A stretch of DNA of 64,000 nucleotides, taken from contig OZ017753.1 in assembly GCA_963969365.1 (NCBI GenBank), positions 682,001 through 746,000 of the forward strand. The letters run 5' to 3'. The notes below the pieces were generated by a model. The model worked only from the letters and a program-made list of their open reading frames with translations, had not been told where the DNA came from and did no database searches. The translations under genes and the position numbers were made by a program. This document shows positions 1-64,000 of this stretch, piece after piece; the stretch's first letter is position 1, and the number at the start of each line of letters is the position of its first letter. The DNA comes from Asterochloris sp. CNOR1 (lineage: Eukaryota; Chlorophyta; Trebouxiophyceae; Trebouxiales; Trebouxiaceae).

Positions 1-378
1 TTCATGGCATTTGAGCACAGCAATCAAATGACTAGCAGGGCCAGCCCACTTGAGTAGCTGCCACACATATCAGCCAAATGGCAAGCTGTCTCACTTGTGC
101 CTGCTCTGCAGCACTGGATCCGATATACTCTTATTGGTGTGGCCAGCAGCTATGGAGCACTTTTTGTTTATAGGTGAGGCTGACTTCAGCGCACTACACA
201 AATTCTGCCATTAGCGGCTGCAGCCGCTGTCTCGATAGGCCTGCAGCCTTGCATGTCCTGCTGCAGCATCCAGCTTGACTACAAGGTAGTCAACCTTGTA
301 GTACCAGGAGGCTGCACGGGTGATTCAGGCTGTGCACCCAGTTTCAAGTTGTCCTGCTGGTGGCTGCAGGCATAGCAG

Positions 379-3096
379 GCTTTCTGGCAGCCGCGACCTG
401 GAGGTCTGGACATTCCAGGCAGCTGAAGCAGTGCGAAATGCCTACAGAGAAAACCTGGTTGGGCCCATTGCCACTGTGAAGGACGAGCTGTTCAAGACCT
501 TCAGGTCTGCAAGCTGATCTCTGTGCTGCACTCAATGCGAAAGCCAAGGTGCTGGAAGAGATTGTTGTGTTTCCAACAACAACTTGATAAGGGGGGTTAC
601 TTAGACAGCGTGTCTGCATCTGTGTCTGTGATGGCCCATCTGTAGGGCTCTCACAGCACGCTTACCCAGATGCCGCTGGAATCAATGAGCTGCTTAACCT
701 CAGCCTACCTTGTCATTGCAATCCTATTGGCAGCCCGGTCACAGCAGGCTCTAAAGCGCACAGTTGTTGCGCTGGAGTCACACAGACATGGCCACTGCTT
801 TAAGCACAACTGCTGGTGTGCAGGCAGCGTCGCAGCATTGTGAGCCCTGAGGAGTTTGAGATGGACAAGGCCTCCCTGCGCCGCATGCTGGAGGAGTTTG
901 AGCGCGACAATGCCAAGCTCAAGCAGGCAAAGGGTGCTGCATTTGAATGATTGCTTGGGCAAGTGAGCGTGCCTTTTGCAGAATTTTGAGAGCTGGAGCA
1001 CTTCGAAGCGTGAATATGCCAAGCAGAAGCAAGCACAGGGGCTTGTGTATGGTTCCGCAGATCACTGCATGCTGCATGACTGTGAAAGATGTTGTGGATT
1101 GTGTGTAAAGGCCTGCCACCGCAAATGGGGTGCGCAACCCCTTGTGACTGAACCTCTCTTGTTTGGGCTTCACCACCATCTGCCGATGCACACCGTCTCT
1201 TCTGGCTGCAGCAAGCTGGCCGTGACCTGACGGCAACACAGCCGGCAGATGGGGACAGCACCATCCCCAGCATGGAGTTCATGTGAGTATGCTGGACCCA
1301 GGACTCTTGGCCTTGGCAGAGCGCACACACGAACACGAGGCTGGCTTAATCTCATTTGCTATGCAAGCACTCGGTCAGAGAAACTCAATCATGCTAATGG
1401 CGGCCGACGCCTCAGTGCTTCTGTGACCACGCATTGTGCAAGGGCGCGTTTTGTCTTGGTTGCAGGGCTTGCCAGAGTCAATGCTTGAGGAACTGAACAT
1501 TGGTGTTGTAACCCTGCAGGATGCTTGTCTACGAGGATGAACTCCGCAAGCCCATCAGGAACCTTATTGCTGGCCAGCTGACCAGATCCCTGCTCATCCA
1601 GGTTAGCCCTGCATGGTCACTTCGGCATGCCAGATGTTCACGATAGCAACAGCTAGCCCATCCCAAGTCAGCAACTTCACCTGCGCTGTATTGCTGCTCA
1701 GCAAGCTTCTGGTTCTGGCAGCAGCAGCTTGGCTTGCACCTTGCCTGCTCTGCTGGCTCTGCAGTAACCCGGCAGCGCTGCTGTGCTGTAAAGCATGGCG
1801 CTCACATGGCACCATCAGCGCCGGACTTATTTCTGCATACATGCCTCCCACTGCCCCTGTGCACAGGAGACAGCCAGTCTCATACAGTCCAAGCAATTGG
1901 AATCCTGTGCATACAGGTCCAAAAGTTGAAGGTGGACACTGAGGCTGCCATGCTGGAGATTGACCAGATCTTGAAGGCCAATGAGCTCAGCATCTCCCTG
2001 GTGAGCACACCACTTGACGCTGACTAGGGAGAGGAAAAGGGGGCGGCTGGGTGTGAAGGTCATTCTTTTTTTTCAAATCGCAGTGATGCATGCTGCAGCA
2101 ACATGCTGACGTTTGAAGCAATCAGTAGGGTTATGTCCTGTGAAGGCCGCCTGGGTTTGACAGCATTGAGGACAGCCAAGCTGTGCTTGCCCGCAGGTGG
2201 CAGCCGTGCCCTCCTTTCTCATAGCTGGATTCCTGCTTGGGGGCGTCTACCGGTGGCTGAAACCGCGGCCAGTGGATCCCAAGTGGGAGGCGCTGCCCTG
2301 CAGGTGCGCCTGCACTTGCCAACAACTCTGCATTGCTTTCAGGAGGGCTGCACCCCAGAGTTGTCTTAGGACAGCCTGAAGTGTACAGCTTGGGGCAGGC
2401 CGCCAGCAGCAAGTGGTGGGCTGCTGCGCAGCTGCACATGCACCTGATCTGCCATCTGAACCTCAGGAATTAGCTTGCTGGATCAGCAACACCATTGATG
2501 TGAGTGAGAACAGCTTAGCCTTGCACTTGAGGAGCATAGACTGGCCACAAGTGCCGCCTGAAATGGTGAGACGTCCTGCGCAATACATCTGCTGGGCAAA
2601 GTGGTGTCTACGGCAAATCTGACGGGCTGTGAAGGGGGTTACAGGCGCATGCAATGCACAGGCACGTGTCGTCAGCTTGCCCTGCTGTGCTGCAGGATGG
2701 CCATGGTGGACTTGGAACGTGAGATCATGCATTTGGTGGACGAGAAATCGGCTGAGGCTCAGGGGCTCATGGTCTTCCACCTCAGCACGCTGTACCGTAG
2801 AGCATACGTCTTGTTTTCCCACCATGATATGACCTCCGCTCACTCAGAATGGCCCAACCTGCGACAGGTGGGACGTGGCGTCTCTACTTGCTGGCTTTCA
2901 GGGCACGTCTCAGCTTGCATGTGCCACCCTGGCATGCCCCTTTTATCCAGCAGCGCATGACGGTGTGAAACGCAAGTGGCAATGCATCGTGCATGCTCTG
3001 TAGGATATGACTGAGCTGGCAGGCCCTGAGAGTCTCAAGATGAAGCTGCGTACGACGAAGCGGATGATGAGGGTCTACTCAATCTTCAGAAGCTGA
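379..3096 (+). CDS. NCA2/DGS1-like mitochondrial protein, 3' part
   Basis: Multi-exon gene whose 5' end lies at or before the window start. Supported exons are about 379-504, 826-930, about 1,210-1,285, 1,521-1,600, 1,919-1,999, 2,197-2,301, 2,695-2,868 and 3,003-3,096 (TGA). The exon near 1,521 reads VYEDELRKPIRNLIAGQL, followed by an LLIQ-QKLKVD-type segment, IDQILKANELS, then a hydrophobic AAVPSFLIAGFLLGG stretch. This order is typical of the NCA2 family (yeast nuclear control of ATPase 2, plant DGD1 SUPPRESSOR 1), which are mitochondrial outer-membrane proteins linked to lipid traffic and ATP synthase expression. The last two exons (DLEREIMHLVDEKS, then a basic tail KMKLRTTKRMMRVYSIF) also fit the family C-terminus. 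The family assignment is from recognised motifs; the 5' exons are not all resolved. Confidence 0.75.
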
Positions 3097-3245
3097 CAGC
3101 TTGCTGCAATGCTGACCAGCTCAAAGCTTCCTTGCCTGTCAACTGTCCACAAGGTTGTTTGGTAGCAGGCTGCAGACTTACTCAGTCCTTTGTCCTCCCC
3201 TCTCCTCGGAGCTCTGAAACCAGTCAAACAGTCAATGCTTCCATT
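3097..3245. other. Short intergenic gap between two + genes
   Basis: About 150 bp between the NCA2-like stop and the TatD-like ATG. It must hold the 3' UTR of the first gene and the promoter and leader of the second. No recognisable element was seen in it. Confidence 0.5.
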
Positions 3246-4951
3246 ATGGTCGAGCTGTTCGATGCACATGCTCACCTCCAAGATGAACGAATCAGGGACC
3301 ACGTGAAAGAGATACTGCAGACATCCAGGGAGGAGGGAGTCACATACTGGGCATGCAATGGGACATGTGAAGCAGACTGGCCAAAGGTGACAGAACCTCC
3401 AAGCGCAAACATGCATGCTTTCACCACTTCTCCTGAAGCATGTCAAGAGCTTGCAACAGAGTGCAACAATGTTGATGCAGGTACAGGCACTGGCAATACA
3501 GTGTCCAGCTATCCTGCCGCAATATGGCTACCACCCATATTGCCTAGATCAACTAAGAGATGGCTGGCAGGATCGCCTCCAGCAACAGCTGCTGCAGCAC
3601 CCAGAGGCTGGCCTTGGCGAGGTGAGCTGATCTCAAGATATGAGCCATGGTTGCCGATGCCAGGCACATGCCTTGAGGCATGTCAACCCAGGTGGCTGAT
3701 TGCCCCGTATGACTGGACTAATCAACTTGTTGCTGTGGTGGTGGCAGAGTACGAGCTCAGGCAGCTGCTGCTGAGTGCCGTGCAGTGCGGCCTGGACAGG
3801 GGCAGGCGTGGCAGCCACACTCCCATTGGGGAGCAGGAGGGCATCTTTGAGCAGCAACTGCAGATGGCACAGGAACTCCGCAGGCCTGTGTCGGTTGGTG
3901 GCCTCCACCTGCCCCAGCACCTCTGTGTGGACAGCACGGCGGATCCCAGCTGCAGCTGCATTGGCATGTGGAATGCTGGGCAGCTATGCCAGCTTGCTTT
4001 GCTGGCCCTGACGAGCATACCGCTGGCACCGAAAGGATGTGGCTGCCCAAAAGCCTGGCCTGCTGCTCTGCAGGTGCACTGTGTGCAACACTTTGGCAAG
4101 CTGCAGCAGCTGTTGCAGAAGCATGGCCCGTTTCCAGCAGGTGTGCAGGCTCCACTGCAGCCTTCTGTGTATGCCTGGCTGCCTTGCTTGGCTTCATTGC
4201 TCACAGCATCACAGATCTGCTTGGCTTTGGGAGGGTGCAGCACGGAGTCTCTCATTCATGCAGGCCTGGTCTTGCACTCCTGGGCAGGCTCGGCTGACAT
4301 GACACAGATGCTGGCCAATATTGAGGGGGTGCACTTCTCCATCTCAGGGCATCTGACGGCGCTGAAACGAGTCAAGGCAGAGGCAATGCTGCAGCAGGTG
4401 TGCTTAGAAGACCCATGTTTGGCAGCTGCTGGACTCGATGCAGCCTGTGTGAGGGCTGGCCCTGGTGCTGGTGTGCAGGTGCCCCTGGATCGCCTGCTGC
4501 TGGAGACAGACGCTCCTGATGGGCTGCCTCATGGTGACTTCTTCCAAGGCCGTCTGCACCCCCTGCAGGCTGGTGGTGAGCGTCTGCTGGGAGCTCCCTG
4601 GCATGCCACGCTGCCTCGGGCTTTCACCCACTCTAATGCAGGGCTGTGGTGAGAGGTCCTGTGCTGGTGCAGGGGAGGGCAAGGAGGCACATCATCTGAA
4701 TCACCCAGCCAACATCAGGTGACGCTTGTTCTTTGACACGGCAGCAGCTGCCCAGGTGGATACGACTTAATGTGTTTTGCCACACCAGTGAGATTTGAGC
4801 TGCCTGGTACCACTCCAAGCTGCAGGAATGTGCTGTGCAGGGCTGTGCTTGACATGGTGGCTGGCATGCGCCCCGAGGACGCTGAAGAGATTGCCCAGGC
4901 TGCCACAGCCAATGCAAACCATATTTTTAGGCCAGGAAAGCGCTTCACGTG
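3246..4951 (+). CDS. TatD-family metal-dependent deoxyribonuclease
   Basis: The start ATG at 3,246 opens with VELFDAHAHLQDERI, which supplies the HxH metal-binding motif of TatD nucleases at the very N-terminus, so the start is well placed. Further exons: about 3,481-3,620 (ILPQYGYHPYCLDQL, ending in GLGE), 3,784-3,893 (EQEGIFEQQLQMAQELRRPV), 4,075-4,139, 4,262-4,398 (LHSWAGSADMT and FSISGH), 4,479-about 4,531 (DRLLLETDAPDGLP, the TDxP metal ligand), 4,670-4,719 (NHPANI) and 4,825-4,951 (ending NANHIF and TGA). TatD enzymes are TIM-barrel 3'-5' exonucleases or endonucleases used in DNA repair and apoptotic DNA breakdown. The usual HCFSG motif appears here as HSWAG. Exon order is colinear with the family and length is near normal (about 270 residues). 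Confidence 0.8.
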
Positions 4952-5482
4952 AAGACACTTTCATATGGGTAGAGCTTTCTCATGGGGCAGCTGTGCATAG
5001 TTCCTCCAGCCAGTGCTGGGCAGTAGACAGTGACTCAGATATTGCATAGACCTCTCCTTGCAAGCCAAACACAGAAAGCAGGGCAGAGATACTAAGGAGC
5101 TTGTGACTATTGTCAAAGGACAGAAAGGGGCCTGAGCTGAGAGGTTGATCTGACTGTGATCATCACAGTGCAGCTCCTGAGTTGCCACGCATGCCCTTGA
5201 TTGCTGCTGTGCTCTGGTACCACACCAGACCATCATCACTGCCTGCAGGAAGCATGCGTGAATGCACATTGCATCTGAAGGCAGCCAGGTGCAATGGAGA
5301 AGGGCCAGCAAAGGAACTGTATCTCAAGCAGATCCTTGCGGATCTCACCAGGTTGGGGTGCCCCAGTGGTGGTACGTGCAGCTTGGCTGGGCCCTGCATT
5401 TGCTGCACAATTGCACTGAAGGTCCACCTGCACCTGTCAGATGGCTGGGGGTTTCAGGGCAGATTGAGTCTGGCTTTGCCAA
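4952..5482. other. Convergent intergenic region
   Basis: About 530 bp between the TatD-like stop (+) and the p31comet-like stop (-), presumably the two 3' UTRs facing each other. I see no further coding exon with family similarity. Confidence 0.5.
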
Positions 5483-7059
5483 TCAGGTGCCGTTCTTCAG
5501 GCAGGCTCTTAGCACCAGCCTCACATGCGTTCCGGAGCGGATGTTCAGCTGGAAGCCGCGCTTTGGCAGGAAACCCTGGGGCGGCTCATCCAAAGCACTA
5601 CCTTGAAGCAAAAGGAACAACTTTGTTGGCCCTGCAGTGCACAGGGCGGTGTGATGAAGTGCAGGAAATAGAAAGGCAGGGCACCTTAGTTTGCATCCGC
5701 CATTCCCAAGAGATGCACTGCCTGCAGGCAGCTTCTGTGCAGCCAGATACATGTAAGCCAGATGCCCTAAACCCCCAATGTGTCAGATGCCAGGCAGCTG
5801 GCTTTGTCTGAGGAGGCTCACCTCGTGCTGCACTGCCCTCCGGCGTCTCCTGAGCAGACAGAATCAGAGTTCGAAGAACCCTCCTGACTGTGTCCTGGAC
5901 ACCCCTCTCTCCCCCACATTGCCCTGCGCTTGAGAGGGAGCAGGGTCTCAGTTGTCCTCACCGATACTCCTCAGAGTGCTGACAGGAACAGATGGGATGT
6001 GGCTGCCTGGCAGTGTCTGCCAGTCATGACATTATGCTGTGCAGAGCACCATTGGCAGGCTGCTGAGACCTTTTGCAGCAGTCTGCAGGCCCGCTGCAAA
6101 GCTTGTGAGCAGTGCCTGCTGACCTGCTGGTGCTGGGAGCTGAAACTCATAAGCTTCCAGGGGTCTTTGGACTGAGGATCCAAACAACAGCAGCAGCCTT
6201 TGTGGACGGTACTGCCGCATGAGGCCCTCATTTAGGCACCAGAACAGCGCATCAGCATCCCCCAGAAGCTGCAGGGATCATGCAGGGACAAGTGAGAGCT
6301 GAGCCATGCTGCAGGCACTGTAGAACGAGCATGCGGCAAGCACAAACAGATGGAGAGAGCCTGGGCAGTCACAAGCTGATGAAATCCTCAAGGATGCATA
6401 CTCTACAGTGCATAACCGCGATGCAGCCAGCATGCTCTCCTATGGTCACCCAGCTTCCACCTTGGCAAGGCGCCTTTCAGTGGATGTCAGGCGTCTCTTG
6501 CACAGACGCCCTGCCTCATGAACATGGTGCTTATCCTGCATGTTCGTCTGCATATCTGTCACGGATCTGTCCTGGCTGCCCAGCTGCACGTGCTGCACCT
6601 CGTCAGGCTGGACCACATCAGCTGCTTGGTGTGTATCTGGCTGGGCATCTGCCTGGCTGTCTGCAACCTGCTGCTGTACTTCCTGTGACAAGCAGCAGTT
6701 GTCAGACTGCAACAGGGACTTGCACAAGGGTTGGAACCGTTGTTCTGCTTCAATTGCACCTCAAGTTGGCTCTGGAGGGTGTCAAAAAGACCTGGAAGCT
6801 GATTTCGCATGTATAGGTAGTGTTTGACGAGCTCCTGAGCCAGGACTGCACATGCATGAGGGCTGGGGATGAGCTGCAGCTGAACTGACAGAGCAACAAC
6901 CTCTGATTTGCGCTTCAGCATCAGATGTCGAGACTGCTCCAGCGAAGCAGACACTACCGAGTGGGGATCAGGAAGGTCAACAGAGTTGACCACTGTCCCA
7001 TCTGAAGCCCACCAATTTTGGGAGGGTGTGCTTCTGGGCATGAGCAGATAACACTCCAT
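5483..7059 (-). CDS. p31comet / MAD2L1BP-like spindle checkpoint protein
   Basis: The ATG at 7,059 begins MECYLLMPRSTPSQNWW. The first exon contains CAVLAQELVKHYLYMRNQLP, matching the animal p31comet segment with 'ELLKHIMYQRQQLP'. An exon near 6,210-6,100 reads RPQRLLLLFGSSVQRPLEAYEF, matching 'PRVLILLGGNALSPKEFYELDL'. An exon near 5,900-5,824 reads TVRRVLRTLILSAQETP ('LRRLFRAIFMADAF' in animals). The terminal exon ends GFLPKRGFQLNIRSGTHVRL and TGA at 5,483-5,485. p31comet is a HORMA-fold protein that binds closed MAD2 and, with TRIP13/PCH2, switches off the spindle checkpoint; plant versions also act in meiosis. Four ordered similarity blocks support the call. Exons between them are only partly resolved. 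Confidence 0.7.
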
Positions 7060-7170
7060 GGATTTGGTTTATGCTAGTCTGCAGGCATTTGTGGGCGACA
7101 TCCATTGGTGAAGCCAACACATATTGACAGTCCAGCGCTGAGGGGGGAGATTTTGGGGGGGCGGGGGTTT

Positions 7171-10100
7171 TCACAGAGGGGCAAGAGCAGCAGCATTCTC
7201 GAATATCCTGACTTCCCCTGCAAGGCAAGGACTGCTTGCATGAGCTGCCTGAACAGAGACTGAGGCAGCCATTTAGCTTTGTCAGGAGCAAGTTGAGGCA
7301 ATAAGCAATCAGGCCACCCACCGCTGTAGCCTGCTGTCAAAATGACAAGGCCTTTGGACGTGGAGCCAGGTTGATCCAATGAGTGAGGGGCGATAGGCTG
7401 CTCAGCAGTCCCAGGAGCAAAAATGGCAACAGTAACAATGTCATCATGGGCGTGAAAGCACTCATAAGAGCTGTTCTTGTCCTGCAAAAGACAAAGCAGG
7501 CTCAGCTGCAGTGGCTGCTCTCCTCCCGACAGAACAGCAATGCAACTCGCTAATCAGCAACTCGAACCTGCTCATGCTGCAGCAGCGCTGCTGGCAATTG
7601 GATGGATGCAGGCTGACTTACAGCAGCCAGATTGACCTGAACCAAGCTGCAGCAGCGCTGGTGGGAACGACATGGCAACAGGCTTCCCACGCAACAACTT
7701 CACCTTGGATAAGCAGGCAGGTATTGCAGCATTTGGCAACAGGAGGGCCCACTTGCCTGCTTGCTCCTATGCCTGGGGTGCCCCGCAGGATACTGGGCCT
7801 CATCACCATTCCACATGTACACCCAGCCATCGTCTGACCCACACACGATGTACTCGCCCCCGGCAGAGAATGATGCGCGTATCTGCGTGTTGCGGTTGAC
7901 ATGACCCTTGAACTTGCACTGGAGGCCAAACCCTGCAGGGACAGGCCCTAGGTCTGACAAGACTCAAAGAACTAGAGGCAAGTGCTGGCAACGTTGACAG
8001 GACCTGCAATAAACAGCAACAATGAAACATTTGGCTGCCTGTGGGCTGCAGCAGGGCATTGCGGCTGCAGCAGCATGGTACAGCTCTGTGTTGGCATGGC
8101 CTGCTTGGTGCCCATGCAAGCCGGCAGCCTCACCATCGTACAGTCGGATCCTGGAGTCATTGGATGTGATGAGGAGCTTGTTGGGATGCGCAGGCATGTA
8201 CTGCATGCCTGTGATCTTCTTGCCCTGCTTCTGAGAAGCCCGCTTATTTCTCACATCTGCAGCAGCACTTGAAGGTTGCGACGTGAGCTTGCGTCTGGCA
8301 AAGTGCAACACAGCGAAGAGCAGCTGGTGGCAGCTGGGGTCGAGCAGACAAGCAGCAAAGAGTCGGATTTGCCGCAAGCAGCAAGTCAGCAAGCGCCAGG
8401 CACCTCTGATTGCAGACAGCAAGCCCTGCAGGCCAGGCACCTCCGATTGCAGACAGCAAGCCCTGCAGGCCAGGCAGACAGCAAGCCCTGCAGGCCAGGC
8501 AGACAGCAAGCAGGACCCAACACGTGACCTCCCTGTGCCAGGGCTCTCTCTTTGTTGGTGGGTGCATGTTCAAGTCCACCAAGAGGCATCTGCAGGATGA
8601 TGCATTACCTATCTGCGCCTCATACTCCAACTTGCGTTTGTCATCACATCTGTAGAATCTGCACTTGCCCTTCATGGTGCCCACACAGGCCTTGCTGCCG
8701 TCCAGGGAGAAGGTGACAGCTGTCACCATCTCGTGCACATCAGCGTAGTCCACCACGGCCTGAGCAGGCACATTCCACATGCGGACCTGCAACAGCAAAG
8801 AGGGAGCTGGAACATTGGGGAGCAGCCATTACTGGATGGTACTGCAGCCAACCCTGCAAGATCAGGCCGAGTGAAGCAGTCCCAGTCAATAAAAGTGGCA
8901 GACTGGCCAAAGGAGTGCTGCAAACAGCAGCCAAGCTGATTGGCTCCAGGTGGTGGAAGGCTGCTGCAAGCTGCTCAAGAATTGTGCGAAGGCATGTGGC
9001 TTCAACTATGCTTGCATCCCCACCTTGCCATCAATGGAGCCACTGAGGAAGTGCTTGTCATCATTGGGGTGGAAGTCAAGGGCAGTCACAAAGTCAGTAT
9101 GCCTGCAGCAGCCAGCATGTGTGATGCCTTGATTTGGCAAGCGGCAGGCTTGCAGCTACACGGCTCAGCATGTCAGGCCGTACAGCACCCAGGTCACTCA
9201 GCCTGCACAGCTGAGGCTGACAAGTCTCCTCCTTGGCCCTCACGGAAGTGAGCAGGTCAAAGCAGCATGCACAGTGTAGTAGGTTCATAGGCCAGCACTA
9301 GCAGCGAAGACTCACTTGAAGGTCCGCAGGCAGTCGTCCATGCTGATGTGCCAGAGCTTGACAGTCTTGTCCATGGAGGCTGACAGCACAAACTGGGAGC
9401 GGGACCAGCAGACCTCCAGCACGTCCTGCTTGTGCCCCTCGTACGTCCGCACAGGCTGCGCTTTGACGACTGAATTCAGGCCACTGCCTGCCTGGGCCTG
9501 CCCACCAGCGCCTGCATGCCAGGCACCATCGTTCACTGCTGCCTCTGAAACAGTACGTGCCTGGGCCTGCCCCGTGAAGGCACATCCTCACCAGAAAAGA
9601 GCTTCTGCCTGGGCTGAGCACAGCTGCTGCCTATGCACAGCCCAGCCTCTGCCAGAGCAAAGTGGGCGTGCAGGTGCCCAGTGCAGTCCAGTTACTTCAA
9701 CAAAGACCATCGAGGGCAGCGTCAAGGCATGCTGTCAATCAAGCGCCTGCAGCCTCAGAGCCTACCTCCGTTCATGTGGGGTCGGCCTTCAGCCTGGATC
9801 TCGCCAGCAGCAGCTGCAGCTGCGACCGCTGCCTCCTCTGCTGCAGCTGCCTGCTTCTCTGGCTGCCCTCTGAAAAGGACCACCTCCCACACTCTGACAA
9901 TGCCGTCAGACCCAGAGGTTGCCAGGTATTTGCCGTTCTTGCTGAACTTCATGCACCAGATGACACCTGCAGCCGGAACACAGGTATGAGGCCTGCTGCA
10001 GCACAGCACTCTGCTGCAACTGACAGGCAGGGCTTTCAAGAGAAGCACCGTGCTGTGCCACAAACATTCAGGTGACAAAGCGATCCCCATGGCCCCAACC

Positions 10101-12100
10101 ATCACAGACTGGAGCAGCGTCCCTGCACAGACAGGGATGATCTGCTATCGCCTGCAGGTCACCTGGGACCCACACGCAAGTCACCTGGCACCTACAGGCA
10201 GCCCTTATGCCCAGGCATTTGACAGCAGCAGTCTTCAGCTTTAGGCAGCACACAGCCACCCTCCACACCCAGGCAGCACCAAAACCTCCACCTGCAGGCA
10301 ACACTAAGCAGCGCTCCATGTGCAGCTCAATAGCCACCTGCATGTGCCTGCAGCTCTTGTACCACCCGCAGCTCGCTCAGCTCCTTGCCGCTCTTCTTGT
10401 GCAGGTGCACTTTAAGCGGACGCCCTGAGGGGCCTGCGCCTCCGCTGCCCGTCCTCCTCAGCTCGTCTGCCAGATCGTCTTCCTGCCTCTCATGCTGCAG
10501 ACAAACTAGGCAGTCAGTCAAGGGCCCGCTGAACTTCTTCTGCCGAGTTGTCGTCCTGCCTGTCCTGCTGCACGTGGAGTGCTGGCCATCCATCATGGGC
10601 ATCTTGTCCAGGGCACCCCTGAACGATTGCCGGTGTTAGCGATGCTGCCGGGCCAGCACTGCCAATGGAGGTGCTGCAGAGGCAGCATGGCCGTGCTGTG
10701 CCTCTCCTGGAACTGCTTCACCACCGCAACTTCCACTAGGGCTGGCAGACCCAGGCCTTCCACCTGAAGATCATTGGACGAGGATGCCCGAGAAGTGGCA
10801 TCGCTGTCATCACTCTCATGCCCCGAGGACGCCTGCAGCCGCGAGAAGAGGCGTTGCCGCAGCCAGGCCCCCGCCTTGGCCTTCCCGTCCCGCCCTGCTG
10901 CATTAGCGCCTGTGCTGGTGCCAGCAGGCTCTGAGCTGGTGGAAGCAGGGGCGCCAGCACTGTCGTCTGACAGGGCCCCGGCGCTCTGCACCCGCATCCT
11001 CTGTCGCCGCCTGGCCGCCTGCAGCTCACCGGGGCAGTGTCCATGCGCCAGGTCATCCATCCTGAGCTGCCTTGCACAGTGTGCATAGGAGAGGTAGCGG
11101 CTACTGTTGGGGCAGCTGCCCCAAGACATGCTCATCAAGAACTGCGTCGAGCCCAATGCGGCACCACACTCTGATGACAGCATGGTAATAAATCGCTTTG
11201 TCGGCCCTGTGGTGAGTTGCTAAAGCAGGAGCTGGCAGCCCTAGCCTGCATGCAAGCTTTTGTTGAGGACGGCACTGACCCCCGCAGCAGCTACAATGAC
11301 ACACCCTGTTGAAGCCTCAGCATGCATGCTCACGTCAAGGACAGCGCTGAGCCCCAGAGCAGCCTCAAACTCGTCCAGGCTCAGCTCCTGGCCAGAGATG
11401 AGATCTGTGACCCGCTCAGGGCCCCCGACGTCTATGTTGCCGCTGCTGTGTGGGCTGGCATCGTTGTTCAAAGCATACAGCTGCCCAGTGTTGAGATCCC
11501 GGATGGTGTACCTCTGCAGGGCAGGCAGGGCAGGATGCAAAAGTGAGATTGCTGTTTGGACTACATTGCCATCCTCAGAACCAGGACTCATGCACTTAAG
11601 CTGATGCTTGTCCATGCACCCTGCCCATTAGACACGTCACTTCTTCAGACTCAAGAGGCCACATGACAGTCAGCTGGCGGCAACAGCTGGGCATATGTGC
11701 ATGGCCTGCAAGCCAATGCAAAGCGGACTCAACCAGCACGCACCTTATCCAAAGTGTACTCTCTACCAGAATCCAAGTCCTTGATGTGCATGGTCTCCTC
11801 ATCAGGCGCCGCTGCTGCTTCTGTTGCAGCATGCGGTGCCACAGCAGCCTGGTGCTTGGCTGCTGCTCCAGGTGAAGCATGCCGCATCCGATATGGGGAT
11901 GAGGGGCTACTTGACGTGTGGGAATTGCTTTCAGCAGCAACCAGATGGTCATCTGGCTGATGTGATGGCTCAGCTTCTGCCTGCAGTGTTCCCCTCAGGT
12001 TGCTACAGTCTGCATTTCGAGGCTCAACCAGTATGCGGCTCGGGCCAGCAGTGTCAGAAGGGGTCTTTGAACTGTCCAGAGCTACATCATCGAAGTGCAT
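7171..12100 (-). CDS. WDR44-like WD40-repeat protein
   Basis: The ATG at 12,100 begins MHFDDVALDSSKTPSDTAG. The N-terminal half is acidic and serine-rich, with two short blocks related to each other (IKDLDSGREYTLDKV near 11,740 and IRDLNTGQLYALNND near 11,500) as in plant WDR44-type proteins. A linker exon near 10,400 reads GRPLKVHLHKKSGKELSEL then VQELQAHAG, diagnostic for WDR44 relatives just before the propeller. WD repeats follow: IWCMKFSKNGKYLATSGSDG (about 9,970-9,900), GHKQDVLEVCWSRSQFVLSA (about 9,450), VTAVTFSLDGSKACVGTMKG (about 8,700), GMQYMPAHPNKLLITSNDSR (about 8,200), GEYIVCGSDDGWVYMWN (about 7,850) and TAGYSG then GEVRIFEN, stop at 7,171. Human WDR44 binds RAB11 on recycling endosomes; the algal role is inferred by family only. 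Confidence 0.8.
8399..8512. repeat. Intronic minisatellite in the WDR44-like gene
   Basis: Four tandem units built around GACAGCAAGCCCTGCAGGCC, with a longer version (extra CACCTCYGATTGCA) in the first two units and a shorter version in the last ones. It lies in an intron of the minus-strand WD40 gene and creates apparent repetitive open frames on both strands that are not real proteins. Confidence 0.75.
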
Positions 12101-12486
12101 GACAGAGCAGCAGCAAGGCAGGCACGGCAAACGAACTTTCAAGCACTTGCCCTTCTGTGATGAGTCATGTATTTTCAGCGCTGAATTACCCTTTTTGAAG
12201 TATGTCCAGCTTCAGATGCACGTCAGGGGAACTGGCCAAGAATGCAAGACATTTGAGGCCTCAATTTTCATAGGAGTGAAGAGACCCACAGCTAGCGACA
12301 TCCCTGAAGCATGCATGAACAGCAGGCAGGCAACCAACAATGGACCAAACAGGATGCATGACAGAGGCAAGCAGACAGGTTTCAGCAGCCTTGGCAAGCT
12401 TTGCGATGCTTTATGATGAAGTGGACAAATGGTAGGGTGCTGCATCAATTTGCTGGTGGTACGTGCAGGGGCGCTGTACAGAGCCT
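12101..12486. other. Gap between two minus-strand genes
   Basis: About 386 bp between the kinase stop codon (12,487) and the WDR44-like ATG (12,100), both on the minus strand. It should contain the kinase 3' UTR and the WDR44-like promoter. No clear motif identified. Confidence 0.45.
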
Positions 12487-15400
12487 TCACTGCTGTGGCT
12501 GGTAGCTCAGCATTTTTAGGATGTATGCCCCCAGCTGGCGCAGGGGAGGGCGATGCTCAGGGTTTGGGTGCCAGCACATTTCCATGAGAGCACGCCACTC
12601 CGGCTCGCACCAGTCAGGAATCTGCAGGTGGCAGGGGACAGCACTGATCAGCTGATGACTACAAGCAGGACCTAGGCAGAGGACAATAGAGCAGGTGCCT
12701 TTGGCATTGTACATGCAGGGCTCAATGGGGAGCAGTACCCAAGAAGCATGCCTTCATGACATGTGCCTTCAGACCAAAAAAATCCGGACAATGCAAGGCA
12801 CTTGAAGTCACTCAGTAACTGTTTTGAGTGTGCAACAGGTGGGCAGGCTCACATCTGGCTGCAGGTTGCCAACCATGAGCCCAGCAATGATCTGCTGGGG
12901 GCTCAGATGCTGGAAGGGGACCTCCTTGGTAAGCATCTCCCACAGAACCTGCAAGAAATGCCCACTAAAACATCATCAGGGCTGAGCATGTGCAATGCAA
13001 GCTCAATTACTGCCCCAAGGAGAGCACATCTGCTGCAGATTGGACTGCCACTGTCTGCTTGTGTCCCCTGTCATGAACACGAACAGTCTCAAGATCAGAC
13101 GTGAGCCTGAGGACTTGGCAGGTCGCGAGACAAAAGCACAGCAGTGACTAGCTTTAGCAAAGAGCCCTGGAATTTGCCAGTGATAATTAGAGCTGGTCCC
13201 TCAGTAAGTGCAGGGGCTGCTCTGCAAAGCAGAAGCTGACTGGCTAGAGCCATACGTCACAGGAACAACAGCCAAGTGTTGCCAGCTTTTGGAGCCAGAC
13301 CAAAGGACAGAGCATGTGCAGCTTGGTAGTGTGGGCTGCAGACATTGTTGGCATCAAGAGGCAAGGCACACCAGAGACAGAGGAGCTGCAACAAAGTGGC
13401 ATTGGCGCCTCAAGTGTTGCCGTATCCAATACAATATCAAGGGCCGGCGCACCATGCCCAGCGACCACACGTCTGCCTTTTCACTGACGCGGTCCGGATT
13501 GCTGACGAGCTCTGGGGCCATGTATGGCAATGTACCCCTGCAGGCAGGAGACACATTTGGAATGGGGCAGGACAGGCAGGCACCAGAGGGGCATCTCAGC
13601 AGCACATAGCCCAGCCAAAGACAACACTCCACCAGGGCAGCATATGACTAGGCGGCAAAAGGTGCCTGCAGAAGCCACGCCGCACAACCTCAGCAGGGAT
13701 CAACTGAAATTACGTGGCTGAGTGGAGTAGTCAGTTCATTCTGTCGAAAACTGCATCAGCTAAGGTCAACTCCACCCTTTCGAGCAAGGACCAGGAACTA
13801 CCCACCAGGCATGCCATCCCTCACCTGAGGTCACGCACGCCGGAAACATAGCTCTTCCACTTGTGCTTGGACAGCCCGAAGTCAGCAACCTTCACAATGG
13901 GTACCCCACCCTGGCCATCAAAGCTCCCATCCATCAGCAGATTGTCAGGCTTCTGCAGGCAGACGACAGAGGAAAGGGTGAGCACAGTCAGCCTGGCTCG
14001 CATGCAGCACAGGGAATTTTCTGGCGCACAATGGCTCATGGGCACCAGGACGGCTCAGCACAGCCATGCATGCTTGAACAGAACACCCTGACTCTGAGAA
14101 TAGGGCAGGACAGTCAAAGCTCGGCAAAGCCTCACCAGATCGAAATGAACCACCCGCATCTCATGAAGGTAAGCCAGCCCATGAGTGGCACTAAGAGCAA
14201 GCTCCAGACGCTGCCGCAAGCTCAACCAAGATGTGTTCCTGCAGCGGACGGCAGCCTGACAAGTCAGCAGAAGCAAGCAGGCCTCCAGCACCCTTTGTTG
14301 GCAAGTAGCAGCTCAACCTTCAGCTAAAGGTGCAGACCACCTGGTACGATGATGCAGGACAGCTGGCACACCTGATGACAGCAGAGGAGCTGGATATGCA
14401 GCATGGAATGGCAGACCAGAAGTACACAGGTGCTGTCAAGCACAGAGGACTGACTTGAGGGCACCCAAGGTGCAGATATCCCTGGCAGGCTCCTGCCCCT
14501 GCTACCACTGGCTCAGCTCTCAGTGCGCTGAATCGACCACTCAAATCTCACCTGATGAAGGTGGCCAGGGACCCCCCTCGCATATACTCCGTCATAATGC
14601 CCACGACTGCAGTGGGCTCCTGGGCGCTGGCCACCACCACGCCAAAGAAGCGCAGGACATTGGGGTGGTTCAGGTTGCTTAGCATCTCTGCTTCGCGCCA
14701 GAAGCTCTGGCTGTGCCGCTCCACCTTGCCCGGCTGCAGGAGAGTCACCAGATGAGGTGAGCTGTGCAGCATGCACAGCACTGGGATAGAGGCAGCAAGT
14801 CTGCAGACACACCCACAGCTCTGAGGATGCACAGGAGAGCTGTTGCAAATTGTGCAGCATGCACAGGGGTGCAAGCAGCTGCTGGTGTTCATCAAAGCAA
14901 GATTGCTGGCCGCCTGGGGCACTCATGCTAGACACCACAATGGCCCTGCTGCAGACGCAGCTGTAAACAAAACAGGAGGCCAGCTGTGATGCTGGTGAGC
15001 AGCAAGATGCCTGTGTGCAGCCCACATGCAGCAGGTGAGGAGTCCTCTGCACGGTAAAACCGCCATGCAGCTGCTGCAGCTGCACCTTGAGCCACTTGAC
15101 AGCTACCCTGCCAAAGATGGTGCAGGCAGCCAGCGACACCTCCCCAAATGCCCCTTCGCCAATGCTGCTGAGCACAATGATGTCCTCCTGCAGCAGCAAG
15201 GGCAGCACTTTCATGAGAATGACAGGAACAGACAGCGTGCTGCATGTAAGGGAGGGAGGATGCATCTAGGCCCGCTGTTGGATGTTGGAACAGGCAGTGT
15301 AGTTGATGAAATAAGGTGAACAGCATGGCGCTTAATAGGAGCATAGGGACTACCACGTTGCTCTCAGGACTTGCAATCTGGCCATGCACCAGTCCAAGGC

Positions 15401-18400
15401 CCCTCCGACAGAGGCAGCACTTGCGCTGAGACACCTCCACTGTGCCCGGGTCAGCTCAGCTACACACCTTGTTGACTTTGTGCACAGGATTGTGCAGTGA
15501 GCCGCTCCCACTGGATCTGCGACTCTCCAGAGGCGCCCGGTGGGACAGCCCACTGCTTGGGCGCTCTGGCACCAAGCCCTGCTGCTGCTGCTGGCTCACT
15601 GCCAGTGAGGCGGGCGCCAGCTGTGGCTGCAGGAGCCCTGCCATGTGGAGCTGTGCCTGCTGCTGCGCCTGCAGGGCCTGGGTGGCCTTCTGCTGCTCCT
15701 GCAGCAGCTGAAGTTGCTGCTGCAGAGCAAGAGAGCTCTGCATGCGCCCTGCCGCCAGCCTTGGCGACATGTGCCCACCACCTGCAGAGGCGATGACCAT
15801 CTCTCACTTGGGAAAATCTGACAGAATGGGGCAGAGAAGACGTACACAGGGGCAGACAGGGAGCAAAGAGCACACCCAAGTCAAACAACCCCACATAAAT
15901 GTCACTTGAGGGGCAGCAAAGCCACAGAGCAGGCCAGATTACGCAGATGCCAGCGCGCACCAGCTATGCAGCCGTGGGTGTCTGGGCTGTACTGCTTTAA
16001 GGCTGGCGACACACGACCCATGTTGGCGGCTGCAGGAGCGGCCTGCAGTAAGGGGAGACAAGCCTGTGAGCAGGACTGGGGTCCCTCACCGGCTGCCAGC
16101 TTGCCATGCTCTGCATGAGGCTCCTTCTGATTGCTGACACTGGGCCCCAACACCGTTACAGCTAAACTTTCCTGCTGCTGGGGCTGTTCCAGCAGAAAGG
16201 TGCAAAATGGGCACCCTGTTCCAGACTTGAAAGCCTGCTGGTGGAAGGGCCAAGATGCAGCCTTTGAGCCTGACCGTGGCAGAGGACATGCTCAATAAGA
16301 TTGCTCTACCAGTGCAAGGCATTGAACCTGGCCTTTGAGCGCTGCCCTGACGACCCCAACATCATGACGCTCAACCACACCTGCTGCAAGCTGCCCGCTG
16401 CCACCCTGAAGGCGCCGCCATTCATGCCCAGACTACCAAGAGCTCCACTTGCAGGGTGGGGCGCAGGTGATTTGGGACGATTGATCATTAGGCCTGCAGG
16501 CATGATTGCAAGGGCTCCAACAGAGCAGCAGCTGTGCACTGAACCACTCAGTCTGGGGCATTTAGGCCGAAAAATCAGTGACAGTGCTGCCTTCAAGCAG
16601 GCTGCGCAGCACACAAACCTCAGCTTAAGCACGCAGGTCTCAAATCTGATAGGGCTTGCAGTTAGCAGTCCTGAGCATAAGTACCTCAGCCCAGGCCTGC
16701 AAACTGCTGGGCACGCAGGCCAGAAGACAAAGCTGCTCGAACCCAGCTGCTGGTCATGCTGCCATGGTCTACTCACCTGGTGTCGGGTCGCCAGCCGTCC
16801 AAATGTTGTTTGCCCAGATCCTGTCTTGCTCCTGCGGGGGGTTGCCGATGGCGGCCCCAAAGCTGCCGGCGTTCTGCCCGCCCGGTACCTCAGCAGGTAG
16901 CTGCGGCTGGACTGGCAGGGGTTTGGAATGCTGGCCCCTGCCCGGCGCCACTGTCATGCTGGGAACGCCTCCAAGACCCACCTGTTGCATGTGGGCGGTC
17001 AGGTGGCTGCAATTCCTGATGCTGTTAATGAGGCGTGCAGGTGTGCTGCCATAGTGACCCAGCCACTACATGATGTGCAGATACCTGTCAAATCTGCATG
17101 AATTCCCTGATGCACACCGTGACGCCCTTGCTGCAGTGCAGTGTCATGTGGGTAGACGTAGTGAGGATGTTATTTTCGCCAAAAACAGTTCCTAGGCATA
17201 GCATGACAAAACTGCTGACTGTAATGCAGCACAGTACTGGCCAGTTGCTCACTTGACCTGGACCACTGATGCCTTGGTGCTGCTGAGCTTCTGATGCAGC
17301 CTCCCTCCAGCCATGATCCAAGTCATCCTCCACATCTCTGAGCGCATGGCTGCTCACCCCATTGCCAGTGGACATCGTCATGCCCCGGCTGCCACCCGAC
17401 CCCGGCTCTGGCCGGACTGACACAGCCTGCAGGCCAGCTGCAGCTACCATCCCAAAAGTGGCTCCCCCAAGAGCGCTTGCTGGGCTTGGAGAGGGCACCT
17501 GCTTGGGCAGCACGCTGACGACTGGCAGCACAGCTGGGCCCCAGCTGTGCTGCTGCAGCGGCACCCTGGCCCCTGGCAGCGCCTGTAGGGGCCATGCAAC
17601 CTGGGCAGGGCCAGCCTGGGCACCCTGCCTGGGGCTGAGCAGCCGCGGGCCATCCATGCCAGCCAGCAGCTGCCCTGGCACTGTGGCAGCACCCTCGCCG
17701 CCAACAGCATGTAGGTCTGAGATGCTGGGCAGCCTCAAAGAGCCACTGGCTGCAGGTGGTGGGCTGCCTGGCATTCTGGCCCCTTGCCGCACGGCTGGCT
17801 TAGAGGCAAACACAGGAGATGTGCTCATCGTCTCGCCGGCTCCCACCCCCTCTCCCGTGAATGAGAATAGATGCGAGGGCAGCACAGGGCTGCTGGCGCC
17901 CTGAGTCTGGAAAGCCAAAGGCGAGGGAGCCTGTGGCATGTCCTGGCCTGCAGCACATGCACATCAGCCCTGAGCACAGCAGGAGGCAAGGCTGCTGCTG
18001 CACCTGATCAAGGATCAGTCTGCATTGCAAACATGGCTTGGAGGCACCGCAATTGCGATGGCACAGGCTTTGTGAGGCTCTGTTCTTGCTCTGGGTGCAA
18101 TGAGCTTTGAAAAAGAGCACGAAGGCCTCAGAGGCAATGTTGATTGCATGATGATCCTGTTGCTCGGAGCACCCTCTCAGCAGTGCTAGGCAGCCCTGTA
18201 CAGGCCTCTCGTTGCCACTCAGGGCAATTGGGCGGAGCTCCTCGTCCCCGGTAGTGATCCACCCCCTCCCACTGCCAAGGTGTCCTGGTGCGCACCTGTG
18301 CTCCCCAGCTTGGTGGAGCTGCCCTTGCCCCCTGCCTGGCTGTCCGAGCGGTCGCTGGGCAGATAGCTGCCTGTCTTCTCCTCCTCAAACCCCAGGTCAA

Positions 18401-20044
18401 ACGCCTGCCGCTCACCCACCTGCAGGTGGGGGTGCAGCGTAACACTGTTCGATATTGCTGCAGGGGCCATCAACATCTGCACCTGGCTTTGTACATTCCA
18501 ACAACGATGACAAAGACGTACATACCTGCCAGACTGGCCCTGGCACAGTGAGCAGGTGCAAACTCTCTGCACCCCTTGCAGGGTACGCAGAAGAGGCCTG
18601 CCAGATGGTCCACAGAAGTGCCAGCTTGAGCCCCTGCAGAGCCTACTGCCATCTCAGCTCACCTTCATCAGGTTGGCATGGAGCTCATGCCAGTGCATCT
18701 CCTCAGCCTGCTCCTCAGCCACCCTGGCTTGTTCGCTGCGTGGGCTACAAGCCCAGCGGGTAGGCACCAGATTGGAGGTGGCATGCGAGCTGACCACCGT
18801 GCTGTTGAGGCTGCTGCTGTTGCTGCTGAAGCTGCTGCGCCCCTCCTGCAGAGAGAGGCTGCGGCCAAGAGGCAGGGCGGCATCCGGCTGGCCGGCTCTG
18901 TCTGGGCTGCAGGGACAGGCAGGGAAAGGCTAAGCTGAGGGAAGGTGTCAGGTGTGTATGACAGCAGCTTGCTTCAGAGCTGCGGGAATGTGTTGCAGAA
19001 CAAGTTCCAGTCCCAGCAATCACATCAGCACCATGAGAGCAACAGCGACCTGAGCGAGCAGGAGGGAAGAGGTCCAGCGGGAGGAGACGCCCGTACAAGC
19101 TTGCGCAGCCCAAGCCAGCAGGTAGGTGCCGCACGGGCCCGGCCAGTCTCTGCAACAGGGGCTGCAGCCCCAGGCAAGCACCTCTCGAAAGAAAACTGGT
19201 CACGTCCATCTCCCATGCCAATCGCCGCAAGGTCCCCGCTGAAGGCTGAGAACAGGAATACACGAATGCGAAACGCCTTGCTAGGAGTGTGCCCCATGCG
19301 AAGGCCTCGCTGAAACTCCTCCATCATTTCCTGCAGGGCCAGGCAGCAAAGCTGGTGGACGCAGGGAAAGTGGCCCATGATGAACCCAGCAGCCAGACAG
19401 CGATACTTGACACAGGGCCCTCCCCTCCAAAGGCACAACACACCAGCTTTGTGGCTCCTGCAGTGCCCAGCAATGCTGTCTGCAGCCAACAAAGGCCCTC
19501 AGCATCACCAGGACGCCGGCGCCCCCTTTTGCCTGAAGAGCTGAAATGGCGACTGCTTTGGGCCAGCAGGCCAACATGCCTAGCCCTCCTGACAGATGCG
19601 TGGGTGAGGACATCAAGCAGCAGCAAACAGCTTTGAGGCACAGATTTCATGACATTGGTTGAAGGGTGCCGCACAAGCTGCACAAGGGCATCTGCCTGGC
19701 TACCTGCACATCATCGTTGCCAGTGACTGAGATCAGGTTGTCTGGGTGCAGGTCCTCCCCTGGAACGAGGTACTTGAGCGAGACATCGCACTCAGCCTTC
19801 TCACACAGGCGGTGCATGAGCTCCATGTAGCTGCAGCTGCAGGGCACGCTGTCCAGGTGTGTCACACCGCCATGGTAGCTGCACCTGCCAGTCTTGTCAT
19901 CCTGCACGCAACAGACAGCTCAGCGAGGCTGATGGGAGCTTGTCAGCAATTCTCCGGCTGCAACAACAGTACCTGGACGAACGTGCCGCCACTTGAAACG
20001 CGTAGCTTGATCTTGGGGACAGTCTCAGTAGAGGGCTCTGCCAT
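12487..20044 (-). CDS. PB1-domain Raf-like protein kinase (plant MAPKKK group B type)
   Basis: The ATG at 20,044 opens MAEPSTETVPKIKLRVSSGG, the start of a PB1 domain that continues at about 19,900-19,700 (SYMELMHRLCEKAECDVSLK, then DNLISVTGNDDVQ). A block near 19,300-19,200 reads FRIRVFLFSAFSGD. A long low-complexity middle follows (about 17,900-15,470) with a Q-rich stretch near 15,730-15,590. The kinase domain runs from about 15,190 to 12,487: IGEGAFGEVSLA (glycine loop), VAVKWLK (catalytic Lys), HFDLKPDNLL (catalytic loop, HFD in place of HRD as in plant Raf-like B kinases), VADFGLSK, GTLPYMAPELV, VLWEMLTKEVPF, MEMCWHPNPEHRPPL. This order matches plant B-group Raf-like kinases, cytosolic Ser/Thr kinases, some of which act upstream of SnRK2 in osmotic signalling. 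The whole gene appears present. Confidence 0.85.
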
Positions 20045-20333
20045 GAGGGATGGCTGCACTGCAGCCGCTTGGGTGGTGGCAAGAGCAGGCATTCTCGTGC
20101 ACAGCACGTGTTGCAGGGCCAACGGCCCTGCAGGGTTGCTCTAGAACATGGTCTGCAGATTCAGCAGGCTGGTGCCCACTGGGCGGCCCCAAAAGGGGCT
20201 TCGTTGGGAAAACCCTGTCTGCAAGATTGTTCCGGTCGCAGAGGGGCTTCCTTCCTGAATTAAATGGTGCAGCCCGGTGTGTTTCTGATTTAGAGTCAGC
20301 AACAAAAGGAAATTCACACTTTTACAGCTGGAG

Positions 20334-21855
20334 CTACCTGGATTCCATCAGAGCAGGCACAGTCCGGTGGACCTCCTCCGCAGCACCCAGGCTGATGACA
20401 GTTCGCTGATCTGCATTGTCAAGTTGCAGGTCCAAGATTGATATCCTTCCACCATTGCCCCGTGAAAGTCCGCCTGCAGCCTCCACTATCAGTGCGAGAG
20501 GCGCACACTCATACAGCAGCCTCAGCTTGGGAGGTGCCGAGGCTGAGCTGGGGTTGCAGAAGATGCCGCCAGCCTGCAGAGCAGAGGCATGAGCTGAATC
20601 CAAGCTTTGGTCGCTAGCAACTGCACACTGCTGCATGGTAGTACACCTGCCTGTAGGATGTGATGGACGTCAGGGACCATGGCTCCTGTGTACCTCAAGG
20701 TGTAGCAGTTGCTTTGCCAGAATGTCACCAGTTCTCTGTAGGCTTTGTTTCCTGCAGAAGCTCTCAAGTTGGCAGGAGCAAATCTTTTGCTGTGCACGAG
20801 GGTGATGTTTGAACGCTCCTGGCGCCAGCATCCCTCAGCCAGGACAAACTCCTCCACAGTGTGTGGGCCACTGTCACCTAGCAGCACAGCACAAGGCATC
20901 AGAGACCCTGGCTTGGCGCGGTCCTCACACGCAACTGCCGGGCATGTGCTGCTGTCAAGAGCAAGAGGTGGCGCGGCTGCCTGGCCACTTGAGACTCAGC
21001 GTGGAGTGCAAAGCAGCCGGCCTGGCAAGAGACACACCTGCCTGCGGCCGCGCCAGCACCAGCACTGTGCGAGGCCCGTATACAGCATAGGCTGCTGCAG
21101 CCTGCTGCCTGCCAGTATGTCCCAGCAGCTCCCGTCCTTTCCAAATGCCAAAGATGCTACCAACTGCAGGGGAACATGTGCTGATCTTTCCGCACTGCAG
21201 TCTCATATCAGCTGTGGCGACCAACCTGCAAAGTTTGCGCCTATGACGCTGCTGCCATCCAGAGGGTCATGGGCAACCTGCATGATACTGGTGCACCTTT
21301 GCAGGAGCAAAAGCTTTCATACCACAGCATGGGCAGCATGACTCACTGAGTAGTCCCTGCCACCCATGTCCAGCATGGCTGTCTGCTCCTCAGAGCTGGC
21401 GGTGCAGACTGCTTTGCAGTCCCGCAGCCTCTGAAACACAATGTCATTAGCCTGCAAATCTGCCTGCATGCATTGGAAGCAAAGAAAGACTGCAGAGGTT
21501 GCTGGGCGTGAGGCAGCCTTGTGCTCCTACCTGCAGCTGCTTGTCGCCAAAAGCATTGGTACTACCCACTTCGCGGGTGCTGGCTGTCCTCAAAACAACC
21601 TGCACATACAGTCGCATCATTCAGCTGCTTGCATCTGCCTAGCAGTGGCAAACAGGAGGTGGATTGGCAACCGCGCTATGGCTGTAGTGGAACTCACAGC
21701 AATCTCAGCAATGGCTTGGGCTATGGCAAGGATGACCTTCCCCTGCATGCCAAAGTCATATTGAGAAAGTCAGTGATCATTTTGGAAGTCTCGTGCTAAT
21801 GATTGTTGCCTACCAATGTGGGAGTCACAGCTGAAAGACTGTCATGCAGCTCCAT
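20334..21855 (-). CDS. SBPase/FBPase-like sugar bisphosphatase lacking the redox cysteines
   Basis: The proposed ATG at 21,855 gives [14 protein letters not shown], followed by exons [15 protein letters not shown] (about 21,743-21,698), [20 protein letters not shown], then [20 protein letters not shown]...[20 protein letters not shown] (the class-1 fructose/sedoheptulose bisphosphatase DPLDGSS active-site signature), [43 protein letters not shown] and finally GIFCNPSS...[20 protein letters not shown], stop at 20,334. The best family match is sedoheptulose-1,7-bisphosphatase, an enzyme of the Calvin cycle. Where plastid SBPase has the thioredoxin-controlled CGGTAC, this protein has TREVGS, with no cysteine. 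From the chosen start there is also no transit peptide. A cytosolic, non-redox-regulated paralogue is the simplest reading (inference). Confidence 0.8.
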
Positions 21856-21989
21856 TCGGAAGAAAAATGAGGGGATGGCAACAGATGAGACATGTGACTT
21901 TCCTTCTAAGTGAGCTGCGCTCTTGCACAACGAGCCGTAAGCGCTGTCCCTGTCTGAGAGCAGTCGGGGATTCTTCAGCTGGAGATTGC
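21856..21989. promoter_or_regulatory. Bidirectional promoter region (SBPase-like / sortilin-like)
   Basis: Only 134 bp separate the ATGs of the divergent SBPase-like (-) and VPS10 receptor (+) genes if both starts are right. The interval must contain both leaders and promoters or overlap with them. No TATA box stands out. Confidence 0.4.
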
Positions 21990-24900
21990 ATGACCTTGAC
22001 AGGACGTCATCTGCTGCTCCTTGGCCTGATTCCACTGATCTGCAGGCAAGTAGCAGCTACATGCTACGGAAATGCATGTCCTGAGCAGCATGAAACAGCA
22101 ACTGCGCAAGGGCTCTTAGGGGACAGCCTGAATGCTGTCGATGCGGCCAGTGAGTGCAGTAACAAGAGCTACAGAGCGCCAGAGCCGGTGAGGGGCTGTA
22201 GCCTAAAAAAAGACTTGCTCAGAATTGATGCGTGGACGCCATCCGTGCATGACCTGCATTGTGCAGCAGCCTCTGGGGCTCTCAGCTGAACATGCTTGTG
22301 TCCAGGAGTTCACAGATACACCAATCCTGGACTTAAGATGGACAGGACCTCTGAAGCGCGGCGATGAGGCCTATGATCAGGTGAGGATGTCTCAGCAGCC
22401 TGACCAGTGCCCAAATTTTCAGCAGAATTTGTCCATCTTCAGATATAGAGGACTGATTGTCTTAGTTGGCAGAACTAAACACTCGAGGGGATTGGACCCT
22501 CCAGCGTCCGCAGACTTGGGGCCATCAGTCGTGGATGACCACAGGCATCTCACAGATGCCTGAGTGTCTGGGCTCAGGCATTGAGATGGTGCCATCAGCA
22601 GGCTGACACCTGCTGTGCCTGCCTGCAGTATGTGTTTGCCATCACTGAGGGGCAAGGGGGCTTTATTGGCGGCCACATGTGGCGCTCTGGCGACTGGGGC
22701 CGCACTTGGCATGACATCACCACAAAGATGGCAGGTAGGCTTCTGCAGACTGGCAGGTAGGCTTTTGCAGACAGGCAGGTGGGGAGCTTCTTCAGGAACA
22801 GGACCAGTTCATTCACAACAATCCCTGCAGGCTGTACTGTGCGACATCTGTAGCACACCCCACAGACATGGCCGGACAGGTCCTTGCCCTGCTGTGTCAG
22901 AAGCAAGACAGCTGCTGCCCCCATCCATGCATACAACACAGAGCAGCTGCAATGCACCCAGGGGTGCAGGCACTCCGCTCGGCTCACCATTGTATTGCCG
23001 AGGACCTGATTGCGACGGTTGTGCGCACCATTGTCAGCCTGCCTGGCCTTGAAAGACAGAGCCTCACAGCATACAGCGTTACTTCCCACGCCTCACGGCA
23101 ATGTTTTGGCCTCTGCAGGCGCTGGAGAGGGACCTATTTCTGAGGAAGGCGTCGTTGACATCATCTATCACTGGAGCAGCCCCCACAACCTGCTCTTCCT
23201 GGGGCCAGGCTTCCACTTGTGGACCTCAAACGACTTTGGAGACACATTTGTGGAGCTGGACACCCCTGGGCGCACCCTGGGTGAGTCGAAGTTGAGGGGC
23301 CATGAGGCATGTTGGCCTGCAACTTGTTCTGAGACATGGCCATGCTCAGCTCCTTCTGCCATAGACCTGCCTGCCAGGAAAGATGGCTCTCCTGGTGGCT
23401 GGATGGCGGGCAAGCTTGAAGGATATGCGGTGGCCCTGACCTGCAAACCTCTGGCCATTGTGGCTGCTGACACTGCAGCTGAGTCTGCTGCCTGCCTGCA
23501 GGATTCTGGGTGGACATTCTGCCGCATCCCAACCAGCCTGACTGGCTGCTGGCTCGTGTACGAAGAAATGAGTGCTTGAAGTATGACGGCGACACCAGCA
23601 AATGGTGTGCAAATGACCTTTTCCTCTCTCAGGTAATCTGCCCTCTCGCCTGTCTAGACAGTGATACAGCTGGTGGGCTGCCAGACCCTAACAAACCACC
23701 CAGCAACTGATGCAGCAGCATGCCTCCATACACCCAGCAGGGCTGTTCAGTGCAGACCAACAAATGTCACAAGTTAGCTGCGTAATGCTTGTAAGACAGA
23801 GTGCTGCCAGAGTCCTTCAAACATCTCTCAATTCTGTTCATGCAGGACTTTGCAGTCACCTGGACCAACCTGACTGCCACCTCCAATGGCAGGATTGCGG
23901 CGTTTTGGGACTTTGACTGGGGCGCAAACATGCTGCACTGGAACACCTCTGCAGGTTGGCTGATGTGCTGTGTGCCCTGTCTTGACGCATTTTGTGTGGG
24001 CGAAATACCAGCACTCCCTGCTGCGCGGCTGAACAAACTGGAGCCTCAGCACATCGCAGCTGCACCATGCATTCCTTGCAGGTTGCTGCATCATCCCCTA
24101 CAGCGCTTGGCAGGCGTGAGCACTGCACCTGGTGCCCTGTGTGGCGAGAGGCCACACTTCTTCAGCTGCTGAGACAGGGCTGGCTTTTGCTGCAGGCTGG
24201 AAGGATGAAACAATTCTGGCCACCCTTTATGAGGATCCCGATCACCTGCAGGGGCCCTACCCTGGCTGGGACCCCAACCTGCACTTTGTGGCCAGCCACG
24301 ACTTCTTTGCCTCCGACCATGAGAAAATTGCACCCTGTGGCAACCAGTTCGAGATTTTAGCTCACAAGGTGACTGCGTACTGCTGATGTGAGCACAGCTC
24401 TGCAACAGCAGTTCTGATGGCCTTATGGCATCATGCCTCCTGTGCTGCACAGAGATGGCCTGTTGCTGAGGCAGCGCAGCTGGCCTTACAGTTCTATGCC
24501 TAATTATCTTGTCAGGGACAGCCAAATCAGCGCAATTCTGTCATGATTGCCTCAAGCCTGCCCTTTAGAACGTTGTGCAAGGCCACTGCCCCTTTACTAG
24601 CAGCAGCGCTGCTGGCAGCTGCCACACTCATAGCTCCGCTGTAGGTGACCTGCTGGCATGGCAGTCCTATGCCTTTCCCGCAGTGTTCTGCCCAAAGCCC
24701 GCAAGCTGTTGCTCAAGTGCTGCTGCTCAAGCCTGGCCTGCTACCTATGGGTGATTGACGATCAGGCAGCCCCCGCTCAAGCATCAAACATCTCTTCCCC
24801 CCCTGCTTGCAGATCTTCCTGGCCATGCCTGCCAGCTGCCCCCAGGCGCCCGACGGGTCCAAGCGCACTGTTCCCAAGGACGCCACTGCCCGCAATGCAG

Positions 24901-27900
24901 TGGCCCTGTACATCAGCGATACCGAAGACATGACCTACACCGAGGTGACAGCTAGCTGCTCAGCTCTCAAGGGGTGGTGGCCTGGGCGCCTGGCTTACAG
25001 CTGATCAGGCAGCCTCATGTTCTGTTTGATGACTCTGCAGCTGCCTGCCTATTCCTTGTTGCCGGTGCCTGCGAGCTGGGTTCTTGACGGCGCCTGCAGG
25101 CTTGCTGCTGGTGTGAGGGGCTGGTCTCTGCCAGGCCGCCTTCTGGCATGCTTGCACACAAGCCTGTTGGACCACTGCTGCTGATGGCTATTGTCTGGAT
25201 GATAAGTCACAGGTGCTTGGGTTTGCTGACATATCTGGCCGTCGCAACTGCAGGCCTGCCTGCCCACTGGCCTGCTGGACCAGGGTTACAACCTCATCCG
25301 CACACACGATGGCACAGGCGTCTTTGCCATTGTAGACCATGATGAGCGCGATGAGTTCAGCGCCAGTGCCCCCATGGGCTCTGTTTACGCATCAGGCAAG
25401 AGCCCAGATTACAGCCCAGAGATCAGACAGCCCTGCCTGCAGTGTCTCCTGGGCTATAAAACTGCATCAGTCATTTTGTTGCTTCACGCAGCTGACATCG
25501 CCAACACGTACTGCACAGCAACACCCACAGATGGCATCAAGAAGCATGTAAGCAGTGTTCCAGCGCGCGGCCGTGCGCAGCCAGGGAGCAACATGTCCCT
25601 GTGGCCTGCAGGATGGAACACCAGCCTGTTCACCTTCAGCATGGACCGCAACTACCGCCGTGAGTACATGACAGACTTTGTACGCATTGAGTGGCTGCAA
25701 GGTGAGCCCAGTTGTCAGCCTGGCTTGACCCAGGACCCTGCAGGCAGTGAGGAGTACCTTGGCTTTGCCTCAAGCAGCATTGACACGAGTGACACTGCAT
25801 TGTTTGCGTGTGTGCTGCATTTGGGCCTGCCTGCCTGCCCTGGCTGGGTGCCCCACAGCCTGCCTCACTGCCTCCCTGCCTGTGCCCAGAGGCTGCCAAA
25901 AATCCAACTGACTGCCTGCCAGCCTGTTTGGCCCACAACCTGTCTCACAGGCTCCATCTCTGCCCATCACAGTCTTCTTGGCTGCGCGTGTGCCTCATGG
26001 CCTGCTTGTTTCACAGGTGGCTACATGGCCAATCAGCTGTCCCAGGAGGTGTTCATGGACCCTGACATGATGCGCAGGACCGGCAAGTCCTATGAAGACT
26101 TCATCCAGACAAAGGTATTGAGGTCCACTTGCTGACATTGCAGCATAGGCTAGCGCCTTCCAACTGCAGCTCTATGCAGCAGTGAGCACAAACAGGGGTG
26201 AGGGCTGTGGCATCTGCTGAAAGGCCTCTAAAACCTTGCAGTCTGTTTGCTCACAGACAGAGTGGGCTAAAGTGACCTGAAGACCCTGCAAGCCAGCTGC
26301 AACGTTCAAGCAGAGCAAAGGCAGCAATGTTGCTGCATGCGCTGGCAGGACTGTGAGGATGGCTATAAATCTCCGACTTCTTGCCACTTCTGTAGATCAC
26401 CTTCAATGGAGGCGCACAGTGGTCAGATCTGGAGACGCCAGATGATCCTGACTACAACAACAAAATCTGCAATCAGTGCAAGGGCATGCAGGACCGGTCC
26501 AAGTGCAAGCTGCACCTGCATGGTCCCACCAACTGGTATTCAGGCCCAGGTGGGAGCCAGTAACCCCAGCAGATCAAGGGAGGATGCGCAAACATTGCTG
26601 GCACCATGCGTGCCCTTCCTGGACAGATGCGCATGGTCACCCCCACGTCAACTGGGCCTGCGTCCTGCAGCGCGTCCCCCTGGTACAATGGGCTTGGCAC
26701 AAGACACAGCGTGCAGCCTGTCCTGGCGCTGCAGCCTGCTGCTCCTCACAGGTTCTATTTGCAACACCGCCCAACCTAGACGCAATCAGCTGTCATGTGG
26801 AGTCTCTGCTCTGAGATGAGGTGTGCATGCAGCAGTCAGCAACCCTGTTCCTCACGGGTGCTACAGGTGCTCGCCCCAGCTTCTACTCCCACATGAGTGC
26901 CCCAGGCTTCATCATGGCATCCGGAAACACGGGGGAGCACCTCGACTTTGCAGCTGACACCACCTGCACTTGGCTCAGCAGTGATGGCGGCCTGACCTGG
27001 AAGGATGTGGCAGACCACACAGCCATCTATGAGTTTGGAGACCATGGATCCATTGTGCTGCTGGCAAGGCATGAGGTCAGTGCACTCACCAATGTTGAGC
27101 AGCTGCTCTGCACTGCATGTCTGGGTGACCAGAGGGATTTAGCTGTGACCCGTACGCAATCGTCACCACAGCCTTCTGCAAGTGGATTGCAGCTGCATGG
27201 CAGCATGCGTGGTTGGCCAAACAGACTGGCTCACCCATTCTCAAGATTTTGCAGCAGACCTGGCTGGCTTGAATGACGCTTTCATTTCTGTGCAGGCTGA
27301 GTCGCCGACCGACAATGTCAGGTTCAGCACGGACTATGGGAATTGCTGGCACCGCATCGACCTGCCCAAGGCGCTGGATGTGCAGAACATCAGGTCAGCA
27401 CTGTGGAACAATAGGGCCTCACATGAGGCATGGTGTGACGGGTGGCAGCTGCAGGGACCCCTTTCATGTGGGATCCTTCATCCAGAGGGTGTGATCTGCC
27501 ACCCCATTACAGTTGCATCTGGCACTGCTCAGAGCTGCCTGTGGCAGGCAGCCTCTGCCTTGTCTTGGCCTGGGAGCACAATAGGCACAGGCTGCTTGTT
27601 GCAATTGTGCAGCACCCCACAGGCTTCCTGCATTGCAGGCTGGAGCCCAGCGGCAAGTCACACGTGTTTGCTTTGCATGGCCAGGAGTGCCGCAAGAGCA
27701 ATGCTCACCCCAAATGTACAATGGAGCGCAACACACCTGGCTGGCCCAAGGGCATGCTCTACATGCTGGACATCATAGACATCCTCAGGCAGGGGGGCCA
27801 GGAGTGGCCGGTGCGTCTCCAAGCCTTTAGACACACATGCTCTTGCTGCTCAAGGTGGCAGGAGCAGGGTGCAAGACCCCTTGCTGCAGATTGCCAAACT

Positions 27901-29810
27901 GCTGGCTGCATTTAGCATGTGCACAGGCGGTAGTTCCCGGGGGGTGCAGGGGTGGCCGGTGAGTGACCGACTGTGATGTGCACAGCCTTGAATACATGGC
28001 CTGCCTGTCTCAGACATCAGAGCACCAGCAACAGCAGCTGCTATCTTTGTTGCAAACCTGAAGCAGAGTCAGGCTGCTGCCCAGCATCTGCAGGGGGCTG
28101 CAGCTTTCTTTGCACTTGCTGCTGTCAAAGCAGGGCACCATCATCCATTGGTCTCTGTAGTGGGCAACTTGCGCTCTCTCAGATGGCAATGTTGCACTCT
28201 GCCACTCTGTTGAGCAATAGAGTTGTGAATGTGACAATATGCTGAGCTGCGTAGACTAATACCTGCCAATTCAGCAACATCTGTTGCCCCTGCAGGACTG
28301 CACAGAGACAGACTATGAGCCCTGGTCCGGTCCCAAGCCTGAGATGTGCCAGCTGGGGCGCAATCACACCTGGAGCCGTGTCAAGCCAGATGCGGACTGC
28401 TATAATGGCAAGGGCTGGCGGGGCACTGTCCTGGATGTGACTCCTTGCTTCTGCAACCATGTAAGCACAGTGGGCTGCTGACATTCTCGGTGCTGTGCTG
28501 AGCTGCTGGGCTGCTAGGCAGGCTCATAGCCGTGCTGGTGTGCAGCACGGCCACTGCACTCCACCAAGGCCAGAATCCCCCAACATGTCAAGGCCCCGTG
28601 AAACGTGCTGGTGTTTTGCGCAGGGCAGGGTGAGCTATCCCCCGCCCTGCGCTGAAGGCCTCCCTCAGCCTTTCTCGAACATGCTGCAGCAATTTGCCTT
28701 TGCAGGACGGCTGTATGCATAACACTACATCTGCCTTGTGCCGTGCCTCTGCAGGAGGACTTAGAGTGTGAGTATGGCTACGAGCGCCGCGCTGGCAACT
28801 CTTCCTGCGAGGCCATGCAGGGCATTGACCCGCAGCAGTGCCCCATCATTGCGACAGGCCAGTACTACGTCTCAGAGAGCCACCTGCGCCTGCTACACCA
28901 GGACACATGCCAGCAGGTGGAGCGCGTGCTGCTGGACTCCGATGGGCAGGGGCACTGCGTGGGGGATAGATGCCCAGGCACCCAGCGGGACCAAGGCGAG
29001 CGCAGCCACTGGTTGCGGACAATGTCTGTGCTGCTGGTGAGTGGCGAAGCAGTGTTGAGTGTTACACTGGATGTTCAGATTAGTTCACTCCAGGGGTGGT
29101 AGCCTAAGCACTAGTATTTGTTCGCATGACAGATGTTGCAATGCCTGTACCTGTGTGCCTGCCTCAGTCAGCCACCAAGATTAAAGCCGCCCTGTTGCTG
29201 CACTTCAACATTGATGCGAGCCTTGTCATCCGCCATCCTGCTGCTGCATCGCGTACAAGAGCTTCCGTTGCTTGTGCTGCAGTTGCTTGTGGCTGGGGCA
29301 GTAGGCACCTTCTTCTGGTGGACGCGCTTTGCCAGCGACAGCCTCAAGGCCACCATTGAGGAATCAGGTGCACCTGTGCTGGCCTGCCTGGGTGGCTGCG
29401 CTGGCTGGGTCCAGGACAAATTTGCCCAGCTTACCGGGCGGCAGCGCAGGGAGGCTGAGGGCGCCTGTTATGATCCTCTTTCTGGTGAGAATGCCTGAAC
29501 ACCTGATGCTTGACATCTGCCGCTTTGCTGATGAGCATGCCTGGCATATTTACCAACACCTGCTGACTAGCACTTGCTATACTTCATGAGCCCATCACCC
29601 TCCGGGGCTGCGAACCATGGGCTGGCTGAACAAAGTTGCCGATACTTCCCAGTTGGTTCCCAGACAAGCGTGTTCGTCCACGGCCAAGGCAGCCCGTTGC
29701 TGATGCTGCGTGCTTCACCTCTTGCTTCCACAGGTGGGGATGGAGGCCTGAATCTGGACGAGGAGGATGCAAGGAGTCCACCCCTCTTCCCAATGGGAGG
29801 GGGTAGATGA
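21990..29810 (+). CDS. VPS10-domain (sortilin-type) sorting receptor
   Basis: The ATG at 21,990 starts a clear signal peptide, TGRHLLLLGLIPLICRQVAA. Exons then encode the ten-blade VPS10 propeller: DTPILDLRWTGPLKRG (about 22,308-22,380), MWRSGDWGRTWHDIT (22,630-22,733), PHNLLFLGPGFHLWTSNDFG (about 23,120-23,280), DFAVTWTNLTATSNGRIAAF, ISDTEDMTYTEV, NLIRTHDGTGVFAIVDHDE, ITFNGGAQWSDLETP (reading across 26,400), TCTWLSSDGGLTWKDVADH and VRFSTDYGNCWHRIDLP. The cysteine-rich 10CC module follows (MCQLGRNHTWSRVKPDADC near 28,350, and EDLECEYGYERR near 28,760). A transmembrane helix (LLVLQLLVAGAVGTFFWW near 29,290) and a short acidic tail (GLNLDEEDARSP) end at 29,810. Such receptors carry cargo from Golgi to lysosome or vacuole. 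The gene looks complete, with about 20 exons. Confidence 0.85.
22733..22785. repeat. Short tandem repeat at an exon-intron border
   Basis: Imperfect units of GGCAGGTAGGCTTYTGCAGA follow the splice donor of the third sortilin-like exon, so several donor-like GGCAGGTAGG sites lie in a row. This might allow alternative donor use. Confidence 0.5.
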
Positions 29811-30073
29811 CTGCAAAGGACACATGTGCAGTACATTGAATGTTTGCCTGCCTACTAGATTGCTGCCTGTATGACCATCAAATGTATGATGCGCCCATAG
29901 TGAGGACCAGCACTGGTGGAGTGTGTGTCACTATTTGCCCCTACAATGTAATTGTGGGGGCCTGTGCCGCTTCACAGAGCTGATGGACTCGCGCAGCCTC
30001 AGCTGGTGGGGAGAGGCTTTACATTTTGTAAGTGGGCAGCAGAATGAGGCAGCATCAAGTGCTGCAGCAGCAC
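29811..30073. other. Convergent 3' ends
   Basis: About 260 bp between the sortilin-like stop (+) and the bL28 stop (-). Presumably 3' UTR sequence of both genes; nothing else recognised. Confidence 0.45.
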
Positions 30074-31312
30074 CTATTCTGCCCTGGTTACAATCATGCG
30101 ACCTCCTGCAATGTACTTGGTCACATTGGGCTTCTTCTTTGATGCTGCCAGTTTCTCAGGGTTTTTCATTCGCCGCTTGGCAATTCTCCTTGGCATGGGG
30201 GGGCACACCTCTGCACGGTCTGCAAAAAGTAAGAATGAACTCATATCAGATCTCAGCCCATTCCTTGGCCAGGTAGCTTGCAGCAACCATCAGGCATGGA
30301 GCACGGCCTCACACGCAGCGCTTGCCGACGCTGGGCAGTGTGCAGCAGAGCCACCCAGGAACTCCTGGCAGCATGAAGCAGGTCAGCCTCATACTGCTGG
30401 CCCTCCAAGCAGTGTGCACCTTCCAGCTTCTGCATCATGCACCGCACTGCTCACTTGCTAGGTAATCCACCCTCTGAGGTCGCACGTCCTTGAACGGCAG
30501 CTTGCTGAGATCTATGCCGTGCTCATTGGCCACCTTCTGCAGACCGTCCCTCTCCACAGTCTTCAAAGCCTGCAGGCAGACACCCAGGTCTTAGCACTGG
30601 GTCACAGGGCAGGCAGGCAGACCTCAGGAAGTACAGACAACCCATCAAAACTTCAGAGAGGTAAAGAAGCAATGCCGTCGCTGAATTCAGCCAGCATGCT
30701 CAACACGCTGCAATACAGAGCAGACAGGCTGTCAAATTACACGCTGAGCAGCCATCAACGCATGCATGTCAGCTAGCATGTTGCTTCTGAGCTGAGTGCC
30801 AGGAAGCAAGCTGAGACCCCAAAGCATTCAGGCCCTGCTGTAGATCTAATGTGCCCTGAGCAGGCGCGGCACAAGCTGCTGGTCTAAAGGGTGCGTAATC
30901 TGGTCACCTTGGTGCTCAGCTTGATTTTGACCCATCTCTGTTTCTCTGGCCAGTACACTTTCCTCTCCTGCAGGTTGACGTGCTGCAGCCTCTTGTTCCG
31001 CTTGTGGGAGAAGGTGACATTGTAGCCGTTGTTGGCCTTCTGCCCTGTAAGATGGCACTTCCGGCCCGAGGCTGCAGGAGAGCAGGGAGAGGTCAGATGT
31101 GTTCAAGCTGAAAGCTGCAAGGCTTCCAGGTACCTGCTGTGACTGTCAAAGCAGCAGCATGTGGACTGTTCACCTTCGACTGCGACTTTGAGGGGCCTGG
31201 CAGGCTGAGGGGCCACACTCAGCCGGCTCAGCTGCTGCGTGAGGCCAGTAAAATTAGACCGCCTTGATGTCAGCTGCGTGCAGCTACACGGCCGCAACAT
31301 GCTCTGGCTCAT
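30074..31312 (-). CDS. Plastid large-subunit ribosomal protein bL28 with C-terminal extension
   Basis: Four exons: about 31,312-31,175 (MSQSMLRPCSCTQLTSRRSN..., Ser/Thr/Arg-rich like a plastid transit peptide), about 31,073-30,905 (ASGRKCHLTGQKANNGYNV, then FSHKRNKRLQHVNLQ and VYWPEKQRWVKIKLSTK), about 30,571-30,455 (ALKTVERDGLQKVANEHGI) and 30,219-30,074. The second and third exons are classic bL28 (LTGKKANNGY, HVNLQ, ALKTIEKKGL), so the protein is nucleus-encoded and part of the plastid 50S subunit. The last exon joins in frame through a GT...TTTGCAG intron and adds about 45 basic residues (PMPRRIAKRRMKNPEKLA...) not found in ordinary bL28. An ATG 54 bp upstream is an alternative start. Confidence 0.85.
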
Positions 31313-31704
31313 TTTAAAAGCTCTTCGAACAATTAACCTAAACTTTAGTAATAGGGGAAATGCCATGAGCTAGAGTTAGACGCCCCTGTTGTCTGCAGCA
31401 ACATACTGATCTGGACTGTGTAGCTGCTGCGAGGTTGGAAGAATCCGTGACCTGCCCATGGCATGAACATCAACGAGGCATTGCTGTTGAATGGAGAAAG
31501 CACAAGACAACCGGCAAGTGGCCACTGAGGCCTTAAGTGAGTAGTGCGAGCACGACGGCCTCCTCCTCCTGCATTTTGCCCTCCAGTTTTGTTGTGTTGC
31601 GCACAAATCAGCTGCCTGATCAACAAGGCCTTGCAGCTTGTTGTCCAGCCAAGACTCTGGCTGATCTCACACCGCAGTTGAGTTGGACATGTGTTGCCTT
31701 GGCA
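31313..31704. promoter_or_regulatory. Divergent region between bL28 and the winged-helix/kelch gene
   Basis: About 390 bp between the bL28 ATG (-) and the first supported exon of the + gene. It should hold the bL28 promoter and the start of the neighbouring gene, whose first exon I could not place. Confidence 0.4.
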
Positions 31705-34700
31705 GCAAGCGTGATAGGAGCGGCCCCTAACAAGCGACTGACAATCTCAGACCTGGGACAAGTCATCGGCAGGCTGCTGCCCTTTGGCACAGATTTTGCA
31801 GAGCACTTTGGCTGCGGGCGCCTGCACGACTTCTTGAAGGACAATACACACTTTGCAGTGGATGGATATGGAGCCAAGAATAACAAGGTGCCGTGGTCTG
31901 AAGGTCCATGTGACTATGTATTGCAGAGTCGGTGCTGCTGTCACTGCACCCCCCCAACCATCTGCTGCTGTGCTGATTGCAAAAGGGAGATCTGCCGCCG
32001 CCACTACGTCACCCACTCATCAAACGATGAAGTTCTTCTGCAAGCAGACTCTGCGCAGCAGCTACCGAATCTGCCCATCTGCTCATGCTGTGCTGCTGCT
32101 GGCGCACTGACACTGCTGCCACTGCACGCCTTTGACTACTGACTCATGCTGCAAGTACAACAGCAGAGCTGGGAAAGCCCTCCTCTGCAAGCTTCGTTAT
32201 TCTGCATGTATTGTGTCACTGTCTGTAGGTTGTGAGACTGACCAAAATTGGGAGAGTGTTGAAAGCGCACCATGTTTCATGGCCCCTGGTCCTGCCGCTG
32301 AGGCAGGAGATCCCCATGAAGGTCCCACCGGTGGGTGCTCTGAGAGCGGAAGGTGCTGTCTCAGGCCTTTTGCCACAATCTCACCTGGGAGTTGTTGCTT
32401 CAGTCAAAAGCAGCCTTGAGCCTCATTTGCGACCCCCTGCCCTTTAGGAAAAGGCATCAATGTGCTTGCTACTTGAGACCTGAGTCAAGCCCAGCCTTGT
32501 GCTCATCAGCCCTCAAAGAGGCAATGACCAACTGGGTGTGATGTATGCCTGCAGAGTGGCAGCGACTTGGATGATGAGGAGGAGCACGAGGACCAGTGGA
32601 ACGTTGTGAAGGGCGTGAGGAGCATGAAGGGCAGCAAAGGGGACAAGGTATCAGCGCCACTGGACCCTGACCTGGCTCTGGAGGAGTTGCTGCTGAGACA
32701 CATGAGGAATTCTAACCCACACCTGGGTGAGCATGTGCAGCATGCCCCGTTGTGAGGCTCGTGTCGGGTGCATTCCTCATGTTGGGAGCTCAGCCTTGAT
32801 CTTAGCAGCAAACAGGATCTGGGCTCCGCCTGTGGTGTGCCCCTCTCCTTTGTGGGGCTTTGACACAAATAAGGTACTTCAGACCCCTGGGTAAGCCTCT
32901 GCAGGGCGCTGAACAGTACAGAAATGCCAGACTGCCAACGAGACCATTGTGAAGGCTGCGACGAGCCTGAAGGCTGGGTTTTGCAGTCTTGTACAAGAGC
33001 TCATTTCATGTTACAGCCCTGTAATGCATTCCGACACACACTTGGTCAGCTTGGTTCCTCAAGCAATCCTCTTGGGATGTATTGCAGATCTGAGGTTTGC
33101 AGACCTGAGGTTCTACTCACTGAGTGATGCACCGTGCTGTCTATAAGTGCCAGTCACACAACCCTGCTGAGCACAATAATGCTTTGCGCTGCAGGATACA
33201 GCCTGGACCAAGTTGCTGTGCCGCTAGTGCAGCATGCCAGGATGAACCCCAAGCACATGTCGCTGAGGGAGTGGCTCAAGCTACGGCGTGAGATGTTCGT
33301 GTTGAGGGAGTCAAATGTCTGCTTACACAAGGTGCGCTTTTTTTGATATACCTCCTGGCCTGGCAGAAAGCCTGGCCAAAGCCTTGTGCTTGGAGACTGT
33401 GCGCACTGTGTTCCTCAATGCCTGAGCAGCTGATGCCTGCTGTTGCTTTGGGTACCACCATTGCCTGCCCCGCTTATGCAGCTGGTCAGTGTCCTGCCAA
33501 GTGCTGGTTGTGTCATATGCGTGCATGCCAGCTGACAACACTTCTGTGCTGTGCAGAAATACATAGACTTTGAGAGGGGCCTGCGTGCTGATCTAGTGAG
33601 CATCATGCGCCACCTCAACCGGCCCGCACACATGCGCCATGACCTGCACAGGTTTTGCAACCTCACAGACGTGGCTATGACGGTGAGCGCATGCCGCCTG
33701 CTGGCCAGCACACTGAGGGGCTTCACAGTACCCTGCTCAGCAGCTGGCTGCTCTGCAGTCCAGCAGGAGTCCGGCAATGCCTATGCTAGCAGCATGCTCT
33801 GTAGCAGATGTCTGCGCTGAAACCCCTTGCAGACAGCAAGAGCTCCTGCACTGTTGACCTGGCAAGCCACGTTACACCCCTAGTCCCTTGCCTGCAGGTC
33901 ATGAAGCTGGCATCCTTCCTGCGCTCCAACCCCCATGTCTTCCGTCTGGAGCATGGCTGGGTCTTTCTGAGTGACCAATGCTGCAGGGCGGCCCCGCCGC
34001 TGAACACAGTTGAGGAGGCCATCGAGTGCCTGAGGACAGGTAAGCACAGCGTATCTGTGTTTTGAGAGCACTGGCCCCTCTGTATCCAGGGGCCTCTGCG
34101 GCCCTCCTTAAATTAGTAGACCCACTGGCAGCTTGCCTGCCTGCTCTGGGGTGTGCTGGCGCCCATTTGAGACCTGCCAACATGCAAGGTGCAATTCTCA
34201 AGGGTATGCTTGTGTCATTCATGTGGTGCCATTCATGTCTTGCCAGGACAATGCAACACTTGCCAGATTCTGGCCTTGGCTGCAGGGCTGCCTCCCCAGC
34301 ACCACTCGTTCAAGCAAGACTACAGTGCCGACGAGAATGGGACAGTGCCTGCCTCCCAAGGTGTCTGGGCAAATGCAGTCGCCAAGCATGGGGGCAAGCC
34401 TGACAGCAGGAGGGGATCCTACCAGGGTGGCCAGCTTATGCATGATCCTGTGGCTCAGCTGGAGCAAGACATCGTGTCCTTACTGCTGCGGGAGGGGGCC
34501 CAGACCACCAACGACATTGCCACCTTTGTGTTCATGCAGCACGAAAGCTTGGTGCCAGGTCAGGATGCAGGCTGCTTACCAGGCAGCTGCCTTGACTCTG
34601 CTGCACTGAGAGCCTCCCCGCTTGTGAATGCAAGCACCTATGCATGCACTGCAGGCCTCGCTGCACCGCATTTTCAGCTGATCATCTTGCTGCATGCTTG

Positions 34701-37700
34701 CACGGCCAGCAACCTGCTTTCAACTGCTGCTGCACAGCGTTTGGGTCATCAGCCTGCAATGGTAGCACATATGACGCCACTTGTCCAGCATGACTTTGGC
34801 CTTGCAGTGCAATGGGACGCCAGCAGTTATGCAGCCAACAACAAGCAACTTTTCACAGTGAATGGCGACCTAGTGGACTTGACACCCTCCGCCCGCAAGC
34901 AGTATGGCAGCCCACTAGGTGAAGCTCTGGCAGAACTGGGGGAGGCAGCCTATGAAGGCACTGCTGAGCAAACGGGCAGGGCAGGCAGCATTGCAGAGCA
35001 GGCTGTGGCAAGCGCTGGTGATGGCCCTCCATATGCTGTCCATCCAGCAGGTTGCTTGTGATGTCGGCAGCATTGCAGAGCAACCTGCACCCATGCTGGG
35101 AAGCCTTCCAGCTGCTGCGGCATGTGGGCACACTGCTAGGCTTGCTGCTCATGGCCAAGCTGCTGTTGAGCTGCTGTGCAGCCTGGTGGCGCAAATGCTC
35201 AGCATCTGCTCATCAGTACAGCACTTGTGCCTGATGACTGCAAGCATGCGGTGCTGCAGGCGGACATGCCGAGGCTGATGTCAACGGCGATGCATACAGT
35301 GACACCACAGGGGCTGAGGGCCAGCAGGGCTTTCAGGATGGGGCCCCAGCCTCAGGCAAGGACAGTGCCCCTGCGCAGCAGGCAAGCGCTGATGCTTCAC
35401 CACAGAATCATGGCTCAGACGTCCAGTGGCCATGGGTCTCCCCTCAGCACACCGCCCCTCTTAGGCCCCCAACCCATGAGAGACTTGAGCAGCAGGAGAG
35501 GCTGAAGCAGCAGCTGCAGCAGCCCCCCACCCAGTCCCCTCAGACTGCGGTGCCGCCTGGGCATCACCAGGGATCACCCACAGGGCTGTCGCCATCGGCA
35601 AGGCATCAGCCTCCGGTGCCGGTTCAGGCGCTTCCACCGACTGTGTCGCTTGGGAACTTCCAGCCGGGAGGAGGTTTTGTGCTGAGCGAGGCTGCCCAGG
35701 TACACAGATAAAGTCCAGCCTGCCTGTACCTTCCCAACGCAGGGCTGCAATTCTGCTTTCATCCTTTGACTGCAATGGGGCGGACTTCCTATGCTTTGTG
35801 ATGCATGTTGCTGACTGGCTTGGTTGGTAACCCGAAACTTTGTGGAGTGCCTGCTCGTATCAAACAGGCCCTCCAGGCTGTGCTGAACTTGGCAGCCTTG
35901 AGAGCATCGTGTCCCCACACAATGGGTTTGAAAGCATCATGTCCTCATACAATGACAACCTGTATCTCCAGAGGGCCACCCCTGCTACTCTGATGGGCGT
36001 AGACATGGCTGAGCTGATGTCCCTCAGGATGGAGCTTCGCACAGGAATGAAGACAATGCAGGTCAGCCATGGATGCTTGCGCATTACACAGCGCTGCTGT
36101 CCTTGACTTGAGTTTGTACTCATCCTGTGGTCTGTCTTACCTCTTTGACAGGTGTGCCTGCTGTTCATGCATGCTTGATGCAGAAAGCACTGGCCACTGG
36201 CTCGCTTGGTGCGCATGTGCACCATGTTCTCCGTGCCACTCACTGCCAGGGCAAGGTCGCTACGTACTTGAGCTCATTGAGACTTTCAGAAGCACAGCAT
36301 GGCGTGTGGAGCAGGGCCTCTGTACAAAGCATGTGTGGCAAAACACCTTGCAGAGCTGCAAAACAAATGCACCAGTTCCCTCATGACACAGCCCTGTCCT
36401 CATCTTGCAGGGCATCCACTTGTACAATGACACCAGTCATGCCTGTGCCTTAGCACATCTCAGCTGCTTTTGCAGCCTCTCCAGCAGCCCTCTGCGTAAC
36501 TCTGGCAGCAACTTTGCTCTGCCATCACTTGTCCTGGCCAAGATCCCAACTTGACCTCGGAGCAAGGAGATACACATGTCATGCCCTACAGGAGGCAGCC
36601 TGTTCAAAACAGAAATGGCCTCAGCACACATGTTGGGCTCCTGAGCCTCTGTGCAGCCCAGATCGTGTGCTCAGGCCGTGCTCACCTGAGGGCATTGACA
36701 TGTACAGAAATGCTCAAGTCTACTCCGTCTTCCGCAGATATTCTCCCTATGGGCATGCCTCAACAAGGCATCAAGATGCATGCTGCTGTTGTGCCAAGTC
36801 TATTTGTCCCTAGAGCTCATTGTCTCTTACCTGCAGAGCCTTGAGACGCAAAATCAGGCTCTGCGACGGAGGTGTGCCAATCTTGAGGATGAGGTGCAAA
36901 CGCTGCGGGTGGGCCTGGCTGAGGTGCGGCAGCACATCCTCCTCAAGCAGCAGCCTCAGCAGCACCAGCACCAGCAGCAGCAGCCCCAGCTGCCGGCTAC
37001 GCCTGCAAACGCCAGGCAGGAGCCCATCCAGAGGGCTCCAAGCAGGAGCAATAAGGTTAGCATGCCTGCCAAGGTGGAGGCTTCTTGTGTGGTGACGTGC
37101 TTGCTGTTGCAGCACTGCCATGCTGGCTTGTGTGCCAAGCTTGCCTGGTCCTGATTAGTCTGGTGGCCTTATGAGATGCTTCGCAGCCAGAGTGGCGGCA
37201 TCCTCCCGCCTGGGTGCACAGACAGCCATTTTGGCTGCAGATCTACATCTGTGGCGGCTGCTCTGAGGCGTCATGGCAGTGGGGAGCGCTGTCATGCACG
37301 CCCAGCAGCGGAGAGTGGGAGACATTGCCCGACATGCCTGGCATCCATGCCTTTGGAGCTTCTGTGTCTGTTGGCCAGACTGTGTACGTGATGGGCGGCA
37401 GCACAACAGGGTCTCAGGAAGATTGGTCTGCGAGCGTGATCAGGTAGGTGACATGTGTTGATCTCATGCTCCTGTGCTGGTGCCCATGTGAGGCTGAGCT
37501 GTTTCTTGCTAACAGGATGGGCAGCACAGCCGGCTTGCTGGCCTTGTCAGCAGCCTGCTGCACCCAGCCGTTGCTGCATATGTTCCAACGCTCGTGAAAT
37601 GTGCCTTGCTCTGCAAGGCTTGGCACGGCAGCTTGAGTTGCTGCCGCAGGGCATTGCAGACATTGCATTCTCATGCTTGCTTGCGGCCCTCAGGCATCTT

Positions 37701-39279
37701 GTGCATGCCCAGCCTGACTTGCTTCATCTGTCTGTGCAGCTGCGACACTGCTGCGCCCAGCTCCTGGGTCATTCGGGCACCCATGCAGGTAGCACGAGGG
37801 AGCCTTGCAGCAGCGGTGTTGCACAACACCATCTACACCATGGGTGGCGGTGCTGGCCAACAGCACCTCTCTGTGTGTGAGCGGTGAGCGCCCTCTGCTT
37901 GTGTGCTGCGTCTGCTTGCCACTGTGCAAAGGTGCCATGCCCTGGCAGGCATTCCCTGTCTGCACGTGCCACCAGGCCTACTGCCCTGCTGCTCTTGGGG
38001 TGGCTGAGCGTAACAGGTTTACAGGCACTGCAAAAACATCTCCAGGGGGGCGTGTCGTGGGGTATCCTTCTCACAGTGCCTAACACCCCATCAACCACGG
38101 CTAGCACACCGGATACAAAGCCCACTGCTTCTCTTCCAGAGGTAAAATGATTTTGAGGCACTATTGCTGAGCTGCTCTCTGATCAATAGACCCATGTTCA
38201 TCTCTAAGTGCTGTGGCTAATCTCCTGCAGGTACGATGTCATGGCAGACCAATGGGTAGCATGCCCTGCTATGCTGTCCAGGCGCTGGGCCCTGGCAGTG
38301 GCCACCCTGCAAGACTGCATCTTTGCAGTGGGCGGCGTTGATGGGGACAGGTGCCTCAACACAACAGAGCGCTTCGACCCCAGGGAGGGCAGGCAAGCCC
38401 CAGCAGCAGCATCGAGCTTCTGCATCAGTGCCTGCTGCTGGCAACCGCCGTCCAGTCACCACTGGCATGCCGGTGTAGCTGCTGCACAGACAGAGACTGG
38501 ACAGCATGCAGAGGCGTGCAGGAGTTCTGAGCACTGCAGCATCTAGCAAACTCTGTTCTTGGGGCATGCTGACGGGCATGCGCTTGCCTTCCTTGCACCT
38601 GCTACATGCTGGAGGCAGCCTGGATTGTTGTCTCATTGTCTACCACCCAGTGCTCCCTGCACTTCTATCTCAGATGCAGCGAGCTGCACCTGAATCACCC
38701 ACCGCCCTCCTGTTCCCAGGTGGCAGATGATGGACAGCCCCATGAGGCACGCGCGAGGCAATTTTGCCTGTGCAACCCTCAGTAGCCAGCTGTATGCAAT
38801 TGGCGGGACCGGCACTGATGCCGTCATGGCAGATGTAGAGGTCCTGGACATCCGAAAGATGCAGTGGCAGTCTGTAGCACCCCTGAGTGCGCCGCGCACA
38901 TTTGGGTCAGCTGTGGCCCTTGACAACACGGTAAGGCCTGCTGATGCGCTTACCCAGTACACGATTCTTGTAACAGTCAAGAGTCATAGTCTGCTGGCTG
39001 ACTGTGGTGCACCTACTTTCGGACTGCCCATCATGCTGAATTTGCAGTCCAGCAGCATGCAGTGCACCGCTTGCTACATCAGCTGACTACTAAGAGTGGC
39101 TGACTTTTTGGCTGGCATCTGTTCAGATCTTTGCTGTCGGCGGGTTCCAGAGTTGCCTGAAAGACCTGCGCCCAGTGCTGGAGGCATACCAGCCATCCAC
39201 AAACAAGTGGTCCCTGCTAAACACTGACCATGCCAGCCCGCCTGCCAAGCGAGCTTTCTTCACAGCCTGTGTTGCGTAA
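31705..39279 (+). CDS. Winged-helix (LOTUS-like) repeat, coiled-coil and kelch propeller protein
   Basis: Exons: about 31,705-31,890 (NKRLTISDLGQVIGRLLPFG then FGCGRLHDFLKDNTHFAVDG, OST-HTH/LOTUS-like), 32,555-32,726 (acidic), 33,195-33,330 (SLREWLKLRREMFVLRESN), 33,556-33,681, 33,898-34,039 (LASFLRSNPHVFRLEHGWVF), 34,285-34,558 (QLEQDIVSLLLREGAQTTND), 34,807-34,918 (NNKQLFTVNGDLVDLT), 35,268-35,699 (Q/P-rich, disordered), about 35,908-36,061, 36,836-37,056 (coiled coil ALRRRCANLEDEVQTLRVGL, then poly-Q). Kelch blades follow with GG motifs: IYICGG and VYVMGG (37,240-37,443), IYTMGG (37,787-37,884), IFAVGG (38,231-38,384), LYAIGG (38,720-38,931) and IFAVGG (39,126-39,279, TAA). Six blades suggest a closed propeller. 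LOTUS domains bind RNA (G-quadruplexes) or helicases. The N-terminal repeats are called by pattern only. The start is unresolved, and two adjacent genes are possible, but no stop or promoter-like break is evident between the parts. Confidence 0.6.
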
Positions 39280-40425
39280 CATACACAGTGGTCAGAGGCA
39301 ATGGACAATATGAACGCTGCTCAGGGCTCCAGCCCTGCAACCTCACTACACCTGCTCAATGCTGGTCTCTACCTATGACCGCTTCTGACTTGTCTTGGGT
39401 GCCGAGCTAGTGTGCAGCTAAGCTCTGCAGTCTTCACAGCTCTTGATGCACCAGCTTTGATGAAAAGCATGAAGGACGTCGGTGACATACTGGCTTTCAG
39501 ATCAGGTTTCTGACGTTGCCCAACATACACACACTGGATGAAGCTTCTGGGCCGCATATCACTGCCTTCCTGGTCATGGGAGTGACCGGCCACGTGCAGG
39601 CAGCTGATATGCTCAGCATGCATGGCAGGGTCCGCCCCCTCGCATCAGGGACATGGACAAGGACAGCGAGGTCAACACTTGCTTGCGCAACCAGTCACTC
39701 GTACCGAAGTGAAAGGTTGAGTTGTGGACGTCATGTCGGCACACTTCAGTGACCTTGTGGCCCACAGGCCCACTACATGGATGCCTGCAAGTGGTCACCT
39801 GCCGTTTCACCTTAAGGCTAGCGACTGAATCTGCAGCTGTTCAGCTGCCCATCCGCAGAACTCTATGATTCTCATGAAGGAGCAGTCGAGTCCCAAGCTA
39901 GCGCTGTCGTTCGCGCACGCAATCCCGAACCCGCGTGTACATGAGCAGCCATGTCTCCGCATTGGGTGCTCGGTGAGTTTCACCTTTGAAGCCCCGGCAT
40001 GAGGTCTCCCCTGCTCAAACGCAATGAAGCACCGCCCGGCCGAGGCGATGTTCGAACCAAGGGCAATCCAGCTTGTGCTCCCCGCTGGAACACCTGAATG
40101 GGTACACCAGGTCCCTAAACCTCTTCAGCCGAGTTGAGTTGCTGCAGCTAAGAGTTCCACTGGATTTTCGGTGACTCTGAGTTCTGACTGAGGGGCATGT
40201 AGCCCTGCTACAGGTCTCATAGGCTGGAGTGGGCAGCTGCGCTGCCACACAAGATGATCCCAACTCATTGATGCCTGAGCCCAATACGCCGCAGCTTGTT
40301 CGATAAAGTGCTGTGGTCACATCCGTCCCAGAGTCGCACAAGATGACAACTCTGAGCCTTTGTCTGAGCATGCAATCCATCTCAGCTGCTCATTGGAGTC
40401 ACAGCTGGGCAAGTCCCCCAGAGGA
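39280..40425. other. Gene-poor stretch with transposon debris
   Basis: No exon with recognisable family similarity. Near 40,040-40,115 a stretch containing GATGTTCGAACCAAGGGCAA resembles 41,150-41,225 closely, marking it as part of the repeated debris that flanks the KDZ-type copies. The first few hundred bases are probably the 3' UTR of the kelch gene. Confidence 0.5.
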
Positions 40426-40648
40426 TGTAGCACACAGCTACCTACTAGAACCTACCAGACCTGCCAGACACTTCTACTGCACCTGCCAGAAGTTTCCATG
40501 AGCTTACCTTTATGAAAGATGATAATAATATGGTATATAAAGCCCTCTGTTCACTTTGCTAGAGACGTCTCATACTTCACACACCTCACATCCTTGTACC
40601 TGGCTTCAAGGCCCAAGTCCACAGCAACCATGTAACTCCTGGGCCACA
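40426..40648 (-). repeat. Solo LTR (Gypsy-related family), reverse copy
   Basis: Runs from TGTAGCACACAGCTACC to CTGGGCCACA, about 223 bp, with TG...CA ends. Flanking 5-mers are GAGGA and GAGAA, a probable target duplication with one difference. It is a diverged member of the same family as the copies at 45,740, 47,564, 50,623 and 50,887. It is a fossil and lacks internal sequence. The strand given is relative to the 45,740 copy. Confidence 0.75.
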
Positions 40649-41379
40649 GAGAAGACGGCCAGAAGCAGGGTTTAGGACAATGGAGCATGCCAGATGGAAG
40701 GCTGTACCACTCCCCATCCTCTCTCGGGCGGTGCTTGTGAGGACACGTTTTCGTTATCGTGTCAGCATGAACACCATTCCAGCCGTTCAATGCTCTTATT
40801 TAATTTAGTTGTCCATGCTGCCCGCGACAGCCACACGCTGGGCTCAAGACAATGCAGCATGCCCCCCTCAACACTCCTGCTGTTCCTCATCCAACGGAAG
40901 CGTTTTTTTGTGCCAGACTCGCAGCTGAGTCACAGGGGGGCGTCACCCAGGGCAGGTGAGTTTGTATCACCCGAAGGAGGTGACGATTGTTGTCTCAAAC
41001 GCAGCCAGGTGCCAAGTCCTTGCAGCCTATCTCCTGGGATGGATCAGGTGCTGTCTACAGCTTGCCCCTCGAAGATAATGCCCGCAAGGCCTCGGTCAAG
41101 CCTCTGGTATTGCTGGCAGAAGACTGGATGAAAATTGACGCACAGCTGCTGAAGCACCGCCTGGCCTCGGCGGTGTTCGAACCAAGGGCATTCCAGCTTG
41201 TGCTCCCCGCTGGGACACCTTAACTGTTACACCTGCAGCCTGAAGCCTGTCTTGTGATGTCTCCTTAGAAGGTTGCTCAATCAAGCTGACTGCCTGCAAC
41301 ACAAATTAGCTCCCATGGTAGCTTGACTCCAGCTAGACCGATAGTTGACCTTATTTCGTGAGCCTGCGTGGCTTGGAGC
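40649..41379. other. Transposon-derived spacer related to 48,040-48,340
   Basis: From about 40,990 the sequence resembles the segment at 48,040-48,340 (shared blocks include CTGTCTACAGCTTGCCCCT, GGCCTCGGTCAAG, CTTGTTTCGTGAGCCTGC-like runs). It is the upstream part of KDZ-type copy A. The first 300 bp show nothing recognisable. Confidence 0.5.
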
Positions 41380-41719
41380 TGTGACGGACATGATGTTGGC
41401 TGCCAGCCTTGAGGAGCCTGCTGCAGAGCGGTCGCTCTCTCCAGTACAGCTGAGCCCAGGCTAAAGGCAGCTGGTACGCCCCGTCCTGGCTACCAGAAAG
41501 CGGCCCTTGCCTGTGGGTAACCCCTTCGGCCGAAATGGCCTGCTGCCAGGCGCTTGCTGATCTGAATGACCCACCAAGCGGCTTCGACTCTTATAAGTAC
41601 CACCAGCTACTTTCAGGACACCCGTCAGGAGCGCAACGAGACAGCGGTTGCCAATCGGCGTCGTACTTACCCACAGCGACAGAATCAGCGGCTGGCGTCA
41701 GCACAGCAGCATGATCAAG
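41380..41719 (+). pseudogene. KDZ-type transposase remnant, copy A (5' part)
   Basis: Aligns by eye with 48,537-48,860, the N-terminal coding part of KDZ copy B. Shared peptides include AASLEEPAAE(R/Q), SLSPVQLSP and a QRLASAQ(Q/R)HD end. Copy A has in-frame stops and small length differences (for example after CTGAGCCCAGG), so it is dead. It breaks off exactly at the LTR of the copia element, which inserted into it. Sequence on the other side of the copia (46,497-47,515) may be its continuation. Confidence 0.6.
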
Positions 41720-41927
41720 TGTGTGTGTGGCCCAAGGCCCTTATATACACTGGTCAACGGTCAAGCATATTAGTTCATGGAAGCTGCTATGAGTTGATGT
41801 GAAGGCTCCAGAAGAGTCTGTTCCAGAAGCTTCTTGAACATGCAGGGTAGATTGCAGAATGTTCTTGACCAGTGTGGGACACTCTCACAGGCTGGACTGG
41901 CATGTCTGGTCTGACTGCCTCTCAACA
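41720..41927 (-). repeat. Copia LTR (downstream end)
   Basis: Pairs with 46,289-46,496. TG...CA ends (TGTGTGTG... to ...CTCTCAACA on the + strand). Contains a four-unit heat-shock element at 41,821-41,838 and a TATATA run near 41,742. Confidence 0.85.
41821..41838. promoter_or_regulatory. Perfect heat-shock element in the copia LTR
   Basis: TTCCAGAAGCTTCTTGAA gives four alternating units TTC-nn-GAA-nn-TTC-nn-GAA, the textbook binding site for heat-shock factor trimers. The same string occurs in the partner LTR at 46,390-46,407. Confidence 0.7.
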
Positions 41928-44900
41928 CTCCCACGCAGGCTGTGATGGGTGTCCAGGACTTTGAGGCCGTGTTGTCAGTTGAGTAGCCCCAAGCCGTCGC
42001 GACAGAAGGTGTGCTTGCCTTCAGCCACAGGCTTGGTCAGGAAGTCTGCCAGCATGTGCTCTGTTTTCACATACTCGAAGGCCACCTCCTTGCGTGCCAC
42101 TCTCTCCCTTGCAAAGTGGTAGATGACGTCGATGTGCTTGGACCGCAAGGATGTGATGGGGTTCTTGAGGAGCTTGACAGCCCCTTGGTTGTCTGCACGG
42201 ATGGTGATGGTGCTGACTGTCCTCTGTAGGTCATCGATGAGCTTGCGAAGCCAGAGGGCCTCCTTGGTAGCAGCTGCTGCTGCCATGTACTCTGCCTCTG
42301 TTGTGGATGCCGCAACTGTCTGCTGGCGCCGGCTTGACCAGGTGATGGCACCTCCGTTGAGTATGAAGACGTAGCCGGTGGTTGAGCGTCTGGTGTCAAG
42401 GTCTCCAGCGTAGTCTGAGTCACAGTAGCCCAGCAGCTGGTTGCTGCTGTTGCCTCTGCCAAAGCAGATGCCTTGGCCTCTGATACCAGCGAGGTAGCGC
42501 AGAACTCCAAGGGCCGCTGCCCAGTGGATGGTGGTTGGTGTTGTCATGTATCTGGCCAGGGCTCCCACGGCTTGCGCAATGTCTGGCCGTGTGCACACTG
42601 CCAGGTACATGAGGCTCCCAATGAGCTGGCTGAAGCCATACTTGTGCTTGTCCAAAGGCTCCCCCTCGTCCTTGGTCAGCTTGGTGGAGGCTGTGAGCGG
42701 CACTGACTTGGGCTTGGCATCTTGCATCTGGTACTTGGAGAGCAGCTGGGTTGTCATGCGCTGCTGGCTGAGCTTGAGGCTCTGCCTGGTGCGGTCGCGC
42801 TCGATCAGCATGCCCAAGTAGATCTGTGCCTCCCCCAGGTCCCTTGCCTCGAAGGCTGTCATGGCCTTGCTCTTGGCCCACTCCACAGAGGAGAGGCTCT
42901 GAGCCGCAATGAGGATGTCGTCGACGTAGACCAGCAGGTGGATGGTGTCTTCTTTGCTGTGGTAGCTGAAGAGGCCAGGGTCAGCTTCTGACTCTGTGAA
43001 GCCAATGGCCTCCAGCTCCTGCTTCAGGCGAGCATGCCACTGCCGCGGAGCTTGGCGCAATCCGTACAGAGCGCGGTGCAGGTGGCAGGCCAAGTTGCCG
43101 GGTCCCTCCTTGTAGCCAGGTGGCTGTTGCAGGTAGATGTCCCCCCTCAATGGTGCCGTTGAGGAAGGCTGTTTTGATGTCCAGCTGGTGCAGCTCCAGG
43201 TCCTCAGCCGCCACGATTGCCAGCAGTGTCCTCAGCGTGGCGTACTTGCTGACTGGTGCAAAGACCTCATCGAAGTCGATGCCTTCACGTTGTCTGTAGC
43301 CCTTGGCCACCAGCCGTGCCTTGTAGCGCTCTGCTCCGCCGTTGGCTGCTGTCTTCACTTTGAAGACCCACTTGACTGGGATGGCTTGAAGACCAGGTGG
43401 TAGCTCCTCCAGCGTCCAGGTTTTGTTTGCCATGAGAGAGGCAATCTCCTCGTCCATGGCTTGCTGCCACTGCTCCGCTTCCTCTGAGGCCATAGCTTCT
43501 TCGTAGGTGTCTGGCTCCATGAGGGTGGCTGACGTGGCGTTTGCTGTGTCACACTTGGAGCTGAAGCTGGCGTTGGTTCCAGCAGCAGTTGGCTGCTTCC
43601 ACCATTCAGATGGCGGGCGTGGGGCTCTGGTGGATCTGCGCAGAGTGGTCTGAGGCTGAGGTGCTGGTGGTTGGTCTGAGTCTGGCGGCTCCTCTGGCAA
43701 CTCCTGAAGCACCAGCACTTGCTCCTCTTGAGCTTGCTCCTCAGGGTCTGACTCAGAGTCGTCAGCCTCCCACTGTGGAGCATGTTTGCTACCGATGCTG
43801 GTGACTCCAGTGCCCTCATCAAGAAATGACACTTCGGCTGATGATGACTGTCTGGTTGTCCAGCAGTATGCGGTAGCCCTTGGTGCTGTCTGGGTAGCCC
43901 ACCATGACTCCACGGATGCTGCGGTTGTCCAGCTTCTGCCTCTTCTCCTCAGGTAGGTGGCTGTAGGCTGTTGCTCTAAAGGTTCGCATGTGGGAGACAT
44001 CCGGCTTCTGACCGAAGAACAGCTCCCACGGGGTCCTTAGCTTCTTAGCAGCAGGTGAGCGACACCTGATGTAGTTGGCTGTGTTGACAGCTTCTGCCCA
44101 GAGCTCCTTGGGCAGCCCAGCGTCACTGAGCATGGCCCTGGCCCGCTCCATGAGTGTGCGGTTGAGCCTTTCGGCCGCGCCATTCTGCTCTGGGGTGTAG
44201 GGAACGGTTGTCTGGTGGAGTATGCCTCTGGACTTGAGGTACTGGGTGAGCTCTCTGTTGACATACTCGCGCCCGTTGTCTGTGCGGATGGCTTGCACTC
44301 TCCTTTTGGTCTGGTTCTCCAGCAGGTGAAGGACTTTGCGGACCGTTGTGGTTGTTTCTGACTTGTAGGTGATGATCCGGACGATGGACAGCTTGGAGAA
44401 GTCGTCCAGGAAGGTGGCCACATACTTGCTTCCACCGAGTGAAGGTACGGGCATGGGCCCGCATAGGTCCATATGTAGAAGCTCGAGAGGTTCTGTGCTC
44501 TCCCGCTTGGAAGCTGGGAATGGCGCCTTGTTGTGCTTGGCCAGGATGCAAGGCTCGCAGACTACTGCCCTTGCAGCCTTGAATCCCTCTCAGGGACTTT
44601 GATGCCATCCACCATGTCCTCACGGACCAGCGCCTCCAGGTTGTGGTAGCCAAGGTGCCCAAAGCGGCGATGCCAGAGCTCTGCTGTCTCTGGCTTTGGG
44701 GTGGCCGCCAGTGCTGTGGCTGCATCCCTCAGGCTTGGGATGTAGTAGAGGCCATTGGGCCCGCGCTTGGCGTCACCAATGTCTCTGCCATGCTGCCTGA
44801 TGGAGCAGCATGTGGGCCCAAAGTTGGATTTGGTGCCCCGCCCAGTTGCCGTGGTGATGGAGAACAGGTTGGCGGCTGCTGTTGGGATGTAGAGAACACC

Positions 44901-45739
44901 CTTCAACACAATGGTTGCTCTGTCTGTCTCCAAGAGAGCATCGCCCATGGCCTGGGCCTCGCCAATGGTGCCATTGGCAAAGCAGACCGTGATGTTGCGG
45001 TCCGCTGCCCTGCCGTTGCTGAGCAGGTCCTTGTTGCCTGTGATGTGGTTGGATGCTCCTGAGTCCAGCACCCAGTCCATGTCTCAGTTGACGACTGTGG
45101 CCCCCATGGCAGCCACATTGCGGTGGCCACTGTCTCCCATGCTGGGATTGGGGCCACTGGGGCTCCAGCGTGCCCAGCTGTGCCCTCTCTGCTCTTCTTC
45201 TTCTGACACTCTGCCTTGAGGTGTCCCCGCTTGCCACAATACCAGCACTCCTTGGCATTGCCTGAGCTGCCAGTGCCAGCTCTGTGCTGTGGCTTGCTGG
45301 CCTTGTTGGTGAAGAGGGCACGGTTGTCAGCCCTCTCTCCGCCGCCAAGTCGCTGCTCTGCTTGCTGCAGCTTGGCCAGCACGGCCCCCAGCTCCAGCTT
45401 GCTATCTGTGATCTCCAGGACAGCCACAACGGTGTCAAACTCTTTGGGCAGCCCAGCCAGGATGCACATGATGAGCTCCTGATCCTCCACAGTGTGGCCA
45501 GCGGCCAGCAGCTGATCCCGCATGTCTGTGGCCTGGTTCACGTACTGGACCAGAGGCTCATGGGGCTCCTTGCGTAGGCTGTTGAGCTCTCTCTTGAGGT
45601 GTAGCTGCCTTGCTGTGCTCTTGGCTTGGTAGACTGCCTCCAGCTTCTGCCAAGCCTCTGCTGCTGTCGTTGCCTTGGACAGCATATGTAGGTGGTGGTC
45701 CTTGACGTGGAGAGACAGCTGAGCCAGTGCCTTCTCGTC

Positions 45740-45985
45740 TGTGGCCCAGGGGTTACATGGTTGCTATGGACTTGGGCCCTGAGGCCAGGTACAAGGATGT
45801 GAGGTGTGTGAAGTATGAGAGGTCTGCTAGCAAGGTGAACAGAGTGCTATATATACCATATTATTATCAATATTTATCAAGGTAAGCTCATGGAAGGTTC
45901 TGGCAGGTGCAGTGGAAACTTCTAGCAGGTGCAGTAGAAGTCTCTGGCAGGTCTGGTAGGTTCTATCAGGTAGCTGTGTGCTACA
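45740..45985 (+). repeat. Solo LTR nested in the copia gag
   Basis: 246 bp from TGTGGCCCAGG to GTGTGCTACA, flanked by a perfect 5-bp target duplication TCGTC (45,735-45,739 and 45,986-45,990). It therefore inserted into the copia element by an LTR-type integrase and later lost its interior, or moved as a short element. It is related to the LTR of the Gypsy element at 51,260. Confidence 0.85.
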
Positions 45986-46288
45986 TCGTCTGCTCCAGCC
46001 TTGGGCGCACCCTGCCCAGACACAGCGCCCCAGAGGTCCTTGATGGTGAGGAAGGCCTTCATCTTGACGCTCCATACAGCATAGTTGTCTGTGTCCAGCT
46101 TGTCAATGTCCACATTGGTCATCTTGGTCCCAGGTGTAGTCTTGCCTTCCTTTGCTGTGACCACTCCTCTGGTGGTTGGGTCCTTAAGGCAGAGACGGAT
46201 TCTGTGGCTAGCAGCCGGCGAGGTCTGGGCCCATGACCTGTTGAAGGATTGGCGGTGGCTGGCTAGCGAATGTGTCACAGAAGTGAAG

Positions 46289-46496
46289 TGTGTGTGCGGC
46301 CCAAGGCCCTTATATACACTGGTCAACGGTCAAGCATAGTAGTTCATGGAAGCTGCTATGAGTTAAGGTGAAGGCTCCAGAAGAGTCTGTTCCAGAAGCT
46401 TCTTGAACATGCAGGGCAGATTGTAGAATGTTTCTGACCAGTGTGGGACACTCTCACAGACTGGACTGGCATGTCTGGTCTGACTGCCTCTCAACA
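46289..46496 (-). repeat. Copia LTR (upstream end)
   Basis: Pairs with 41,720-41,927, about 96 percent identical by eye. It keeps the same four-unit heat-shock element (46,390-46,407) and TATATA run. Confidence 0.85.
46390..46407. promoter_or_regulatory. Heat-shock element in the second copia LTR
   Basis: Identical 18-bp four-unit GAA/TTC array to that at 41,821-41,838, preserved although the two LTRs have diverged elsewhere. Confidence 0.7.
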
Positions 46497-47563
46497 CTTA
46501 GCCCAGTGCAGTCACAAGCCAACCATGCTTGTTGCCTGGCTCCATGATGCAGGTTCTGTCTTTGACGGGTTTCAACCTCAACAGGTGGGGCTGCGCTGCA
46601 CGTACTTGGGCCTGACCAGCTTTTCTGGCAGCCTTGATGACCGTCTGTCTGCATGTCATCGCTGTGGCACCGTCAATAAGATGCAGAGGCTGCAGCAAGA
46701 GGCCAGCAGACCAGCAGCCCGAAGAGGTCTGCTCAACATGTACTGACAGCAACAACCTAACAGGTTTGGCGGCATTGCTGGCATAAGGAGGCCAGCACCC
46801 CAGTTCAGTGAGGAGCTGCGCTATATGTTGCTGCACCTGGAGTTAGAATGGCCTGCGGACGCTTGCGTGTGGCAAGCAGCAGCTGCCTGGCAGCAGACAG
46901 CAGCACATTTGCTGCCACCAGCAGAGCAGCCTGCATCACATAGCGCCTTGAGCAGCTGCAGAAAGCGTTCGATAGGCTGCAGGGCAAAGTTGACTGTGAG
47001 CCTAAGGCCAGGCACTCAACAGTTTTGCTCTGCTTCAGCAGAGCTGTATGTATGACTGCTAGATCAATGCTCTGCAGCTGATGCGAAAGCTGACATGTGC
47101 TGCCGCAAGCAGCTGCAGGCAGGGCCTGGTTCTGACAAGGTGAGCAGGGTCATGCAAACAAAGGGCAAGCAAAAGAGCCAGGTTGCTTTACAACAGCTCT
47201 TAGCTGCTTTGAAAAGCAATTGGCAGCTGCAAGGCTGGCTGAAGCACAGCTGCACTGGCTAGCTAGGGGTGAGGCACTGAATGCAGATGCCATCTTGCAG
47301 AGCCACTACCCGAGGGATCCCAGGTCGCGTGGCAGCTTCTGCAAGCTTGTGAGCTTCCAGCAACACAGGTCAGCAGGCAAGCCAGCACCCCACAAGAATC
47401 AGCTGCACCTGCTCAAGCTGCTAGCAGCCAACGCACTGGTCCACTGTGACCGCCAGGAGCTTCAAGCAGCACTGAGCCACGATTGAAAGGTGTCTGGCTC
47501 GCGAATTTGCTATGGGAACCCCTGGGAGGACTGCAGTGGTGGAAAGCACTAAAAGACTGCCGC
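46497..47563 (+). pseudogene. Coding-like debris beyond the copia, possibly KDZ copy A continued
   Basis: Contains protein-like open stretches on the + strand: KPTMLVAWLHDAGSVFDGF (about 46,520-46,580), RCTYLGLTSFSG, RRPAPQFSEELRYMLLHLEL (about 46,790) and KNQLHLLKLLAANALVHCDR (about 47,395-47,455). I do not recognise a specific domain. By position it could be the remaining part of the KDZ-type copy split by the copia, but this is not shown by sequence similarity. Confidence 0.35.
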
Positions 47564-47809
47564 TGTGGCCCAGGGGTTACATGGTTGCTATGGACTTGGG
47601 CCCTGAGGCCAGGTACAAGGATGTGAGGTGTGTGAAGTATGAGAGGTCTGCTAGCAAGGTGAACAGAGTGCTATATATACCATATCTAATATCAATATTA
47701 TAAAGGGAAGCTCATGGAAGGTTCTGGCAGGTGCAGTGGAAACTTCTGGCAGGTGCAGTAGAAGTGTCTGGCAGGTCTGGTAGGTTCTAGTTGGTAGCTG
47801 TGTGCTACA
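47564..47809 (+). repeat. Solo LTR with perfect target duplication
   Basis: 246 bp, TGTGGCCCAGG to GTGTGCTACA, flanked on both sides by GCCGC (47,559-47,563 and 47,810-47,814). Very close to the copy at 45,740. It contains three 22-bp-spaced GAA/TTC motifs (starts 47,717, 47,739, 47,761). Confidence 0.85.
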
Positions 47810-48351
47810 GCCGCAACAGCAGCTAAGCTACATGAAGACATCACTACCCCTCAGTGAGCAAACATCACGGGGGGTCGTGAGGATCGACTTTCTTGAGTGC
47901 AGCGATCTGCCAATCCCGTGGGTGGGCTGCCACCCAGGATGGTCTGGAAGCTATCCCCAGCTTGCCCCATGAAAGAATTGCCCGCAAGGCCTCGGTCAAG
48001 TCCTGAAAGTTGCTGGCAGAAGACTGGTCATAATTTCCAAACGTAGCCAGGTGCCCATTCCTTGCAGGCTTTGCCTCTTGAGATGGTTCAGTTGCTGTCT
48101 ACAGCTTGCCCCTAGAAGAAAATGCCCGCAAGTCCTCGGTCAAGCACCTGGTTTTGCTGGCAGAAGGAGACTGGATGTGTACTGGACATTGATGCACAGC
48201 TGCAGCCTGAAGCCTGTCTTGTGATTATCCAATGAAAGGCCGCAAGCTGTCTGCATGCAACACAAGGTTGCTCCAATGGTAGCTTTACTCAATCCCCGAA
48301 GTTTGACTTTGTTTCGTGAGCCTGCATGGCTTCCTGTGACAGCTGAGCATC
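47810..48351. other. Upstream region of KDZ copy B
   Basis: Non-coding as far as I can see. The part 48,040-48,340 matches the upstream part of copy A (40,990-41,330), and a shorter degenerate repeat of the same block (GCCCGCAAGGCCTCGGTCAAG-like) lies at 47,950-48,020. So the transposon's 5' region includes an internal duplication. Confidence 0.5.
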
Positions 48352-49401
48352 ATGCCAGGCAAAAGAAGGCGTAAGCCAGATGAGCAGACAGGGGAAACGG
48401 GCGGTTATTTTGCCTTCATCTGACCAGCTGAGCACTGCTTTGCTTGAATTGACCGCTAAGATGATAGCCTGTCCATGCAGCAGCAGTGGGGGAGTATGTT
48501 GATGTGGACATTAGCACCACTGCCAGGGACGTAATCCTGGCTGCCAGCCTTGAGGAGCCTGCTGCAGAGCAGCCGCTCTCTCCGGTACAGCTGAGCCCGG
48601 ACACATGGCAGCGGGCACGCACCATCCTGGCTATCAGAAGGCGGCCCTTGCCTGTAGGCAACCCCCATTCATGTGAGCGGCCCGCTGCCAGGCGCAGGTT
48701 TGACCTGGATGACCCACAAAGCGGTCACGATCCTTGGGTGTACCCACCAGAAAGTCAGCAGGACACCCAACAGGAGCGCAACGAGAAAGCAGATGCCAAC
48801 TGGCGCCGCACTCTGCCACAACGACAGAGCCAGCGGCTGGCATCAGCACAGCGGCATGATGCCATGAGGGAGGCTGCAACGCTGGCAGTGCTGGCATCTG
48901 TGCAAGCAGAAATAGACAGTGTCGTCCACACAGATGCCTGCTGTCACATCAGTCAACATCTCAGCCAGCAGCAAGAACAGCAAGGCAGGCGGCCGCATCA
49001 GGGAGGCAGCCAGGAGCAGCGGCAGCAGCAGCAGAACAGCGAAGGGCCTGCTCCTGCTGCTGCAACGGCAATGTGGAGTCAGAACAAGGCAGTGCGCTTT
49101 GTGGGCCTCGCCGCAGACGGCGAGGTGCAGCTGTGCAGCTGTAGCTGCATGTGCTGTGATGCCTGGAGCGTGGTGCCAGAGGCTGTGGCATGCGCACCGA
49201 CCACGCCCATGCAGCCGCAGACCATCTTTGCAGACCAGCTTCTCTGATGCTTCCACCACCTGACAGTTGGGGACTCAGCAGTGTCAGCAACAGCCTTCTG
49301 TGCTGCTCTCAGCAAGATGAGCGACAAACTAGAGCAAGACACCACGATCTGTCTGATGCTGCAAAAGCACCAGCAAGCAGATGGTCGGACCGCTTCCTGA
49401 A
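48352..49401 (+). pseudogene. KDZ-type (Kyakuja-Dileera-Zisupton) transposase, copy B, N-terminal part
   Basis: A likely start at 48,352 gives the basic MPGKRRRKPDEQTGE. After a probable intron, a long frame from about 48,480 includes QRLASAQRHDAMREAATLAV, then a Q-rich linker, then VRFVGLAADGEVQL-CSCSCMCC and VACAPTTPMQPQTIFADQLL. The CxC-type cysteine cluster followed by 'P-TP-QP-F--LL' is the signature of KDZ transposases, abundant in green algae. The same frame runs through one TGA at 49,245-49,247 and continues TVGDSAVSATAFCAALSKM, the next conserved KDZ block, to a stop near 49,401. So the copy carries a premature stop and lacks a recognised catalytic part. It is a plain DNA transposon remnant. 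Confidence 0.65.
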
Positions 49402-50622
49402 CTGCAGTGTCAGCTGAGAAGCAGAATCTTCTTCGTGCCCCAAGGCTGTGCCCCTTAACACATGACCCAGGCCCCAGAGATAACTTGTCAGGGGTGTAGT
49501 CGTAGACAGAACATGCTGCGCGCATGCTAGTTGCCCAACTTGGCCAGCTTCTCCTAGAACACAGGTCTGCTCGGCGTTTAAGTGAAGGCAGCTGACCACT
49601 GGGCCAATGCCTTCAGCAGGTTCGTGCGTCGCCCATGGACCGTTTCCCTTTTGCAGACTGCTGTGAGCCATTTCAAGCTTTCTGCCATACTGAAGCAGAT
49701 TTTCTTGACTGCCAGCCTCTGCTGTCCCGGCGCAAGTTGTTGTGTGCAGTGCAAAGCTGTGCGGCATTGCTGTGTTGGCTGTTTAGCGGGCTCCGATGGA
49801 GATGCTCGCTCGGTGGTGCTTTGCCCGCTCCAATGCTGCTGCCAATGTGGCCTCTTGCGGTAGCAGCAGAGGCTGTGAGGCCCATCCTTGCTGCCACAGT
49901 CATTTAGGCTGCCAGAGCAGCAGCCTAGCAGAGTCTGGCAGAGAGCCAAGAGCTCCCCTTATACCTTCCGCAGGCCCCGTCTGCTCGCCCTGTGGTGACA
50001 CACTGCTGCCCTGTATGGCTCCACCTTCAGAGTTGTGCTGTCTGCTGCTTCGAACGTTGCCAGTGCTTTTCGACACTGCAACGGGCGCGCTTTCAGAAGA
50101 GGCTGCAGGCTTTTGCTGTGACCAGAAAGGTGCACCTGTGTGGCAAGCTCAGGCAGCCACCCAAATGGTTCCCAACCCTGCAGAGGCTGCTGAGAGAGAG
50201 GCTATTCAGCATGAGGAAGTCCAGCTGCCAGTTAGTCCATTCATTGTCCGGCTCTTCAATGAAAGCCCTTTAGTCGTTGTGCCAGACTTCAGCACAGACA
50301 CTGCAGCTCCCTCCTCATCTCAAATGTTGGACAAAGGATCAAAGGCACTTTGAACCTGCACACAAGGCTGGACTGCTTGAGGGTATCGCGGCGCATGATT
50401 CGAACACACTCTCGATGTCATGCAGTGTTGCCTGGTCGGTTCTGGAGGAGCATGCCTTGCCCAAGGGTGCATGTGGTCGAGCTCAAGATGCAGCTGGACA
50501 AAAGGTGCAACAGCTACTACTGGTTGCCCAGCCTAATAGGTCAGGCCTGTTCTGCATCTGGCTGGCAGCAGCTAACCACATCCAAGATCCAGCGGGAAAC
50601 TCAGGTCCAGTCCCACACTCAT
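49402..50622. other. Unassigned stretch with coding-like frames
   Basis: Open stretches such as FPFADCCEPFQAFCHTEADF (about 49,640) and LPVSPFIVRLFNESPLVVVP (about 50,225-50,285) look protein-like but match nothing I can name. They may be later exons of KDZ copy B. The tandem duplication unit begins inside this stretch at 49,997. Confidence 0.35.
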
Positions 50623-50861
50623 TGTGGCCCAGGGGTGTCGTTGTTTGCCGTAGACTTGAGGCTGAGGCTTTGTACAAGGGCGTTATGGCTTCAAGGAGTG
50701 CAGGCAGTGTCATGTGGGTCGGTAAAGTGAACAAAGTGCCTCATACACTCTGCACCCCGTAGAGGTGTTGATGCGAAGCATCCAGTAAGTCTCAGAGTAT
50801 GTTGGTGGGTGCAGTGGAAGTCTCTGGCAGGTCTGATTGGTTCTCATAGCTGCGTGCTGCA
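50623..50861 (+). repeat. Solo LTR, diverged subfamily
   Basis: 239 bp from TGTGGCCCAGG to GCGTGCTGCA with a perfect target duplication CTCAT (50,618-50,622 and 50,862-50,866). The middle differs strongly from the 45,740 type, but both ends are shared. Confidence 0.8.
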
Positions 50862-50886
50862 CTCATGGTGAGCAACTTAGGAGGCA

Positions 50887-51133
50887 TGTAGCACACCGCT
50901 ACCTACTAGAACCTACCAGATCTGCCAGACACTTCTACTGCACCTGCCTGAAGTTTCCACTGCACCTGCTAGAACCTTCCATGAGCTTTACGTTACAATA
51001 TTATAATGATAACATGGAATATACAGCACTTTGTTCACTTCACCAGGAGACCTTCCTTACTTTACACACCTCACATCCTTGTACCTGGCCTGAGGGGTCA
51101 AGTCCACAGCAACCATGTAACTCCTGGGCCACA
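50887..51133 (-). repeat. Solo LTR, reverse copy
   Basis: 247 bp from TGTAGCACACCGCTACC to CTGGGCCACA, flanked by a perfect AGGCA duplication (50,882-50,886 and 51,134-51,138). It is inverted relative to the copy 25 bp to its left. Confidence 0.85.
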
Positions 51134-51259
51134 AGGCAGGTCATCATTTAGGCGGCCAGGACTGAATTGCCCATCTGGAGAAACTATCTAGTTGTGAAAG
51201 AGTAGGGTGCGCGCCCAGAACAGGGGTCGATTGTGTTTGGGTTTGACCGGGGCTCCCTG

Positions 51260-51465
51260 TGTGGCCTTGCTTACAACGTACGGTGGACGGTGGGCTCTGA
51301 GACGGTGTTCAAAGGTGTCAAGGAATGTTGGTGAAGTGCCAGAGTGCTATATATACCCTCATATTATTATAATATAAGGAAAGGAAAATCAAGGAAGGTT
51401 CTAGCAGGTGCAGTGGAAGCTTCTGATAGGGTCTGGTAGGGTCTAGAAGGCAGCAGTGTGCTGCA
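51260..51465 (-). repeat. Gypsy LTR (pol-side)
   Basis: 206 bp, TGTGGCC...GTGTGCTGCA on the plus strand, identical to 57,028-57,233. In the element's sense direction (minus) it has a GTATATATAGCAC TATA-like box. Two GAAnnTTC motifs lie at 51,394-51,401 and 51,416-51,423. Confidence 0.9.
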
Positions 51466-51477
51466 TCCTTCCCCCCT

Positions 51478-54243
51478 TTAGTATTGAAGTTCCTTGGGGA
51501 GGCGTCTAAAGTTGGTCAGCAGGCCTTGGTCCACGTCCTCCACAGGCATCCACAAATTGTCCTGGTTGCCTCGGTCCCGCCATTTGATCAAGAACTCCTC
51601 CACGGTTTTGTCACCAATTTTGCGGCGTCGGCGCTTGAGGATGGCTTCTGCTTGGAACTCAGAAGTTGGCTGGCCACTGCTGAGGTCTGGTGTAGGCAAG
51701 GGTGGCGTAGACTGAGTTGGCGTGTTTGTCTTGGTGGTAGATGAGGGAGGCAGTGGAGTTGCTGTGGGCAGCTCGCCCTTGTATGGCTTCAGGAGCGAAG
51801 CGTGGAAGACTGGGTGCATCCGCATGTCGGCAGGTAGCCCCAGGCGATAGGCTGTGCGGGAGATGCGCTCTGTGATGGGATAGGGTCCCAGCCACACGGC
51901 GTCCAGTTTGCCATGGCGCAGGTTGCGTCTGGATAGTAGAACTTGGTCACCCACTTGGAACTCCAAATCGGTGCGGCGTTTGTTGGCCTGATGGGCCTGC
52001 CTCTCCTGTGACTTCGCGAGGTGTGCCTGAGCTCGCTCTAGGGTGTCTCTCAGGTGTTGTGCCAGGGCTTGCGCTGTGGGCGCGTTGCGGTTAGGCGGGA
52101 CGTCCAAGTTGACAGGTAGCAGAGGGTGTCTCCCAGAGTTGAGGTAGAATGGCGTCTGTTTGGTGGAGGCTTGCTCTGAATTGGTGTAGGCAAACTCCAT
52201 GAGTGGTAGGAGCTTGTCCCAATTGTCACGGCGGCGGTTGACAAACGCCCTCAGCATCTCCTCCAAGGTGCGGTTGGCACGCTCCGTCTGGCCATCAGTC
52301 TGAGGGTGGAAGGCGGTGGACACCCTCAGGTTGGTGCCAAGGATGTTGAAGAGGGCTCGCCAGAAGTTGCTGGTTGTGCGGGGGTCTCTGTCTGAGATGA
52401 TGATGCGTGGTAGTCCATGGTAACGGAAGACGTTGTTGATGACAAGGTCGGCCAGGCCAGGACCAGTGACTGTCTTGCGCGTTGGGGAGCAGTGAATCAT
52501 CTTGGACATGCGGTCCACAATGACAAGGATGGTGTCATGGCCCTCGGAGGTGGTGGGGAGTCCTGTGATCAGGTCCATGGTGATTTGCTCCCAGTTGTGC
52601 TCTGGTGTTGGCAGAGGTTGAAGTAGGCCGGCGGGTGCGCGGTTGAGGGGCTTGTTGCGTTGGCAGGAGTCACAGGTCCTGACATAGTCAGCCACATCAT
52701 CGCGCTGGTGTGGCCACCAGAAGTCCTTGGAGACTCCTCGAAGCAGCTTGTCCATGCCCAGGTGTCCAGAGAAGGGGGTGTCGTGGTACTCGCGGAGAAT
52801 GTCTTGGCGAAGGTTAGCACCAGCTGGCACGTAGACTGCACCCTCCTTGCGCCAGACGCCGTCCAACTCCTCAAGCACTTGCTTTCCACTCTCCTCCAGG
52901 TAGGTGTCGCCTTCGTAGGCCGACTTGATGCGCTCCATAAGGTTGTGTTGGCAGGTGCCAGTGATGGCATGGAGGTCTGGGCGGCGGGAGAGGGGGTCTG
53001 CGAGGTTGTCACTGCCCGCCTTGTAGTGGATGTCCAGGTCAAACTGCTGGAGTGTCTCCAGCCAGCGAGCTTGTCGCCGGGACAGGTTGCGCTGAGTGGT
53101 GAGGTTTTTGAGGTTGAGGTGGTCTGAGTTGACGCGGAACTTGGATCCTTCCAGGTAGCAGCGCCATGTGCGAAGAGCATGGATCACCGCCAGTAGCTCC
53201 AGCTCATGTATGGGGTAGTTGCGCTCGGCGGAGTTGAGCTTGCGAGACTCGTAGGCGATGGGCTGAAGTCCATTGCCTTGGTCCTGAAGCAGCGTGGCCC
53301 CGATGGCAAACTGGGAGGCGTCTGTGTAGAGCTCGAAGGGGTAGGCGAAGTCAGGTGTGGCCAGGACTGGTGTGGTTGTCAGAGCATGCTTGAGCTCAGC
53401 AAAGGCCTTGGCCTCCACCTCGCTCCATCGCCAAGTTGCCTTGGCGCCGGTGATGTTGGTCAGTGGCGCTGCTATGTGGGAGAACCTGTTGACAAAGCGC
53501 CGGTAGAAGCCCGCGAGGCCCAGAAAGCACCGGAGTTGGTGGGCGTCTGAGGGGTCAGGCCAATCAAGAATGGCCTTCACCTTCCTTGCGTCCACCTTGA
53601 TGCCTGCCCCGCTGATGGTGTGGCCAAGGAAGTCCAGCTCAGCCATGCCGAACTGGCACTTGGAGGCCTTGGCGTAGAGGTGGTGCCGCTCCAAGGCACT
53701 GAGCACAGCCTCCACATGCTGCGCGTGCTCCTCAGGGGACTTGGAGTAGATGAGGATGTCGTCAAGGTAGACCACGACGAATTTGTCCAGGAAGGGCCTG
53801 AGCACTTGGTTCATGAGGGTCATGAACGTGCTTGGCGCGTTGGTGAGCCCAAAGGGCAGCACCAGGAACTCAAAGTGACCATAGCGTGAGCGGAAGGCCG
53901 TCTTGTGCGTGTCGCCCTCAGCGATGCGGACTTGCCAGTAGCCACTGGCCAGGTCCAGCTTGGAGAACACCTTGGCGCCATTGAGTTGGTCCAGGAGGTC
54001 ATCAATGCGTGGAATGGGGTAGCGGTTCTTCACAGTGATTTTGTTGAGCGCTCTGTAGTCGATGCACATCCGCAGGCCGCCGTCCTTCTTGTGCACGAAG
54101 AGGATGGGTGCTCCAAAGGGGGACTTGCTGGGCTTGATGAAGCCCTTCTCCAGCAAGTCGTCCAGCTGCTTGCGCAGCTCTCCAAGCTCCAGAGGGGACA
54201 TGCGGTAGATGCCCTGATATGGTTGGGCGCCGCCAGGTTCTGT
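51478..54243 (-). CDS. Gypsy pol: reverse transcriptase, RNase H, integrase, chromodomain
   Basis: A single open frame of over 900 residues. [52 protein letters not shown] and the catalytic [10 protein letters not shown]. RNase [19 protein letters not shown]. Integrase: zinc finger [11 protein letters not shown]...CDSCQRNK, core with MDLITGLP and [20 protein letters not shown]. Near the C-terminus [20 protein letters not shown] then [16 protein letters not shown] is a chromodomain, which in chromoviruses guides integration to marked chromatin. It ends directly before the polypurine tract. The frame extends upstream beyond about 54,243 into sequence shared with the gag block, where pol similarity stops. 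Confidence 0.9.
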
Positions 54244-54256
54244 TCGATCATTCCCC

Positions 54257-55757
54257 ATGGACCCAGCAGCCATGCAAGCCAAGATCGGGGAGCTCGAGGC
54301 TTTCCTGGCAACAGTCACCGGTGCCCTGCAGCAGCTCAGCACACAGCAGGCTGCCCACTCAGCACCCAAGCAACCCAAGCCACCTCAGCCAGAGAAGTAT
54401 GAGGGAGACCGCCGCAGTGGTGCAGCATCCAACTGGCTGCACCAGATGACACTCTACCTCACCATCCTGGGCATCCTGGACACCGCCCACGCCATCCCCC
54501 ACGCAGTGTCCTTCCTCATCGGAGCTGCCAGAACCTGGTGGCGTGCTCAGGAAGCTTCTGGAAGCCCACCAACCACCTGGGCAGCCTTCAAGGCCTCCTT
54601 CCTTGAGGCCTTCCAGACCATCGATGCTGAGCGCATGGCCAGGGACCGCATGGAGAACCTCAAGCAACGCACCTCTGTCACAGACCACGCCAACCAGTTC
54701 TCAGGTCTGCTCCTGGAAGTTCCAGAGATGCACCCTGCGGACGCCGTCTACCGCTTTGTGAGGGGGCTGAAGCCCCAGATCCGCCTCCACGTGGAGCTCC
54801 AGCGCCCAACCACTGTCAACGATGCCATCCGCTTGGCACAAGCTGCTGACTCAGCACTGTACTTCACGCGGCCCACCTACCCTGTCAACCGGCCGACACC
54901 TTCACCTACCTACATGGGGCCACAGCCCATGCAACTTGGCGCTCTGACCCGCCCACCCAAGCTCTCACCAGCAGAGCGTGAGCGCCTGTACAGAGAGGGC
55001 AGGTGCTTCCGCTGCCGCCAGCCTGGACATCTTGCTGAGGAGTGCACCTACTTCAACACCACGCGCCCCACATCATCCTTATCACATGAGCAACCAAAAA
55101 ACTAGCTGGCCAGCCTGGTCACACAGGCTTTGGGCACAGAGCTGCGCCGGCACACATCCAAAGCCACATCGGAGTCGCCACCATGACAACACCACCATGC
55201 CACCCAGACCTGCTCATCCTTCAAGGCACCTGCGCCGGAGACCCTGCCAACATCCTGGTGGACTCAGGTGCCTCCATGGACTTCATCAACCACCGCTACA
55301 TGGCCAAGCACAGACTACCCAAGACCAAGGAAGACCCCCATGGGCGTGTCACGCTTGTAGACGGCAGCGTGCGCCCATGCACCCAGATTAGCGACAACAC
55401 CGTCACCGTCAGTGGCTACCAGACCTCGTGCCACCTCCACGTCACAGACCTCGGCCCCCATGATCTCATCCTGGGACAACCATGGCTCCAGAGCAACAAC
55501 CCTGACATCGACTGGGCACAGCGCACCTTGCGGCCAAGAATCCAAGGACCTGAACGCCCAACACAGATCATAGTGGCCCCCAGCAGTGAGGCACCAAGGA
55601 CAACTTCTTCTAAGGACATCCCAGTCATCTCCTCGTTGCAAGCCTCCAGAGCACTCAGACACGGCGCCAGCGGCTATCTTGCCCTGGTGCGCACCGCAGA
55701 GACAACCACCGCAGAAACAACCACCGCAGAGACAACCACAATGACCCCGGCACCAGG
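54257..55757 (+). CDS. Gypsy gag and protease block, on the strand opposite to pol
   Basis: The ATG at 54,257 starts [20 protein letters not shown] and runs to 55,105: a gag-type retrotransposon capsid segment ([39 protein letters not shown]) and a CCHC zinc knuckle ([14 protein letters not shown] near 55,007-55,050). From about 55,183 a second frame holds the aspartic protease ([37 protein letters not shown]). A short TTTAE repeat lies near 55,695-55,740, and element sequence ends at about 55,757. Separate gag and protease frames are common in the group. Confidence 0.85.
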
Positions 55758-56100
55758 TTCCCAAGGTCGCCTAGAGAATCTATCCATGTCTTGGACAGCG
55801 GCCTCAGCTCGTCATGAGGAAAAGCATATTTCATGTAGGCATCGTAGCCATGTGCAAACATCTCCTGGACTCTCTGCTGAGCCTCCACATGCCGCTCTGG
55901 CTCGTCCCAGTGGTTGCTGCCTTTCTCGAAGTTGGGCCATGCTAGGTGTTTCTGAGATGCATTTAAGGTTGCAGGGCGAGCTCCCCTGACAACCAAAACC
56001 CAAGCCAAACCAACGAGGGTGCGCAAGATATCCACGTTGCGTTTGGAATCAAGCCATGAGGTTCATGTGACTACCTGCATGCAATGCAAAGTCCACCAAC
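55758..56100 (-). pseudogene. Captured EDEM/GH47 sequence, N-terminal block
   Basis: On the minus strand a hydrophobic signal-like run (ILRTLVGLAWVLVV near 56,025) is followed by QQRVQEMFAHGYDAYMKYAF and PHDELRPLSKTWIDSLGD, the N-terminal landmark of EDEM-type alpha-mannosidases (MFxHAYDxYMxxAFPxDELRPL). No intron interrupts it, and I see no in-frame ATG ahead of it. It is joined on one side to the Gypsy protease block and on the other to the second EDEM block on the opposite strand. It is a fragment of a host gene copied into the element (inference from position inside the LTRs). Confidence 0.75.
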
Positions 56101-57027
56101 TATACAGGGGTGGCCCTGACCCTGATTGACGCCATGTCCACCCTGGCAGTCATGGGGCAGGCTGTCGACTTCGAGGCGGGCCTGTGGTGGCTCGTGGACA
56201 ATCTGCGGATTGGGCAGCATGTGAGGGTCAATGTCTTTGAGGTCAACATCCGCGTCCTAGGAGGCCTCCTGTCCAGCCACCTGCTGGCTCTGGACCCAGA
56301 GCTGAATTTGCTGCAGCGCCCGCGCAAGCAGCACCAGAAGGAGTACACGGGCCAGCTGCTGACCCATGCACGGCACCTGGCCGATCGCATGCTGCCTGCC
56401 TTTGTGGAGAGTGATACGGGGCTGCCCTATGCCTGGATCAACCTCCAGCATGGCCTCCTGGCCGATGACTCTACAGAGACAAACACTGCTGCAGCTGGTT
56501 CCTTCACCCTGGAGCTGGGGCTGCTGTCGAGGCTGACAGGGGACCCAAAATATGAGGATGCCGCTGTGACCTCCCTGGTGGCCCTGTGGCGCATGCGCAC
56601 CCACCTCAGCTTGTTCGGGACGTCCATCAACATCACCACCGCGCAGTGGGTGCACTCCAACGGCGGGACGGGCGCAGGGGCGGACTCCTTCTTTGAGTAC
56701 CTGCTCAAGGCCTACATCCTGTTTGGCGATGTGGGATACTGGCACATGTTTGCGGAGGCCTATGTGAGTGTCATGCAGCACTTCAGGGGTGGAGGCTGGT
56801 ACCACGATGCAGACATCTTTACCGGGCAGCCCACCCACATTCAGTTCCAGTCCCTGCAGTCCTTCTGGCCTGGCATGCAGGTGCTGGCAGGTGACGTCAA
56901 CCAGGCTGAGCTCACCTTTTGGAACTACTTTAGGGTGTGGCAGGGCTTCAGCCTCATGCCGGAGCGCTTCCTGTACGGGGCCAACCAGCTGCACCCGACA
57001 GAGCAGTACTTCCCTCCGAAACCAAGT
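56101..57027 (+). pseudogene. Captured EDEM/GH47 alpha-mannosidase sequence, main block
   Basis: An uninterrupted frame of about 305 residues: VALTLIDAMSTLAVMG, VFEVNIRVLGGLLSSHLLAL (GH47 active-site region), LPAFVESDTGLPYAWINL, AAGSFTLELGLLSRLTGDPK, GAGADSFFEYLLKAYILFGD, IQFQSLQSFWPGMQVLAGD and FRVWQGFSLMPERF. GH47 EDEM proteins trim mannose from misfolded glycoproteins in the ER for degradation. The frame runs to the LTR, and the C-terminal part of the GH47 domain is absent. Neighbouring host genes have an intron every 40-280 bp; none is present here over 0.9 kb, which points to a cDNA origin. Confidence 0.85.
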
Positions 57028-57233
57028 TGTGGCCTTGCTTACAACGTACGGTGGACGGTGGGCTCTGAGACGGTGTTCAAAGGTGTCAAGGAATGTTGGT
57101 GAAGTGCCAGAGTGCTATATATACCCTCATATTATTATAATATAAGGAAAGGAAAATCAAGGAAGGTTCTAGCAGGTGCAGTGGAAGCTTCTGATAGGGT
57201 CTGGTAGGGTCTAGAAGGCAGCAGTGTGCTGCA
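57028..57233 (-). repeat. Gypsy LTR (EDEM-side)
   Basis: Identical to 51,260-51,465. A candidate primer-binding site (TGGTTTCGGAGGG on the minus strand, 57,024-57,012) lies 3 bp inside it, but the same bases can also be read as the end of the EDEM-like frame, so this is uncertain. Confidence 0.9.
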
Positions 57234-58035
57234 CCCTGTACTTCAAGTTGGACCTCTAGGCCAGACAGGAGCAGTGTGATGCTGGCTGGTGGCTGATGAT
57301 CACTGCTCAGCTTGGACTTGCAGGCTGTCAAGGCGTAGCTTGCTTTTGGATGTCAGTAGCATAGAACAGCAACAACCCAGGCACAAGCTGGTGTTTAGAA
57401 AGGTGTACGCTATGGGTGCCAGCAAGTTCCTGGGCAGTGGCAACGCAGGTGAGTAAGCCCTGCTAGAGGCCACGATGGCATCCAGGATTGCACAAACATC
57501 GCCAAGGACCCGTAGGCCAGACTGCAGCCAGGAGGCAGCCGGTCACATGCTGCTGGCAACCGTTTGAGTGCGGACCTGTAATGTCGGACAGCGCCGGCGA
57601 CAGTCTGCAGGTATCGTCAGGGTATTTCAATGCTTATTGGGCTGCTGATCGCTGCAGCAGTGCCATGGCAGGTGGTGAGAGCACAGCAGGCATGCAGGCC
57701 GCCAGGGCAGCACAGACAGGCCAGCATGTCGTTCTGAGTGGCTCTGCGGAAACTGAGTAGCATTGTACGGGGTATGGTTGTCAGCAGCGTAAACGAGGTA
57801 TTACATCTGTGCTCGTAGACCACCTTTTCCCCATCCAGTAGGTGGTCGATATAGCGGCTGCAGGGGTCCCACCTCCCGCTGCAGGCCAGCTTTGTCTTTG
57901 GTCTCATCATGTATGGCTGCAGTTGACTACATGCAGTGCTGAGCATTCTCAAGCACCCTTTCGTCAGGTTCGGACTGTGGATTAGGAGCCCTCTGGACAA
58001 CAGAACGGTCAGGCATACTTGAGGAGGAGAGGCAC
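57234..58035. other. Spacer between the Gypsy element and the helicase gene
   Basis: Begins with the CCCTG target duplication. Short open frames exist on both strands, none with recognisable similarity. The part next to 58,036 is presumably the helicase 3' UTR. Confidence 0.45.
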
Positions 58036-60439
58036 TCAGTACGCATCTTCAGTGGATTTGAGTCCAGCATCTTCAAGGCAGTGGATGAACGCCTCCTCAT
58101 CGTCCCATTTTACTTCTGGGATTTCTTTGTCGAAGTGCTCGGCAATGGCATCCACCACCGCCTTCTCTGATGGCTCGCAGACCAGGTTGAAAGCACATCC
58201 CTTCTGGCCAAATCGGCCGCTGCGCCCGATCCTGTGAAGGTATGTCTCAAAGTTGGGCTGGGGGTTATGGCCAGAGCCATGCACCACAGGCGCATCGAAG
58301 TTCACCACCAGAGTCACCTGCAAGACGTGTGGCCATGACATGAGGCCTGCTTGCCTAGCAGCATCACTGTGAAAGGCCTCTTGAGAGCATTCACACACAC
58401 AGTGCAGTGTGACCGTCTAGCTGATTTAGGTGTACTTTCCAGCTCTACTCTTACAACAAGTGGCATCACACGTACCGAGCGCACATCAAAGCCCCGCGCA
58501 AGGAGGTCTGTGGCAATCAAGATCTTGGTCTTGCCAGTCCTGAACTCATCAACAATGTTGTCCCGGTCCCTCTTCTCCATGTCGCCTGTGATGTTGGTGA
58601 CCTTGTGCCCCTGGCGAGTGAGCTGCAGGCAGATGTCCAGTGGATTCATAATGTGCAGACAGAAAGAGCTTTGGGCACGTGATCATCTGACCTGCAGGTG
58701 TGGCATGATAGAGAGAACCTGCTGAGGCTGTATAAGGCTGACGGGATGGTGCGTCCAAGGAGGATTGCAGACCACAGCATGGCCAACAGCAGTGTATCTG
58801 TTGGTCACAGCTCATAAGAAGCTCATACCTGGTATCAGAACACCTGCTACGGCAAAGAACATGTGCACAGCGTGATGCTAAGGATGCGCAGTCAGGCAGC
58901 TCGCCGCGGTGCACCTCAGTGAACAGTGCGCGTGCAGTGTCCCGTGTTTTGACAAAGATGATGGTCTGCCCCAGCTTCTCAGAGTTGGGAAAGATCATCT
59001 TGGTGATGACATCAATCTTTTGCCGCGGCCTCTCCACCTCCACCCGGTACTGCTTGATGACGTCCAGGCTCAGCTCCTCCTTGGGCACGTACACCTGCAG
59101 GGCAAAAGGGCAAGTGGACTCGAGCACTGTAGATTGTCATTCTGGAGAACTCCTTGGCCATCATGTGGCACAGTATAAGCTGACTGTGCATGTGGCATAG
59201 CCTGGGCTTCTCAGGCGCAGCTGCTACTGGACACACATGGACCTGCAGTGCATTTGGCGTTGCAGCACTGGGAGGCTCAATGTTCATCACAACATGTCGA
59301 GCCTGCAGAGCTTGCAGCATGCTCAGCACGGCAGGAGCACCTGGAAGGCAATGAAGAACTGGGGTGAATGTGACTGGTATGTGTGTGGCGGGCACTGCTT
59401 CTCCTTGGTCGCCTACGGCAGAGGGCAAACGCAGCTGGTTGTGCAGGAATTGAGGCAGAGTAGGATTGGCCGCTGTGGGGTTGCCACAGCCTGAATACAT
59501 GCCTGGCCAGGGGGGGCCTAAAGGCCATTGATTGGCCCGCATCAGTGTGAGCCAGCAGAGAGCCATAAGCGATGCATCACGTCAATGATTTGCAAGGTGC
59601 ACAACATTTCTGTAGAGCAGCTGCCCCTCTGGTTCTGGGGATGTCTGGGCCTGGCAATGAAGAGGCACAACGCTGCTGGTGACAGACTTGCCTGCCTCAT
59701 TTGCAGCTTGCCTGGTGTGCCTCTGTCCCCACAACGTCTTTGGCAAAGTCGATGACCGCCTGGTTGAATGTGGCTGAGAACAGCAGGATCTGCAAGCCTG
59801 TGGTGGCACTCTGCACACGTTTGATCATGCGCAGCGACTCCTGGCCAAAGCCGTCTTTCTGCAAACAAGGCATAGGCTCCTTTGTAGCGCTGCTTTCAAC
59901 AGGCAACTTCGGCTGAAGCAAGGCACAGGCCCTCTTGCTGCAAAGCACTTGACTGCCAGCAATGGCAAGATGCATGGCAGGCTTCAAGCTGCCACCAGGT
60001 ATGTGCTTCTGTGAGGAGTTGGCCGGAAAATGCAGCAACTGAGTGCACAGGGCTGAACTGCACCAATTTCAGGCATGCCAGCAGTGAGGTCATGCAGCAA
60101 CTGATGCATGGAGCAAAGGTCACAGCAGGCAGACCTGCAGCAGAATGCTCTACTTTGCACACAGCAAGCAGGGCTGACAGCAGCAGGCAGGAACGCATGC
60201 CATCTTCACAAGCATCTTGCATGCCAGCAGGAGCTCATGCATTTCTTTGTGCAGAGGCTCCCCACCAGCCTTTGGCATGCCGGCTGCAGGGCGCAACGAA
60301 GGACTCACAGCAAGCATCTGGTCAGCCTCATCAAAAACTAGGATTTTCATGTGATTCAGTGGGATGAAGTCACGAGCCAGCCAGTTTTTGAGCTTTCCAT
60401 GTGTGGCAATGACGATCTGCGCCTGACACTTGTCACCCC
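58036..60439 (-). CDS. DBP5/DDX19-like DEAD-box RNA helicase, 5' part missing
   Basis: Exons on the minus strand: about 60,439-60,310 ([20 protein letters not shown], then [12 protein letters not shown], motif II DEAD), 59,859-59,735 ([23 protein letters not shown], motif III SAT), 59,097-58,905 ([35 protein letters not shown]), about 58,623-58,477 ([35 protein letters not shown]) and about 58,320-58,036 ([28 protein letters not shown], stop). The specific wording matches DBP5/DDX19/LOS4, which release mRNA-bound proteins at the cytoplasmic face of the nuclear pore. The exons for the Q motif and Walker A are not in the window: the gene is cut by the tandem-duplication junction at 60,564/60,565. 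Motif Ib reads THG where TPG is usual. Confidence 0.8.
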
Positions 60440-61190
60440 TGCAGGTGCAGCAGCAATCTGTCAGGCAGCCTCAAAACTTTGTGCTGCCAGCCACTGCTGC
60501 TGTTCACCCTGCTTCATCTCTTGCCTACAGATGCATCATGCACCCCAGATCCTCTGCACACTGAGACACACTGCTGCCCTGTATGGCTCCACCTTCAGAG
60601 TTGTGCTGTCTGCTGCTTCGAACGTTGCCAGTGCTTTTCGACACTGCAACGGGCGCGCTTTCAGAAGAGGCTGCAGGCTTTTGCTGTGACCAGAAAGGTG
60701 CACCTGTGTGGCAAGCTCAGGCAGCCACCCAAATGGTTCCCAACCCTGCAGAGGCTGCTGAGAGAGAGGCTATTCAGCATGAGGAAGTCCAGCTGCCAGT
60801 TAGTCCATTCATTGTCCGGCTCTTCAATGAAAGCCCTTTAGTCGTTGTGCCAGACTTCAGCACAGACACTGCAGCTCCCTCCTCATCTCAAATGTTGGAC
60901 AAAGGATCAAAGGCACTTTGAACCTGCACACAAGGCTGGACTGCTTGAGGGTATCGCGGCGCATGATTCGAACACACTCTCGATGTCATGCAGTGTTGCC
61001 TGGTCGGTTCTGGAGGAGCATGCCTTGCCCAAGGGTGCATGTGGTCGAGCTCAAGATGCAGCTGGACAAAAGGTGCAACAGCTACTACTGGTTGCCCAGC
61101 CTAATAGGTCAGGCCTGTTCTGCATCTGGCTGGCAGCAGCTAACCACATCCAAGATCCAGCGGGAAACTCAGGTCCAGTCCCACACTCAT

Positions 61191-61429
61191 TGTGGCCCAG
61201 GGGTGTCGTTGTTTGCCGTAGACTTGAGGCTGAGGCTTTGTACAAGGGCGTTATGGCTTCAAGGAGTGCAGGCAGTGTCATGTGGGTCGGTAAAGTGAAC
61301 AAAGTGCCTCATACACTCTGCACCCCGTAGAGGTGTTGATGCGAAGCATCCAGTAAGTCTCAGAGTATGTTGGTGGGTGCAGTGGAAGTCTCTGGCAGGT
61401 CTGATTGGTTCTCATAGCTGCGTGCTGCA
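61191..61429 (+). repeat. Solo LTR, duplicate of 50,623-50,861
   Basis: Same sequence and same flanking CTCAT duplication as the unit-1 copy, so it was duplicated with its surroundings, not inserted anew. Confidence 0.8.
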
Positions 61430-61454
61430 CTCATGGTGAGCAACTTAGGAGGCA

Positions 61455-61701
61455 TGTAGCACACCGCTACCTACTAGAACCTACCAGATCTGCCAGACAC
61501 TTCTACTGCACCTGCCTGAAGTTTCCACTGCACCTGCTAGAACCTTCCATGAGCTTTACGTTACAATATTATAATGATAACATGGAATATACAGCACTTT
61601 GTTCACTTCACCAGGAGACCTTCCTTACTTTACACACCTCACATCCTTGTACCTGGCCTGAGGGGTCAAGTCCACAGCAACCATGTAACTCCTGGGCCAC
61701 A
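61455..61701 (-). repeat. Solo LTR, duplicate of 50,887-51,133
   Basis: Same sequence and AGGCA flanks as in unit 1. Confidence 0.8.
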
Positions 61702-61827
61702 AGGCAGGTCATCATTTAGGCGGCCAGGACTGAATTGCCCATCTGGAGAAACTATCTAGTTGTGAAAGAGTAGGGTGCGCGCCCAGAACAGGGGTCGATT
61801 GTGTTTGGGTTTGACCGGGGCTCCCTG

Positions 61828-64000
61828 TGTGGCCTTGCTTACAACGTACGGTGGACGGTGGGCTCTGAGACGGTGTTCAAAGGTGTCAAGGAATGTTGGT
61901 GAAGTGCCAGAGTGCTATATATACCCTCATATTATTATAATATAAGGAAAGGAAAATCAAGGAAGGTTCTAGCAGGTGCAGTGGAAGCTTCTGATAGGGT
62001 CTGGTAGGGTCTAGAAGGCAGCAGTGTGCTGCATCCTTCCCCCCTTTAGTATTGAAGTTCCTTGGGGAGGCGTCTAAAGTTGGTCAGCAGGCCTTGGTCC
62101 ACGTCCTCCACAGGCATCCACAAATTGTCCTGGTTGCCTCGGTCCCGCCATTTGATCAAGAACTCCTCCACGGTTTTGTCACCAATTTTGCGGCGTCGGC
62201 GCTTGAGGATGGCTTCTGCTTGGAACTCAGAAGTTGGCTGGCCACTGCTGAGGTCTGGTGTAGGCAAGGGTGGCGTAGACTGAGTTGGCGTGTTTGTCTT
62301 GGTGGTAGATGAGGGAGGCAGTGGAGTTGCTGTGGGCAGCTCGCCCTTGTATGGCTTCAGGAGCGAAGCGTGGAAGACTGGGTGCATCCGCATGTCGGCA
62401 GGTAGCCCCAGGCGATAGGCTGTGCGGGAGATGCGCTCTGTGATGGGATAGGGTCCCAGCCACACGGCGTCCAGTTTGCCATGGCGCAGGTTGCGTCTGG
62501 ATAGTAGAACTTGGTCACCCACTTGGAACTCCAAATCGGTGCGGCGTTTGTTGGCCTGATGGGCCTGCCTCTCCTGTGACTTCGCGAGGTGTGCCTGAGC
62601 TCGCTCTAGGGTGTCTCTCAGGTGTTGTGCCAGGGCTTGCGCTGTGGGCGCGTTGCGGTTAGGCGGGACGTCCAAGTTGACAGGTAGCAGAGGGTGTCTC
62701 CCAGAGTTGAGGTAGAATGGCGTCTGTTTGGTGGAGGCTTGCTCTGAATTGGTGTAGGCAAACTCCATGAGTGGTAGGAGCTTGTCCCAATTGTCACGGC
62801 GGCGGTTGACAAACGCCCTCAGCATCTCCTCCAAGGTGCGGTTGGCACGCTCCGTCTGGCCATCAGTCTGAGGGTGGAAGGCGGTGGACACCCTCAGGTT
62901 GGTGCCAAGGATGTTGAAGAGGGCTCGCCAGAAGTTGCTGGTTGTGCGGGGGTCTCTGTCTGAGATGATGATGCGTGGTAGTCCATGGTAACGGAAGACG
63001 TTGTTGATGACAAGGTCGGCCAGGCCAGGACCAGTGACTGTCTTGCGCGTTGGGGAGCAGTGAATCATCTTGGACATGCGGTCCACAATGACAAGGATGG
63101 TGTCATGGCCCTCGGAGGTGGTGGGGAGTCCTGTGATCAGGTCCATGGTGATTTGCTCCCAGTTGTGCTCTGGTGTTGGCAGAGGTTGAAGTAGGCCGGC
63201 GGGTGCGCGGTTGAGGGGCTTGTTGCGTTGGCAGGAGTCACAGGTCCTGACATAGTCAGCCACATCATCGCGCTGGTGTGGCCACCAGAAGTCCTTGGAG
63301 ACTCCTCGAAGCAGCTTGTCCATGCCCAGGTGTCCAGAGAAGGGGGTGTCGTGGTACTCGCGGAGAATGTCTTGGCGAAGGTTAGCACCAGCTGGCACGT
63401 AGACTGCACCCTCCTTGCGCCAGACGCCGTCCAACTCCTCAAGCACTTGCTTTCCACTCTCCTCCAGGTAGGTGTCGCCTTCGTAGGCCGACTTGATGCG
63501 CTCCATAAGGTTGTGTTGGCAGGTGCCAGTGATGGCATGGAGGTCTGGGCGGCGGGAGAGGGGGTCTGCGAGGTTGTCACTGCCCGCCTTGTAGTGGATG
63601 TCCAGGTCAAACTGCTGGAGTGTCTCCAGCCAGCGAGCTTGTCGCCGGGACAGGTTGCGCTGAGTGGTGAGGTTTTTGAGGTTGAGGTGGTCTGAGTTGA
63701 CGCGGAACTTGGATCCTTCCAGGTAGCAGCGCCATGTGCGAAGAGCATGGATCACCGCCAGTAGCTCCAGCTCATGTATGGGGTAGTTGCGCTCGGCGGA
63801 GTTGAGCTTGCGAGACTCGTAGGCGATGGGCTGAAGTCCATTGCCTTGGTCCTGAAGCAGCGTGGCCCCGATGGCAAACTGGGAGGCGTCTGTGTAGAGC
63901 TCGAAGGGGTAGGCGAAGTCAGGTGTGGCCAGGACTGGTGTGGTTGTCAGAGCATGCTTGAGCTCAGCAAAGGCCTTGGCCTCCACCTCGCTCCATCGCC
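61828..64000 (-). mobile_element. Second copy of the Gypsy element, cut by the window end
   Basis: LTR at 61,828-62,033 preceded by the same CCCTG, then pol on the minus strand from 62,046 (integrase and RNase H parts visible) to the window edge. The left flank is identical to that of the first copy, so it is the same insertion event carried along by the tandem duplication. Confidence 0.85.

Follow-up and report, generated by a model that had tools for sequence, protein, structure and literature searches.

A Ty3/Gypsy chromovirus composite of the green alga Asterochloris sp. CNOR1 with spliced host EDEM sequence in two opposite halves between its LTRs

In the window, that is, the whole 64,000-nucleotide stretch of DNA that was analysed, the remnant of a Ty3/Gypsy chromovirus and 1,266 aligned bases of host EDEM/GH47 sequence (4 of them counted twice at a joint) share a single pair of LTRs. 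The composite probably arose when the chromovirus was reverse-transcribed with a spliced EDEM mRNA present, and both ends of the unfinished DNA switched onto this mRNA. The original prediction, that a Gypsy chromovirus had taken up an EDEM mRNA between its LTRs, is supported by the absence of the parent introns and by the recurrence of two of the fusions in another assembly.

Structure of the composite and its parent chromovirus

The two LTRs are identical over 206 of 206 bp, have TG...CA termini and are flanked on both sides by CCCTG (Table 1), exactly as predicted, and the EDEM sequence lies within this LTR/target-duplication unit, which supports the further claim that the composite integrated as one piece. 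Such LTRs, the polypurine tract and the 5-bp target duplication are those of a chromovirus. Consistently, RT, RNase H, integrase and chromodomain occur in that order, with the RVT_1, RNase H, H2C2, SH3 and Chromo profiles above cut-off and the rve profile at 28.0 bits, under its cut-off of 32.6. A protein search with the RT gave at least 7,991 matches among the best 8,000 candidates, confirming a Gypsy pol and nothing more. The pol remnant together with its LTR is 99.3–99.4% identical to the canonical copies compared. The conserved TGGTTTCGGAGG adjoins the LTR, and the primer-binding site is assigned solely by its position and conservation; a search for the priming tRNA with a single acceptor-stem pattern gave 0 matches. 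Among the five canonical copies with both LTRs, the 5-bp duplications match in three, the exceptions being C10 and C4.

In the canonical copies (n = 6, 5 with both LTRs), gag-protease is collinear with and upstream of pol, whereas in the composite gag-protease (54235–55755, plus strand) is directed opposite to pol (54240 to 51478, minus strand), and the 111-nt protease/RT spacer of the canonical copies is absent. The protease ORF continues into antisense EDEM as far as 55989. These rearrangements, as well as the inversion between the EDEM halves, had gone unnoticed in the original prediction, which was made from the sequence alone. Compared with 5 canonical copies (the partial C13 left out), the composite has 10 private changes among the 2,981 positions of pol and one LTR; compared with 4 copies (C10 and C1 left out owing to gaps), it has 9 among 1,521 gag-protease positions.

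Table 1. Features of the composite element and of the duplicated block, in window positions
Feature	Position	Strand	Remark
Left target-site duplication, CCCTG	51255..51259	.	
LTR (3' LTR in pol orientation)	51260..51465	-	Identity to other LTR
Polypurine tract AAAGGGGGGAAGGA, adjoining 3' LTR	51466..51479	-	Shared by the 5 canonical copies that have both LTRs
Pol remnant: RT, RNase H, integrase, chromodomain	51478..54240	-	
Joint J1, RT edge/gag start, overlap 6 nt AGGTTC	54235..54240	.	
Gag (CCHC knuckle), orientation opposite to pol	54257..55105	+	
Aspartic protease remnant, orientation opposite to pol	55183..55755	+	
Joint J2, protease/EDEM, overlap 3 nt CCA	55753..55755	.	
EDEM 5' half: exon segments of 172, 61, 89 and 18 bp, without 3 introns	55753..56092	-	
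Joint J3, EDEM half/EDEM half, overlap 4 nt AAGT; 11 nt of mRNA lost	56089..56092	.	
EDEM middle part: exon segments of 114, 217, 120, 186, 147 and 142 bp, without 5 introns	56089..57014	+	
Joint J4, EDEM/primer-binding-site end, overlap 2 nt	57013..57014	.	
Primer-binding-site region ACTTGGTTTCGGAGG (pol sense), adjoining 5' LTR	57013..57027	-	Same in 6/6 canonical copies
LTR (5' LTR in pol orientation)	57028..57233	-	Identity to other LTR
Right target-site duplication, CCCTG	57234..57238	.	
First unit of the 10,568-bp head-to-tail duplication	49997..60564	.	Second unit from 60565, past the window end (C8:742565-753132)

The captured EDEM sequence, its joints and its distribution

The parent enzyme is the host EDEM, an MNS5-like GH47 protein of ER quality control, and the matched part of its gene is located on the same contig about 182 kb away (C8:547398-551028). 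The captured sequence matches 10 exon segments of this gene with 8 mismatches (spliced DNA identity 1,258/1,266), and all 8 parent introns in the matched part (6 GT-AG, 2 GC-AG) are absent from the copy, precisely where it is continuous. The predicted intronless EDEM stretch of about 1.25 kb is thus confirmed. A distant or old EDEM source, which per-piece protein identities of 75–95% had suggested, was rejected on the basis of the spliced DNA identity; the lower values probably arise where reading ran past an exon end into the intron. The 8 EDEM mismatches and the private changes of the composite may be copying errors or later mutations, which cannot be told apart here. A look-up of the EDEM part against plasmids gave no match, as expected.

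The two EDEM halves, of 340 bp and 926 bp, face opposite ways, with a gap of only 11 nt of mRNA between them, and the 3' end of the captured sequence falls within an exon. Inspection by eye within the composite revealed neither poly(A) nor a separate target duplication around EDEM. Short sequence similarity is present at the switch points: the overlaps at the four internal joints, J1 to J4, are 6, 3, 4 and 2 nt, a sum with P ~4.5e-5 under a simple chance model. Furthermore, a nine-base identity, CCAGGTTCC, links the edge of RT at J1 to the point at J2 where EDEM is entered; for two positions taken at random, such a match has P ~7e-5. Both J1 and J4 are situated at the edge of the primer site, which is a natural stop of reverse transcription.

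The block 49997–60564 is tandemly duplicated with 1 mismatch in 10,569, which the original prediction had likewise not mentioned. A second EDEM insertion by transposition was accordingly rejected, as the copy at C8:748654 is part of this 10,568-bp duplication. No EDEM insertion beyond the composite, its tandem duplicate and the parent gene was found among the first-look candidates (9/9 and 6/6 scored); the whole-element search scored 8 of 64 candidates. A search for the empty site with the joined flanks returned only the two occupied flank pairs (4/4 candidates scored). The element had been called a transducing one, a term that suits the capture, but onward transposition is not borne out, given a single, tandemly duplicated site. 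In a second assembly, for which the comparison covers J2 and J4, the ENA protein P0121 carries the J4 (EDEM-LTR) fusion with 3 residue differences and P0241 the J2 (protease-EDEM) fusion with 2, and both proteins are listed with one ENA contig of 2,774,594 bp. The description of the element as recently moved needs to be toned down: although the LTRs are identical, the composite would, if these differences are genuine, be older than the divergence of the two genomes.

Origin of the composite and competing explanations

We propose that minus-strand DNA on pol would have switched to EDEM mRNA at the nine-base identity and copied toward the 5' part of the mRNA. Plus-strand strong-stop DNA, consisting of the LTR and the primer-binding site, may then have primed farther 3' on EDEM mRNA, probably on the same molecule, and its extension would have halted 11 nt short of where the minus strand had entered. 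The two 3' ends could have joined via AAGT/ACTT in place of the normal primer-site annealing, a further switch from the primer-site edge would have brought in the gag-protease piece, and integrase would have inserted the product with a 5-bp duplication. We infer these five steps from the observed parts, missing introns, joints, target-site duplication, single site and two fusions elsewhere; a weakness of the model is that the switches themselves, in their order and direction, have not been observed. Inverting gag-protease would, moreover, call for DNA or an antisense strand as template, or for a detour, and the model involves at least four abnormal steps. The lack of a match for a priming tRNA and the ambiguous source of the sequence changes also weigh against it. 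More tentatively, and with somewhat less than even likelihood, the minus-strand DNA and the plus-strand strong-stop DNA both primed on the same EDEM mRNA and were joined at their 3' ends by four bases, the host mRNA serving as a bridge that completed reverse transcription.

Alternatively, a normal chromovirus might have integrated first and been patched later by end-joining repair after breaking twice, once at the edge of the primer site and once where protease borders RT, with the freed gag-protease rejoined in inverted orientation and EDEM cDNA used as filler. The same LTR and target-duplication appearance would be expected, short overlaps at 4/4 joints also fit microhomology end-joining, and the gag and primer-site ends are almost reciprocal at one break. 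Nevertheless, we consider such patching unlikely: it would be coincidence that a break fell on the edge of the primer site and that RT and EDEM share nine bases, some reverse transcriptase must still make the EDEM cDNA, and the separation of the two EDEM pieces by only 11 nt of mRNA needs an extra explanation. The 5'-inverted layout with its small gap also recalls a class of L1 copies with 5' inversion, which the accessible part of PMC2912911 names, and could point to a LINE-type processed EDEM pseudogene inverted by twin priming inside an ordinary chromovirus. This is extremely improbable, given that poly(A) and, by eye, an EDEM target duplication are lacking, that the 3' end is within an exon, and that the element has undergone more than a simple interruption, with its spacer gone and gag-protease inverted.

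The near-perfect tandem duplication does mark an assembly-prone region, in which EDEM cDNA might have been merged with repeat copies by error. Because the J2 and J4 fusions recur with residue differences in the ENA proteins of one contig, misassembly is extremely unlikely; moreover, spliced EDEM would presumably have no genomic source. Whichever origin is correct, the EDEM part could have a selected function, either as antisense control of EDEM or as a truncated mannosidase. Indeed, its 330-codon frame is open in both assemblies, and any transcript started from the LTR would include 926 nt that run antisense to EDEM mRNA. However, the plus-strand frame covers only positions 30–335 of 455 of the GH47 profile, and the 4 amino-acid replacements from parent to copy in the middle part, with 3 more in the second assembly, look neutral; such a function is very unlikely.

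Relation to known systems and significance

Host-mRNA capture by LTR elements is already known from Bs1 and LTR-mediated retroposition; the inverted, two-ended layout found in this green alga represents a new variation on it. As far as the accessible text of PMC13317346 goes, maize Bs1-type LTR elements acquire host segments between their LTRs via transduction or template switching, and the corresponding part of PMC3726574 gives counts of LTR elements with captured host exons in rice and sorghum. The composite likewise has host-gene segments between LTRs, but differs from Bs1-type elements in its two opposite EDEM halves, inverted gag-protease and green-algal host; the word 'alga' appears 0 times in that text of PMC13317346. 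In LTR-mediated retroposition (Tan et al. 2016, via the accessible part of PMC5408686), mRNA, often partial, is likewise captured by microsimilarity and inserted with LTR ends by integrase, whereas that part describes no capture from two ends in which the 5' half is inverted. Among titles on LTR gene capture or retroposition, twin priming and Asterochloris retrotransposons, mostly from non-subscription literature, no such architecture and no green-algal captured gene was found.

In LINE-1 twin priming, two opposite cDNAs are made from one RNA and are joined, with a small gap, by short complementarity. The composite shares this geometry; however, neither a poly(A) end nor target-primed insertion, as in LINE-1, was seen, and it has LTRs and a 5-bp integrase-type duplication instead. 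With regard to the parent, the accessible description of RLG_Beelzebufo, a centromeric Gypsy chromovirus of Asterochloris mediterranea (genome ~57 Mb; PMC12542154), is similar in chromodomain, in its occurrence at one place per chromosome and in genome size, and mentions no captured gene. In the present genome, RT matches occur on 17 of 21 contigs, and on each of these they are confined to a single place (69 of 69 matches); 11 of the 17 have more than one match, and the 6 with a single match say little on clustering. The composite also places such an event at what is probably a centromere, in a green alga that is likely a lichen symbiont.

The composite itself is probably a defective passenger, which, with gag-protease inverted, should depend on other copies for Gag. 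Nevertheless, it provides a base-resolution record of the uptake of a cellular mRNA by an LTR element, in which all switch points can be set beside the parent gene and the normal element of one and the same genome, and with second-assembly records that bear on its age. If the mRNA bridge is true, it would amount to twin priming inside an LTR retrotransposon, in which a broken cycle still gives an integrable, LTR-flanked product. Overall, the two-ended route, if right, would mean that LTR elements can rescue broken replication and, in doing so, invert captured sequence.

Architecture of the composite element

The window corresponds to C8:682001-746000 in a genome of 56.4 Mb and 21 contigs. Rechecking of its sequence upheld the identical LTRs and flanking CCCTG duplication of the original prediction. 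On the minus strand, Pfam models identify RT, RNase H, integrase zinc-binding, SH3 and chromodomain (the integrase core scores under its cut-off); the plus strand holds an aspartic protease and a gag with a CCHC knuckle. GH47 is found in the plus-strand frame 56086-57027, whose best solved-structure match is ER degradation-enhancing alpha-mannosidase-like protein 1 (E 8.8e-37). Among the best 120 matches listed, the nearest named relatives are trebouxiophyte algal alpha-mannosidases and plant MNS5 proteins.

A search with the whole composite (8 of 64 candidates scored) led to canonical, un-rearranged copies of the same chromovirus, five of them fetched with both LTRs (three of 4,831 bp, others 4,820 and 4,841) and a sixth, on C13, fetched with one. 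Their order is LTR, primer site, gag-protease, 111-nt spacer, RT to chromodomain, polypurine tract and LTR. The composite, read in the pol orientation, runs instead from LTR and primer site through antisense EDEM middle part and sense EDEM 5' half to antisense protease-gag, RT to chromodomain, polypurine tract and LTR. The primer-site sequence TGGTTTCGGAGG is conserved at 57013-57027 and in the six canonical copies; a genome search with one tRNA acceptor pattern returned no matching priming tRNA.

Features of the composite and its surroundings (window coordinates unless prefixed by a contig)
Feature	Position	Strand	Details
LTR pair	51260-51465, 57028-57233		206 bp each, identical; flanked by CCCTG
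EDEM 5' half	56092->55753	minus	exon segments 172, 61, 89, 18 bp (spliced alignment)
EDEM middle part	56089-57014	plus	exon segments 114, 217, 120, 186, 147, 142 bp (spliced alignment)
Duplication	unit one 49997-60564; unit two 60565 onward (C8:742565-753132)		one mismatch
Weak LTR-like fragments	40426-40556, 45840-45923, 47664-47775, 50922-51070

Origin and probable capture of the EDEM sequence

Searches with a 314-aa query (9/9 candidates scored) and a 93-aa amino-terminal query (6/6 scored) matched only the two copies of the composite and one multi-exon host gene, whose matched part (C8:547398-551028) lies ~182 kb away. In spliced alignment, the composite follows this gene over ten exon segments with 8 mismatches in 1,266 aligned bases and is continuous across the eight introns of the matched part, six GT-AG and two GC-AG, ends that the aligner favoured. 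The absence of these introns from the copy shows that the source was mRNA, and the LTR and target-duplication frame, with no poly(A) present, favours retroposition of the LTR type over that of the LINE type, in agreement with the predicted capture of host EDEM mRNA into a Gypsy element. The captured mRNA may have been a variant transcript.

By eye, the captured 5' part (56092-56035; host EDEM 5' end at C8:551028-550957) contains an in-frame TGA and shows no in-frame ATG ahead of a signal-peptide-like stretch; a possible 3' splice site lies 18 nt in from its start.

All four joints show overlaps: 6 nt (AGGTTC) between RT edge and gag start, 3 nt (CCA) between protease and EDEM, 4 nt (AAGT) between the EDEM halves and 2 nt between EDEM and the primer-site end, a sum of 15 nt with P ~4.5e-5 under a simple chance model. 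Breakage and end-joining after integration, with EDEM cDNA as filler, is the main rival explanation and accounts for these overlaps, but it leaves the break positions unexplained. The first and last joints both border the primer-binding region, and the EDEM halves derive from neighbouring stretches of a single exon, with 11 nt of mRNA between them. Furthermore, CCAGGTTCC occurs both at the RT edge and where EDEM was entered (~7e-5 for random position pairs); since RT and EDEM have 35 nine-mers in common overall, it is the position of this match that counts, not the word itself.

Under template switching during reverse transcription, the joints are best read as follows: minus-strand DNA probably moved onto EDEM mRNA at CCAGGTTCC, plus-strand strong-stop DNA was primed on EDEM mRNA farther downstream, and the two cDNAs met at four-base complementarity. 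The gag-protease piece begins at the edge of the primer site, a place where a bound tRNA could have halted minus-strand synthesis, and carries CCAGGTTC on both flanks, as if synthesis had exited and re-entered at one point. We infer the order of these steps from the joints.

It is established that LTR elements can take up host exons (PMC13317346, PMC5408686, PMC3726574). Among the titles listed in searches of a largely open-access literature, none concerns a capture from both ends in which one half is inverted, or any green-alga case. We regard the composite as a real, well-resolved event of a known type with an unusual architecture.

Copy number and age

The second copy belongs to a 10,568-bp head-to-tail duplication whose units differ once (57623 T/C), and which is either very young or an assembly duplicate. 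Further EDEM-element insertions, sought as a mark of a transducing chromovirus, were not found among the scored candidates, nor was an empty counterpart of the insertion site in the same assembly.

Two ENA protein records from a second assembly, each assigned to a single contig 2,774,594 bp long (C8 is 3,108,280 bp), speak against misassembly at the two joints compared: P0121 (330 residues) has the same EDEM-to-LTR tail, and P0241 (268 residues) the same protease-to-antisense-EDEM fusion (clusters of 3 and 2 member sequences, respectively). They differ from the window at 3/330 and 2/268 residues. The three differences are private to P0121; P0121 and the window have four EDEM replacements in common that set them apart from the parent. 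At both P0241 sites, P0241 has the canonical residue. Provided that these differences are genuine rather than sequencing errors, the composite is older than the split of the two genomes. This would limit the predicted recent movement; zero LTR differences in 206 bp are compatible with a modest age. Canonical LTR pairs (two identical, others with 2, 2 and 5 differences) suggest that family copies are fairly young; three of the five have matching 5-bp duplications, those on C10 and C4 being without.

Genomic setting and functional potential

On 17 of the 21 contigs, the RT matches (69 in all; 67/67 candidates scored) are without exception confined to one place per contig, each of at most ~41 kb, a pattern tested by only 11 contigs because the other six have a single match. 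Gag matches occupy the same spots on C1-C4, C7-C16 and C18 (40/78 candidates scored). The same one-place-per-chromosome pattern is described in PMC12542154 for the chromovirus RLG_Beelzebufo at putative centromeres of Asterochloris mediterranea (57 Mb, 18 chromosomes), which makes Asterochloris or one of its close relatives the probable source of the window. On C8 the RT matches are the composite pair only; the weak LTR-like fragments suggest an older cluster there, and 40426-57233 may hold the centromere region. A second gag-bearing family, ~82-85% similar, occurs within the same clusters on C4, C7, C12, C14 and C15, and is possibly the non-autonomous, RLG_Kyoko-like partner described in PMC12542154.

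The EDEM frame spans positions 30-335 of the 455-position GH47 profile. Given this incomplete coverage and the opposite orientation of the 5' half, the composite is unlikely to encode an active enzyme. Because its own gag-protease is reversed, it would have to obtain Gag from other copies. Minus-strand transcription from the putative LTR promoter would yield RNA antisense to 926 nt of the EDEM mRNA.
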